NCBI GenBank assembly: GCA_013180625.2 | Contig: SNVD02004742.1 | Span: 1 to 64,000 of the forward strand | Direction of reading: 5' to 3' | Source: Boswellia sacra | Lineage: Eukaryota; Streptophyta; Magnoliopsida; Sapindales; Burseraceae | Length of the DNA stretch: 64,000 bases | Part shown: positions 1 to 64,000 of the stretch, in pieces | Layout: every line of letters starts with the position of its first letter | Position numbering within the stretch: position 1 is the first letter of the stretch | The notes under the pieces: generated by a model | What the model saw: only the letters and a program-made list of their open reading frames with translations | What the model was told of the DNA's origin: nothing | The model's database searches: none | Position numbers and translations under genes: made by a program

Positions 1-2
1 TG

Positions 3-418
3 TCTCCGTATAGGTTAGTATATGGTAAGCCATGTCACCTTCCAGTAGAGCTCGAACACAAAGCATGGTGGGCAGTAAAGCTTTGTAACATGGAGATGGA
101 TGCTGATGGAGAACAAAGGAAGCTTCAACTGCAAGAATTGGAAGAACTTAGAAATGATGCCTATGAGAATTCCAGAATTTACAAGGAGAGAACTAAGGCA
201 TTCATGATAAAATGATCTCAAGGAAGAATTTTGAAGTGGGACAGAAAGTTCTTTTATTTCATTCTCGCCTCAAGTTATTTCCAGGTATATTACGATCTCG
301 ATGGGTTGGACCTTTTGTTATTACTAATGTTTTTCCCAATGGTGCAGTGGAAAATGATAAGAGTACTTAAAAAACGGATAAAGTATCAAGGTGAATGGGC
401 ACAGTTGAAGCCTTACTG
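3..418 (+). pseudogene. pol remnant: integrase C-terminal region, frameshifted
   Basis: In frame from base 3 the translation begins [20 protein letters not shown], followed by an AWWA motif, typical of the end of the gypsy integrase core. A missing base near 204 shifts the frame; the next frame gives the integrase C-terminal sequence with a [12 protein letters not shown] stretch, then meets a stop near 370. A further shifted piece ends in LKPY just before 418. At least two lesions within 420 bases mean this copy cannot make a full integrase. In the family this domain binds LTR DNA and joins it to the target. Confidence 0.85.
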
Positions 419-941
419 ATGAGAATTCATGATGCAGGACATCGATGAGTACCTCTCTACGAGCCCACTTATTTGATGGGGGGTGTGAGGACAGATAACG
501 TCAGGCTGAGGACGTTAAACCAAGCGCTTATTGGGAGGCAACCCAATGTTTTTGAAATATAAATAAAAAGAGACAAAGAAAAGAAGGTAGTATTGATCAA
601 TTTTTTGTGTTTCGAGGAGATTCCTCTCATGGGCTATTATAATTGATCAGGTTTTATCTCTCTTTGCCATTTGTCTCATTTGCTTTGTTGTTTGTTTTTT
701 ACTTTCATTTGCTCTTGTGTTTTTATTTCCTTTATGTGTCTCTAATTTCTTTTCTTTTCTTTTCTTTTCTTTTTTTGTGTTTAATTTGATTATTCCATGC
801 TTCGAGTTCAGTTGTGTAACAGCTTGAGGAAACATTCAAACGGGAGTTGAAGCCATTGTTCGAAGGTTTGAAACGTGCATATCTGGGAGAAGAACAAACT
901 CAATCGCATTATCGGTAATATCTCTCCTTTTCTTCTCTTCA
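419..941 (+). other. Spacer between pol and accessory ORF 1
   Basis: No ORF. Bases 531-544 read TTGGGAGGCAACCC, a sequence recurrent just after pol in Athila-like elements. Bases 738-777 are a long pyrimidine tract of TTTTC repeats, followed by CAG at 809-811. Confidence 0.6.
738..811 (+). promoter_or_regulatory. Candidate 3' splice acceptor upstream of accessory ORFs
   Basis: A run of TTTTC repeats is followed by a T-rich stretch and TTCAG ending at 811, 130 bases before the ATG of the first accessory ORF. This has the look of a strong acceptor. Env-like genes in the same position of other LTR elements can be made from a spliced subgenomic RNA. The donor would lie outside the window, so use is inferred only. 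Confidence 0.35.
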
Positions 942-1496
942 ATGGATGCTGATATCTTTCTATCGAACCTTCGTAAATATTTCCCTTCACTTCCTCAAAA
1001 TGCTGTGTTTAAAATTTATAAAGTACGGATGACTAGACTTTGGGCGTTGATGCTCCTAAATGTGCCTGCGGATATCCGATGGCTTATCGAAGCCAAGGTG
1101 AGATTGTCCGGTGAGCCGGACATTAATCTCGCAAAATACATGCCTGGTCTAGGAAAGAGCTACTACGCCAAGAGGCGAAGAGCGAAAAGGTTACAAGTAT
1201 GTTATAAATGTGCTAGATGGAATTGTAACCAGACTTGTCGTTCATTAGGTTTTGCGTCCAGGAATAGAGAAGATAAACTTTCATTTATTAAGAATGGTTT
1301 GAGTAATGAGTCGCTGGATAATGTTTTGTTAACTCTCGAGTCACATTCTTGTGGACTTGTTCAGCGTGAATTGCTTAATCTATGGACACAATTTCGTGAT
1401 GAATTGCAGTGTTATAGTCTAGGGAATCTGACTAAAAACGACCCTGTTTGCCAGTTTATAAGAAAACTGGATGGGAAGCAAATCCCCGACTCATAG
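942..1496 (+). CDS. Retrotransposon accessory ORF 1: basic cysteine-rich protein, carlavirus NABP-like
   Basis: Intact ORF of 184 codons, ATG 942 to TAG 1494-1496. Residues 70-84 form a basic patch (LGKSYYAKRRRAKRL), followed at once by Cys87-x2-Cys90-x4-Cys95-x3-Cys99, which could hold zinc. Further cysteines are at 137, 157 and 170. A basic arm directly before a four-cysteine cluster, with a GKS-Y-A-RRRA type motif, resembles the small cysteine-rich nucleic-acid-binding proteins of carlaviruses, which bind nucleic acid and in some viruses act as silencing suppressors or alter host growth. That relation is from pattern recognition, not a search. No signal peptide or membrane span is seen, so a nuclear or cytoplasmic site is likely. 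A decayed homologue lies at 47740-48319 in element B, also next to a LOG gene. It could instead be an unrelated zinc-ribbon protein. Confidence 0.6.
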   Translation: MDADIFLSNLRKYFPSLPQNAVFKIYKVRMTRLWALMLLNVPADIRWLIEAKVRLSGEPDINLAKYMPGLGKSYYAKRRRAKRLQVCYKCARWNCNQTCRSLGFASRNREDKLSFIKNGLSNESLDNVLLTLESHSCGLVQRELLNLWTQFRDELQCYSLGNLTKNDPVCQFIRKLDGKQIPDS

Positions 1497-2038
1497 AAGG
1501 CGTTTCAGCCGTTACTGGACGTAAAACCAGAGGAAGATGTGAGCCACAATCACAACTACTTGTATATTTGAATGTGTGTTGTTGTTGTAGAATTTTTTTT
1601 CTTGTTTCTTTTGATCTGATTATCAATGTTGTTTTTGTGTTGTTGTTGTTTGTTGATTTTGTTTGTTTTAATTTCAAGTTTTCTTTTTGACAAACCATAT
1701 GACTACCCTATGGCATAAGTACACGTGGGAGACAAGTGTGGGGGTTTTGTCAACCCCCGCCGAAAGTGTATCTCCATTTTCCATGCTTCACGTGGGAGAC
1801 AAGTGTGTAGGTTTTGTCAAACCTCGCCGAAAGCATATCTCATTTTTTCAAATCTTGGGGCGATAAATCTGCATCGAGCAACCCCCACCGAAAGTATGTC
1901 CCCATGTGTCAAAATTTGAGAGTTTTATGGGTGTATATATACATTCTGCATATTTTCATATGTCATTCCATAACCTGTCTTGCAATTGAAAAGCATAATA
2001 TCTAACGTGTCTTACACAAGATTAGAGCACTTGTAGAA
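1497..2038 (+). other. Spacer between ORF 1 and LOG
   Basis: A T/G-rich stretch (about 1560-1690), rich in TTG and TTT, contains possible acceptor AGs. It is followed by a short tandem repeat and then AT-rich sequence leading to the LOG start codon. No coding signal is seen. Confidence 0.5.
1722..1905 (+). repeat. 67-bp tandem repeat, two full units and a partial
   Basis: CACGTGGGAGACAAGTGTG begins at 1722 and again at 1789, each followed by a TTTTGTCAA...CGCCGAAAG block. A third, partial unit with CCACCGAAAGTATGTCCCC lies near 1885. CACGTG is a G-box core. Related sequence is visible in element B near 47440-47540. Confidence 0.7.
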
Positions 2039-2689
2039 ATGGAGAAAACACCAATTCGGCGATTCCGCAATATATGCGTATTTTGCGGATCGCAATTTGG
2101 TAAAGATGGAGAGTTTACCACAGCAGCTCTTGATCTTGGTAGGACATTAGCTGCGAGGGGTATTAATTTGATTTATGGAGGGGGTAGTCTTGGGTTAATG
2201 GGGTGTGTGTCAACAGCTGCATCCCTAGGAGGGAGCAAAGTTCTCGGCATTATCCCTAAACCATTAGCTGTACGAGATATCGTAGGCAACACAATCGGGG
2301 AAGAGTTACAGGTCTCTAGTATGCATGAGCGTATTGCACATATGGTTGTTAAGTCCGATGCATTTATAGCTTTGCCGGGTGGTTATGGTACATTAGAGGA
2401 GATATTTCAAATCACCTCTTGGGCACAGCTAAACATCCATCGGAAACCCATTGGTTTGTTAAATGTTAATAATTTTTTTGATGGTTTGTTGTCCTTTCTT
2501 GATCAAGCTGTAGAAAAAAATTTCATCTCACCGTCAGCAAGGCAAATGCTGGTTACAGCTTCAACTGCAGGAGAGTTAATTGACAAACTACAAGAATTCG
2601 TCTATTCACCTGATCCAACAATGGCTCGGATAAATTGGTTTGGAGAAGGCAACAAAAGGCGTCAACTGGATTTAACCCTCCATCTGTAA
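2039..2689 (+). CDS. LOG-like: LOG-type cytokinin riboside 5'-monophosphate phosphoribohydrolase, carried by retrotransposon A
   Basis: Intact ORF of 216 codons, close to the usual size of plant LOG proteins. It starts MEKTPIRRFRNICVFCGS, then YGGGSLGLMG at 46-55, MHERIAHM around 95-102 and the catalytic signature PGGYGTLEE at 113-121, followed by TSWAQLNIHRKPIGLLNV. LOG enzymes release active cytokinin base from the ribotide, so they set local cytokinin level; plant members act in cytosol and nucleus. The ORF has no introns, whereas plant LOG genes normally have several, which fits capture through an RNA copy. It sits 542 bases after ORF 1 on the same strand, inside the retrotransposon and before its polypurine tract, so it is element-borne and not a neighbouring host gene. 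A diverged partner is at 46690-47255 in element B. Activity is inferred from intact motifs. Confidence 0.92.
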   Translation: MEKTPIRRFRNICVFCGSQFGKDGEFTTAALDLGRTLAARGINLIYGGGSLGLMGCVSTAASLGGSKVLGIIPKPLAVRDIVGNTIGEELQVSSMHERIAHMVVKSDAFIALPGGYGTLEEIFQITSWAQLNIHRKPIGLLNVNNFFDGLLSFLDQAVEKNFISPSARQMLVTASTAGELIDKLQEFVYSPDPTMARINWFGEGNKRRQLDLTLHL

Positions 2690-4650
2690 TCTCTATTTGC
2701 TGGTTTGCTTCGTTTTTGTTTGCTTTCTTTTTAGTGTGTTTATTTGAGATTTTTCATGTCGTTTCTTTTGAGCTTTTTCAGGTTATTTCTTTCGTCCCAG
2801 GTAATATTTTCTAATCTCGGTTTTTAGAGTGGTGGCTTAAAAAGTTCAAGTTCTCTTGAAACGCATTCTGGATCTCTTCAATCCATAATGGCTGAATAAG
2901 GAGGCTAACTTCTAAACTTTTTAGACCCATTCTAACTAACTTGTTTTTGTTTGCTGACTTGTTGAACTTTGTTATTTTATGAGTGAGTTTAGTTTTGCGT
3001 AATTTAGAGTTGTTATGTGTTTTTATCTTTATCAGTTTTGATTTAAAAAAAAACAATTGTGGAAAAGCCTGAGAATGGCAGAATATGGGGTTTCTTTAAC
3101 CCTTGAAACGCATTCTCTCTAAATAAATCTGTAGTTTGTTTATTTCATGTTATTTGAAGTGTCTTGTTTCTTGTTTTGTTCTTTCATAATAAAGGTATAT
3201 AGGCTGGAAACCTTAAGTCTGCGGGCTACTGGTCCTAAGGATTGTTGAAATATACAATCTTGACTCAGGTGTAACAACGCCACGTACCTCTTTTCTTGCA
3301 TTTTGTGGGTCGATGATAAGATAATGATTGAATTAAGAATAACTCTTGGAAAATGATAAATGATGCATGGATCTGTGTGCTTGAAATGTTTATTGGTTTT
3401 CGCTTTGCCTTCGATTCCTTGTACAACATTGAGCACTGAGCTATTATCACTGAGTTATTTGTTTACTTAGAGAAGGTTTATGTAATTTAAATGTTTCTTC
3501 AGATTTCAATGAATTCTAGAACTTGTTTGATGGTCACTCGAGGCGAAATCCTAGACTGTGCAACATTGGGGAAATGATTTAGGCCATCTTTGGACCGTTT
3601 GAGCCTTAATAGCCAACCTTGACTGAAATTGATCCCTAGTTACCCCTTTGAGCCTCTGTAAGCCTTTTTCTTTGTTAACTCACTAAAAGATTTCCTAACC
3701 TCAAATGAATTTGTTCCAAACAGTTTATCCCTTACCTATGAGCATGTAGATCATTCACAATTAAATTCTGAGCTATGTTCTGGTTTTGGGAAGTTAGAGG
3801 AGGTTGGGATGTGTCATGAGCAATACAAGTGAGTTCTATTGTGTTTAAATAAAAAAAAAAGAAGAAAAAAAAACAATCTGTACTTATCGTCCACGTACTT
3901 ACACATTGAGGACAATGTGTTGTTTAAGTGTGGGGGAGGGGAAGTGTAATAAAAAAAAAAGAAAAAAAAAAGAGAACAAAAGAAGAAGAATAAGAGATCT
4001 ATACCCTTGGTGTTCTTAAAAAGAATGAAACAACAAAGTGTGGGGGTGTAGTTTCCTTTGTTTTCTGCGAAAAAAAAAGATTGAGTGTTCTAAATAAGTT
4101 TGGGGGAGTAACCTGGTGAATTAAAATAAAGTTTGTTATAGGGTTGAGCTCTACATAGTCTTGAATGATTATGTGTTTGTGGGTGATTTGAGCCAAATTA
4201 TTATCCTTTATCATACCTTCACCCAAGCCAAACGTTACAAGCTTAATAAAGTCCTACTTGATCCTTGGTGTTGTGCATGTCTACATTAGTGGAGAGTGAC
4301 TTGAAAAGCAGGCCTATGGAGTTCATTTATACACACATCTTCAATATTAAATATGATTCATTTTTATGCATAAACTCATCCGGGTTACAAGTGATTAGGT
4401 GAGAATGGCTCTACACACACACACTTGAGGAATTGAAGTGAAGCGAAACTAATCTTTGATATGAAATTCTTGATCAAGTGCATTATTTTGAAGTTTTCCT
4501 TGGGTTATAATTAAGTACAATCTTTGAGGCCTATTTGCAAGATGAAGCATTTGTGTGTTTTAATTTTTTTGTTGATTCTGTTTCGGTTTAGTTTTATTTC
4601 ATATTGTCGTAGTTGCTCGAGGACTAGCAAAGTCTAAGTGTGGGGGAATT
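2690..4650 (+). other. Long non-coding region between LOG and the 3' LTR of A
   Basis: About 1.96 kb without a convincing ORF. Several blocks recur in element B on the other strand, for example the sequence around 3200-3290 with CTGCGGGCTACTGGTCCTAA (B: near 46250-46280) and around 2835-2860 (B: near 46460-46480). GTGTGGGGG-type purine runs occur at about 3930, 4040, 4100 and 4638; only the last abuts the LTR. Confidence 0.6.
4636..4650 (+). other. Polypurine tract of element A
   Basis: AAGTGTGGGGGAATT immediately precedes the LTR start TGATAAGTG. This is the expected site for plus-strand DNA priming. Confidence 0.75.
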
Positions 4651-6076
4651 TGATAAGTGTCTATTTATATATCATTTTCATATCAATTCGTCCATGTTTC
4701 TTTGCTATATTCCTGGTATTTTTATGTTTTTGTGTGGTTTTTGATGTTTGTAGGAGTTTTGGAGGAACTTACACAAAATTGGAGTAAAACCCTTCATTTT
4801 CACCTCTGCTAGTCAACCAATTTCTTGGAGTTGATTGTATCGATATACAATTAACCGGATAACATGCTATATACCATTGAAAAGCTCTCGAAGTCTATTT
4901 TCTGGAGAAATTTACGGTTCACGAATTTATGTAGTGTACCGAAAGTTGTGATAAAAATGGTATGAGAAGTGTATATTTGTAATTCCATATATCACTGTAG
5001 CATGTTATTAAATACGGGGCACTGTAGCAAGTTACTGTAGCAGAGTATTTAAACACATTTTAGGGTTTTATTTTCATAACTTGAAGAGGGGAAAACGTGG
5101 GAGGAGGCTGCATTTCTGGATTTCTCTCATCCCTTGGAGTTCTTGAAGGAGAAAGAAGATTTTGAAAGAGGAGGAACTACAATTCCAAGAAGATTCATCT
5201 ACAAAGAAGATTTTCAAAGAATTTGCTAAGTTCTTTCTTTCCTTTTCAATTCTGGAATTTCTCTGTATTGTATTTGTTATTCTGATTGAATATGTGTAAC
5301 TAAATCTGAATTGGTTGAGGGTGATTTTCAAAGCCCTTGATATGGATTTTGTGAGTTGATTGTGTAAGAAATTGTTATCCAATTCTCTAATTGAAGTTGC
5401 TTGTATTTTCCCATATCTAATGCTTATGATTGCTTACTGATTGTATTTGGAATGGCCAACTGAATATAATCTGTTGTTGTCTATTGCTAGATTAGAAATC
5501 TTGATCCGTAATTGTCATGAATTTCCAATCATTAGTAGCAAAATTGTGATCAGAGATTGCAATTGGAAAATACAACCTAGGTTAAATAATCCGAACTTGT
5601 GTGATTATTGCTTAGATCAACCTATCTTTCTCATCGTAATGCTTCCATTGAATTAAACTCAGAGAGCTTGTTCTAGGTTGTTTAATGGATAGAGATTAAA
5701 TAAAGAGCTTGTTTTATTTAACAACAAAGTAAGGAAAGATTGGGATAACAGAGCTTGTTGTTATCTACGGTTGATAACTTCAATGCTGTAATTGGATTAC
5801 AATTCTATGTTAATTCACAAATTCATATCTTGTGGCAGAGAAAGAACCCTTAACCAAGTGTCTCTCATTGATCTTTCATTCAAATTAACTTCTGTTTTGT
5901 TATTCTTACTTTGCATTCTTATTTCATTTAGTTAATCATTCAACAAAACCCCCCCTGTTTAGTTTATTGTTGCTGGAAATAACAAATTCAATTAGAATCA
6001 ATCCTCGTGGGAACGATATCTACTTATCACTTTATTACTTGTGCGACTAGTATACTTGCTAGTTTCGAACGCATCA
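4651..6076 (+). mobile_element. 3' LTR of element A
   Basis: It starts TGATAAGTGTCTATT right after the polypurine tract and ends CGAACGCATCA, giving TG...CA ends and 1426 bp. A TATTTAAA box near 5045 could be the promoter. The same LTR family appears on the minus strand at 57619-58745 plus 48340-48509. The right boundary is set by the switch to CACTA TNP2 sequence. Confidence 0.85.
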
Positions 6077-6121
6077 GCTACCATTATACTGACTTTCGAT
6101 TCTAACTATGTGTTCGTATAG

Positions 6122-6823
6122 GTTCACTCTTTACAAGAGACCTCAGATGTATCACTATCCAAGGAAATCATCAATTTAGCTAATGGGCCTAAATCGGGCG
6201 CACATCGCTATAAATCTTATGTGGTTAACGGCTTCAAATTTCGAACCAAAGACACAGATAAGCACAAGATAACTCAGCAATGTGGTGTTATTTTGAAGGC
6301 TGATACCATGAGCTATGCTAGTGCACGATATAAAAATCCCCTTTCAGGCAGTGTTACATTTCTTGGAGTGTTAACAGATATAATTCAAATTCGTTATGTC
6401 AATGACATGACTTTTATGTTGTTCAAGTGTGATTGGGTTGATAATCGGATTGGAAAGAAGTGTGATGAATTTGACTTCACGATGGTTAATTTTAATAATC
6501 TATTATATAAAGATAATCATGTGGATGATGAACCTTTCATTTTAGCAGAACAAGCTGAGCAAGTTTGTTATATTCAAGATCCAATGGATGAAGATTGGCA
6601 TGTTGTGCTTAAAATGACAATGAGAGATACATATGATTTCAATTCCAAAAGTTCATCTACCGCAAACATGGTGCCACAAGTTAAGCTATATACACAACAA
6701 GAATTTGATGAAAGGGGTTATTTTCGTGAGGAAGATGTTCAATGGGTTCGGCAAGGAGTTGAAGGCACAACAATTATCATCAATACAGAAGACAACGATG
6801 ATGAGATGGACGATATTGATTGA
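6122..6823 (+). pseudogene. CACTA transposase TNP2, C-terminal exon (DUF4216 region), 5'-truncated
   Basis: An open stretch of 233 codons plus a stop begins after an acceptor (CGTATAG) at 6121 and ends TGA 6821-6823. It includes ANGPKSGAHRYKSYVVNGF, FRTKDTDKHKITQQCGV and a VYFLGVLTDI-like block, and ends in an acidic tail (NTEDNDDEMDDID), as in the DUF4216 part of plant TNP2 transposases. The catalytic part upstream has been separated by the LTR at 4651-6076. The exon itself has no lesion, so retrotransposon A landed in a gene that was still fairly fresh. Confidence 0.88.
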
Positions 6824-7069
6824 CTACTCTTTTGGGCATGCTCTATTTTTCTGTCATTTTGTATCTTATTGTGGTTTTGCTGGGCATTTGTCATATATCC
6901 TCCCTCGAATGGATGTAACAATAATTTTCTTTGAATGAAGTAAATATTTTGTTCTTTTTTGTTTTTCTTAAACGGATTGTGATTTTTTTTATATGCATAT
7001 GTTTCATATTGTGATATATACAAAATGATGTTAACATGGTTATCTATTTTTGTTTTTTTGTAGGTAACT

Positions 7070-8988
7070 ATGCCACCAAAGAGACATCGAGACATTTCAA
7101 TGGAGAGTATAATACAACGGGAAGCAGAATCTCGACGACAATCGACATCTTCCCAAACTCAGACAAATAATGAAGAGCAAGGTATCTACATAAATAACAT
7201 TTCTTTACTAATTAATATGTAAAGTTGTTTTCTCATTTGTTTCTTTGTTTTTCAGATGATGGTGGTACGTCAAAGGTTGTAAAAGGTCGTGGATCAGCTC
7301 GCACTATTTGGGAGTGGGGAACAGGGCAAAGGTTGCATGTAGAGTTTAACTCTCAGTGGCAACCAATAAATGCAAACAAAGATAAATTTACCTCCCAACT
7401 TGGAATCATAGCAAAGAATGGCAACATGGCTCCACTGACTTGTCCACGATGGCAAAACATGCCACAACATCTTTTAGATGACTTTTGGAAAGAAGTAAAG
7501 GTGAGTAATTTATATGAAATTCTTGGGTTATAACATATTTTTTGGTATCTATATTAATCTATTATGATTTGTGGTTGTAGGATAATACAGATGTTCCTGA
7601 CGAGTATAGAGTTCATTTTCTAAAAGCAGTTGGGAATCTTTGGAGGGATTGGAAAGCTCGTGTTAAGAGAGAGTATTACAAGAAATTTGATACAGATGAG
7701 GATCGGTTAGCTTTCACTCCTCCTAGAGTTAACCCGGACCAGTGCCAAAGTATATGTCTAACTCAACACATGATATATATACCCAAATAGTTATTTGTAA
7801 GTAGTCATAAATTCTGTAATACTTATACTTTTGAAATTGTTTGTATTATAGGAAGTTGCAGAGAAGAATAAGATAAACCGTGCACAACAAGTTGCACTTC
7901 ATCGCACAGGTCGTACGTCGTTTGCCCAGAAGCGGGAAGAGGTAAGTTTTACATAACTATGAATGCGTCTTTATCTACATGCTATTTTTTAGTAGTTATG
8001 AAAATGCTACTTCTATTGAGATATAAAGGAAGTAGTTGTCTTTCTATTATGTTACCATATATTGCTTAGAAATGGGATGTTTTTATTTTTTATCATGTTT
8101 TTGATAAGTAACTTCATTTTGTAAGTACTTGTACATCGTGATACAGCTTTATATTTGAGTTTTTTTTTTTTGGTTAGATGATAAGAAAGGGCGAACAAAC
8201 TGATCGTATTAGTGTCTTCATCAAAACTAGAACAAAAAGTAATGGAGAAATAGGTGATAGTGAAAGTGCAGAAATAATAGTAAGTTCTACATTTCTTTGA
8301 ACATATATTCATCTAGTATGTACGAATTTACTTTGCTTATTGTTTTATCTTCTTTAACTTGTTATTTGTTTTCATAATTTTGTAGAGTCAATTTAATGAG
8401 GGTTTGTCTCAATTTACACAAGAGCAACAAACTCAAGATGTGAGAGAAGAGGTATTTGGAAACGTAATGGGACCTGATCATCGTGGCTATGCTCGGACAT
8501 ACGGTTATGGTCCATCTCCCATTGACATTCACGGATGTAGCAGCTCATCTGATAATCAATTGAGGGAGCAGTTTAGTGCCTTACAGCAAGCACACAACAA
8601 TTTGAATACTGCTTACAACAACTTGCAGGAAGAATACAACAACTTGAAGATGACGCATGCTGAGGTCCTTTCCTTTCTGCAGGAGACGTTTCCAGAATTT
8701 GCACAGCGGCATGCAAACAGATCGGTATTCACATATTTCCATAAAAGTTGAAAGTTTTGAATGATTCATATTTTAACTTGCGTTTGACATTCTTTTTTCT
8801 GAATAGGTTCCAGATGCTTCAAGTGGACATCGAAGTCGTTTTCACCTTGATAGTCATGGAACAAATAATATCACACATGACCCATCAGATGAGGAACATG
8901 AGTACGTATAAACAATCATATTTGTTCAAAATTAAATAATCATATTAAATGAATAATATCTAAGTTACAAATTTATTCTTGCAGGTAA
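7070..8988 (+). CDS. CACTA TNPA-like second gene (Transposase_24 type), about eight exons
   Basis: Exons read by eye: 7070-7181, 7256-7500, 7581-7749, 7852-7941, 8178-8279, 8386-8724, 8807-8901 and 8985-8988 (stop TAA). The start MPPKRHRDISMES is basic, followed by a GRGSARTIWEWGTGQRLHV block and LKAVGNLWRDWKARVKREYY, typical of the Ptta/En/Spm Transposase_24 family. Exon 6 ends in a coiled coil (LQQAHNNLNTAYNNLQEEYN). In En/Spm this protein binds subterminal repeats and helps transposition. All junctions keep frame except exon 3 to 4: the obvious GT at 7750 leaves phase 1, and joining it to the AG at 7851 gives a quick stop. Either a different donor is used or this copy is broken there. Confidence 0.78.
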
Positions 8989-9322
8989 GTTCAAGTTTTT
9001 TGGTTTGCACTTATGTGGAGGTTTATGGACTCTTAGTTTTGTGGTTTGCACTTATGTGGAGTTTGATGAACTCTTAGAGATGTTTAACCATTTGCTTATT
9101 GTTAGATGTGTTAAACTATGTAAATTATGATACAGTTACATTTGATTTGTTTATTACAATATGTTTAAAACCACTTATATGAGATGCTTTTATATTCTGA
9201 ATTACCTTTATATTAATATTGAATGCATATAATTATTGAAATGTTATGGAATACTATTTTTTGAGGTAGCTGAACTGAATTTGTGAACAGCAGGTGTGAA
9301 TTAAATAAAAACAAATTGTTGT

Positions 9323-9812
9323 GGTAAACAGAAACGCTTTTTACGGCGGTTTATGGACCGTCGCAAATAAAAATCGTAGCAAACATATGCGGCGGTTTCA
9401 TGTTCGACGTAAAAACATTTTTTACGGCGGTTACAATGTTCGACGTAAAAACATTTTTTACGGCGGTTACAATGTTCGACGTAAAAATGTTTTTTACGAC
9501 GGTTTTCGTCTTCGACGTTAAAACATTTTTTACGGCGATTATGATGTTCGACGCAAAAAATTTTTTTGCGGCGGTTAAATGTTCGACGTAAGAAATTTAT
9601 ATACGGCGGTTTTAAACCGCCGCAAAAGGGTGTGACAATTTCGTTGTCCTTTTTTACGTCGAACACGAAAACTGCCGTATAAATTTTTTTACGGTGGACA
9701 AAAACCGCCGTAAATCCTTTTACTGTGGTTGCTTTTATGGCAGACGAAAACCATCGTATAACCGCCGTAAAAGGTTATTTACGGCGGTTTTTGTCCGCCG
9801 TAAATAATGTAG
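9323..9812. repeat. CACTA subterminal repeats, TACGGCGG family
   Basis: More than ten copies of TTTACGGCGG or its complement CCGCCGTAAA occur in both orientations, with a ~36-bp sub-array between about 9400 and 9530. Such repeats are binding sites for the TNPA-type protein in En/Spm elements. Short ORFs inside are repeat artefacts. Confidence 0.85.
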
Positions 9813-9823
9813 TCTGTTTAGTG

Positions 9824-10221
9824 AAGTCTCCCAAAGAATGAAATTTGAACCCCTAAAACGTTGTTGGAAAGTTATATTTTTGTGATAGCAATTAAAACCC
9901 TCAATCCAAAACAAATCAGGAAACAGACCTCAATCAGATTCAAACTTGCGCAGGAGCACAACATCTCTGCCTAAAATACTGAAGTCTGTGAACATACTTG
10001 CACAGCGCAAGCTCTCTGACTTTGATATTTAAGCTTTTGCACAACTTCAGCGTATATATTTTCACAAATTTCTTCCGGTTTTCGTCCAATTCACTTCAAA
10101 TGAATTTCTAAGTGCAAATAATTCATAAATACTTATTAAATACCAAATTACGCGAAAACTAATTAAAAGTTAAATTTAGAGTTATTAAATTAGTGAATAA
10201 AAATCCACTTAACAGTTATAC
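9824..10221. other. Spacer without a gene
   Basis: AT-rich sequence after the CACTA end; it joins RLP-like sequence near 10222. I see no coding or repeat signal in it. Confidence 0.5.
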
Positions 10222-10865
10222 AGTGACAGGCCGAGTAATTGGCCTTGATCTTAGTTCCAGTTGGCTTCTTGGCAATATCCAAGACTACAATGGTCTCTTC
10301 CAGCTTCACCAACTCGATAGTCTCAACCTTGCTTGCAATGATTTGAACAAATCCGATTATCTCATCCAAGTTTGGTTGTTTCAAAAAGTTTACACATGTT
10401 AACCTTTCTTCATCAGATTTCTCTGGCCAACTTCCCACTGAAATCTCTCAATTGTCTAAGCTGGTTTCACTTGATCTCTCTCTTAAAGAAGTAAAGCTGG
10501 AGCAACAGAGTTTTAATAAATCTAGCAAAATCTAACGGAACTGAGATATCTTCTTCTTGACAGGGTGGACATGTATGCAGTTGCACCTCCTTCCTTATTG
10601 AACTTATCTTCTTCTCTGATATCACTGAGTCTATGCTTGGATAAATGGTGAATTTCCAACTAAAGTTTTCCAATTTCTATTTCTTCAGAGACTAAGATTA
10701 TTAGGAAATGCATATCACGCAGGCAGTTTACCAATGTCTAACTGGAGCAGTCCCCTCAGATTATTGGACCTTCATATGACACATTTCCCAGGAAAATTAC
10801 CTGATACAATCGGAACTCTCATATTTTTGAATGAACTGCATCTTTCTCTCTGCCGCTTTTTAAAA

Positions 10866-10904
10866 ATCAGCCGAGGTTTCGATACTGGGACCTGTGGGTT
10901 ATGG
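10866..10904 (-). other. Antisense 3' half of initiator tRNA-Met
   Basis: The complement matches the anticodon-arm to acceptor half of the tRNA at 11693-11764 (AACCCACAGGTCCCAG, TATCGAAACC) with a few changes. It lies within RLP pseudogene 1 and lacks the 5' half, so it is not a tRNA gene. It may come from a retrotransposon primer or a broken tRNA copy. Confidence 0.6.
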
Positions 10905-11692
10905 ACACTTGAAACAGCATATGTTAAATATGCTGGCAGTCAAAAAGTGATAATTAAACCTTGGAAAGCCTTTCCTCTTTCCCTTTCCTGAAAAGAAAAT
11001 TATGTTGGTACTTCTGTGGCAGTATCTGGTTCTTCTCTTTCCCATCTTCTTCTTGAATCAGAATGTTTTTGGCTCCTTCCTCTAGAAAATTTGCTTCCCT
11101 CAACAAAGCTTTGCCTTGCTTTAAGAACTCTTTCTTAATTAATAGTTCTGCTACTTGTCAGTGTTATTATGAATATGCTTATTCTTATCCCAAGGCAATC
11201 TCTTAGAAGGAAGGTAGTGATTGCTGCTCATGGGATGCATGCAGTCACTTGCGATAGATTGACAGATCATCTTATAAGCCGTGATGTATCCATGAAAACA
11301 GCAGTCTCTTCCTCTTTCCTTCTCTTTAGAGGCTTGACCCCGCTTGCAACAATTTTAGATACTCCGAAATATCTTCCAACTCTGGTGGGTTCACTAAATT
11401 GACAAATGGATCTTTTTCATGCTATTTTTCAGGCTTAATTCCCTCTACAATCTTAGACTTGTCTAGCCTGGTTTCACTTCATCTTGTAAAAAATCGTTTT
11501 CAGCTAGTTTCCTGATGTTACAGGTAACTTCAGCAAATTAACTTATCTATATGTTCACTATATAATAATTTCAGTGGTCAGTTGGCATCATCCATACTCA
11601 ATCCCACACAACTCTATATCTTTTTTGAGACTTTTCCATTAGTTGCTTCATTGCCTTCCTTATCATACAAAGAACCGTGGTAAAATTCAGTC

Positions 11693-11764
11693 ATCAGAGT
11701 GGCGCAGCGGAAGCATGGTGGGCCCATAACCCACAGGTCCCAGGATCGAAACCTGGCTCTGATA
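11693..11764 (+). tRNA. Initiator tRNA-Met (CAT), possibly slightly degenerate
   Basis: 72 bases fold as a cloverleaf: acceptor ATCAGAG with CTCTGAT, anticodon loop CCCATAA (CAT at 11725-11727), a GGGCCC-type anticodon stem and a TPsiC-arm CCAGGATCGAAACCTGG. This matches plant initiator tRNA-Met. Position 24 appears to be A where plant copies normally have G, giving a C-A mismatch in the D stem. T runs at 11781-11784 and 11787-11792 could stop RNA polymerase III. It is embedded in an RLP pseudogene, so it is a relocated copy. Confidence 0.85.
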
Positions 11765-12839
11765 TAGGGTGGCTTCTGAATTTTCATTTTTTATTATTAT
11801 TATTTTTTTAAATCTGGTTGAATTCAGATTACCATCTTGCTTGTTCTCTCCCTATCTTTTCACTGAAGTATGTTCATTTGGAGGGTAATGTGCCTCATGG
11901 TTTAATTCCAACTTCCATGTCAGAACTTGTGAACCTTATCGTTCTAGATCTTTCATCGAATAACCTGAGTGGTGTTGTTTAGTCAGACATGTTTCCAAAC
12001 CTTGTATAAGTTTATATTTCAGATAACCGCCTTTTGTCTTTAAGAACATACAATTTTGTCGACTTTTATCTTGCCCAAGCTATAGAAAGTTCTATTTTTC
12101 TTCTTGCAACCTAATTCAATTTCCAGTTTTCCTGAGAAACTCAGAACATACCAATATTTAGACTTTTCGGGGAAAAAAAAATTCAAAGGTAGTTTTTCTT
12201 GAAGGGATTCGAACTGTTGCACTATTTGATTTTTTTGGATCTTTCTCATAATTTTGTGATGAGTTTTGAACAAACTCCATCAATTCGCCCAAAATATCTA
12301 GACCTCCGTTCCAGCTTGCGTCAAGGACCACTTGCTGGGTGCCACCTAGCACGATATTCTTTACTGTTACACACAGTTAACATTCTTGATATGTCCAACA
12401 ACGGTTTGAGTGGAATTTTTCCCCCGTCTTGTCCACTATGAAAGTGTATTTGTATTAGATCTGCTGATGAACAAATTCTGCGCCAAGATTCCTCGATCAT
12501 TTGCGACCTATAGTTTGTTCATTAATTATATTAATTTTAGTGGCAGTAAGTTAGAGGGGGGTCAGCCTACAGTATGCACGGTGCATTAGATGCGCCTGCT
12601 GCTGTAGAGCTGGTCTTCTGTATGGCCGCCATTTGGCAGGAAATGAACGGAGGTAACATGCTGAAGCAGGTTGCCTGCAACTGGCACTGTAGCATTCTCC
12701 ACTATTCATCCACTGTTAAGACACTATGCAATAATTATCAACACTGTTTATACAGTAAAAAATATTAAAATTATAATTAATTTAGAATATTTATTTTTTG
12801 ACGCATTAAAATTTCATTTCAGGAATGCTGTTTAGCAGT

Positions 12840-14280
12840 CGGGACTGTGCTTTATAAAAGTCGGGAACAATAATACAGTTTGTCAGAAAAGAATTTGATT
12901 TCACTCCCCAGGGCCATGGTCGATGCCTCATCCTCGTGCATGCACCGCGAGAAAAATCACCAAATTACTAGTCTATTTTCGATTAATAGGCCAAATTCCC
13001 CATGTTTGTCGGCTTTTAAACGTCTTGATAATTTCCTTTTTCATGTCAGGACTAAGCTTTATACGAGTCAGAAATGCAATACAATTAGTCAGGAACGACT
13101 TCGATTCTGCTTCCCTAGCCTTGGGCCACGCCCTCATCCTCACGTAAGCACCCTTAGCTGGTGGAAGTGCAAAAATATGTGTTCGTTTTCCACTGTTAGG
13201 CCAAATTCTCTATTGTTCGCAACTTTTAAACGTCTCAGGAATGCCCTTTTTTTGCTTCGGGGCCAAGCTTTATATGAGTTGGGAAAGTCCATACAATTAG
13301 TTGGGAATGACTTCAATTCCCCTTCCCCGACCTACAACCACACTCTCATCCTCACGTAGGCACCCTTCGTTGGTGGAATTACAAAAATATGTGTCTGTTA
13401 TCCATCGATATGCGCACAATTCCCACCTTGTATAACTCGGAATCCCCTATTATTGAAGTCGGGAACAAGCATATGCTTTTTCGGGACGACTTTGATTCCA
13501 TTCCCTTGGACCATGGGCATGTCGTCATCCTGTCATACTCAGCCTTCCTGGTTCCCACGAACAAAAATGTACCATGAACACAGCCTGAATGTCAAAACAT
13601 GCATCGTTCTCGCTTTGAACCCCACTATGTATTTATCCCGAGATCACCCTTTTAACAACTTGGGAATGCCACGTGTCCAACCTGGGAACTCGTTTCACCT
13701 AAGTCGGGAAGTATGCTTATAAATAATTTTCGAGATGACTCAGATTCTACTCCCCCAACGCCTGGACACAGACTCTTCCACTCAAAGTCATCCTCAATGG
13801 TCCGTAATTACCTAAATAGCATTTTTTACGTGTCTCTTAGATGCTCAACACACAAAATTACGTAGTCTTCGAACCCCACCATGTAATTCTCCTCCCGAGA
13901 ACGACTCTTTTTATTCCTGGGAACTCGCTTCATCGAAGTCGAGAACCACGGTTATAGTTTTTGGGACAACTCTAATTCTGTTCCCCCAGTACTCTAACAC
14001 AAACTTTTCCCGTCAAAGTCATCCTCATTTGTTTGTTATGACTCGAATAACATTTACGTGTCTCTTAGATGCCAGACACACGGAATAACACATCCTTTTG
14101 TCCTCGAATCCCTTAATGTAATTCTCCTCCCAAAAACACCCCTTTTGGGACACAGGAACTCATATTACCGAAGTTGGGATCCATGCTAATACTTTTCGAG
14201 ACAACTTCAATTCCGCTACCCCGGCACCTTTACATGGACACTTCTTCCCAAATTGATTCTCCTTGGTTAGTTACACCCCA
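12840..14280. repeat. Satellite-like tandem repeat, left part
   Basis: Degenerate units of about 210 bp (starts near 12985, 13196, 13406) grade into units of about 235-254 bp (landmarks CCCACTATGT 13621, CCCACCATGT 13875, CCCTTAATGT 14110). Recurrent words are GTCGGGAAC, GGGACGACTTYGATTC and CATCCTCA. Short ORFs here only reflect the repeat. Confidence 0.8.
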
Positions 14281-14589
14281 CACTACAAAAAAAAGAGCCA
14301 TTTACTACGACCATTTACGACGGGCTATGAGAAATGCAGTAGAAAATCAAAATCTGTGGCGGGCAACCACGATCGCAGTTGATATGTTGTATATTTACGG
14401 CGGTTTTTAAAGACCCGGGGTAAATTATTTAGACTACTTTTTCCCCATTCCTTCCTCTCTCGCTCTGTATGTTATCTCAACCCTAATTCCTTTCTCTCCA
14501 TCAACTAAAATTATCCTCTCTCGCTCTGCCTCCTCATTCATTGAATCATAATCCTCACCATGGCAGCACCTCCATCCAAGTCGGCCTGT

Positions 14590-14775
14590 CCGTCTGTCTC
14601 TCTCTCTCTCTCTCGCCTTCCTCACCGCGGCGCCTCCACCCACGTCGGTCTCATCTATAATTTCATCTTCTGTCTGTCTGTCTCTCTTTCTCATCTTCCT
14701 CACCGTGGCAGCACCTCCACCCTAACTTATAATCTCTCTCGCTCTCATCTTCTGTCTGTCTCTCTCTCTCTCTCA
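14590..14775. repeat. CT/TCTG-rich microsatellite
   Basis: Repeated TCTCTCTC and TGTCTGTCTGTC runs lie between two similar copies of a CCTCACCGyGGCxxCACCTCCACC segment. Long open frames on both strands result from the repeat. Confidence 0.7.
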
Positions 14776-14785
14776 TCTATAGGTG

Positions 14786-17716
14786 ATTAGCTTTCAACAT
14801 GTTCCATAGTTAACTTGGCCGTTTGGCAGGCTTTCTGAAAGCTTAATTTTGCTACAGTGGTGGTCTTTTCCCAGAAGGAATTGAGATTTCCAAGATCTGG
14901 TAAGGTAAATGGAGGATTAATGGTAAACAATTTTAAAATTGTAGTAAATTCTTATTTAATAAATATGATACCTTAATTTTTATATCAGCTTTGTATCATG
15001 TTTTTAGGGGTAGATTGATAGAACTTTTGGCTGTTATAGAACATTCCTTGATGCATTTTCTAGTTAAATGAAACATAAATCTAGTGATGCTATTTTTTGA
15101 TGCTTTTCACGGATAGAATTGCTAGAAGAAATTGGAATAAACGGTCTATCTTCTTGTATCAAGATTCAATTTTTTTACTATTTTGATTTAAGCACCTCAA
15201 CTTAGAACTATTTTGATTTCTAATAGTGGCTTAAACTCTTTGAAATTGAGCAAATATCGAGATTTTAGTAAAAATTTGGTTGGTTTGTTTTTGCTGGACA
15301 GGTTGCTCTTCTTCTATTAAGCTATGGAGCATTGGAGTTTAAGTTGATGGGGAAGATACAGATACACTCTGCTTGTTGGAGCATCAGAGGATTTTAGACC
15401 ACTACTGGTGGATGCGACAATGACAGTGCTTGCAAGATGAATTTAGACTTTAAAAGTTTAGAGGCAGTAAGGCAAATCAGGAGAACTGTTCCACAGTGTT
15501 TGAAAATTGTACATGGATTCCACAGCCAACTATTTTGGTGAGTCTAAATTGCTAGCCTTCTGCAATTGTTATTTCTTTTTCTTTTTGAAAGTTTTCTGCT
15601 AATGTCTTCTGACTTACTTTCTAACTGCTAATATTTTCAGATGTCAGTCATAAAATGATGGAATTTTAACTGCTAGAGAGATATGGCAATTTTGCTGAAG
15701 ATTCTATTGCAGCCTTCCAAAGGTTATGACTTGCTAGAGTTAACAAACCAGATTAAGCAGTTTATTTTTGATAACGAGCTGCCTATGTTTCCTTCTTTTT
15801 GTTAAGTCTAAGTTTGTTAATGTTTTGTGGCAGATCCATTTGTTACTATCACAATGGTTCAGATTTTTATGGAATTAAGTTTTACATACACAAGGAATAA
15901 CTGAACACCCCAAAGTAGTATATTGAAATTGCAATGGCAGTGGTAAGCTTTATCACAAGATTTGTTAACATAATGTATTATTTAAACCCCAAACTGTTTT
16001 ATTGTTTGAATGTCTAGAATCCCTCTAAATATGATTTTGTTTCTAAATAATAACCTTCTTGGATTATATTCCTTTGAACACAGTAACCTCTGGTTGACAT
16101 TTTTGTATTTTATTTTTATTCTAATAAAAGTTTGTCTTATTAAAAAAAACTCTTTCGATAGCTGTATTTATCTGAGCCCATAAAGGTGTGAGTCAGCAGG
16201 TCAAATTCTGAGTTCTGATTTGTGAATAAGATTCTTGGATTGGCAATTACTGTTTTGGAAGATTGTATGGTGCATTTTGATTGGAACCTGTTTACATTAG
16301 ATTATGGCATTTCTACAAGTTGTGATATCAAGTAGTTAGTATGGCCATAGTAGTCCACCCTTTTTACGATATACATCATATAATCTCCACTAGCTAATGA
16401 GCTTCTCAAACTAAATAAATAAATAAAGAGTTGGTGGGTTATCTTCTCTGAAGAAATTATCTTTTGAATTTTTTTGCAGGTTACTTCATTTGCTTGTAGT
16501 TTGGGAAAGCACCGGAAATCTTCAACTTTAGAGTCCAAGGATAAATTGCTACATTTAGGTTTGTATTGCTTTATATTGTGTTGCACCAGAAGGTTCTTCA
16601 TATGTTTAATTTTAGCATATTTCTATTTATCTTTTACCATTGATTTTACTGGCTAATGTTGTGGTTGAAATCTAGAATATATTAGACTGTTTGTGATGTG
16701 AAAAGGGCAGTGAAAATGGGGGTTTTTATTTTCTTGGGTGAAGTGTGCATTCAGCCAGCCAATGCATTTTGGTGGTCTGGTATATTCTTTTTTTTTCGAT
16801 TGTTACTTTGCTCTTTAGCTATATGAAAGAGCTTTTACCTATATGTATAAAAGATATATATGCTGTACACTTGAATGTATGGTAGAAAGCCAATTTTGCA
16901 AAGGATTATTAGAAGTTCTTGCATGCCCAGCATATGGAGTTTGATTGGTTATAGTTGTCTTCATTAGTTTCCAGCCCTGGATATGTTTGTGTAATGTCTA
17001 TATAACCTATTTCGTTGTGATTTATAAAATTTTTATATTTTACTTTTTACAGCTGTAACTGTTAGCCTGCAGGCCTGTGAACTCAACATAGATGGCAAAC
17101 TTTGGTCGTTACCCCGCAGGCATGGCCCCAAGGAATTGGTGGGCCAATTGGCATTGAATCTTTAGACCTAATGCTTCTTGGGTACCAAAGCCAAACGACT
17201 TTACCATTAGCCTAATACCTTGGGTCTGTGCAGTTTATATGGTTTTAGGATGTTGCTTTTGTCAATATTGTGCTGATATGGCTTGAAGACTAACCATAGG
17301 AATCTTAGGTGTGGGTTGGTGGGACCCTTGAGTAGGGTTTTCTAGGTAGAACTTTGCAAGGTTGATCATTCTCCGGCTGTTATCTCAAGCCATAGTCTAG
17401 GTTATAAGGACTAATCTCCTGTGTACTTAACTTTTTTCTTTTTTTGTTTTGATGTGCTAAGTTGTTAAGATTGAGTCAAAATCGTCTAGAGATGCATGTT
17501 GCTTCCCATATTGTTACAAATTCATTATTATGTATTACTCAAGTAATTGTGTGGTCATATAATGTTTCAGAAGTAGATTTCTCATTAGGGCAGATAGCAT
17601 CACTTGTCTTGTTGGAAGAACCTTGTGAAGTTGCTCCTAAGTGATATTCTTAATTGCTATCTAGGTTATGAAACAACTCGGTTTATGCTAGTTATGTGTT
17701 TTGTTCTTCAATATAG
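14786..17716 (+). other. CACTA interior, unidentified exon-like pieces
   Basis: Mostly intron-like AT-rich DNA with short coding-like pieces I cannot name, e.g. around 15350-15410, 15440-15530 (FKSLEAVRQIRRTVPQCL), 15670-15710 (LERYGNFAEDSIAAFQ) and 16480-16560. They look like exons of captured host genes, but no function can be given. Confidence 0.35.
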
Positions 17717-18158
17717 GTTAGCTTTGTGAACGGGATTTCTACGATCAAGGGTGTCACTCACGTTCGTGGGATTTCAAAACTGAAAGATGCTAACTTTGCT
17801 AGGGGGAAGAACTCTGATCAGTGTACCTTGATTTTGACGGAAGGAGATTCAGCCAAGGCTCTTGCAGTGAGTTCTCTTAACTTGTCATGTCGTCCATTGT
17901 CCATTTCAACAGAAATGTAACTTCTTTGGTTTCTATTTTCAAGTTTAAAGTGTTCTAACAGTACTAAGCTTATAACAGATGGTCGGGTTATCTGTTGTGG
18001 GTCAGGACCGGTACGGTGTTTTCCCCCTGAGAGGTAAATTGTTGAACGTGAGGGAAGCCAGCAGCAATCAAGTGACAAATAACAATGAAATTGGAAGTAT
18101 CAAGAAGATCCTTGGGCTGAAGCAAGGTGTTGAATACAACAACGTGAAGACTTTGAGA
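17717..18158 (+). pseudogene. TOP2: Captured DNA topoisomerase II fragment (TOPRIM region)
   Basis: Exon 1 (17717-17866) reads VSFVNGISTIKGVTHV, then KLKDANFARGKNSDQ and LILTEGDSAKALA; intron 17867-17978 has GT and AG ends; exon 2 (17979-18158) reads VVGQDRYGVFPLRGKLLNVR and ends near KTLR. EGDSA is the TOPRIM signature that holds catalytic metal. In full TOP2 a long segment separates the THV and KL parts, so the copy lacks internal sequence. ATPase, breakage and C-terminal regions are missing. The open frame and kept splice sites suggest recent capture by the CACTA element. Confidence 0.88.
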
Positions 18159-18419
18159 TTGCATATTTTACACTTCTAGACTTCAATTATTGTTGAGATT
18201 GCAAATAAATTTGGTACTCTTATGTTGTATGTGAATGTATAACTTATTAATTTATGTGTATGTGAATATACTTTTATGTTGTACTCTTATTTTTTATTTG
18301 AATATCATTTTATTGGTTCATGTTTTCATTTGATGAATTTTTTAAATTAATTAGACAAAAATAGATTGAAAATATGGTTATAGGCCCGGATTTCATCAAA
18401 ATTGCAAAAGGCTGTCCAG

Positions 18420-18785
18420 GAGTAGAGCTCTTTTTTATTGCGGGCCAACCGCTTGCGGGTAAAGACCTGGTAGACTTTTTACGGCGGGCCTGGAGCCCGC
18501 GGTAAATAATTAGGACTTTTTACGGCGGGCCAAGGCCCGCGGTAAATACTTTTAACTGCGGGCCGGACACCCGCGGTAAAAGAATTCCACCATACCACGA
18601 ATGTTTACGGCGGGCGTTAAGCCCGCGGTAAAACACTTTTTACCGTGGGCCAAAACCGCGGTAAAAAGTAAAATGAATTTTTACGGCGTTATTTTATACG
18701 GCGGGTTTAAACCGCCGTATGCCCGCCGTAGAAGGCTTTTTACCGCGATTTCGGCCCGCGGTAAAAAGCCCATTTTCTTGTAGTG
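18420..18785. repeat. CACTA right-end subterminal repeats
   Basis: Alternating TTTACGGCGGGC and GCCCGCGGTAAA units occur every 30-60 bases, related to but distinct from the arrays at 9323-9812 and 36393-36911. Confidence 0.8.
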
Positions 18786-19215
18786 CCAAGTACCTAAACA
18801 CAAGTTACTCAACACCAAATAGGCTAAATTATGCATCCTTGTATCCTCAAACCCCACTATGTAATTCTCCTCCCAAGAACACCCCTTTTCAGACCCAAGA
18901 ACTCACTTAACCAAATTTGGGATCTGTGCTTATACTTTTTGGGATAGTTTCGATTCAATTACCCGGCACTCGTATAGGGACTCTTCCTCCCAAATGGATC
19001 CTCCTTGGTTAGTTATGTCCCAAATACCCAAATACATGTTACTCAGACGCTGGACACGCAAAATTACGCATCCTTGTGTCATCGAGCCCGACTAATAATT
19101 CTTCACCTGGGAATGCCCTTTCTCGAACATGAGAACCCGCTTTAACAAAGTCATGATCCATGCTTGGTCTAGTTCCCAAGGATAAGTCCAATCCCATCCT
19201 TGGTCTAGTTACCAA
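18786..19215. repeat. Satellite-like tandem repeat, right part
   Basis: Continues the array at 12840-14280. Landmarks CCCACTATGT at 18853 and CCCGACTAAT at 19087 are 234 bases apart. The distance from 14110 to 18853, less the CACTA element and its duplication, is 235 bases. Confidence 0.8.
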
Positions 19216-20330
19216 ATTGGTAAGCACTTATTTTGTATTACTAAATAATATATTTATTTTTAATTAATGATACAACATAATATGTTTGTTTTAATTTTTA
19301 AATAAGTTTTAAGTGGACTAATTCACTTAAAAGTCACATATTTATTCTTATTATAGAAATTAAAATATACAAAAAAAAAAATGTGTATACAACTAAAAAA
19401 TTCAATAGTTTACAATGTTAAATCAAAAAATCAAGAATAATATATATGTGTTAAGGTTTCCTATTATAAAAATACATATTATAATTGGTAAATTTATGAT
19501 GATGAATTAAATACGTACCTATTCAAATAAATTATATTTTTATTTATCAATTTTACTTTAAAGATTTTGCAAAAAAATTTCATTAATTAAAAAAAGGGTA
19601 TTTGTGGAGCAACAAAAAAAATATAATAACAAGTACTAAGCATTTGGAATTTAGATTTAAGTGAAAATTTTTCACGATAACTAGGTGTCATACCATATAA
19701 ATTAAATGAAAAATTTAAAAAAATAAAAATAAAATACTTCAATCTGTAATATTTTAAAACTTAAGTGAAAATGAGAAAAATTGAACATAAAAAATGGCAT
19801 AGTAATAATTAATAAATTTAAATAATAGTAATAATTAATAATTTTCAATAAATCATAATTTTTAATTATGTTTATATATTTAATTATTTTTATTTGAAAT
19901 TAATTTGATTATTGAATTTAAAATTGATGTTGTAATAATAAAATAAATAACCAATAATATCAAATTTAAATTTATGTAATAATTAATTCCTAATGTAAAA
20001 ACATTTTGCATTATTACTTTTATAGAAATATTAATAAGTAATTTATATTTTTAACTTAAATATCAAATTAATTTTTATGAAGGTTAAACTGAATAAAAGT
20101 TGAATTAGGTTATATTTAAAAAAATTATCTTCATACAAATTAGCATTTGTTAATATAATCTAGTCTCATAATGCATCAAACATAGAACAACATTATATAT
20201 AGTCCAATTTAGTTCAGTCCTAGTCCCAATCTCGGTCCCAATCTAATTCAAGCTCCCAACGGCAACCGGGAAGACTAGGTCATAGTTCAGCATCTCTCTC
20301 TCGGCTCTCGGAGCCAAAATCACCTGCAGG
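19216..20330. other. Very AT-rich spacer
   Basis: Long runs of A and T without ORFs. The last 120 bases are more GC-rich (AGTCCTAGTCCCAATCTCGG) and echo words of the satellite. No gene seen. Confidence 0.5.
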
Positions 20331-21139
20331 GAGTGCAATGACCCGGGCAATTTGTGCTCGTTTAGTTTTTTTAGAGTATTTTAAACTATTTGTTGTAGGA
20401 TGCTTTAATTCAAGGTATGGTAATGGGGAGAATTGTGCTACTTTCTTAATCAATTTCAGCTTCTACCTTCATGGTGCAAACAAATTTGTACACAAGTTGA
20501 TTATACGTGAATTTTGTAGAGATAGTGGTTGTGAATTTGACTATAGGTTTGCACTTATCTTTTGAGCTTGTTTCTTCTAAATCATAAGTTGGAGATAAGG
20601 TTCCTTTTGTTTCTCTCAAGTCTTCCTGCCTTAAATGTCAATGATTTCAATAGCAAAAAGTAAAAATCTTTATATTTATGAACAATAAACAAACAATGCA
20701 TCTCTTGCTGTAGAAACGTTATGCTGGCAATCCTCGCAACGAATGGCCTAACCACCAACAATGAACTTTCTAACCACAACAGACGATGAATTAACTAAAA
20801 TCAATGACATGTGACAAGTGCAAGAAACAATTAGAGATTCGATGAAAAAAACTGGTAAACATGAAGCTAAAATTGTGACAAGTTTATAATTTCCTTTTAT
20901 TGCATGAGGCTGTTGTTTTTATAGAAAAACTAAAACAAAATATTTTGCTTAATCTGACTCATACACAATTACATATAGAAAAATTAGGACATCTCTGATA
21001 AAAATTACACTCAAATCTAACAATTTATGCTATACTGAGGCAATTACAAAAGCTAAAGCTAAGACTAAATTACACTCTTAAGTGAATAGATCCATATACC
21101 CTATTGAAGATGCTCTTCATGTAAGTATTTACCACACAC
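20331..21139. other. Spacer with unassigned short ORFs
   Basis: A 75-codon ORF on the plus strand (20338-20565) and a 65-codon ORF on the minus strand (20582-20779) match nothing I know. This may be the 3' flank carried along with the captured hydrolase gene. Confidence 0.3.
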
Positions 21140-21380
21140 TAAGACCTTTTTTCTGCTCAATCTATCAACATCGTCAGTGCTCATTCGAGACTTTTTAGGC
21201 TTATATGATTTCTTAGACTTCCCACAATGACAATCTAAACTGTTTCTAGAACCTCCATAAGGTAAGCAGCCAATTCAAAAGTATCAGAAGATCCACTCTC
21301 AGATGGTTTGCCCTGATTTTCAGAGTCAGCGATTCTACTTTTAGTAGCATTAGTTGCTGGTTTTGATTCTTAGTGAGAGT

Positions 21381-22424
21381 TAGGGGTGAGAATACGGGTT
21401 CACGAGTCGTGTTCATGTCGTGTCGAGCTATAACATGATAAAAATTGACCTAATCCCAACACGACCGATTTATTATTCGTGCCAAAAACACCCAACCTGA
21501 ATATGATATGATTATTAAACGGGTGACATGACTCAACATGCTAACACGAATAATAAATAGGTCATTTTCGGTTTTGACACGAATATAACCCGTTTAACAC
21601 GATTATGATAAGTTTAAATATTTTGACACGATTATGACACGGTTATGATATGTTTATACGATTTTGACACATTTAAATATTTTGACACGATTATGACACG
21701 TTTAAATAATTAACATGATTATGATACAAATACACATTACAATTTTCAACCTTTTTTTTTAATAACAATAATCAAATATTCAAACTTCAATCCATAACAC
21801 AATAAAGAGTCCATTAAATATCAAGTCTTGTACAAACTTCAATCCACAATATAATAAATAGTCCACTAAATTCTAAGTCTCAAACAAACTTCAATCCACA
21901 AAATACAATAAAGAATCCATTAAATACCAAGTCCCATACAAACTTCAATCCATAACACAATCAATTGTCCACTAAATACTAAGTCTCAAAAATTTTTTTT
22001 TCCACAACACGATAAATAGTATACTAAACAACAAGTTCCATACAATTTTAAATACAATTTAAATTTAGAAAAAAAATCCATTTCATCTTGTTGACTCTTT
22101 AGTCGTTTAAAATTCAAATTAATTTTTGACTTCTGTTTGTAATTTTATCAATTCAAAATTTAATCGTGTCAAATTGTCAATTCGTATCTTTATGATATTA
22201 TGTTTTATTCGGGTTATACGGGTTACTAAACGGTTTCGTGTCACTAAACGGGTTCGTGTCATCTGTGGGTTCAAACCCTCAACCCTAACACGACCCGATT
22301 ATTAAACAGGTTAAAAATTTCAATCCAAACACGACCCAAACACGATTAAGATAAACCCGAACCCGCTAATTTGAGTGTCGTGTCATGTCGGGTTCACGGG
22401 TTGTGTCAAAAATTCCCACCCCTA
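21381..22424. mobile_element. Non-autonomous hAT element, 1044 bp
   Basis: Ends are TAGGGGTGAGAAT and the complement of ATTCCCACCCCTA, flanked by the 8-bp duplication GTGAGAGT (21373-21380 and 22425-22432). The ends are rich in CGTGTCGTGTC and GGGTTCACGGG repeats. No transposase ORF. Confidence 0.9.
21781..21990. repeat. 52-bp tandem repeat inside the hAT element
   Basis: CAAACTTCAATCC recurs at about 52-base steps from 21781 to about 21938, each followed by an A-rich block with GTCCAYTAAAT. Confidence 0.7.
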
Positions 22425-23046
22425 GTGAGAGTATAAATTTCTTCAGGTGCCTAATAAATTCTAGATAAAGTTCAAGATTGCAATGTCCTCCTCTACTAAT
22501 CCATAACAGATCATACTTCTCTTTGCAAAGTTCCCAAAGTTGTTTCCCATGGGAACAACAACTTCATCTGTAGTTCCCTAAAGACAAAACAAAAATAGCT
22601 TATAACCGGTTTATGCCAACAAATATTTCTAATGATGAGAGCTATATATCCTGGACTTGTGGGGTGCAAGGATATCAAAGGGGAAAAATCACTTGAGAAA
22701 TAAATAGATAAACTGCCCAAAAGAACTCTTAAAGAAAAGCTTAAGTATTTAACACAAGGAAGTTCAAAATATGAATAGTTATACACTTTAAATAATGTAT
22801 TCATGGAACCTCTCCAACTTAAGAAAGATAATAATTTCCGGCACATTATAGTTGCAAGCTATAAACATTCACGAGCTTTCTCTTTTCACATACCCACTCC
22901 CACTTCGTGTAACTTAGGCCCTAATGATGAACTTTCTGCAAATTAATAATTACAGACTTTAACCATTTACATCTCTCAAAGACTATTTAGTTGAAGTTTT
23001 TGCAATGCTAGAGACACAGATGGTAAACAGCAGACAACAAGAGTAG

Positions 23047-23047
<1 letters not shown>

Positions 23048-23080
<33 letters not shown>
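23048..23080. repeat. CA microsatellite
   Basis: Pure (CA)n run in the intron-like part of the hydrolase fragment. Confidence 0.9.
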
Positions 23081-23084
<4 letters not shown>

Positions 23085-23149
23085 AAGCTAACAGGTACAT
23101 GAATAACCAAAACAGGACAATTCAACATGCCACTTTTGTCAATATTCTG

Positions 23150-23297
23150 GAAAAAGAAAAACAAATAACAACATAAGCTTCCATGATTGCTTATGGCACA
23201 AATTTTTTGCAGCTTAAATAGAGAGTCAAGTTACTTGTGTGGAAGCTACATAACTTACCAATATTTTAATCTTCTAGTCTTAAATAGAAGAACGAAG

Positions 23298-23329
<32 letters not shown>

Positions 23330-24045
23330 CCATATCTCACTCTCCTCCTGCATATCTCCTCAAATATCTCACTCTCATCCTCTTCAGATCTGATATCTGC
23401 CGTTTTTGTCATTTCGTTATAATGTGTACATAAAAACATAGGGGACAACCGGTTACCATATATACACTAGGCTTTAATCTATCGCTGTGTGGAGTACCAA
23501 TACATTAGTTTTAGGAGGTCATAACCATTACCTTAGCTACGAGGATCTGGCACACTACTTCTTACCTTGGGGTTTCACTTATATGGGAAGCCAATGTATC
23601 CCATGAGACCCAAATACTTCCAAGAACTTTGTCTAACACCCTGGACGGAAGAGCTCGCAGACTCGCGCCTGGCAATTCCTCACTATGAAACATAAATTTT
23701 TAAGACAAATTAACCACCAGCCTCTGATAAAATATGAATGCAAAATGAGATGCTGTACGAATACGGAATATTTTAATAGGATCTGGTAGTTTAAGACTTA
23801 TGCTACTCACGTAATTCAGCCACTTCCCCTTCTTGTACAACTTCCTGGAGGCCTCTGCCTCGACTCCCATGGAAGACGAAGCACCCGCCAGCTAATCTTT
23901 GTTCCTGTTCCTTCGAATAACTCTTGCGTTTGCCCCCATGGATCTGTGAACCGTAACACCGATAATGGAGTGTGAAGCAGGACAGCCAACTGGGTTTCCA
24001 TTATAGGTGGAAGCAAGAAATTTTTGGTTTTCGTCCTATGTCCTT

Positions 24046-24046
<1 letters not shown>
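23150..24046 (-). other. Upstream part of the captured segment, unassigned
   Basis: Contains a (TA)n run at 23300-23327. More GC-rich pieces at about 23560-23690 and 23820-24000 on the minus strand look exonic (e.g. ASRKLYKKGKWLNYV), but I cannot assign them to a gene. Confidence 0.3.

Positions 24047-24087
<41 letters not shown>
24047..24087. repeat. TA microsatellite
   Basis: (TA)n run with one CA interruption, 130 bases inside the right end of the MULE-like insertion. Confidence 0.85.
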
Positions 24088-24088
<1 letters not shown>

Positions 24089-24216
24089 CTTTTCTACAGC
24101 AAGTGTGTTTAACCGGCTACGCCGGTTGCACTTTCAGTCTTTCACACCCATTGGATTGATCTTAGATGGATCTGATAGTTAAAAAATAATTCGCCCGTTG
24201 CATGCTAGCTGCGGCC

Positions 24217-24700
24217 GTTAGAGGGACCATTTACCACCATGTTCAGTAAATTCGTTTATTCCTGGAAGTTCTTGATGTTGGGAATAACATAATTATAAAT
24301 GATACCTTTCCCTATTGGTTAGAAACTCTTCCACGTCTACAAATTCTTACTTCGAGATCTAATAGATTTCATGGTCCTATTGGTGATTCTTGAATTATAA
24401 TTTGCTGTTGCCAGGTTGCAAATAGTAGACATATCTCGCAATGGGTTCACAAGTCTTTTGCCAGTAAGGTCTTTTGAAAATTTTAAGGCTATATATGCAA
24501 TATGCGGCTCATCAGTATTCTGCGTCATTGACGATAAAAGGAAATGCTATTGAATTGGAGAGGCTTATAACCATGCTCAAGATCATGGATTTCTCAAACG
24601 ACAAATTGTTAATATCTCTTAAAACAATGGCAGAAGATGAAAAAAAAAGAAAAGACTCAGCCAGAAAATGATAAATGTTAGTCGCAAATTCATACATAAA
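24217..24700 (+). pseudogene. RLP pseudogene 1, continuation after the insertion
   Basis: Resumes at TTAGAGGGACCATTTACC and continues LRR sequence with many stops. A remnant ending near 24670 corresponds to the island region before the last LRRs. Nearly the same sequence stands uninterrupted from 41934. Confidence 0.8.
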
Positions 24701-25690
24701 TTTCCTTGGGGCTGGAAAGTTGATTTCAATTATCACTCAAAGCTATATATCTACGAACTTGGTGAAAACGTTGACAATATGCAAATCCTCTGGTAGATAC
24801 GTGGCTTTGGCTTCTAATGAAGTTTAATTAACGTTATAATTACGAAATATAGAAAAACATTTTGTCATGTGTCTCAATAAGGTGGCAAGATGTCTCTGTC
24901 AATGCAGGCAATCAATTAGTTGCAACTTAACAATATTTTAGATCCAACTTTGCAATTGCCGCCCTTAAGGTTTAAACAATCTTCTGGAATTCATAAATAA
25001 TATGTAGAAATGCTTGGAAGCTGGAACTGAAGGATGGTCGAGGCTCCAATTGTAAAAACTTGGGAAGCACATTGACCTTAAGAGGTCCCAGCTCAAGATT
25101 GTTTTTTCTTTTCTGACTTGATTCCGATTCCTCAAAGTTGGAAAATAAAAATTTTGAGTTAATAATAGAGTTGGTTTGCATTGCTTAGTGCATTAGCAAC
25201 AGTCAGGACCAAAAGCAATTATATATGTATAAGCCTGCTGCAAGTTAGACCTAGGCAAGGCTTTCTCATCTTTCTCAACTGTCATATCTCTCTTCTTTCC
25301 TTTAAAAAAAAAAAAAAAAGAAAAAAATAAAAACAAGATGTGGGATGTGGGGAGTCCTGCAGCTGTTGGTAGTCCTCTGCCTCCTCATCTTGTTCCTGAA
25401 TCTGCTCGTTATTTGTTCATCATCCTTTTACTCTTCTCAAAAATCAACGAAGATGAAACTTTGCTCTCCCGAACAAAGATCTGCCTTGCTTCATTTTAGG
25501 AACTCCATTTCAATTAATAGTTTTGCTTCTAGTCACTGTGATGAGAATGATGATTCTTATCCAAAGACAAGCTCTTGGAAGGAGGGCAGTGATTGCTGCT
25601 CCTGGGATGGATTCACTTGTGATAGATTGACAGGTGATGTGATTGGCCTCGATCACTATCCATGACAATAGTAGCCTGTTCTCCCTTCAC
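24226..25690 (+). repeat. Segmental duplication, copy 1 (partner about 41943-43450)
   Basis: The end of one RLP pseudogene, about 650 bases of non-coding DNA, and the start of the next RLP gene match 41943-43450 almost base for base by eye. With 11826-12549 matching 41170-41933, the duplicated unit spanned at least the 3' half of one RLP gene and the 5' half of the next. The MULE-like insertion is only in copy 1 and so came later. Confidence 0.85.
24701..25344. other. Intergenic spacer between RLP copies
   Basis: Non-coding, duplicated near 42450-42965. The last 80 bases are CT-rich followed by an A-run just before the RLP start, as expected of a 5' leader. Confidence 0.5.
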
Positions 25691-27835
25691 CAACTTCAGA
25701 GGCTCAACCTAGGATGTAATGATTTCCGCGAACCAACGTGTCATCCAAGTTTTGTTGGTTCATAAAATTAACACATCTTAGCCTTTCTTCATCAGATTTC
25801 TCTGGCCAAGTTCCCACTGAAATGTCTTACTTGTCTAAGCTGGCTTCACTTGATCTCCCTCTTAGTGATGTAAAGCTAGAGCAACAGAGTTTTAATAAAG
25901 TCCTGCAAAATCTAACGGAATTGAGGTGTCTTCTTCTTGACAGGGTGGACATGTATGCTTGCTTAGTGAACTTACCACCTTCTTTGATATCTCTCAGTCT
26001 TAGAGATGTGAATATGCAAGGCGAATTTCCAAGTGAAGTTTTCGGACCCTAAGAGTATCAACAAATGCACATCATACAGGTAGTTTACCAAGGCCTAACT
26101 GGAGCAGTCCCCTCATATCATAGCACCTCTATATGACACATTTCATCGGAGAACTAACTGATGCAATAGGTAATCTTATATTTTTGAATGAACTACATCT
26201 TTCTCTCTGCAGCTTTGAAGGCTCAGTTCCAGAATCACTCGGGAACCTCACAGAAATAACCTATTTGGACTTGGGGTCAAATGGTTTTACTGGTCAAGTT
26301 CCGAAAGCCATATCTAACCTTGAACAGCTGACTGTGTTATCTCTAGAAGAAACAGCTTTTCAGGACAGTTTCCAGATGTTATGGGTAACCTCAGCAAATT
26401 AACTCCTTTATATCTTTCCCAAAATAATTTCAATCTTCAGTTGCCATCATCAAGTATTCAATCTCATACATCTTTCATCTTTATTATTTTACAACAATCA
26501 AGTTGAGGGCCATTTTCCTTATCATGTGAATGGCCTTACAAACCTCGTTCTACTCATATTATCTAGTAATTTTCTGACTGGCAGGATACCATCTTGCAAA
26601 TTCACAGGTCCCATTTACAAATTCTAGCACAATGGTTCGTTGAAGCATGTCAATTTTTCTTGTAATGAGATTCATGGTTCAATTCCAAATACCGTATTTG
26701 AACGTGTGAACCTCACTACTCTTGATCTTTCATCGAATAAACTGGGCGTTGTTATTAAGTCGGAAACGTTTTCAAAACTCAAAAACCTAGAGTATGTTGA
26801 TCTTTCACATAACTCCCTTCTTTCTTTGAGAACCTACAGTAGTCTCAACTTTACCTTGCCCAAGCTAGAGATGTTTGGTTTCTCTATTCCTAATTTTCTT
26901 GAGAAACTCAAATAGTTTTAAATATTTAGACATTTCCAACAACAGAATTCTGGCCAATTTCTACAGCTGATTCAAAATTGCGCTATAAATTGATTTGTCT
27001 AAATCTTTCTGACGTGCTTCAAGGACAACTTGTAGAACCACCAGATGGCATTAGATTCTTCTCAATTTCACACAATAATTTGACAGCAGAAATCCCTTTA
27101 TCTTTTTGCAAATTGAGTGATATTTACATTCTTGACTTGTCTAGTAACATTTGAGTGGAATTGTTCCTCGGTGTCTTGTCAACTTTAATAAACTCACTAT
27201 CTTAGATTTAAGGATGAACAACTTTGTCGACAGTATTCCTCACATATGTGCAGGAGATAAGTTGTTGAAGGTTCTCAACCTTAATAGCAATCAGTAGGAA
27301 GGACCATTACCTCCATCTCTGGTCAACTGTAGCTCCTTGGAAGTTCTAGATGTTGGGAGTAACAGTACATTGATGCCTTTCCCCATTGGTTAGCGACTCT
27401 TCCATACCTGCAAGTTCTTATCCCCAGATCTAATGGATTCTATGGTCTACTTGAAAGTTTTGAAATAAGATTTCCCTTCCTTAAATTGAAAATACTTGAC
27501 ATGTCTCGTAATGGCTTCACAGGTCTTTTGCCTCTATGATATTTTCAAAATTTCAAGGCTATGATGTCCGTAGAAATTGATTATAGGCAAGGGAAGTATT
27601 TGGAAAATTTTAATTACCAATATTCTGTGATTTTGACTGTGAAAAGAATGAAATTCCAATGGTGAAAGTTTTAATCAGTTTTAGAGGCATTGATCTATCA
27701 GAAAACCAATTTCTTGAATCGATTCCGGAAACAGTTGTAAGCTTCAGGCACTCAGAGTACTCAATATTTCTCACAACAACCTAACTGGTCATATTCCATC
27801 ATCATTGGGAAATTTGACAAAGATTGAATCATTAG
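25345..27835 (+). pseudogene. RLP pseudogene 2, N-terminal and LRR part
   Basis: The start MWGVLQLLVVLCLLILFLNL is a signal peptide, followed by the LRRNT domain (MKLCSPEQRSALLHFRNSIS, EGSDCCSWDGFTCDRLTGDV). A deletion near 25653 relative to the copy at 43340 shifts the frame and ends the first ORF after 106 codons. LRR units continue with further shifts (e.g. 26133-26402, 26640-26915) down to a KIESL sequence at 27835, where a solo LTR is inserted. The C-terminal part resumes at 37106. It would be a plasma-membrane LRR receptor-like protein. Broken by small lesions as well as insertions. Confidence 0.9.
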
Positions 27836-28498
27836 TGTGATATCCCAGCCCGCATGTGGCACTTTACACTTGTGTGTGACACTTCGCAATCTTGCATGTG
27901 GCACTACAGTCCCCATAAACCCTCAAGAGATGATCCCCACACAGTCTCAAGCGGTGGCCCCCACATACACCTTCGCGAGCACTACAAGAAAGCTAGGCTT
28001 TTACTGCACCCGTTTGAGGCGGTTTTTAAAAACCGCCGTAAGTGGATAAACTACAGACGTGTATACAGCGGTTTGAGAACCGCATTCTAAATTGCCCAAA
28101 ATCCGCCGAAACCAATTTTACCCTAACCGCCTCAATTTTGCATCAGCTTGTTTCAATTTCCCTCTCATCTCTCTCGCTTTTTCTCTCGATCGAAAACTTC
28201 ATCTTTGCCTTTCTCTGCCAAGTTTCTTGCCTGCTTTGAAGTTCCCTACATTAGAAGCATTAACTTTACATCTGCAATTAACAGATTTATTAGTTAACCA
28301 TGAGAAGCATCAAATTCTCTTCAATCTTTACCAGAATTGCTCGCTCTGCTCTGTACATTCTGTCACCAATTCGGGCCAGATTTTCTCTTCAACTTTGGTA
28401 ATCAGGTCAGAATCAAAGGCAAACATAGATGCAATTAATTGGGTTGTTGCGGGTTCTCTCCACGTGACGTTACGGTGAGTGGAAGCTTGTTGAGGAAG

Positions 28499-28659
28499 AT
28501 GAGTGCTCCGAAGAAACAGACGTTTCAGATAAAGGCGTTCAAGCACCGGGTCGTGGTGGATCCAAAATACGCAGAGAAGAGGTGGAAGATATTGGAGCAT
28601 GCGATTCATGAGATTTACAACCACAACGCCAGTGGCCTCAGCTTCGAGGAGCTTTACAG
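28499..28659 (+). pseudogene. CUL3: Captured CUL3 first coding exon
   Basis: ATG at 28499 gives MSAPKKQTFQIKAFKHRVVV, then DPKYAEKRWKILEHAIHEIY and NHNASGLSFEELYR, and ends at the donor AG|GTCCATT (28659/28660). This is the plant cullin-3 N-terminus, which in the full protein binds BTB substrate adaptors in CUL3 ubiquitin ligases. Reading frame and donor are intact, and likely 5' UTR sequence precedes it. No other cullin exon follows. A transcript starting here could make only a short N-terminal piece. Confidence 0.92.
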
Positions 28660-29272
28660 GTCCATTCTTCATCTTTTTATACAATAAAGTTTCTGCTTTT
28701 GCGTTAACTTTTACTGGAAATGGAATCTAATTTACAGGGATTCATTGATTGTTTGTTTCATCAAGTGTTTTGAGTCGATTTGTCAATTGTGAAATTGGGT
28801 TTTTGGTGTTGTATGATTTTGTTTTGTGTCTACTATTTGGAATTAGACAATTTTTTGTGAGCAATATATTCGGTTATTGAGAATTGATAAGAGCTTGTTG
28901 AAATTTCATTGATTGTGTTTGTAGATTTTGATGATTATGTGATTTTGTTTTGTGGGTATTATTTATAACAGGTTTCAACATTTGGGTTTTTCGTTAATTG
29001 GAAACTTTTGAACTTTTCTTCGTGTTTCAGCTTTTTTTTTTTGGAAAAGTTACTTAGTAATATAAATCCAAAAAAATTAAAATGTACAAAAATCCGAGGG
29101 GCATACCCCAAGAATTACAAGAAGGACGTAAAGTCCAAACACACAATCCAACAAAAGATCAAAAAATATAGAAAACAAGCGGCCTAAAACAAAGTAAAAA
29201 GGCCATAAACGGCCTTAACAACATAAATGATAAATGGCCACAAAAGGTTTAAATCATAAAAATACAAGAGCT

Positions 29273-30439
29273 TCAGCCGTTCTTATTTTTCTTCTTCTTA
29301 CCCTTCTTTACTGGGGTAGCTGGGGTATCCGTATGAGTATGATCAATCCTATCAGATTGGTCCTCATCACTCAGCCTATTCAAAGGCTCAAAATGGGAGG
29401 AAGAAGTCTCAAGAGGTTGTCCTGTGTTTATCCGCCCTGACGAAACAGATGTCTCGCGATTGGTTGAATAATGGATAGTACCCAAAAGCTTACCTTGGTC
29501 GGTCGCAAAAGGAGATAGAGAGTCAGATTCTGAGACTGACTCTGTGCTCAAAACTGTAGCAGCCTTAGGAGGCACAACTTGCACTAAAGAATCTGCTGGA
29601 ATAGCAACAGCTTTGGAACTCTCAGCGACATCAGTCGCAACCTTACCCGAATTCAAGGGGGCACCATCAGAAGGGGTGCTATCAGAGGTGCTAGCCTCAA
29701 TCTTATCCTGGACTGGAGTCTTTGCCGGTTCCGGACAACGGTGACCAAACCTGCGACATTTGGAGCAACGTTTTGGAATCCACTCATATTCGACTTCAAT
29801 TTGGATGGGCTCAGGAGAGAGTTTGCACTTGAACTCAAAGTTCTGGATCGGAGGGCGCTTTGCATCAAGAAGAACACATACCCTCGCATACTCCAATCTG
29901 GAAAGATCGGAAGTCATCTTGTCACAAGACATAGGTTGTCCAACCATGCTGGAAACAATGCTAAGACCTTTGGTTGTCCACAAAGGGAAAGGCAGGCCAT
30001 ATAATCGGATCCAAACAGGAATATACCTCAATTGATTTGCATTAAAATCTAAATACGGGTTCCAAGGTTGTAAGATAATTGTTTTACCTCCGAACATCCA
30101 AGGACCGCGAGCAATTATGTTATGAACCTCTTCCTCCGTTTGGAAGCGGAAGATGAGAAACCCCTTGTTTGTAGAACGGACGTCCTCCAAGCCGCTGGAT
30201 TTCCATGCACGCATGGCCAACGAGCGAGCAGCATGAAAAGGCATCACATATCCCGGAAATAAACCAACAAGACATCTACGCCATTCGGCCACATTTTCAT
30301 CAACGATCTCATCCGGGATCTCAAGCACTGTACCCGGTTTCTTGGGAGTAATCCCTAGCAGTTTGCATCGATTACTCGAAACGGTAATCTTAACTTTGTC
30401 GGCCCAATTAGTCTTATGCGAATCCATTGACCAAACCAT
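29273..30439 (-). CDS. LINE ORF1 protein, DUF4283 plus zinc knuckle
   Basis: Intact 388-codon ORF, MVWSMDSHKTNWADKVKI at the start. Residues about 15-190 form the DUF4283 domain (WRRCLVGLFPGYVMPFHA, FRFQTEEEVHNIIARGPWMF). The linker VWIRLYGLPFPLWTTKGL follows, then a zinc knuckle near 228-240 (CSKCRRFGHRC), then a Ser/Thr-rich tail ending in a Lys-rich stretch. The protein is expected to bind LINE RNA in a ribonucleoprotein particle. The absence of stops in 1.17 kb suggests a recent or selected copy. No endonuclease-RT ORF follows, so it would need ORF2 from another LINE. Confidence 0.9.
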   Translation of the reverse strand: MVWSMDSHKTNWADKVKITVSSNRCKLLGITPKKPGTVLEIPDEIVDENVAEWRRCLVGLFPGYVMPFHAARSLAMRAWKSSGLEDVRSTNKGFLIFRFQTEEEVHNIIARGPWMFGGKTIILQPWNPYLDFNANQLRYIPVWIRLYGLPFPLWTTKGLSIVSSMVGQPMSCDKMTSDLSRLEYARVCVLLDAKRPPIQNFEFKCKLSPEPIQIEVEYEWIPKRCSKCRRFGHRCPEPAKTPVQDKIEASTSDSTPSDGAPLNSGKVATDVAESSKAVAIPADSLVQVVPPKAATVLSTESVSESDSLSPFATDQGKLLGTIHYSTNRETSVSSGRINTGQPLETSSSHFEPLNRLSDEDQSDRIDHTHTDTPATPVKKGKKKKNKNG

Positions 30440-30519
30440 AGTAATATCCGAATTGAAGAAGCGGCGATTTGAGGGGTTTTTCGTTAGAATCAGATGATGG
30501 CTAAGAAGGAAAAGTTGGT

Positions 30520-30975
30520 CAGTGTTGCCTGATCTACTAGATGGTGACGAAGGTGAGATACAACTCGCCGTTTTTCGGTGAGATGTGGTGGTGAATAGTA
30601 AATCCGAAACTTTGAGGCCTTGAACGGAGGTGTTGTGGCGCGAATCTGGTGGTGCTGATGAAGGGAAACTTGTAGAACGTTGCCTGATCTATAAGAATTT
30701 GATGGAGGTGAGATGCCACTCACCGGTGACAGGCGGCAGGCGATGGTGAATAGTAAAAATTCGAAACTTTGTGGCCCTGAACGGAGGTGTTGCGGCGTGA
30801 ATCTGGTGGTGCTGATGAAGGAAAAGTTGTAGATCGAGCCAAGGCCAACACGATGGTGATGGTGGTGTCGTTTCACTCGCCGGTTGGCAGCGGATAAATA
30901 GTAAATCTGAACACTGTTTTCGACGGTTTTGATCACCTTCCGGTCGGAATCTGAAGAGGGTCAAGAAGGAAAGTT
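30520..30975 (-). repeat. LINE 5' UTR tandem repeats of about 150 bp
   Basis: GCCTGATCTA-type landmarks occur at 30527 and 30682, AGATCGAGCC at 30831 and a further partial near 30985. Each unit contains an ACTCGCCG...GAATAGTAAA and GAACGGAGGTGTTG block. Such monomers at a LINE 5' end can act as promoter units. Overlapping minus-strand ORFs are repeat translations. Confidence 0.8.
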
Positions 30976-31107
30976 TCCTCAGGATATTCTGATCTACAAC
31001 ATATGTAAATCTCAAAGGCTGATTCGCCAAACGAGCGGAGTGAACAGTAACTCCGGCGACCCTAGTTGAGAGAAAATTTTCTCCCTCCCTTTGTGTTTCA
31101 GCTTTTT

Positions 31108-32599
31108 ATTTTCTAGTTTTTCAAACTGTGATCTGCTTAATTTCGTTTTTTTAACTAATAAATTTGCTTATGATAAAGGAATTGAGGTTAGCTGTTGCTA
31201 TTGTTTCTGAATTGGTATGATTTTGGTATAATTATTTGAAGTGTCTGCTCTTACAATACATAGAAAATTGAATCAGTAATGGATGTTACGTGTAGAATAT
31301 TAGTTGGTTTTCCAAGGGGTAATAGGGTTCGATTGGAGCTGGGAGGTTTATGTGTATTCTAGTTTAATCAGCTGAACCCGTTATGTCGGCTTTTAAGACT
31401 AGTTGAGGCATTGTTTCTTATATTGTTTTTCTCCTTGGCTTTAGATGGAATTGTGGATTATAGGCAAAGCAGCTCAATTCTGTTTCATATGCTCATCTTT
31501 TTGACCTTCGGGATCTTGCTATGTAGTTTTATGCTTGTCTAGATGTTTATCTCTTTATTATTTCTTCTTTTCTCTCGTTTCCCTGTTTCTTCTTTTCTCT
31601 TCCTTTCTCCAGAAAAATTCTTTTACCCCTGTTCCTCTGATCTATTTCCTTCTTTCAATATAATTCTCTACCTTTATATAAAAGGTAATTTGCCTTGACA
31701 CTTAGGCAAATCATCTTATATTGGTTAATGCAAGTTTTGAACTTGTATGGAAAATGATTTGCCTGGTATTTTATCAAATAATCTATAGAATGTCAATGTT
31801 TATAAATTTGTTTGGATGGAATACATTTTTTTCTGGGATCTATTTCTGTTCTGAAAGGTTTTTGCTGTAATATTAATAATAAACTTTTGGTATAGAAGGT
31901 GCTTTTTGGATCTTCCCTTCTCTTTTTCCTTCTTTATCACTGTAACCTTGAAATTAGACTTATAGGTTGACAATTCTATGGAAGCTTGCTGATTATTTTT
32001 TATTGTCTGTGTAACGGATATGTATTTTCTATTTGTTACTCTTGATTGTTTGTTTCTTTTCCTGCATTTGATTGGTTGGATTTATGATAACTACTAAGCA
32101 CTAGATTACTGAGTGTGCAATTCAGTTTCTTCTTTTTGGAATTGTTTAGTCTATTCGTTTCCTGGGTTGCATATTACCCAAACTCATTGGTGGCATTGTT
32201 GCATACTGGCTTGTAACACTATATATAAGAACTTTCTCATGTTTATTTAAATCTTATAGATTGAATCTGGTTAGTATATTTTTTAAAGAATCAGGTGATT
32301 TCACTAGGTGATCCCTGGGTTCTATGGACTAATCTATTTTTCCTGTTCTTTGTAAATCCTCATACATATAAAATAAGTCTTTCGTATCTTGCAACTCGAA
32401 TGACTTTGGTATGTGTTTGACAAAACTGATGTGGGTTGTTCCATATTTTTGTGATCTCATTTGGCATTGTGTGTCTGTGAGAATGAATGAGGACACAAGG
32501 TTCTTTTCCTCCTCCCAGAGTGTGCTGGGTGGTGGGGTATGAAGCTTTTGCTTGTATGTCTATGGGATAATTGGCTAAAATGAATACAATTGAGTTGGT
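31108..32599 (+). other. CACTA interior, intron-like DNA
   Basis: T-rich sequence resembling plant intron DNA, probably the rest of the CUL3 intron and flanks of the next captured piece. No coding signal found. Confidence 0.4.
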
Positions 32600-32945
32600 T
32601 TTTAAATGTCTTCACAGCTCTAGCACGTTTTGCCTTTGGGCACAAGCAGCACCTCAAGTTAATTGCTGCTGCATATTGGAAACCTCAGTCCAATTCTTTG
32701 CTGAATTCATTACCTTCATTAACCAATATAAAAGTGTCAGGAAGTGGAAGTATTGTTGCTTCACAAATTGGTCCATTGACTAGAGTTGGTAATGATAACA
32801 CATCAGCAGTAAGAGATGGAAGGGTCTCCACGAGCAATCCTCTTGCTAATACTGGAATTATGCATGGCTCTCCATTGTCTGATGATTCATCTCAGCATTC
32901 TGATTCTGGAATCTTAAATGATTGTGTAACCAATGAGATTCTACT
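32600..32945 (+). pseudogene. Captured exon-like fragment, gene not recognised
   Basis: The open frame includes [20 protein letters not shown], then a serine-rich segment with [14 protein letters not shown] and [14 protein letters not shown]. Base composition and openness suggest a host exon. I do not recognise the family. It lies between the CUL3 and MPP-alpha pieces. Confidence 0.45.
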
Positions 32946-33130
32946 GGTGCCTTTTAAATTGCTTTTTCATTTTTTGGTACATGAATGAATTAATGTGAAC
33001 TTTTTAGGTTTGTCAACAAATCTTTTCTGATACATGAATGAATTAAAGTGATCATTCCTGGAAAAATGAATTAATGTATGAGGATTTACAAAATCACTAA
33101 GCTCAAGTATGTTCACTTTATGGATTCAAG

Positions 33131-33557
33131 GCTCTAATTTTGTGTCAGAGGCAGTTGATATAGCAGTAGCAGAGTTAATTTCAATTGCAACACCTGGAAA
33201 AGGTTTGTTTTCTAGTTATTCCATTCTGTGTGCTTTCTTGGATGGCATCTTAATCTCTAGCAAGTCCTGCTATTAATTTCTTTATTTTTTCTAACTTCGA
33301 CTGTGTGATAGTGAGCTAGGTACAGCTTAATCGTGCTAAAGAGGCCATAAAATCTGCAGTTCTTATGAATCTGGAATCTAGAGTAAGCTCTTTCTCCCTG
33401 CTGTATTATTCGGGTCATTCTGTTTGTTTTTTTTTTTTGGTTTTTTTTGGGTGAGTTATTTTTTCTATTTGTCATGGGATTATAATTGTTGAATGGTTGT
33501 ATCTTGTAGATGATCATTTCAGAAGATATAGGGAGGCAGATTCTGACCTATGGTTGT
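33131..33557 (+). pseudogene. MPPA: Captured MPP-alpha exons (C-terminal half)
   Basis: Three exons: about 33131-33200 (SNFVSEAVDIAVAELISIAT), about 33319-33382 (VQLNRAKEAIKSAVLMNLES) and about 33511-33557 (MIISEDIGRQILTYG), with GT/AG borders largely kept. This is the alpha subunit of the mitochondrial processing peptidase, which helps bind presequences. It begins at the exon that follows the last MPP-alpha exon carried by the other CACTA element (50279). No start codon or N-terminal part, so non-functional. Confidence 0.88.
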
Positions 33558-33841
33558 AACTGTTACATATTTTTAAGCATTATAAATACCATGTGGTTTC
33601 AGTATTAGAGTGATTTGCTAGGTTTAAAACATTAGTTTTGCATGTGTTAATTTTAGTTCATCGTTGGATGTTGTTTTCATTGAAATTTGTCTGTGCTCTT
33701 TGTTGTACCTATTCTTTTCTTCCTTTTTCCTTTTGCTTCTCCTCTATTTCAAGTAATTTGCTATTTTTCTAATGCTGTGGTGGCATTATTCATAATATTA
33801 TTTCTACTTCACTCAGCTACTTAATTTTCTTCAAGTTACAG

Positions 33842-33930
33842 GTAATCTTATTGAGGAGCTTCCCACATCAGTTTGTAATCTCATCCACTTAAAATAGCTT
33901 TGCTTAGGCAATAACAGCGTGAGCCAGGTA
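33842..33930 (+). pseudogene. Captured LRR exon (intracellular plant LRR protein type)
   Basis: Reads GNLIEELPTSVCNLIHLK, a stop, then LCLGNNSVSQ and a GT donor. The LPTSVCNLIHLK-LCL-NNSVS pattern is that of small intracellular LRR proteins, not of the RLP genes around it. One in-frame stop. Confidence 0.6.
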
Positions 33931-35841
33931 GTTGCATTACAAATTAAATGCTATGACATTTAATGATTACATGTATGACTGTTGCTCAATTAATTATCCA
34001 TGAGTTTAAGTATTAGTTGGCTGAACAGGATTAGACCTTTTTTTTTCCCTCTCATTTCTCTAACTGTGCTAAAGCTTAAAGGTTGGAGGCAAAGTTTCAA
34101 TCTGCAGTATAACTATAATTCAATTAACACTGAAAAGAAATAGAAAAGAAAAAGTTGATGAGGATAGCTTTTCGTATAAATTCTCTTATCACTTGAAAAC
34201 AAGACATTTATCGAAATCCATTTACATCAGTAACTTGTCCCTACCACCTCCCCATAGCTTGTTTACACAAATTCCTTGCATATATTATATCATGGACTTG
34301 GATTCATCACTCACATCCATCCATGCCTGCCTTCGATCTATGATCAAGTGTATTGTAACTTGAAATTTTTTTACTTTAAATTTTAATTCCATGATTGATA
34401 ACACTTTATTTTTATTCAATTTAATAGCAGAAAAAAATTGTTGAGCTGACATGAAAAAATTACCTTATAATTTATCTCATTCAATCATTGGAATTGATTA
34501 AATAACAGTCAATCATGATGTAATATAGTATCAGAACTTATATATATTGTCGCTTATTTTATAATTTCCATTGAATAGTTTTTTCCGATTATATAACATA
34601 AAAATAAAGTATAAGAAACGACTTTCAACAATTTTAAGAGTTAGAACAATGAAAAAGCCATCCAGAGGATTAATGATTATCTCTATGTACCTAACTTCAT
34701 AGCTAACTTTATAAATGTTAGCCACACGTCATTGAATAATATATGTAAAAGATTTCATTTGACTTGAACAATTCAACCTGAGCTCTAGACAAAACTAATA
34801 ATTCTGTCCAATGTCTCCTCCATTATTCTCTCCCTCTTAACTAGGAGAGTTACAACATTATATTGTATATAATTAGAACACATGTATCAAGGAAGAATTA
34901 TCATGGCTGTAATTTTTGACTTTCGCAGTCAATAAAATTAATTAATTATTAGAAACAACAAAGGATTTGTTTAGATAAATCTCTCATACTTGAAAATTGA
35001 ATTAAGGGTGATAATAAATTAAGACATCTCTCTATAAATAATATATAGTGTGGCTTTCTCAAGGATAGCAAAATCCGAAAGCCGCAAGCAAATATATTGC
35101 AGGACTTTGTGTAAGAATCAAAATATACATGATTTCCTAGAAAGATAACAAAATTTTTAAGATAACATTCTTGAAAATAACTGCAGGTGAACAACTGAGA
35201 AGAGCTATACATCTATATATTCATACATGCTGCTTTCATCAAGTTAGCTATATGTTCATCAATTCTCTTTGGCTTCTCTCCTGTAACTTACTTGTTCATT
35301 TTTGTTTATTTTGAAAGCATCCCACTTGTTTTTACTATTAATTTACAGGTTTTGTAAATTAATATGATAGAAATTAACATGTTTCTCTCTCTCTTTCTCT
35401 TTGTTATTATTTTCTTTGTGGTACAGAGAGCGTGTGCGTATTTCCATATTATTCAGCATTTGTGTTAATATGTGCAAGTAATGTTGTTGCAATATGGTTG
35501 CTCAATTCTGGATTTAGATTCAATGTGATTCTATGATCATTTGATTGATTTTGTTGGCATTGTAATTTATAAACTTATTTATCTTATTAAATTCAATTCA
35601 TGATTTGGGCCTTTACGTTTGTAGCTTTATATCAGTAAAACTAAAAAGGATTATGCTGTCTATGTGCATTCAATTGCTTTGCTATTTTGTTGAAGTAGAT
35701 CTTAATATTTCTATGCAAATTATAATCAAATAATATGAGGATACCAATTGGTTGTTAGCATCATCAGCTAACTATATATATTGTTGTGTTTCTTTCTTTT
35801 TGTTATTAATTTTTTGCGTTTCAAAATCTCATAGGATTCCC
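33931..35841. other. CACTA interior, AT-rich
   Basis: Non-coding, very AT-rich; a CT run lies near 35382-35402. Short ORFs are not credible. Confidence 0.45.
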
Positions 35842-36126
35842 ATGGGAAAGCAAAAACAAAGGGCACGCCAAGAGAATAGCCAATCGATGCAAAAGGAAGG
35901 CTTCACTTGTGAGACCTGCATCGAACCTATCTCACCGAACAAGAAATTCATTATCAAGAAATGTTGTGATCACCCTTTTTGTCAAGATTGCATAGCAAAA
36001 TATATTAAAGTGAAGATTGAAGATAAAGTAGTAGACATTAATTGCCCTGGATTGAAACTGCAGACAAAGTCTGGATCCTTTCTCATGCAAGCCTATAATC
36101 CCACCGAGTCTTTTCACAAAGTGGTG
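35842..36126 (+). pseudogene. Captured RBR-type E3 ubiquitin ligase fragment (RING1 part)
   Basis: ATG 35842 gives MGKQKQRARQENSQ, then FTCETCIEPISPNKKF, CCDHPFCQDCIAKYIKVKIE and NCPGL. This is the Cys-x2-Cys...His...Cys-x2-Cys RING1 of plant RBR ligases, which recruits the E2. One extra base near 36057 shifts the frame: in the next frame the expected continuation (LDPFSCKPIIPPSLFTKWCE) is visible up to a stop at about 36126. IBR and RING2, with the catalytic Cys, are missing. Confidence 0.82.
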
Positions 36127-36392
36127 TGAAGATTGAAGATAATCAAACTATTTGATTATAACATGTTGAATAGTGTGGATGATGATTGCGTTATATTTGA
36201 TATTTTTTTGGATTATGATTGAACCATTATATGAGATATTTTTGTATTTGATTTGATTTCATTATATTCATTGAATGAATGATTACAGAATTATATCAAA
36301 ACGTTTTTTTTGAGACAGGTTAATTATTTTGTAAACAGCAAATAAATATAGAATAGCACAAGCAGCAAAACTTTGAAAAATTTTTGCTAACT

Positions 36393-36911
36393 ATTTACGG
36401 CGGTTTCTTGGTCGACACAAAAAATTTCTTTTAATTGTTTACGGCGGTTTCCATCAACCCACGATAGTTTCTGAAAAATTGTATAAAATCTTTTTACGGC
36501 GGTTTTGTGACTTTTTACGGCAGTTTTTGTTCGTCGTAAATAGTTACTTTTTATGGCTGACACGAAACCGCCGTAAATCAACACACGAAAGTTTTTGAAA
36601 AATTGTATAAAATATTTTTACGACGGTTTTGTGACTTTTTACAGCGGTTTTTTGTTCGCATAAATAGTAACTTTTTACGGCGGACACGAAACCGTCGTAA
36701 AAGGGTCTGGTGATTGTCGGTCCTGTTTCGTCACTTGTTTTTATGTCGAACAACTAAACCATCGTAAATGACTATTTACGGCGGGCCAAAACCGTCGTAA
36801 AAGCTTTTACTGCGGTTGTTTTTGTGGCAGTTGTCAACCGCCGCATAACCGTCGTAAATGACTATTTACGACGGTTTTGGCCCGCCGTAAATAATCCTCC
36901 TTGTTGTAGTG
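36393..36911. repeat. CACTA right-end subterminal repeats, TACGGCGG family
   Basis: Dense TTTACGGCGGTTT and complement units, including two near-identical blocks (around 36465-36560 and 36585-36690). Same word family as at 9323-9812. Confidence 0.85.
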
Positions 36912-37105
36912 GAGGTGACCCTCATGTGTGCACGAAGCCCAACACCCAGCCCGCTATCGCATGTTGTCTATTTTGGATACACAGTCCGTCACAATTTTGC
37001 TTTCGGACTTTGTAACCCAAAAGGCTTCCAACAGCTTAAGGAGCTCACGAGGTATATAAACTATTCACATATCTTATTTCCAAGTGATGTGGATGTTACA
37101 ATTAG

Positions 37106-37530
37106 ACCTATAAAAAAACAAGCTTGTTGGTCAAATTCCTGTGCAATTGACGAACCTAAATTATCTTTCTGTGTTAAAAGTTTCCTTCAACAAACTTGTG
37201 GGACAAATACCTAAAAGGAAGCAATTTGACACATTTGAAGGTAACTCTTATATTGGGAATTTGGGGTTGTGTGGATTACCATTGTTAGAAAAGAGTAACA
37301 GTGATAAGGCGCCTGAGCCATCAACTTCAATCTTCCTAGAAGAGTACAAAACTTCAATCCGGTTTGATTGGAGAATCATTATGATGGGTTATGCAAGTAG
37401 GCTGGTTATAGGCTTGTCTATCGGATACATTATTCTCTCAATTGGAAAATGACAATGGTTTGCAAGGATGGTTGATAGGGTGCAACTAAAATTGCTAGAA
37501 AGACTCAAAAATAAACTAACAAGTGCATGC
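37106..37530 (+). pseudogene. RLP pseudogene 2, C-terminal LRR, membrane span and tail
   Basis: Resumes the LRR after the insertion (KLVGQIP, then LTNLNYLSVLKVSFNKLVGQ), then the conserved C-cap FDTFEGNSYIGNLGLCGLPL, an acidic or serine stretch and a membrane span (MGYASRLVIGLSIGYIILSI). The ORF stops at TGA (37450-37452), but the same frame goes on as QWFARMVDRVQLKLLERLKN up to a later stop near 37531, so the TGA looks like a nonsense change within the cytoplasmic tail. Confidence 0.85.
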
Positions 37531-37969
37531 TAGGATTCTCTCAATGCGGTGAGTATTTCAATCTTCTTTATATAATACTTGGCGCTATTTTTCATGACTA
37601 TATCTATATGCTTTTCTCTCTTTTCTCAGCATGGTGATTGACAAGATGTTGAAGCATAAATAGTCAAATATGCATGAACTACATATTTTCTTGAGAAACT
37701 ATCAGCAGTTTTTAAGGTAACTAAATCAAAATCAAAGTGTAGAAAATTCTTTGGGAATAATTATTATATGTTTGTTGTCGCTCTTTTCTGGACTTTTACA
37801 AATGAGTCATGGCTATTTTTGAAAATATTAACTTCCACAAGCAAAAAATTTAGTACTAAACTACTCTTAGTTGGCTGCTCCCTAGCAACAATGGCAACAT
37901 GAATTTTTTGAGAAAATTCTTCTGAAAATTTTTCATGAGAGTTTTCCAAAGTTACATTTATTGGATTGA
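37531..37969. other. RLP 3' flank
   Basis: AT-rich, non-coding; probably 3' UTR and downstream DNA of RLP pseudogene 2. Confidence 0.4.
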
Positions 37970-37974
37970 CTTTC

Positions 37975-39822
37975 TGACACAACCCGTCCGAACACCCCCA
38001 TTCCTAGGATCCGGGTGCTCTTAAGAAAGTGATAACCGGAACGATCTTGCTATTTATTGACTCACCGTACATCCATTGTGCAACTCTAATAAAAATTAAA
38101 CATTTTGTATCACTGTGTAACTGACAGAGTCACTCCTATTTTTCAAACATAGCCGCCCTGTAATTATTCATAAAACACTCATGACAAAATTTCATAACAC
38201 AACTACCACTGAAAACTCTTGTTTCTTCTCATTAACAAATGCTCACAAAGCAACCTTATCATTGGGTCTCAGACCCTTTTATAATTAATATTGTAACAAA
38301 AACTAATATAATACATCATTCTCAGTGGTTTAGGACCCTCCATAACATTGTAACCAAAATAATTCACTAGCACATTATATACATTCTGGACCATCAACAT
38401 GCTCACAAAATGTAGACTAACTATTATATATACATATAAGCATGTGATACAAAAATGATATGTTTTCCTGTAGATTCATTACATGGCCAACCTAGCTTAT
38501 AAAAACGTCACTGAGCTGCACAAAAGCCTGCAATGACTTGGGAGGGAAAATAGAAAAATATAGGAAAGGAGTGAGCTAAAGCTCAGTGAGTAGATATTAG
38601 TTTTTAATAATAAATATTTCAAAATATTTAAATTAATTAGTTTTAGAATATGAACATATCTCCCAGATTTATTTAAATACTAAATCTTAGATCATATTAT
38701 CTTTACTATTGTAATACGTACACTGTTTCCAATTATAAAATGTCATATAGATAACAAATCATATGAAAATTGATATGACTTCTCAGAATACAACTGATTA
38801 TGATTTAGTATTACAGTTATCATACTAGAAAATTACGCCAAACTAGTATGAACTGAATCCTTTGGTCACACCTGGCGGAATATTATCAACATCCTGGTAA
38901 GATAATCACACCTGGCGGATTATCATCAACACCCAGGTAAAGTAATCACTTCTGGCAAAATATCATTAACACCTAGGTAGGATAATCACATCTGGCGGAA
39001 TATCATCAACTCCCAGGTAGTAAGAACTACTATCGTATGCATGCGTGTAGTGAATATGTATATTGGTGGGAAACGGGTACTTCATAAGATGGTATAAAAT
39101 CATGTGTACGTTACATTAACGAAACATCAATTTTTCACTTAATGATATCATAATTCTCTTTCTAGGCTCATATCAATTCTGATAGATTATAAAAACAAAT
39201 CAAATGCCATTTAACTCAAATCTGTACACGCATCACATAAACATGCTTAATAACGAAATTAAAAATATATAATTCTATTAAAATATCATGACATGTTAAA
39301 TGGCATTTTTAAATAAACATTTAACCAATTAAAATTTATCCACTCACAGAATATAGGTGTTTAGGTATGCTAATACCCGGATCCTTAGACTTGTCACCTA
39401 TGCGGTCTATCTATAACAGTACGTTCAAAGTAAATTTTAGACTCAAAATAAACTAAAATATAAAAATGAAATTTCTAAAATTCAACAAATATCACACCGA
39501 ACTAATTACACTGTTAAATAACTGGTAGCATTTCCCCCTTATATTTCCTTTTTCTCCCCCTTCTCTTCTTTTCCTTTCTTTTCTTTCTTTCCTCTTCCTC
39601 TCTTTTCTCCCTCGGCTTCTCTCTTTTTCTCTTAATTTTGTTCTCAGTTTATGGAATAAAGAGGCAACCACATGAAAGTGTTATAAACAACTTTCACTGC
39701 CTCAAGCTTGTAGCTCACAAGCTGCTTGAATTAAAAGAAGTGAGGCAGGCCTGCCAGGTGCAACTTAGAAAGATAAGCAACTAAGCTGGTTGCTTAGTTT
39801 ATGAAATTACACATGCATGACA
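37975..39822 (-). mobile_element. Solo LTR of 1848 bp
   Basis: Read on the minus strand it starts TGTCATGCATGTG and ends GGGTTGTGTCA. CTTTC stands on both sides (37970-37974 and 39823-39827). There is no internal domain, so it is a solo LTR from recombination between two LTRs. Not related in sequence to LTRs A or B. Confidence 0.85.
38866..39020. repeat. 40-bp minisatellite, four units
   Basis: TCACACCTGG, TCACACCTGG, TCACTTCTGG and TCACATCTGG start at 38866, 38906, 38946 and 38986, exactly 40 bases apart, each followed by an ATCATCAAC...CCAGGTA block. Within the solo LTR. Confidence 0.9.
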
Positions 39823-39827
39823 CTTTC

Positions 39828-41142
39828 AATTTCATAGGGTGATTCTGCTCGTTAGCCATTTGAGGTTGTCACGTACATTAGTTAAGTTAATTTAATATTT
39901 TCGTTCACATGTGCTATTGACTTATCCTAACAAGACTTCTATTGTTCTTTTTTCCCTTCCTATTCCCCTATTAGCTAGAGACCAAGTGCTAGGAAGAGTT
40001 CTGCATATTGTATAGAAGTTGCATCCGATTGGCACTACTGATGAAATACCTAAAAACTCAGCTTTTGAGTATTAGTTTTGTAAGTGCAAAAAATTAAGAA
40101 ATTTTTTTTTGTTAAATTTTTTCTTACTGGTCTCACATATTTGAGATAAGCAAATGCTTTTTAGTGCTGGCTAAAATATCATAAGTCTGCTCCCAAAGCC
40201 TTGCTCTGTTGTGAAGTGATATTCTGATCACCTAAATTGTGGGACCTTGTTAAGGAAGCTCATTAAGTGGAGATTACCAGCTGAATTAATTAGTTAGTTA
40301 ATTCAGTTATTTGCTCTGTTTAGTTTCCTAATCATTAGTTAGTTATAGTTAGTTAATGGAAATGATTGTGAGCTGTCATAGCCTTCTGTACTGCTTCCAG
40401 AACATTGCACTGCTTCCAGAACATTACACTCTGGCAATTCAGTTATATGAGTCAGCATCTTCATTCATGCCGATTGGAGAATGGTTGCTGGATCGTTGGA
40501 TGCTGGCCAAGTGTAATCCGATTGCTGTAATTCCATCTTCCATAAATAGAAACTTCTCACTCAAGAAATAACTTGAGCTGAGATAATTCTTCAACTGACC
40601 TTGTCTCGTTTAAGATGTCAATTTCATTGCAGGTGCAGGCAATCAACTTAATTAATTACAAAATTGCATTAAATTAACAGTCTTTTGGATTATCTTTACT
40701 TTTTAATCTTGCCGTCCTTGTTCTTCCATACCAAGAAGCATTTGTTTAAGAGCTTTTGGTTTCATTGATGAATGAATGATAAGTAGAAAAGCATAAAATC
40801 TGGAACTGAATGAAGTATGAATCTCCCAATTGTCAAATCTTTGGAAACACAATATTGACCGGTCTATGCTCTGATGTATTTATTTGTTTTGAATAATAAT
40901 ATTTAAGCTCTAACATATGTCCAATTATAACATCTTCGGATAGACTTATCACGCCATACAATTTAACTTCTTTCATTTCATTTTAATATATATATTTTAT
41001 ATAATAAAAGCATTTCAATTACATGATTTGAAAATTTGAAAGTTTTATGTGCATGACATCAAGATTGGCATATATATAATAATGAAGTTTTTTTTGTAAA
41101 GATCTTGTTGAATTTTATTTTTTTATTTTTATATTTAGAAAA
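39828..41142. other. Spacer with possible short LTR remnant
   Basis: The stretch from about 40246 to 40640 (TGTTAAGGAAGCTC..., TTAGTTAG repeats, CATAAATAG box) has the look of a short LTR, but I could not find a clean target duplication. The rest is AT-rich without genes. Confidence 0.35.
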
Positions 41143-42450
41143 CATCTGGCAGATTACCATCTTGCTTGTTTTCTCTGCCATCATGTTCCCTGAAGCATGT
41201 TTATTTACAGGGTAATGAGCTTCATGGCTTAACTCCAACTTCCATATCAGAACTTGTGAACCTCATTGTTCTAGATCTTTCATCGAATAACCTGAGTCGT
41301 GTTTTTTATTCCGACACGTTTTCAAAGCTCAAAAACCTTGTATATGTTAATCTTTCACATAATCGTCTCTTGTCTTTAAGAACATACAATTTTGTCAACT
41401 TTACCTTGCCCAAGCTACATAAGTTCTATTTTTCTTCTTGCAACCAAATTGAATTTCCAATTTTCTTAAGAAACTCGGAACACTTGCTATATTTAGATTT
41501 TTCGAACAAAAAATTCAAGGTTGTTTTTCTGGATGGGATTCACAACTTTGGCACTATTTGATTTATTTGGTCTTTCTCATAATTTTCTGATAAGTTTGAA
41601 AAACACCACCAATGCGCCTAAAATATCTAAACCTCCATTTCAGCTTACATCAAGGACCACTTGCTGTAGTGCCACCTGGCATGATATTCTTCTATGTTGC
41701 ACGCAGTAAATAAATTGACTGGAGGGTTCCCTTCATTTTGAAATTTGCGCCATGTTAAAATTATTGTTTCTTGACATGTCCAATAATGGTTTGAGTGGAA
41801 TTTTTCCACCATGTCTTGTCAACTATTAAAGTGCATTTGAATTAGATCTGCGGATGAACAAATTCTGGGGCAGGATTCCTCGAACATTTGCGAACTATAG
41901 TTTGTTGAATGATATTAGTTTTAGTGGCAATAAGTTAGAGGGACCATTACCACCATCTTGAGTAAATTCGTTTATTTCAGCAAGATCTTAATGTTGGGAA
42001 TAACATAATTATAAATGATACCTTTCCCTATTCGTTAGAAACTATTCCAAATCTGCAAATTCTTATTTCGAGATCTAATAGATTCATGGTCCGATTGGTG
42101 ATTCTTGAATTATAATTTTCTGTTGCCAGGTTGCAAATAGTGGACATATCTCACATTGGGTTCACAAGTATTTTGCTAGCAAGGTCTTTTGAAAATTTTA
42201 AGGCTATATATGTAATATGCGGCTCACCAGTACTCTGCGTCATTGACGATAAAAGGAAATGCTATTGAATTGGGGAGGCTTATAACCATGCTCAAAATCA
42301 TGGCTTTCTCAAACAACAAATTGTTAATATCTCTTAAACAATGGTAGAAGATGAAAAAAAGAAAAAACTCAGCCAGAAAATGATAAATGTTAGTTGTAAA
42401 TTCATACGTAAAATTCCTTGGGCCTAGGAAGTTGATTTCAATTATCACTC
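41143..42450 (+). pseudogene. RLP pseudogene 3, 5'-truncated
   Basis: Begins in mid-gene at CAGATTACCATCTTGC. 41166-41561 is open and holds LRRs (ELVNLIVLDLSSNNLSRVFY, FSKLKNLVYVNLSHNRLLSL), then frame breaks follow. It carries the empty site of the MULE-like insertion at 41934-41942. There is no C-terminal membrane region; the sequence fades out near 42450. Confidence 0.85.
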
Positions 42451-42965
42451 AAAACTATATGTCTACGAACTTGGTGAAAACGTTGACAATATGCAAATCA
42501 TCTGGTAGATACGTGGCTTTGGCTTCTAATGAAGTTTAATTAACGTTATAATTAAGAAATATAGAAAAACATTTTGTCTCGAGTCTCAATAAGGTGGCAA
42601 GATGTCTCTGTCAATGCAGGCAATCAATTAGTTGCAATTTAACAATATTTTAGATCCAACTTTGCAATTGCCGCCTTAAGGTTACAACAACCTTCTGGAA
42701 TTCATAAATAATATGTAGAAATGCTTGGAAGCTGGAACTGAAGGATGTTCCAGGCTCCCAATTGTCAAAACTTGGGAAGCACATTGACCTTAAGTGGTCT
42801 TAGCTCAGGATTGTTTTTTCTTTTCTGACTTGATTCCGATTCCTCAAAGTTAAGAAAATAAAAATTTTGAATTAATAATAGAGTTGGTTTTGTAGTGCTT
42901 AGTGCATTTGCAACAGTCAGGACCAAAAGCAGTTATTCATGTATGAGCCTGCTGCAAGTTAGACC

Positions 42966-43664
42966 TTGGCAAGGCTTTCTCATCTTTCTCGACCGTCTCG
43001 TCTTTCTCTTCAGGCCTTTAAAAAAAAAAAAATACGGGGAGTCCTGCGGCTGTATGCAGTCCTCTGCCTCATCTTGTTCCTGAATCTGCTAGTTATTTGT
43101 TCATCATCCTTTTACTCTTCTCAAAAATCAACGAAGATGAAACTTTGCACTCCCGAACAAAGCTCTGCTTTGCTCCATTTTAGGAACTCCCTTTCAATTA
43201 ATAGTTTTGCTTCTAGTAACCGTGATGAGAATGATGATTCTTATCCAAAGACAAGCTCTTGGACGGAGGGTAGTGATTGCTGCTCATGGGATAGAGTCAC
43301 TTGTGATAGATTGACAGGTGATGTGATTGGCCTCCATCTTAGTTCCAGTTGGCTTCTTGGCACTATACATGACAATAGCAGTCTGTTCTCCCTTCAACAA
43401 CTTCAGAGGCTCAACCTAGGATGTAATGATTTCAGCAAATCCAATGTGTCATCCAAGTTTTTTTGGTTCACAAAATTGACACATCTTAGCCTTTCTTCAT
43501 CAGTTTCTCTGGCCAAGTTCCCAATGAAATGTCTTACTTGTCTAATCTGGCTTCACTTCATCTCTCTCTTAGTCATGTAAAGCTGGAGCAACAGAGTTTT
43601 AATAAAGTCTTGCAAAATCTAACAGAACTGAGGTATCTTCTTCTTGACAGGGTGGACTTGTATG
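42966..43664 (+). pseudogene. RLP pseudogene 4, N-terminal part cut by element B
   Basis: After an A-run the translation carries a hydrophobic signal (LCLILFLNLLVICSSSFYSS), then LRRNT (MKLCTPEQSSALLHFRNSLS, EGSDCCSWDRVTCDRLTGDV) and first LRRs. A missing base near 43504, compared with the copy at 25793, shifts the frame. The gene is then cut at GTGGACTTGTATG by the LTR of element B at 43665; nothing of its 3' part is in the window. Confidence 0.88.
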
Positions 43665-44998
43665 TGTTGTGAAAAATCCGCAAGTATACGGAATTGTTAC
43701 AAGTAATATAGATGTGAGTCCAGACATCATCCCACGAGGGCTGCCGACACTAAGTATCGAAATTGTATTAACATCATTTTTTTTAAATAATGATAAAAGA
43801 GAATTGGGTTTTGGTAAAATTAAATAAAAGTTGATTAAACTAAAATTAACACTATGGACACTAACAAAAATTAGGGAGAAAGGAATTTAATAATTAAAAA
43901 TCAAGGGATCCGATTTCACCAGAATTATTCAATTCAATTTCTCTAACTTAATTAACCAATGTTTTTTCCTACTGTTACCAATCGATTTCACTAATTTGAT
44001 TATTATTCTTTCTCAAGCAATAATATTGTATATTAATAGATTAAAATCACATCTCTGTCTCATCTAACTCACTATTAATGCCCATTAAGCACAAAAAATC
44101 ATATAAGATTGCAAAAATCACATTCATATCTCTCTCACATGATTTATGGCAAAATAATTAAAGTCTAATGTGAACATTACTTCTCAGTCTCAATCCACAT
44201 CTCAATTCATGCAATAATTGACCAAAAAATCACAAGCATTAAGCATATACTTAAATTGCTCAACAGTATTGGAATAAACATCAATCAACTAAAATCAAGA
44301 GAAATTGGACATCAAAATATGACTACATCTTCACCCTAGAAAAGGAAAATTAATTCATATTACAAAGAAATACAAATCTAAACATGTTTTTAAACATAAG
44401 TAAAGAGAGGGATAGAAAAACTAGCTATTTGAAATTGAATCTTGATGATGAAGATGGCTTCTATCTCGTTTGCCTTTCCTCTCTAAGAATTTCCTCCAAT
44501 TTTGAATGTCCCTGGTTGAATGAATTCTACTCCTTTTGTTTTTCTTCCTCAGCCGACAAGAGAGCAACATACTCACTGCAAAGCCATTGGATTCCGCAAG
44601 AAAGTATTATTTTCCTCTTTCAATTACGCATGTGGACCAGCTTTAATTGATTCTCCAAGTCAATGAAACCTTTGCTAGGTTGTCTTGCAAAGAAATGAAT
44701 AAAAAATGATTTCTTTTTATATCTTCTGATTGCTCCACCGAAAGTGCAAATGCTCCAAATTAATAGTCAATCATTCACTTTCCTTTCCAGCTCATTTTCA
44801 CCGACAAGCCATCCGAAATTACCTTTCGTATAAGCCACAACATTGTAGAACTTTGTCTTTATATAATTGGGTTCAAATCTTGAAATTTCTTTAGGTAGAA
44901 TTCTTTCAAATTTAGATAAAATTCATCAATTAAACATAAAAGGGGGACAGAAAACTCAGATAACATGTGTAAATAATGTGTGAAAATTAGACTTATCA
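43665..44998 (-). mobile_element. 3' LTR of element B
   Basis: On the minus strand it starts TGATAAGTCTAATTTTCAC after a purine-rich stretch (TTTCGGGGTATT) and ends GCGGATTTTTCACAACA, 1334 bp. CCTCGTGGGA near the end is shared with LTR A. The 5' LTR fragment at 58746-59543 is its close match. Confidence 0.85.
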
Positions 44999-46689
44999 AA
45001 TACCCCGAAACTTGAGTTTTGCTAGTCCTCGAGAAAAAGAGAGGAAAGAAACAATAAAGCATAAAGCACACAAAAACGAAGACATCTTTTGAATGGCAAA
45101 TAGGCCCCAAAGATTGCACTAAAATATAACACAAGGACTTATCATAAAATAGTTTCACTTTGCCTCAATTCCTCAAGTGTTTGTGGGTAAAGCCATTCTC
45201 ACTTTATCATTTGTAGCTCGGACGAGTTTATGCTTAAAAACTGAATCACCATAAATAAACTCTATAGGCCTACTTTCAAGTCACTTTCCGCTAATGTAGA
45301 CAAGTACAATAATAAGGATCAAATAGGACTTATTCAGTTTGTAACATTTGGCTAGGGTGAAGGTACGACAAAGGACAATATTTAGTTCAGAACACCCAAA
45401 ACACCACAAATCAATCGAGACTGTGTAGAGCTAAACCCCAAAACACGATTCATTATAGTACATCCAGTAATTTCTTCAAACTTATTTATAAACACTTATT
45501 CTCTGTATAAACACGAAATACAAGAAACTACACCCCAAACTTATTGTTTTTTTTTTTTTGGAACAAAGGGTATAACTATCAACGCACATTCTTTTTTTCT
45601 TTTTTATTTGATTTGATTTTTTAATTTGATTTTATATTTTTTTTAATTGAGAACTCACTGACATTTCTCATTACACTTTCCAACCTTCATCAATCTTCTT
45701 GAAGCTATCGCATGACTGAAAATACAATCTTGAATGATCTATATACTAATGGGTAAGGGATAATCTATTTGAAAAATTTATTTATAGGCTGGGAAATATT
45801 TTAGTGAGTTAAATCAAAGAAAAATGCTTAAATAGGCACAAAAGAGGTAACTAGGGATCAATTCATATATAGGTTGGCTAAAAAAGCTCAAACGAATAAA
45901 AAATGGTCTAAATCATTTCCCTAACATTGTGCAGTCTAGGATTTCCCCTCAAGTGACAATCAAACAGATCCTAGAGTTCACTAAAATCTTATGAAACACT
46001 TAAATGGGATAAACCTTCTCTAAGTAGATAACTAACTCAGGGATTATGGTATTTTCACAATGTGTTCAAGGAGTATAAGCAAAGCAAAACCAATAATAGT
46101 TAAAGTGAATGGATATGTGTATAATGTATCATTTTCTAATAGTTATTCTCAACTCAATCATTTTCTTATCATAGGCCCACGAAACTCAAAAGAACAAAAG
46201 TATGTAGCGTTGTTAGACTTAAGTCACGATTGTCTATTTCAATAATCCTTAGGACCAGTAGCCCGCAGACTTAGGGTTTCTAGCGTATATACTTTTGTCA
46301 CAAAAGAAAGCAACACTCAAACAAAGAAACAAAAGAGAACACTAGTTACAAAATAAAGTTAGTTATATCATAAGTTAGCTAGAATGGGTTTTAAAAGGTC
46401 AAAACTATATCCCTTAACTCCGCTACTCCGAAGTAATTAATAGACCCGAAATGCGCTCCATGAAAGTTTGAACTTTTTACCCTGCCACTGTAATAGGTTA
46501 GCCTACTAAATTGCTAGTAAAAAGGAACACCAAGAAAAGAACTTTCACAAACACAATAAAAAGTAGAAATAAATATAAAGGGATTAAACTTATTGATTAC
46601 AGACGGAGTGTCAAATCCAGTTCACGCTTCTGATCACTTCCCTCAAACCAGTTTATTTGAGTTGCTACTAGATCGAGTTCAAAAGGGAA
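44999..46689 (-). other. Non-coding 3' region of element B
   Basis: Colinear with 2690-4650 of element A in scattered blocks, such as TTAGGACCAGTAGCCCGCAG at 46250-46269. No ORF of note. Confidence 0.55.
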
Positions 46690-47255
46690 TGCTTGCGATT
46701 TATTAATCAGATCTCGATAGTTGAAGCAATGATCAGGACTTTCGGCTTGGACAAAGATAAAAATTCCTGTTCCATAGCTTGATCGAAAAAAGAAAACAAA
46801 CCATCAAAGAAATTGTTGACATTTGACAAACCAATGGGTTTCTGGTGTAAGTTTAGTTGGGCCCAAAAGGCAACTTGAAAAAGTTCTTCTAAAGTACCAA
46901 AATCACCTGGCAAAACTATAAATGCATCGGAGTGAAAAACCAGTCTAGTAATGCGTTCATGGATAGATGATACTTGTATTTCTTTTCCAACTATTTTTCC
47001 ACAAATATTTCCTACATCTAAAGGTCTAGGGATAATGCCAAAAACCTCAATTCCTCTTGAATTCGCAGCTAGAGAAACACACCCCCACTAATCCAAGGCT
47101 ACCTTTTCCATACACTAAATGAATGTTTCTCTTAGGTAAAACTTTACCTAGATTGTTTGCTACTTCTAGAAACTCTCTGTTTTTAATAGGATAGGATATA
47201 TAAAATACACAAATACTTCAGAATTGACAACCTAGTTCACTCTTCATTTCCACAT
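46690..47255 (-). pseudogene. LOG-like: LOG-like gene of element B, decayed
   Basis: Minus-strand pieces include NIHLVYGKGSLGLVG, a VFGIIPRPLDV-type block in another frame, and from 46913 down PGDFGTLEELFQVAFWAQLN with KPIGLSNVNNFFDGLFSF. The catalytic signature reads PGDFGTLEE where element A has PGGYGTLEE. Two or more frameshifts and a lost N-terminal frame make it inactive. Its divergence from A shows that LOG was carried by the lineage before the two families split. Confidence 0.82.
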
Positions 47256-47739
47256 TTACCCTAACCATGAGTTTGAAAATGAATCTCAAAAGGGTTGTAT
47301 GTATGGATGTCAAAAAATATGATCATTAAAACACTTAAATTATAGAGGTTATGCTTTTTTAGGTGGGAGTTAAACGACAAATAATTAATGTCCCCCAACC
47401 ACCATTGAAATATGTGTTAATGCATGTTGACCACTCTTTAAAACATGGGGACATACTTTCGACATGGGTAATTCGATGCAACATTATCAATTCCACTCTA
47501 AATTGAAATAAAGAGATATGCTTTTTGGCGCAAGGTTAACTAATACAACATATCATTTCCCACATTTGTCTTCTGCTTTTGTTTTCTTGGTAGCCATGTG
47601 ATATGTTAAAAGTAACAATTAGACAAAAATAATCAATAATAAACAAACACCAAAAATTCATCAACAATAACACACTAATAGATCAAACAAAACAAAAATT
47701 TAAAAATGATAACGCCTTAAACGTCTTCCTCTGGTTTTA

Positions 47740-48319
47740 CGTCCAATGATAGCTTAAACGCCTTCTATGAGTTGAGGATTTGCTTCCAATCCAGTTTTCT
47801 TGTAAACTGGCAAATAAAGGTCATTTAAAGTCATATTCCCTAGACTATATTGTCATGTTCCTTTCAAAACTGTGTCCACAACTTTATCAGTTCCCTCTAC
47901 ACTAGTCCACGGGAATGACTCTCAAGAGTTAGTACGATATTATCCAATGACTCTTTACTGAATCCATCCTTGATGAACTATAGTTTATCTTCCCTATTCT
48001 TAGACACAAATCCTAGAGAACTATAATGCTTGCTATAATTCCATCTAGCACGCCTATGACAGACTTTTAACCTTTTAGCATGTCGCTTTTTGGCGAGAGT
48101 GCTCTTTCCTAGACCAGGCACGTAAGTTGTAAAATCAACTGTATACTCAATGGCTAACCTAATCCTAGCTTCGATTAACCAGCAAATGTCTATAGGCATT
48201 TTCTTAATCATCCACATTCTAAGTCTATTAAATCGTGCTTTATAGATTTTTACCAGAGCGTTTTCAAGGAGTGAAGGAAAACGTTTATGAAGGGATGGTA
48301 GAATGTTATTAATATCCAT
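47740..48319 (-). pseudogene. Accessory ORF 1 of element B, decayed
   Basis: ATG at 48319 opens 113 codons similar to the protein at 942-1496 (KIYKARFNRL, WLIEARIRL, VPGLGKSTLAKKRHAKRLKV, SLGFVSKNREDKL). The frame is then broken, and similar DNA continues to about 47740. The basic patch is kept, but three of the four clustered cysteines are replaced. The LOG remnant follows in the same direction, as in element A. Confidence 0.82.
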
Positions 48320-48537
48320 AACAAAGAGAGGAGGAAATATATTACTAGAACTATGTTATGAATGCAAATGAATAATAACACAACACAAAGTTAAATGGAG
48401 TGAGAAATAATCAATGAGAGAAACTTGGTTGAGGGATTCTCTGCCACAAGATATGAATTTGCGAATTAACCATAGAATTGTCATCCAATTACACATTGAA
48501 ATTATCAACCACTATAAGAAAAATGGGAATAGATGAC

Positions 48538-50278
48538 GGGAACAAACAGTCATAAACAAGGGTGGATGATAGAAAATCTATCAGTCGTCTATGTCACTGT
48601 TACTCATTTATGATAAAAAAAAAAGTCTGTCATCAACTTTATGATAATTTTTACATGTCGTATGTCTATCACACTAGAAAATCAAATTTTTAATTAATTT
48701 CCTTAAAATTTTTTGGCAGGAAATTGACTTTTTTTGAATTTGAATATTTTGGCGGGGAAAATGATTTTTTTCTTCCTATTTGATTTTGACAAAAGAATTT
48801 TAGTGCAAAAATTTTTGGTTAATTTTTGTGGGTAAATTATGTCTTTTGTTACAGAATTGATGATTAGTATTTTCTGTCATAATATTTAAATTTAGTTATG
48901 TAGAACTATGATTTTTTTATTTTATTTATGCATTTTTGTTTCTAAAATTCATTTACAAATTCAATATGAATTAAAAATTAAATTGCACATCCAATTGAGT
49001 CCAAAAACTTTTTATAGTAATGACATCCATATAACAATATAGAGAAAAATTACATAGATCATATATATCATCACTGATATATAAGCTAAATCATTAGTAA
49101 CTATTTACAACAAACTGTGATTATAATTCGAATCCAAAAGCAACAACAAATGATAGCCAACCAATTTGGAGTTCACATGACAAATTTCGGCAACTAAGAG
49201 AAAATGTTTTATATTTGACTAGCTAAGCGAGCAAAACTCCTTCTGTTTTCTCAGCAAAATCTACAATAGAGCTCCTTCTATTGTCAGCAAAAACCCAACA
49301 AAACTTCTCCCATATTCTTAGAAAACTCCTCCCATTCTGAGCAAAATACGCAGCAAAACTCCTCCCATTCTTAGCAAAATACCCAACAAAACTCCCAAGT
49401 CCGGCAATAACTCAATCTATCAACACCAATGAATATACCAAACAATATTATTAAAAAAAAAAATTCTCTGTTAAAGCAAGTTCAAGTTCTACAACCACAA
49501 AAGGAAAATTGAACAAAAGAAATGAGAATTAAAGAGAGGAAAAATGAAAAAACACTGCAAATTTTGTGTGAATAAGGATAGAAGAAGATTTGTTACAATG
49601 ATTGGGTCATAATTTTCTAAATTTTGGATCTTGCCATGACTGCTCCGCCTTTGTTGCTCATGTTGCTCTGATAATATGAACATTATCAATTGCTGTCAAA
49701 ATTTTAAGTTACATTTAAGTTATAGAACATTGAAATGCAGAAGCAAAACCATCTCAACATGAAAGTCTAAAATATCCTTCTATAAATTTAGCATCTCTCG
49801 ACTACAGTGTAGGTTTGCTTCCCTCTCTTGTAGCTCCCACAATACCAACCAAAATCCAATTATTTTAGCCAGTACATTTTTTGGATAACTAAGCAACAAA
49901 ATGAAAATGACAGACTGATGAGGCAACAATTTTTGTCCACATGTGGCACTGAAAAAAACAATTATGGCCATGCATGTAAAATAGTCTGTATTCTTTAAAT
50001 TTCGTAGACCAATCCTTGTATTCACAATCAAGTTCTACATTTCCTTACTAAGATGTATTGTAAGCATTTCCAAAATCATTGCCTCTAAGAAGACCCATCT
50101 AGGGATCTCAATTTTACAATAAATACAGGTAAGTACCAAAACAAAATTAGTTAGATGCAAATCAAATTCAATCTATTTATCTAATCCCAATTATGTAATA
50201 ATTGGAAAATGTGATGTGGAATTTACTTAATCCATAGATTAAGTAAAAATTGATGTATAAGCAATAGATGCCTTACAG
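48538..50278. other. Left part of the CACTA element
   Basis: Subterminal repeats to about 48680, then AT-rich DNA. A block near 49240-49400 repeats CAAAACTCCTCCCATTCT about four times. No gene recognised. Confidence 0.4.
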
Positions 50279-52939
50279 TGCTAGCATAGATTCCAAACAG
50301 TCCAGTACTGTTGAATATACTATTGAATGTAGAGAAAGATTGAATCTACTGATACTTATTCAACACATTGAGATCTGCATTCAATATGCATGGAATAAAA
50401 ATGTTTAAAAACTTGACAAAAAAACTGTCTTTTGTACACACAAGAATCAATGCATCTTAAGTAGTAATACAAATGAACTTACACATACCAAAGTAACTGA
50501 TAACCACAACCAAGATAAAAATAAACTGCCTAGCAAAGAGGACAGTGCAGCATTTAAGCAGAACTTACATAGACATGAGTACATCCCTTTCCTAGGGCCT
50601 CTTGCTGAAAATAAGCCACCTCCCTCCCATAAGCACCTGCAGAACTATAAAAATTCATACTGAGCTAAAGAATACTCAAGTATTGGTAAGGAGATGAAGA
50701 AATAATACTAAAAGTGCATACAAATCAATAGCAATGAATCTAGAAGATCATCACAAAAGGAGAGAGGAAACAAATGATTGCCAATTTGTTAAATATCTTA
50801 AGAAACAAAGTAGAAGAGGCAGTACTTGCAGAACAGTCAAAGTGATAACTTCTATCATAACTTCTTTCTCTTGCAGCCAACCACCAGGCACTCCAAAAGC
50901 AAGAGCAATATGTGTACTCTGAAAATAAAAATAGAATTAAACAATCTATGTGGAATTGAGTGCTTAAAAGAAAACAAACTTTTTATTTATTTTTTCTCCT
51001 TCCTCTTGATGAGGCAAGGCAAACTCATTTAGTAATTGCAACTAGTAACTCACAACTCTGAATCAGCTTGCTAGCGGTAATCCCCTCCAATGTAAAGAGA
51101 TTTTGGCTCTGCAGGATAGGGTACTTTTGGTAGGTCTGAAATAAGCAGCTCTGCAACTTGTAAAAGCTCATCAAAATCAATCCCCGATGCTACCAGGACC
51201 ATTAGCAAATGACACATTCGAAAAAAGGATTGTCTCCCAAGTATAGGATTGTCAAAGTAATAAACCCAGTAAGACCGGGGTCGATCCACGAAGAAGGAGG
51301 TTTTAGCGCTATAAATTATAAGTAAGCAAATATGATGTAGATGATTCAAAGGGATGGCAAGATAATATCAACAATATGACTAAAGAACAAGTTCTTGGAC
51401 AATAAATGAGAATAACACAAGAGAAATTAACACAATGATAATGAGAGCTAAGATTAGAGGATCCGCCCTTGATATTTTGAATAAGGATAAACAACCCATT
51501 TTAGTTATATGAGTTATATTGCTTCGTTACCAATATTTATACCACTTCTCGTAAATGGGTTCAAGCATCCCATGTGCCAATCTCCATATGTCTACAACAA
51601 ATCAAGGTTCCTAACTAGATTCGTGTCGGTAAGAAAGAAGCATACAACATCTAGAAAGGATCCAAGCATTTGATGTGCCAAGGATTGTCTACAATGGATC
51701 AAGACCTCCACTTTACGAGTGGTGTCAAGATTGATTAAGAAAATAAATATAAATCATACAAACAACATAAGATTATGAATATGAAGCACATATTAAGGGT
51801 TAGAGAATCCTTACTCTCATATCAAGGGTTTCACCCTTTCACTTTAGCAAGAGAGAAATTAGCAAGACATTGTAAGAGAAAGAACACAAAATGCAAGAAA
51901 AAGGAAATTCATTAATAACATTAAAACAAAAGAGAAACACAATACAAGATCCCAACAAAGGCCAAGATGCCTTAATGGGTCACAAGGCACCTCTATTTAT
52001 AGATACATTCAGGGGCAAACTTGTCAAATTACAAAGGAATAATTGTCAAATATTAGATGCACCAACTTTGACAATTGGGATAATTAGGTGAACCGACTTT
52101 GACCACCGATTTTGACATTGAATTTTTGAGAATTTTAATCACATGTCTTCATGAAAGTCATAGATATTTCTATCAGCTTTCTAGAACATCTTGATTCATA
52201 CGATTTGGATACGTATTCTGAGAGATATGATCAAAATACTGAGGTATGGTCAGGCTGGGCTGAAACTGCAGATGGGTTCACTTCAAGCCCATTTTTGGTC
52301 CACTAAGAGCCCGAATTTGATGATGCTTCTGAAATACAATCTTGTAGATAATTTAAGCATCTTTCCAAAAAATTAAGATTTGCACCATTGTGATCTATAA
52401 ATAGAGAGTTATGCCCATTTTATCGAACCTGTAACAAAACCAAAATTAAGAGGAAGTTAATTCCAAAGATGCAAAGACCACAAATATGCTTAAGTTGAGG
52501 AATTTAATGACACTATTAATGCAATATGATGAACTAAGCTCTTATTAAACATACATATTTAAGTGTTCATCAGCAGAGCAGTGTAGTTCTCCTAAAATTC
52601 TCACATTGACCAATAAACACATCTAATGAGTGCAAAACAGAGTCCAAATTAAAACTAGTCAAAACAAACTATCGATATTATAATGTGGGCTTGAATGATC
52701 ATGCATGCAGACATTATATATGCATTTATGTCTACAATATAAGCTTTTTTCACAAGCTAATTGATCTTATAGCAACGAATTCCTCCAAAATGGTGCCATC
52801 CAGTCTGTTCAGTGCTGATGCAAGAGCTAAAAGAGGATTTGCTAATGCACCAAAATAACCAGCAGAATGAATTTTCTCCAAAAGTAGACCTTGAGGATTG
52901 TTATGGAGTTCCACAAGCTCCAATTTCAACTTGCACAAC
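50279..52939 (-). pseudogene. MPPA: Captured MPP-alpha exons (middle part), several lesions
   Basis: Minus-strand exons: 52939-52771 (LELVELHNNPQGLLLEKIHS, ALANPLLALASALNRLDGTI); 52591-52573 joined across a solo LTR to 51204-51054 (ENYTAL, VASGIDFDELLQVAELLISD, AEPKSLYIGGDYR then a stop); about 50919-50825 (THIALAFGVPGGWLQEKEV); about 50636-50569 (glycine-rich LMGG...GMYSCL, frameshifted); about 50366-50279 (VLNKYQ, stop, IQSFSTFNSIFN, GLFGIYAST). The glycine-rich loop binds presequences in the active enzyme. The donor after the first exon reads AT where GT is expected. Clearly dead. Confidence 0.9.
51210..52572 (-). mobile_element. Solo LTR of 1363 bp inside a captured MPP-alpha exon
   Basis: On the minus strand it starts TGATGAACACTTAAATATG and ends CGAATGTGTCA. 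The flanks TCTGC/TTTGC (minus strand) are a 5-bp duplication with one change. TATAAATAG near 51993 is a likely promoter box. It splits the ENYTAL-MVLVASG exon. Confidence 0.82.
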
Positions 52940-55900
52940 TGTATAAACATGAGGGAAAGTATAATAAGATCAGGGAACTTGACATGAAATCAGCACAAAA
53001 AAAGAAAAGAGTATCATGCCAATCATTGCCAATGATTACAAACAGTGAGTTTAGTATTTCTGAAATGTGAGAGCAATGGTAAAGTAAACCATTTAAGTTA
53101 TATGCATAAATGTGTTTTATTTTAGATAAAAAGTGAAGTATAAATGAATAACTTAAACTTAATCATATAGACAAAATGACATATAAAACTACATTTCAAT
53201 ATATAAATGAATAAATAAGCAGATGAGTAACAGAGTGTGCTTACAGTCATTAGTTTTTTAGGTAACTGTGCAGTTTATAATCTGTGAAGAAATTTATAAC
53301 TTTAAAAAATTTTATTCCCATATATCTGATAAAATATTGAAAAACCTATACTACATAACAAATAACAAAGAATCAAATAATAAAAAAATGAGCTAAAGTT
53401 CGGATGCCAACAGGGTGATTCTCCTAACCCACCTTCACGCTCCAGTATGCAAATAATTGCGTGTAAAGCAATCACCACATTTGGATACATTCATGCCACT
53501 TACTCCACTATTTAGTATTCTTCAAATCCTTTGTTAAAAACCAATCACAAACACAACTCCCTCGCACAAAATAATATTATACTAAAACATGATCACATAA
53601 TTCTTTAAGAAAAAAAAAACTAACAAAATATTAGATTAGAAACTAAACTTGTATTTTAGTTTAGTAGTTGTTTATGCAAGATCACCAAACAGAAGTCTAT
53701 TTTTACAATGAGTCGGATGATATGTTGGTGTGCCTGTAATGATAGCAAAGGCAGTTGAGTAAATAAATTATAATTTATTTATATAGTGTGCTTTGGTATC
53801 ATTAACTTTTACTAAATGTAGTACGAAAGTTGAACAATTTCCAACGTGGAAAAAATGATTATGTCAATAGAAAATAGGTACAATAAGGCTGCAAGCCTAA
53901 CTTACAACAACAAAATAAAGGAGGGGTCAAGCTCTTTTGCCACGTTGCTTTTAGCCACTTCTTGTAGGAAATGTTTTTGCCTTTTGTGTCAAACCCTAGC
54001 TGCACCCTCCTTAGCACAAAATGTTAGGATTGCTTATTATTATACACATATAACTTATAAAATAATATAAATTAAATGTAAACTGTAGCCTTCATGTATA
54101 TAACTACACGATAAAGGCAACTCTAAATAAATTAGGCTTTATGAATGTCTACTTTTTAATTATGTTGTTTATTTAAAAAAGTTGATAATTATGGCTTTAA
54201 TGGTTAAGTTTCTTTTACTGAATTTATATTATTTTAAGTTGTTCTAATGTCAGTCACAATCAATTAGTCAATTAACATGTTTATTGGGTTTGGATTTTCA
54301 GCTAGTTTGCTTGCGTTCTACAGCTTGTAACAAAGTTTGATTTTTAATTGTATAAGCAATTGTTAATTATATATATCCAGCCAACAACATAACAAATCTC
54401 TAAAAAATATATATTATTCTTCATCTCAAATCAATGTCTTTTTCAAATAAAATAAAGGAAATCTTGATTGCGATGGCTAGGATAATTAACATATTATTTT
54501 ATTATAATATTATAAAAGACAACATGTTGAAGAATGGAATAATTTTATAAAAGACAACATGCCATGTATAAAAGACAAATTTTCCATCAAACCAGGTTCT
54601 TTTATATCGATATTACTAAAGTTAATTAAGTTAGAATTTGATAATAGACAACCAAAAAAGTTTTAACTAAGTTATTGTTGAGTGATCTATTAGAAGATTT
54701 AACAACTTGCTTAAGTCACATTAAAAAAAAAATTGTTTAGAACTCAAATTCTCTCTCTCAACCTGTTTTTCTTCTTTTTAAATTTTGCTCAATAGTTTTA
54801 TTTGTTTGAGTGGTAGCTATCAATTCATGCGAATAGCAGCATCACAAAAAATTCATTTGCTTAAAACGACGGGTTGCTCATTAACTCCATCTAATCTACT
54901 TGTCATTCACTAGAATTATAACTAAACTACATGTCTCTCCTTTGTTTTATAGACAAACGGCATATAACTTGTTAAACGCCATCATTGATGTTGACATGGC
55001 AACATCACAAAGAAAGCCTGACTTTGACTACATGAACTTTGACTACCTAGTCCTCAACAAAATATAAAACAATTTAACTTCTTCTCCGATAGCTAGCCTT
55101 GTTCACTTCTCTCTCTTACATCAACAACAATCAAACCTGAACAGGAACCTTGACAAGGAACACTCTTTACGATTTTTGAAGAAGTGGGTGACTATGTATA
55201 GAATTGCAGCTTCAAGACTTATCTCTCTCAAGGTCAGTACCATCTCAATCCTTAAATAAAAAGCATTTAACTTTCTATTTGTTTCCCCAGAAAATGCGGG
55301 GGTTGGGAGTAAAAATGTAGATCTATGACTTTTATGAACTGGGTTTGAAGGAAATGTTTGTCTAGGTTGACCAAAACGATGAAAAATAAACAAAGTTTGA
55401 ACATTTAATTTTTTCTTCATTTTTCTTGGATCTTCTCTGGAACAGACCGACTGGGTGGTATTGACAGTTACATATGTTGTTTTGAGATCAAAGAGAGAAA
55501 CGGCAATATAACCCACTAATTAAAGATGTTTACAACAAACCAAGCCATTAATTAAACACAGTCGTCAATCCAACCTCCAAAAATTTAGCAAACACGTTTT
55601 GTACCAATAATTAGGGGAAAGAAGTGACAAAAAGTTAGACAAAGAGAAGATGAATTACTTACCATAAGAAAAGAGAAACGGAGAAGATGGCCTCTCACAC
55701 GTTGCCCAGTGATAATCACTCAAAAATGCGGACAGAAATCACACTAAGAACTCTAAAACGATGAAGAATTAGTCTTCATGGAGGTAGGTCTTCACGATCT
55801 GTTATGCATAACAAAATGAAAAGTTGTGTTTTTTATTAAACACTTAGGCCAAAACGACGTCGTTTCTGTATAATATTAAATAAAAAATGAAACCCACCAA

Positions 55901-57400
55901 AACGACATCATTTAAGATATTAAATTACTAATATTTAAACTAAATATTTATCTTACTATATTAACCATAAAATAATATTAATTAAATAATATTATAATCA
56001 CACTTCTTTAATTTTTTAATATGTTTTTAAATAAATAAATGAGATCATTATAGTTTTAAATAATTTTAAGATTTTAATAATTTCATCTATTCTAAGTTCT
56101 TAAAATATTTAATGTTCAAAAAATTTAATTTTAATGAGCTAAAAAATAAAATAAAAAATTAATTAAAAAAATACAAGAAGACATTTCGCAAGATGTAATT
56201 TTTTGCAATATGCCTTCCATGAGTGTTGCTAAAGACTAACTTCATCAGTTTTTCGCAACACGCAAGAAATGCACATTGCGAAAAACATCATTCAGCAACG
56301 TGCATTTTTGCGCGTTGCAAAAAATGTGTTGTCATATCTTATTTTTCTTATAGTTTTCTTGACTGTAACCTCGCAAAGTGTGGACGCCAAGAATCTGAAA
56401 TATTTTGCCAAGATTTTTAGGGCACTTTCGATTAGGGATTTGGCACTTGTAATACGAGAGAGAGAGCAGATAAAATCAGGGATTTGGCATTGGAAATTAG
56501 GAGCGAATTTCAAGTCTATGAGTGAAAGAGGGAAATGACAGATAAAAGAGGGAAAGTGAGAGAGGGAAAGTCAATATCGAAATAGGAGGAAGTCATTATT
56601 TTTTATACACAGAATTTTCATATTTGTCTCTTATTTTGAAATGACAAATTTGAATATTGATAACCCACAAATATTATTAAAATTATGATTTGACTTCTCA
56701 ATTAATAATATAGTTGACAGTATTATAAAAAATCCTCAAATATATTATTTAATGAGTCATGATTAAAATTATATTATTTAACAGTGACTTTGTCTTTTCA
56801 TATTCCTAATTTATAAGTTTTTTAAATAAATATTAAGTCATTTCTTTAAATTTTAAATATTATATTATTTCTTTATTTTTTATTTCGAGAATTACATTTC
56901 AATAAAATTAAAATTTATTTTTTATTTCATAAATAAATAATATTTTTTAAATTTTTATATATGTTTACATTTTATGAATTAAAAAAATTAAATAATAATT
57001 CTTTTCTAAAATGCTGCACAAAAAATAAACTTTTAGTAGCATTATAAATAAAAAAAATGCTACAATGTAGTGCTACTAAATATGTTATTTATTATAGTGA
57101 GAGTTAGAGATTTTGAAAGATTTTAGAGAGTTAAGTAGTATTTATCTTTTGCCATGAATGTATATGTGTGTGTTGAGACAAGTATTTTTTTAAAATTGTA
57201 AAAAAAAATTAATGAATAGAGCTAATTTTCATTGTAGTGATAATGCAAAAGGTAAAGGCAATAAGAATAAAGAAAAAATATATTGGGGTTGAAATGGATG
57301 GTGTAGGGGAAAGTTTTATTGGAGGAAAATGAAAAGTAATTCACTCTAGGTTTTTTTAAGGCATTTACTAATTTTTTAAATAAAATATTAATTTAAAATT
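52940..57400. other. Right interior of the CACTA element
   Basis: AT-rich. Bases 56200-56340 carry degenerate GCAACGTGCA-type words like those at 60600-60890, and TATAGTG or TGTAGTG ends near 57100 and 57236 hint at further decayed elements. Two ORFs of 70-130 codons have no recognisable homology. Confidence 0.35.
55194..55232 (+). pseudogene. Possible MPP-alpha first exon, opposite strand
   Basis: ATG followed by MYRIAASRLISLK and a GTCAGT donor resembles the start of plant MPP-alpha (a mitochondrial targeting sequence). It is on the plus strand while the other MPP-alpha exons here are on the minus strand. It is short, so chance is possible. Confidence 0.4.
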
Positions 57401-57618
57401 TAGTCAAACACGGTCAATAAGAAAATTCTATCATAAAGTTTTGATAGAGTTAATTTCTATCACTAGTCTATCATCGATTCTTGATAGATAAAAAATTTAT
57501 CACAAGTACATCATTAAGTGTCTGATAGATCATAATTCTATCACGACTCCAACATCCTTTTATGATATAATGATTTTTGTCAAAGTGTCAGTCATCTATT
57601 CTCATTTTTCTTGTAGTG
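57400..57618. repeat. CACTA subterminal repeats, TGATAGA family
   Basis: TCTATCA and TGATAGA words recur every 20-30 bases up to the right end, mirrored at 48540-48680. Confidence 0.7.
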
Positions 57619-58745
57619 AACCGTAGATAACAACAAGCTCTGTTAACCCAATGTTTCCTTACTTTGTAATTAAATAAAACAAGCTCCTTATTTGATCTCT
57701 ATCCATTAAACAACCTAGAACAAGCTCTCTAAATTTAATTCAATAGAAGCATTACGATAAGAAAGATAGGTTGATCTAAGCAATAAACACATAAGTTCGG
57801 ATTATTTAACTTAGGTTATATTTTCCAATTGCAATCTCCGATCACAATTTTGCTACTAACGATTAGAAATTCAAGATAATTATGGATCAAGATTTCTACT
57901 CCAGCAATAAACAACAATTGGATTCTATTTAGTTGGCCACCCAAATAAAATCAGCAAACAATCATAGGCATTGAATACGAAAAAATAAAAGCAACTTCAA
58001 TTAGAGAATCAGATAACAATTTCTTAAACAATCAACTCACAGAAACCATATCTAGGGCTTTGAAATCACCCTCAACCAAATTAGATTTAGTTACACATGT
58101 TCAAACATGTCATAAATACAATACAACATAGAGACATTCCAGAAAATGAAAATGAAAGGAAAGACTTAGCAAATCCCTTGAAAATCTCCTCCGTAGATGA
58201 ATCTCCTTAGGATTGTAGTTCCTTCTCTTTCCAAGCCCTTCTTTCCCCTTCAAGAACTCTAAGAGATGAGAGAAATCAAGAGAGACAGCCTCCAACTCAC
58301 TCTCCCCCTTCTTGTTGTTATCAAAACAAAATCCTAAAATATGTTTATATACTCTGCTACAGTAACCTGCTACAATGCCCCTAAATAATAACATGCTACA
58401 GTGATTTGTAAAATTACAATTTTGTACTTCTCACACCGTTTTGATCATAACTTTTTATACACTAAATGGATTCATGAACCATAAATTTCTCTAGAAAATA
58501 GACTTCTAGAGCTTTCCAATGGTATATAGCACATCATCTGGTTCTTTGTATATCAATACAATTAAATCTGAGAAGTTGATTGACTAGTAGAGGTGAAAAT
58601 GAACGGTTTTACTCCAATTTAGTGTGAGTTCCTCCAAAACTCATACAAATATCAAAAACACACAAAAACATAAAAATACCAAGGAATATAGCAAAGAAAC
58701 ATAGACGAATTGATATGAAAATAATATCTAAATTGACACCTATCA

Positions 58746-59543
58746 CATACAAGATTGCACAAATCACATTCATATATCTATCTCACATGATTTATGACAA
58801 AATAATTAATGACTAATGTGAACATCACTTCTCTATCTCAATCCACATCTCAATTCATGCAATAATTGGTTAGAAATCACAACCATTGAGTATGTACTTA
58901 AATTTCTCAATAGCATTGGAATAAACATAAAGAAACTAAAATCAAGAGAAATTGAACATCAAAATATGTCTGCATCTTCACCCTAGAAGAGAAAAATTAA
59001 TTCATATTACAAATAAACCTAGATATAAACATGTTTTTAAACATGAGTAAAGAGGGATAGAAAAACTAGCTATTGAAAATTGAATCCTGATGATGAAGAT
59101 GACTTTTGTCTTGTTTGCCTCTTCTTTCTAAGAATTTCCTCCAACTATGAATGTCGCTAGTTGAATGAATTCTACTCCTTTTTGTTTTTTTTCCTTAGCT
59201 GACAAGAGAGCAACATACTCATTGCAAAATCATTGGATTCAATAAGAAAGTATTGTTTTCCTCCTTTAATTATGCATGTGGACCAACTTTAATTGATTCC
59301 CCAAGTCAATGAACCCTTTGTTGGGTTGTCTTGCAAAGAGATGAATAAAAAATGATTTTGTTTGTACATATCTTGACTGCTCCACTGAAAGTGCAAATGC
59401 TCCAAATTAAGTCAACCATTCACTTTCCTTTCTAGCTTATTTTTACCCATAAGCCATCCGAAATTACCGTTGCACATGAGACACAATATTGTAGAAGTTT
59501 GTCTTTTTTTAATGAAGTTGAAATCCTAAAATTCCTTTAGGTA
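58746..59543 (-). mobile_element. 5' LTR fragment of element B
   Basis: Closely matches 44095-44897 of the 3' LTR. It is cut on one side by the A-family LTR (58745) and on the other by the CACTA end at 59544; about 100 bp of LTR start are beyond that insertion. Confidence 0.85.
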
Positions 59544-60429
59544 CACTACAACAAAATAGGCCTTTTATGTCGGCCGAAAAATGACATATATCAATATATA
59601 TGTCGGTTTTGGCGCGACATAAATGGACTTGTTACATATTCTTATACATGTCACTTGGTCAAACCGACACAAAGATATGTGTCATTCAGAAACAGACATG
59701 TATGGAACAAATATTTGTCATTACATGTCGGATTGTAACAAATATGTGTCTGCCAATAAGTGACACAAATGTAGTTTCAGTCACCAAACGACACATATAT
59801 AATTAAATTGTGTCATGAGTTGACACATATTTATTGTCATTCACTGAGTGACACAGAGGGACTCACATAAAAATTATATGTGTCATTTTCTGGCCGACAT
59901 TAGAATGTCATTCACTGAGTGACACAAAAAGGACATCACATAAAAATTATATGTGTCGTTTTCGGGTCGACATTATAATATATATACAAGAACACGTAGA
60001 TAGCAAAAAAAATGTATCCAAATAATAAATATTTATAACTTACCAATTTGAGCTCAAATTTTATGAAAGTAATGCAATAGGAATAAGGCTAGATTAAATA
60101 AAAGCATCCCAGATTTTAAAATCCACTAATAATCTTATTATGTTGTGATATTGAGTATGATGCTTGCATGTGAAAGATCAAGTAATTGATGCCTCATATT
60201 AATGTGAACTAAAGGTGCATGAACTAAAGAAACATGTTAAAAAGATCTGTACATGTAGACATGTTAAAATGTTGATCGCTAGAAAATGTTGAAAGGGCAC
60301 ACAAGTAGCAGTAAAAATATCTGTACATGTAGACATGTTAAAAAGCTTTAGAGAGCTGAGCCAAAGTTGCTTGTATAGAAAAAGTTATTTTGTATCTAAT
60401 GAATAATATGCCTAAAAAATTACCAGTAA

Positions 60430-60581
60430 TAGAAAGCCTAGAATTGCTTAAACTTGGGTATAAGAATACCCTTTTATCACTAGCGACAAATGAATAAATA
60501 GGACCCCTACTGCAGCAGTCATTAAGGTGGTACATATCAAGAACACGTCTCTGTACTTAAACTCCTTGGTAGGGGCCAACT
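60430..60581 (-). pseudogene. Captured exon-like piece coding a membrane span, unidentified
   Basis: Minus strand reads [20 protein letters not shown], then [20 protein letters not shown] and a stop. One hydrophobic helix is evident. I do not recognise the gene. Confidence 0.4.
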
Positions 60582-60895
60582 CACTAGTAGAAAAACGGCC
60601 TACGACAACGTGCAGGCACATGTTGCTGTTCTGCATGTTGCGAAAAGTCCATGACATTCCGCAACGTGCATTGCACGTTGTCACAGGTTTTTATGCTTGT
60701 TGCAGTAAAAGATTTGGCAACGTGCATCGCACGTTGCTAAATACCCAGCAATTATGAACTTTTAGCAAAGTGCAATGCACGTTGCTGTATCTCAAATAGC
60801 AACGTGCAATTATCGTTAATGGCAACGCGCAATGCACGTTGCAATATCTGAGGTGACAATTTTTTGGCAACGTGCATTGCACGTTGCCGTATGTA
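60582..60895. mobile_element. Second CACTA-like end with palindromic GCAACGTGCA repeats
   Basis: CACTAGTAGAAAAACGGCC starts at 60582, followed by about eight GCAACGTGCA/TGCACGTTGC units, several forming near-perfect 20-base palindromes. The other end is not found in the window. Confidence 0.6.
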
Positions 60896-62802
60896 TAATA
60901 TATATTTTAAAAATAAATGCATATATATTTTTATAAATTTTGGGATAATTTGTGATGCTTGTAATATTTTATAACTACATACATCATAATAGAATTACAT
61001 GCAAGTTAACATCAAATTGCATATTTAAATTGAAATGAATATCATTACAATAGTAAAAGTTCAAGTACTTGTGTCTATACAACAAGTAACAAGCATTGGA
61101 ATTGAAAATAAATAGCCTACATGAACAATAAGAAAATAACAAGTACTAGATGATTTGAGTGCTTAAAGTACCACAAATGAACAACCATTAGAAATCAAAA
61201 TGTCTTCTTCTCTTTAACACTTTCATCATCTTGAAGATTTTAGTAAACACCAACAAGGCCTACACAAGAAAATATGCTCAAATTAGTTATTTTAAACCCA
61301 ATCTTATGCCAAGTTAAATTTATTAAAGAAAAAAAATAGTTGTCATAACAATCTAAAAAAATATTGGCAGAGTTTCATCTATTTATTGACCTTTCCCAAA
61401 AGTAAATAACATATCAAAAACACTTCTAATACCAAATCATTTTTCTAGAACAACAATATAGGACCTCCAATCCTCACCAAGGCAAGCTAACTCAAGACAA
61501 CATCCAAACAAAAGAAGTACAATTACCTTTGTTTGCATGAACTATCCAAACTTTCAACAATCCCTTCCTAAAGGCTTGTGATGTACTTTGGCCTTAGGAT
61601 CTACACTTGCAATCTTCCCTTCAGCCACAATATCATCTAGATCTACACTTGCAATTAAATCAACATTTAATCATTTAGATTCACAAATAAGTTTATATAA
61701 TCAGTAATTTTATATATAATCACTTATTCTTTTCAAATAAAAACAACACATATAACTTGTTTTAATGTTGTTGTTAAGTAGGCAAAAGGGAAGTCATTTA
61801 GTGGCATTACAAAGATTAAAAAGCATACCTTGAACGTAGTAGACAGCATGGTTGATGAGATAGTGAGACTTGAATATTTAAAATTCCTAATATACAACTT
61901 CATATCTTAATCCAATCAATCCTAATTAACTCTATTTTCAAACTTCTTAAACAGAGTAGTTTTTGTTCTCTGATTTTTAATAAATAATTGACTTATCAAA
62001 ATGGTCTAAAATTTTATATAGACACTTCACACATATATATCTAATACCATAAAAAATTTCATAGCATTCTATATTCACTAAGTACCTCAAAATCTTCATG
62101 TTTCTAGATATAAAAATTCTATAAGTTAGTTTCCAGAATTGACCTCTCCCTTTTCCAAAATACATGATAATTTGTAATGAATTCCTAAAATCACAAAACT
62201 CTCCAGATTTAAACTAGACATATATACAAACTCGTATCCCAAATTTCATAATTTTTGAAGACCTCTAGATACCACACATAATTTACCCAAAACTGATTTT
62301 TCTGCAAAAAACTGAATTGCCAGTAGTAAACAGTAAACTTCAAAAATTCATATAAAATTGCATACTCAACATTTTTCAGTGAATCTAACTTTAGACAAAT
62401 CCTTAAGATGTCTATTTTAACATATGTAAAATTGAGAATCAGATTTAGCCAACAAATTGCAACAATTTTCGGAATATACACTGTTCACAGACCCTTAGTT
62501 TTCATCATTTCAACATCTTCAACCTTAAAATTCACCAACATATAATTATATCATTTGCTTCATCTATATACACTTAATTATAAGCACTTGCTAACAAAAT
62601 AAAATAGTGCAAGCATCTAGGTGTACTATTATATCAAGTTATATTCTATTAAAGTTGTAAAATATAAAACTTATGAAGAGAGTATAAATTAAAAAATAAC
62701 TAAATACTTCAATTTATTATACAAATTCATATAATTATGAATGTCTCTTTTCCAATAAAAATAAATTAATACTTTACACACACGTATATCAACCATGCTA
62801 AC
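60896..62802. other. AT-rich interior of CACTA-like DNA
   Basis: No convincing gene. Minus-strand ORFs of 62 and 90 codons (61977-62165, 62209-62481) are AT-driven. Confidence 0.4.
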
Positions 62803-62962
62803 CTTTTTCATGACTCTTGGCTTGTGAGGATGGCTGCATTAACCTCACTTGCTTTCTCCAGTCTCTGTGATATGTCCAGAAGGTCTCCAACAGGGCAGTT
62901 GGATACATCTTCAAAAGCCAGTAATGCAATAGTTCTCTCCAACTCTTCTAAAAAGCTTTGCT
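62803..62962 (-). pseudogene. GID8: Captured GID8 exon (CTLH/CRA region)
   Basis: Minus strand: QQSFLEELERTIALLAFEDV, then SNCPVGDLLDISQRLEKASE and VNAAILTSQ. This is from the CTLH/CRA part of plant GID8 homologues, scaffold subunits of the GID/CTLH ubiquitin ligase. One extra base just after TSQ shifts the frame into a stop; the GT donor follows at 62803. A single exon, so only a fragment. Confidence 0.82.
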
Positions 62963-63230
62963 GCAGAAAACTTAAAATTTGGACATTATATTTATGCAAA
63001 TGGAAGATTTTGGTACAACGACTATTTGTCTTGATTTTTTATAAATAACTTCTCTATTGGTATCATTTATGGAGGAAAAATATTATTAATTACTTGACAA
63101 CAATATTGAATTCATATTATTCCAACATGCTGTTCGGAAAATATGCACTACAAGACAAAGATCTTGACCATTAGCATTGATGTAGATATATGACGTGGAA
63201 TTGATTCTAGTGCATGGAGGCCTCAGATTA

Positions 63231-63643
63231 AGCTTTCGGAATAATCCTAGAATATTCTTCTTTTTGCTATAATTATTTTGCCTTTGATGTGATGAGGATT
63301 TGGGGAAGTCTTTGCACTCATCAAGGCTAGCTTTGGGGAAGTCTTTTCACCATCTTGCACTCCAGGTCATTAATTTTATTCAGAAAAAGGTTTTGTAGAG
63401 ACCTGAACCTGCCCTTTATTATGTGGAAGCTAATTTGGTTTTTCTACTATTTCGCCAAAAAAAGTAGCTTTCACATTAGAAAAACCTGTTTTTTGATGTA
63501 TTAATTAAGATATTAAAACATTGGGTACATACTAAATAGTTTAATTGATAAAGTCTCAAGAAGTCTTAATTTCAAATCCTGATCACATCAAAGGCAAAAT
63601 AATTGTAGCAAAAAGAAGAATATCCTAGGATTATTCCAAAAGC
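63231..63643. repeat. Inverted repeat, arms of about 62 bp, 288-base loop
   Basis: The arm at 63231-63293 (AGCTTTCGGAATAATCCTAG...) and the complement of 63582-63643 agree at nearly every base. Transcribed, it would form a long hairpin. Could be a small foldback element. Confidence 0.8.
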
Positions 63644-64000
63644 TATCTAATATTATTGTTGAAGAAGACTGTCAATGCAAAGTGCATGATATGTAATTGT
63701 CATATTGTGCTACCTCCCTTGCCTTTTGACCTACTTAAGAGCGAACGCTGTGCAATTGTGATATGTCACTTGGCACCACTCCACTTGCCAACAAAAATGT
63801 CAGTCGGCAATTCCTGCCTTCTGGGCCAACCCCGCCAACATGGTTTAGCTTTTCGCCAGAAACTTCAATGTCATAGTCTATGGTTGGGCTTTCTTTTTTT
63901 CATAAAAATTATACAAAGAGTGAGCCTTCCCTTTTGATTTTCAAAGATTTTTCGAAAAAAAGTGAAGAGTTGAGATATAAATCTGGATCTGGGCGGCCGA
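63644..64000. other. Unassigned right edge
   Basis: A 93-codon open frame (63656-63937) is present without recognisable motifs. Confidence 0.3.

Follow-up and report, generated by a model that had tools for sequence, protein, structure and literature searches.

A betaflexivirus-type nucleic-acid-binding gene and a LOG gene with an EAR-like tail in a Ty3/gypsy-type retrotransposon of Boswellia sacra: a candidate host-manipulation cassette

Why would a plant retrotransposon carry, between the end of pol and its 3′ LTR, one gene of a viral family and another for a hormone enzyme? The question is raised by positions 942 to 2,689 of a 64,000-nucleotide stretch of Boswellia sacra contig SNVD02004742.1 (the window), where two ORFs follow one another in what is termed here element A. 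Extra ORFs of plant gypsy elements are mostly without an assignable function; the two found here have clear families and signs of constraint. An earlier note on this DNA had proposed a retrotransposon lineage with a LOG gene and a carlavirus-type gene. Such a lineage is borne out, as both genes are intact in element A and the pair, or its linkage to pol, is found in other plants. Our preferred reading, held tentatively (probability about 0.45), takes the locus for the accessory region on the 3′ side of a plant Ty3/gypsy-type retrotransposon, which may be a host-manipulation cassette made up of a betaflexivirus-type nucleic-acid-binding protein (NABP) gene and a LOG gene with an LxLxL tail.

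The order in element A is integrase end, NABP ORF, LOG ORF, polypurine tract and 3′ LTR (Table 1); the upstream part of pol, the reverse transcriptase and the 5′ LTR are outside the window. With a gypsy-type integrase 5′ and an LTR 3′ of the gene pair, element A is classed as a Ty3/gypsy LTR retrotransposon. In the LTR comparison, positions 4648–5772 are 86% identical to 58748–57619. The integrase end shares 72% identity over 67 residues with the start of P0073, a Rhamnella gene model. It is frameshifted, since its two matches to the integrase of contig L001 lie in differing frames, and given this damage element A is probably non-autonomous, to judge from its sequence. Five AAGTKTGGGGG tracts are present in the interval from NABP to the LTR, at 1734, 3926, 4036, 4096 and 4636; the last is likely the polypurine tract of element A, and such tracts may act as additional primer sites.

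Table 1. Positions of the features of elements A and B in the window
Feature	Position	Strand	Basis
Integrase C-terminal end of element A, frameshifted	1..352	+	L001 integrase match at 3–260 and 203–352, in two different frames
Post-pol motif GGACGTTAAACCA with TTGGG/CCCAA hairpin	510..547	+	Motif with 3 matches in window vs 0.07 expected; hairpin predicted
ORF for Viral_NABP/Carla_C4 nucleic-acid-binding-type protein, intact, 184 aa	942..1496	+	Pfam; dN/dS
NABP basic patch (residues 77–82) and CxxCxxxxCxxxC (residues 87–99)	1170..1238	+	Conservation among homologues
Putative constrained element, last NABP codons and stop	1428..1563	+	pS drop; post-stop identity; two compensated pairs in three sequences
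ORF for full LOG protein, intact, 216 aa	2039..2689	+	PF03641; PGGYGTLEE and R98 present
LOG C-terminal basic patch and LDLTLHL, EAR-like (LxLxL) tail	2654..2686	+	Conservation vs shuffles
3′ LTR of element A (TGATAAG...ACGCATCA, TG...CA)	4651..6076	+	Read by eye; polypurine tract immediately 5′
3′ LTR of element B	44100..44995	-	86.6% identical to 59543–58746 from 44897 on
LOG relic of element B, end QKRELDLTLRL-stop	46600..47226	-	Three tblastn pieces, two frames
NABP relic of element B	47768..48319	-	55% aa identity to A; six stops; 3/4 cysteines replaced
A-type LTR on 5′ side of element B	48357..58745	-	58748–57619 matches A 4648–5772; 48510–48357 matches A 5769–5921

The first of the two ORFs belongs to a family known above all from plant RNA viruses. 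Pfam assigns it to Viral_NABP (PF05515, E 1.7e-10, 41.7 bits against a cut-off of 23) and to Carla_C4 (PF01623, E 3.1e-5, 24.3 bits against 20.9), and the basic four-cysteine protein of the earlier reading is confirmed, with cysteines C87, C90, C95 and C99. A search with the single sequence gave 151 homologues at E≤1e-3, and a 31-row profile gave 654. Alignments were built from 165 listed homologues of these 654 (A1, 30 plus the element A protein; A2, 124 plus the element A protein). Carla_C4 is found in all 31 aligned rows and Viral_NABP in 27 of the 31. The CxxCxxxxCxxxC pattern occurs in 124 of the 165 listed homologues and the basic run in 135. Populus, Xanthoceras, Rhamnella, Gossypium, Citrus and Acer are the named hosts among the matches listed.

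The NABP gene is under purifying selection. Between element A and L001 (182 codons), pS is 0.63 and pN 0.21, with a bootstrap range of 0.24–0.43 for pN/pS; the resulting dN/dS of 0.18 answers, for NABP, the check across copies that had been proposed. Of two structure models, the first was poor (pLDDT 58.4) and the second fair (pLDDT 74.4, pTM 0.44). Among the top 17 viral fold matches of the latter, 16 are of flexiviruses, none of them significant (best E 0.078). Of these 16, individually insignificant, 14 are named as nucleic-acid or RNA binding or as silencing suppressors; the match at rank 13 has no name. Query TM-scores of the viral matches were 0.16–0.24, and a search of the PDB with the model gave no significant match (best E 7.2). 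The protein shares the Viral_NABP and Carla_C4 families with the nucleic-acid-binding and cysteine-rich proteins of betaflexiviruses, such as carlavirus p12 and mandarivirus CRP, and in both a basic patch stands beside a cysteine cluster. Unlike these, it is encoded by a retrotransposon, and it has a conserved C-terminal stretch, LGNLT...RKLDGK, past the Viral_NABP match (residues 36–145).

The second ORF encodes a LOG. LOG families in plants produce cytokinin. The match to Lysine_decarbox (PF03641, the LOG domain; E 4e-39) covers positions 1–131 of 131. Both ORFs are intact where they had been placed by the earlier note, and the LOG is, as described there, full length with PGGYGTLEE. Its nearest solved relatives are Arabidopsis At2g37210 (2a33) and At5g11950 (1ydh), which we take to be LOG3 and LOG8; they are 52.7% and 47.3% identical to the element A protein and share with it the LOG domain and the active-site motif. 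Unlike them, the element LOG ends in a basic patch followed by an LxLxL tail. The two Arabidopsis proteins, the host LOGs compared, have no such tail and end in unrelated sequences.

This tail had been missed in the first reading, and it changes the likely mechanism. Also missed there was the RNA-level constraint at the NABP stop that is described below. Within the last 14 residues, L.L.L is found in 97 of the best 120 LOG homologues (of 7811 found). Four of the 120 fell outside 185–245 aa and were dropped (P0121, P0122, P0124 and P0147), and the remaining 116 together with the element A protein were reduced to 35 at <80% identity. Tail L.L.L is present in 29 of these 35 non-redundant LOGs, against a mean of 2.9 and a maximum of 10 in 2000 shuffles, so that a chance origin of LxLxL is rejected; elsewhere in the LOG sequence L.L.L occurs in 0/35. 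Column conservation averages 0.92 for leucines 210, 212, 214 and 216 and 0.74 for the four preceding basic columns, compared with 0.32 for the linker 201–205. The active site is kept as well: R98 in 33/35 and E120 with E121 in 35/35, residues with a catalytic role, and PGGxGTxEE in 33/35. In 27/35, PGGxGTxEE and L.L.L occur together. Even the LOG relic of element B retains the tail (Table 1).

Six of the 35 LOGs have no L.L.L. One of those scored in this way, P0170, ends in IDLNLTP and fits the other EAR class, a match noted once counting was complete. Phylogenetically, the 35 LOGs group in a single clade that excludes the two Arabidopsis LOGs (support 99), and within it P0156 and P0203 branch first. 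Since these two are among the six, the tail may have arisen after LOG was captured, or it may have been lost in the LOGs that do not have it. It could also come from a host LOG outside the two compared. From the linked cases and the copy number, for instance the many loci in Reevesia, we infer that most of the 35 relatives are borne by elements. EAR motifs are described as LxLxL or DLNx(x)P, with extended LxLxLxL forms mostly at the C-terminus, in the relevant part of PMC9956375. LDLTLHL in element A, with L.L.L in 29/35, fits the conserved LxLxL class.

The two genes are also linked in other plants. In Rhamnella, the gene model P0073 starts with an integrase end that is followed by NABP, and in P0074 the NABP, 60% identical to that of element A across 97% of the latter, is joined to a LOG; our Pfam scan of P0074 found LOG and not Carla_C4, and precomputed domains give both. 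The Gossypium gene model P0115 contains NABP (Carla_C4 E 2.9e-4) and then, by eye, a stretch resembling a LOG C-terminus. A faint hint of further linkage is that P0001, an NABP, and P0127, a LOG, share a longest-contig value of 8,723. Among bacterial and archaeal contigs, 136 pattern matches yielded one confirmed locus, L001 (DAIEQH010000041.1, 3,330 bp). This contig is filed in a Candidatus Nomurabacteria bin, and it is apparently a plant Ty3/gypsy fragment contaminating that bin. An intact integrase ORF of 466 aa (rve E 2.3e-16, Integrase_H2C2 E 1.2e-12) lies on it and is followed, after 192 bp, by an intact NABP identical to P0007. The earlier note would have been contradicted had the two genes been linked nowhere else to pol or LTR sequences; P0073, P0074, P0115 and L001 all show linkage to pol or of the genes to each other.

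The pair is, nevertheless, not obligatory. No LOG was found by tblastn in the 3,330 bp of L001 (best E 7.2), although L001 3016–3099 matches element A 3572–3654 and the equivalent place in element B, both of which lie beyond LOG. LOG was therefore gained or lost, and NABP is able to go without it. NABP seems to form the core, with LOG as an optional addition. In this respect the earlier note is only partly supported.

Element B carries the gene pair in the same order, as had been noted, in decayed form: its NABP has six stops, and its LOG lies in two frames with one stop and an altered PGG motif, so that both copies are dead. Its 3′ LTR gives no blastn hit in the element A LTR at E≤1e-5. The possibility that A and B are the only copies and derive from one segmental duplication is excluded by these differing LTRs. 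On the 5′ side of element B lies an LTR of the A type that is split by a 9.1-kb insert (57618–48510); a piece of this LTR adjoins the NABP upstream region without gag-pol between. Element B is a mosaic. The insert itself (48510–57618) has a GTT duplication and ends that look CACTA-like. A codon-position test between A and B gave 40, 33 and 61 for LOG (p 0.009) and 53, 33 and 58 for NABP (p 0.024). Three non-coding controls gave 61, 32 and 43 (p 0.007) and, for two others, p 0.21 and 0.27; since one control is as uneven as the genes, the test was not used.

Beyond its protein, the NABP gene shows signs of a constraint at the RNA level that, on comparison of the sequences, appears to span its stop codon. 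Between A and L001, pS drops from 0.699 in the preceding codons to 0.138 in the final 22 (Fisher p 1e-4, from rounded counts). In the 67 bases 3′ of the stop, 62/67 are identical, compared with 401/565 columns for the gene itself, gaps counted. In three small hairpins at the stop, 14/14 pairs are conserved across A, B and L001, two of them through compensated changes. This is equalled in 53/500 shuffles, and single folds give z-scores of -1.46 and -1.76; a structure over the stop is for these reasons only suggested, and the synonymous constraint carries more weight. A search of viral contigs for the stop-codon element, LOG and NABP gave no confirmed locus. The sequence GGACGTWAAACCA occurs after pol in element A (510–522), after NABP in element A (1517–1529) and after NABP in element B (47744–47732), 3 matches with 0.07 expected. 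The TTGGG/CCCAA hairpin predicted at 510–547 has a fold z-score of 0.00. In an Rfam search of window positions 1–6200, no match was obtained at E≤1.

How could such genes benefit the element? Under our preferred reading, the LOG would make active cytokinin, and its tail would reach the nucleus and dock on the host co-repressor TOPLESS, making the LOG bifunctional. NABP would act like carlavirus p12 and dampen silencing or turn on host genes. Host cells would then stay dividing and be less able to silence the element, which would gain in germline passage. We infer each of these steps, from enzyme activity and nuclear entry to the germline benefit. That the additional tail lets the enzyme grip TOPLESS is likely, as a prediction from its motif. 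Pathogen effectors are described as capturing TOPLESS through EAR motifs, and the effector HaRxL21 as binding it via a C-terminal EAR, in the part of PMC9956375 that deals with them. The element LOG and HaRxL21 (PMC9956375) are alike in being parasite proteins with a C-terminal LxLxL; they differ in that the tail here is on the hormone enzyme of a mobile element and TOPLESS binding is predicted only. For NABP, PMC7588395 presents carlavirus p12 as a nuclear activator and silencing suppressor, and PMC12172455 presents viral members of the family as a pathogenicity factor or suppressor, in the passages concerned. In support of a cassette, both ORFs are intact between the integrase end and the LTR, their relatives are linked in other plants, and the LOG active-site residues and the tail are both kept across diverged relatives. 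Against it stand the six LOGs of 35 without L.L.L, the absence of LOG from L001, the frameshifted integrase end of A, a codon test that does no better for A and B than for a non-coding control, and viral fold matches of NABP that are insignificant, with 0.078 as the best E.

Alternatively, the LOG may be a cytokinin-activating enzyme only, with a tail that serves nuclear entry or stability without any contact with TOPLESS. PGGxGTxEE in 33/35 agrees with this, as does the production of cytokinin by plant LOG families as stated in part of PMC9289625. We regard it as unlikely, because the alternate leucines are kept while the residues between them vary, which is the pattern of EAR and not of a plain basic signal. 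The opposite emphasis, that the LOG is mainly a scaffold whose several EAR tails titrate TOPLESS and that its catalysis is incidental, would account for the conservation of the tail, still present at the end of the dead copy B, and resembles the use of EAR motifs by pathogen effectors (PMC9956375, in part). It is quite improbable, as E120 and E121 in 35/35 and R98 in 33/35 would be unexpected if activity were useless.

NABP could also be a factor for the element's own RNA, a chaperone or nucleocapsid-like protein with no effect on the host, to which LOG is unrelated. The occurrence of NABP without LOG in L001 fits such a role, and the family name and the basic zinc-type motif suit RNA binding. 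Nevertheless, activation and silencing suppression are ascribed to its viral relatives (in parts of PMC7588395 and PMC12172455) and LOG would be left unexplained, and we allow this reading a small chance only. That both genes are passengers, acquired by the element and now drifting, is very improbable. Copy B is dead and the integrase end of A is frameshifted, as drift would have it, but the dN/dS of NABP between A and L001 and the long ORFs and motifs retained in diverged relatives argue against it.

Parts of this arrangement have been met before. Steinbauerova et al. in 2011 reportedly found two Athila-like elements resembling LOGL4. PMC9289625, citing Steinbauerova 2011, states that Citrus and Populus have Ty3/gypsy consensuses with a LOG (YgdH). 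Those elements and element A have in common a LOG-domain gene on a plant Ty3/gypsy element; element A adds the viral-type NABP and the EAR tail, and neither an NABP domain nor an EAR tail is mentioned in section 12 of PMC9289625. The main texts of PMC7264820 and PMC11963269, which concern extra ORFs, are without the terms cytokinin, carla, lysine and nucleic acid binding, and 'log' occurs in them 0 and 3 times. In the open-licence PMC literature searched, no report was found of an NABP gene of a retrotransposon, a LOG EAR tail or an RNA constraint at the NABP stop. The claim that the pair is undescribed in plant retrotransposons has therefore to be given up for LOG, which is in print in PMC9289625, and holds, within the literature searched, for the viral-type gene.

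A wider reading would see here a widespread lineage of plant retrotransposons with a host-control module, in which a flexivirus-type protein for silencing suppression and transcription and a TOPLESS-hijacking cytokinin enzyme are accompanied by a conserved RNA element that lies over the stop of the first gene and controls the accessory genes. We consider this doubtful in its full extent. If true, a transposable element would act on the hormone level and the TOPLESS hub of its host in the manner of pathogen effectors, and a gene family common to RNA viruses and retrotransposons would raise the question of the direction of capture.

Some minor observations concern the surroundings of the gene pair. 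The interval 3179–3837, 3′ of LOG, has no long ORF and no Rfam match; its identity between A and B is 79%, versus 74% for the NABP and LOG genes in the same comparison. Directly after the LTR of element A, an ORF at 6122–6823 matches DUF4216 (E 2.9e-23), presumably a CACTA-associated domain, and from this adjoining ORF element A may sit within a CACTA-type element. Farther downstream, 24368–25957 and 42083–43664 are paralogous stretches, 93–95% alike, around an ORF whose product, by eye, resembles a leucine-rich-repeat receptor-like protein.
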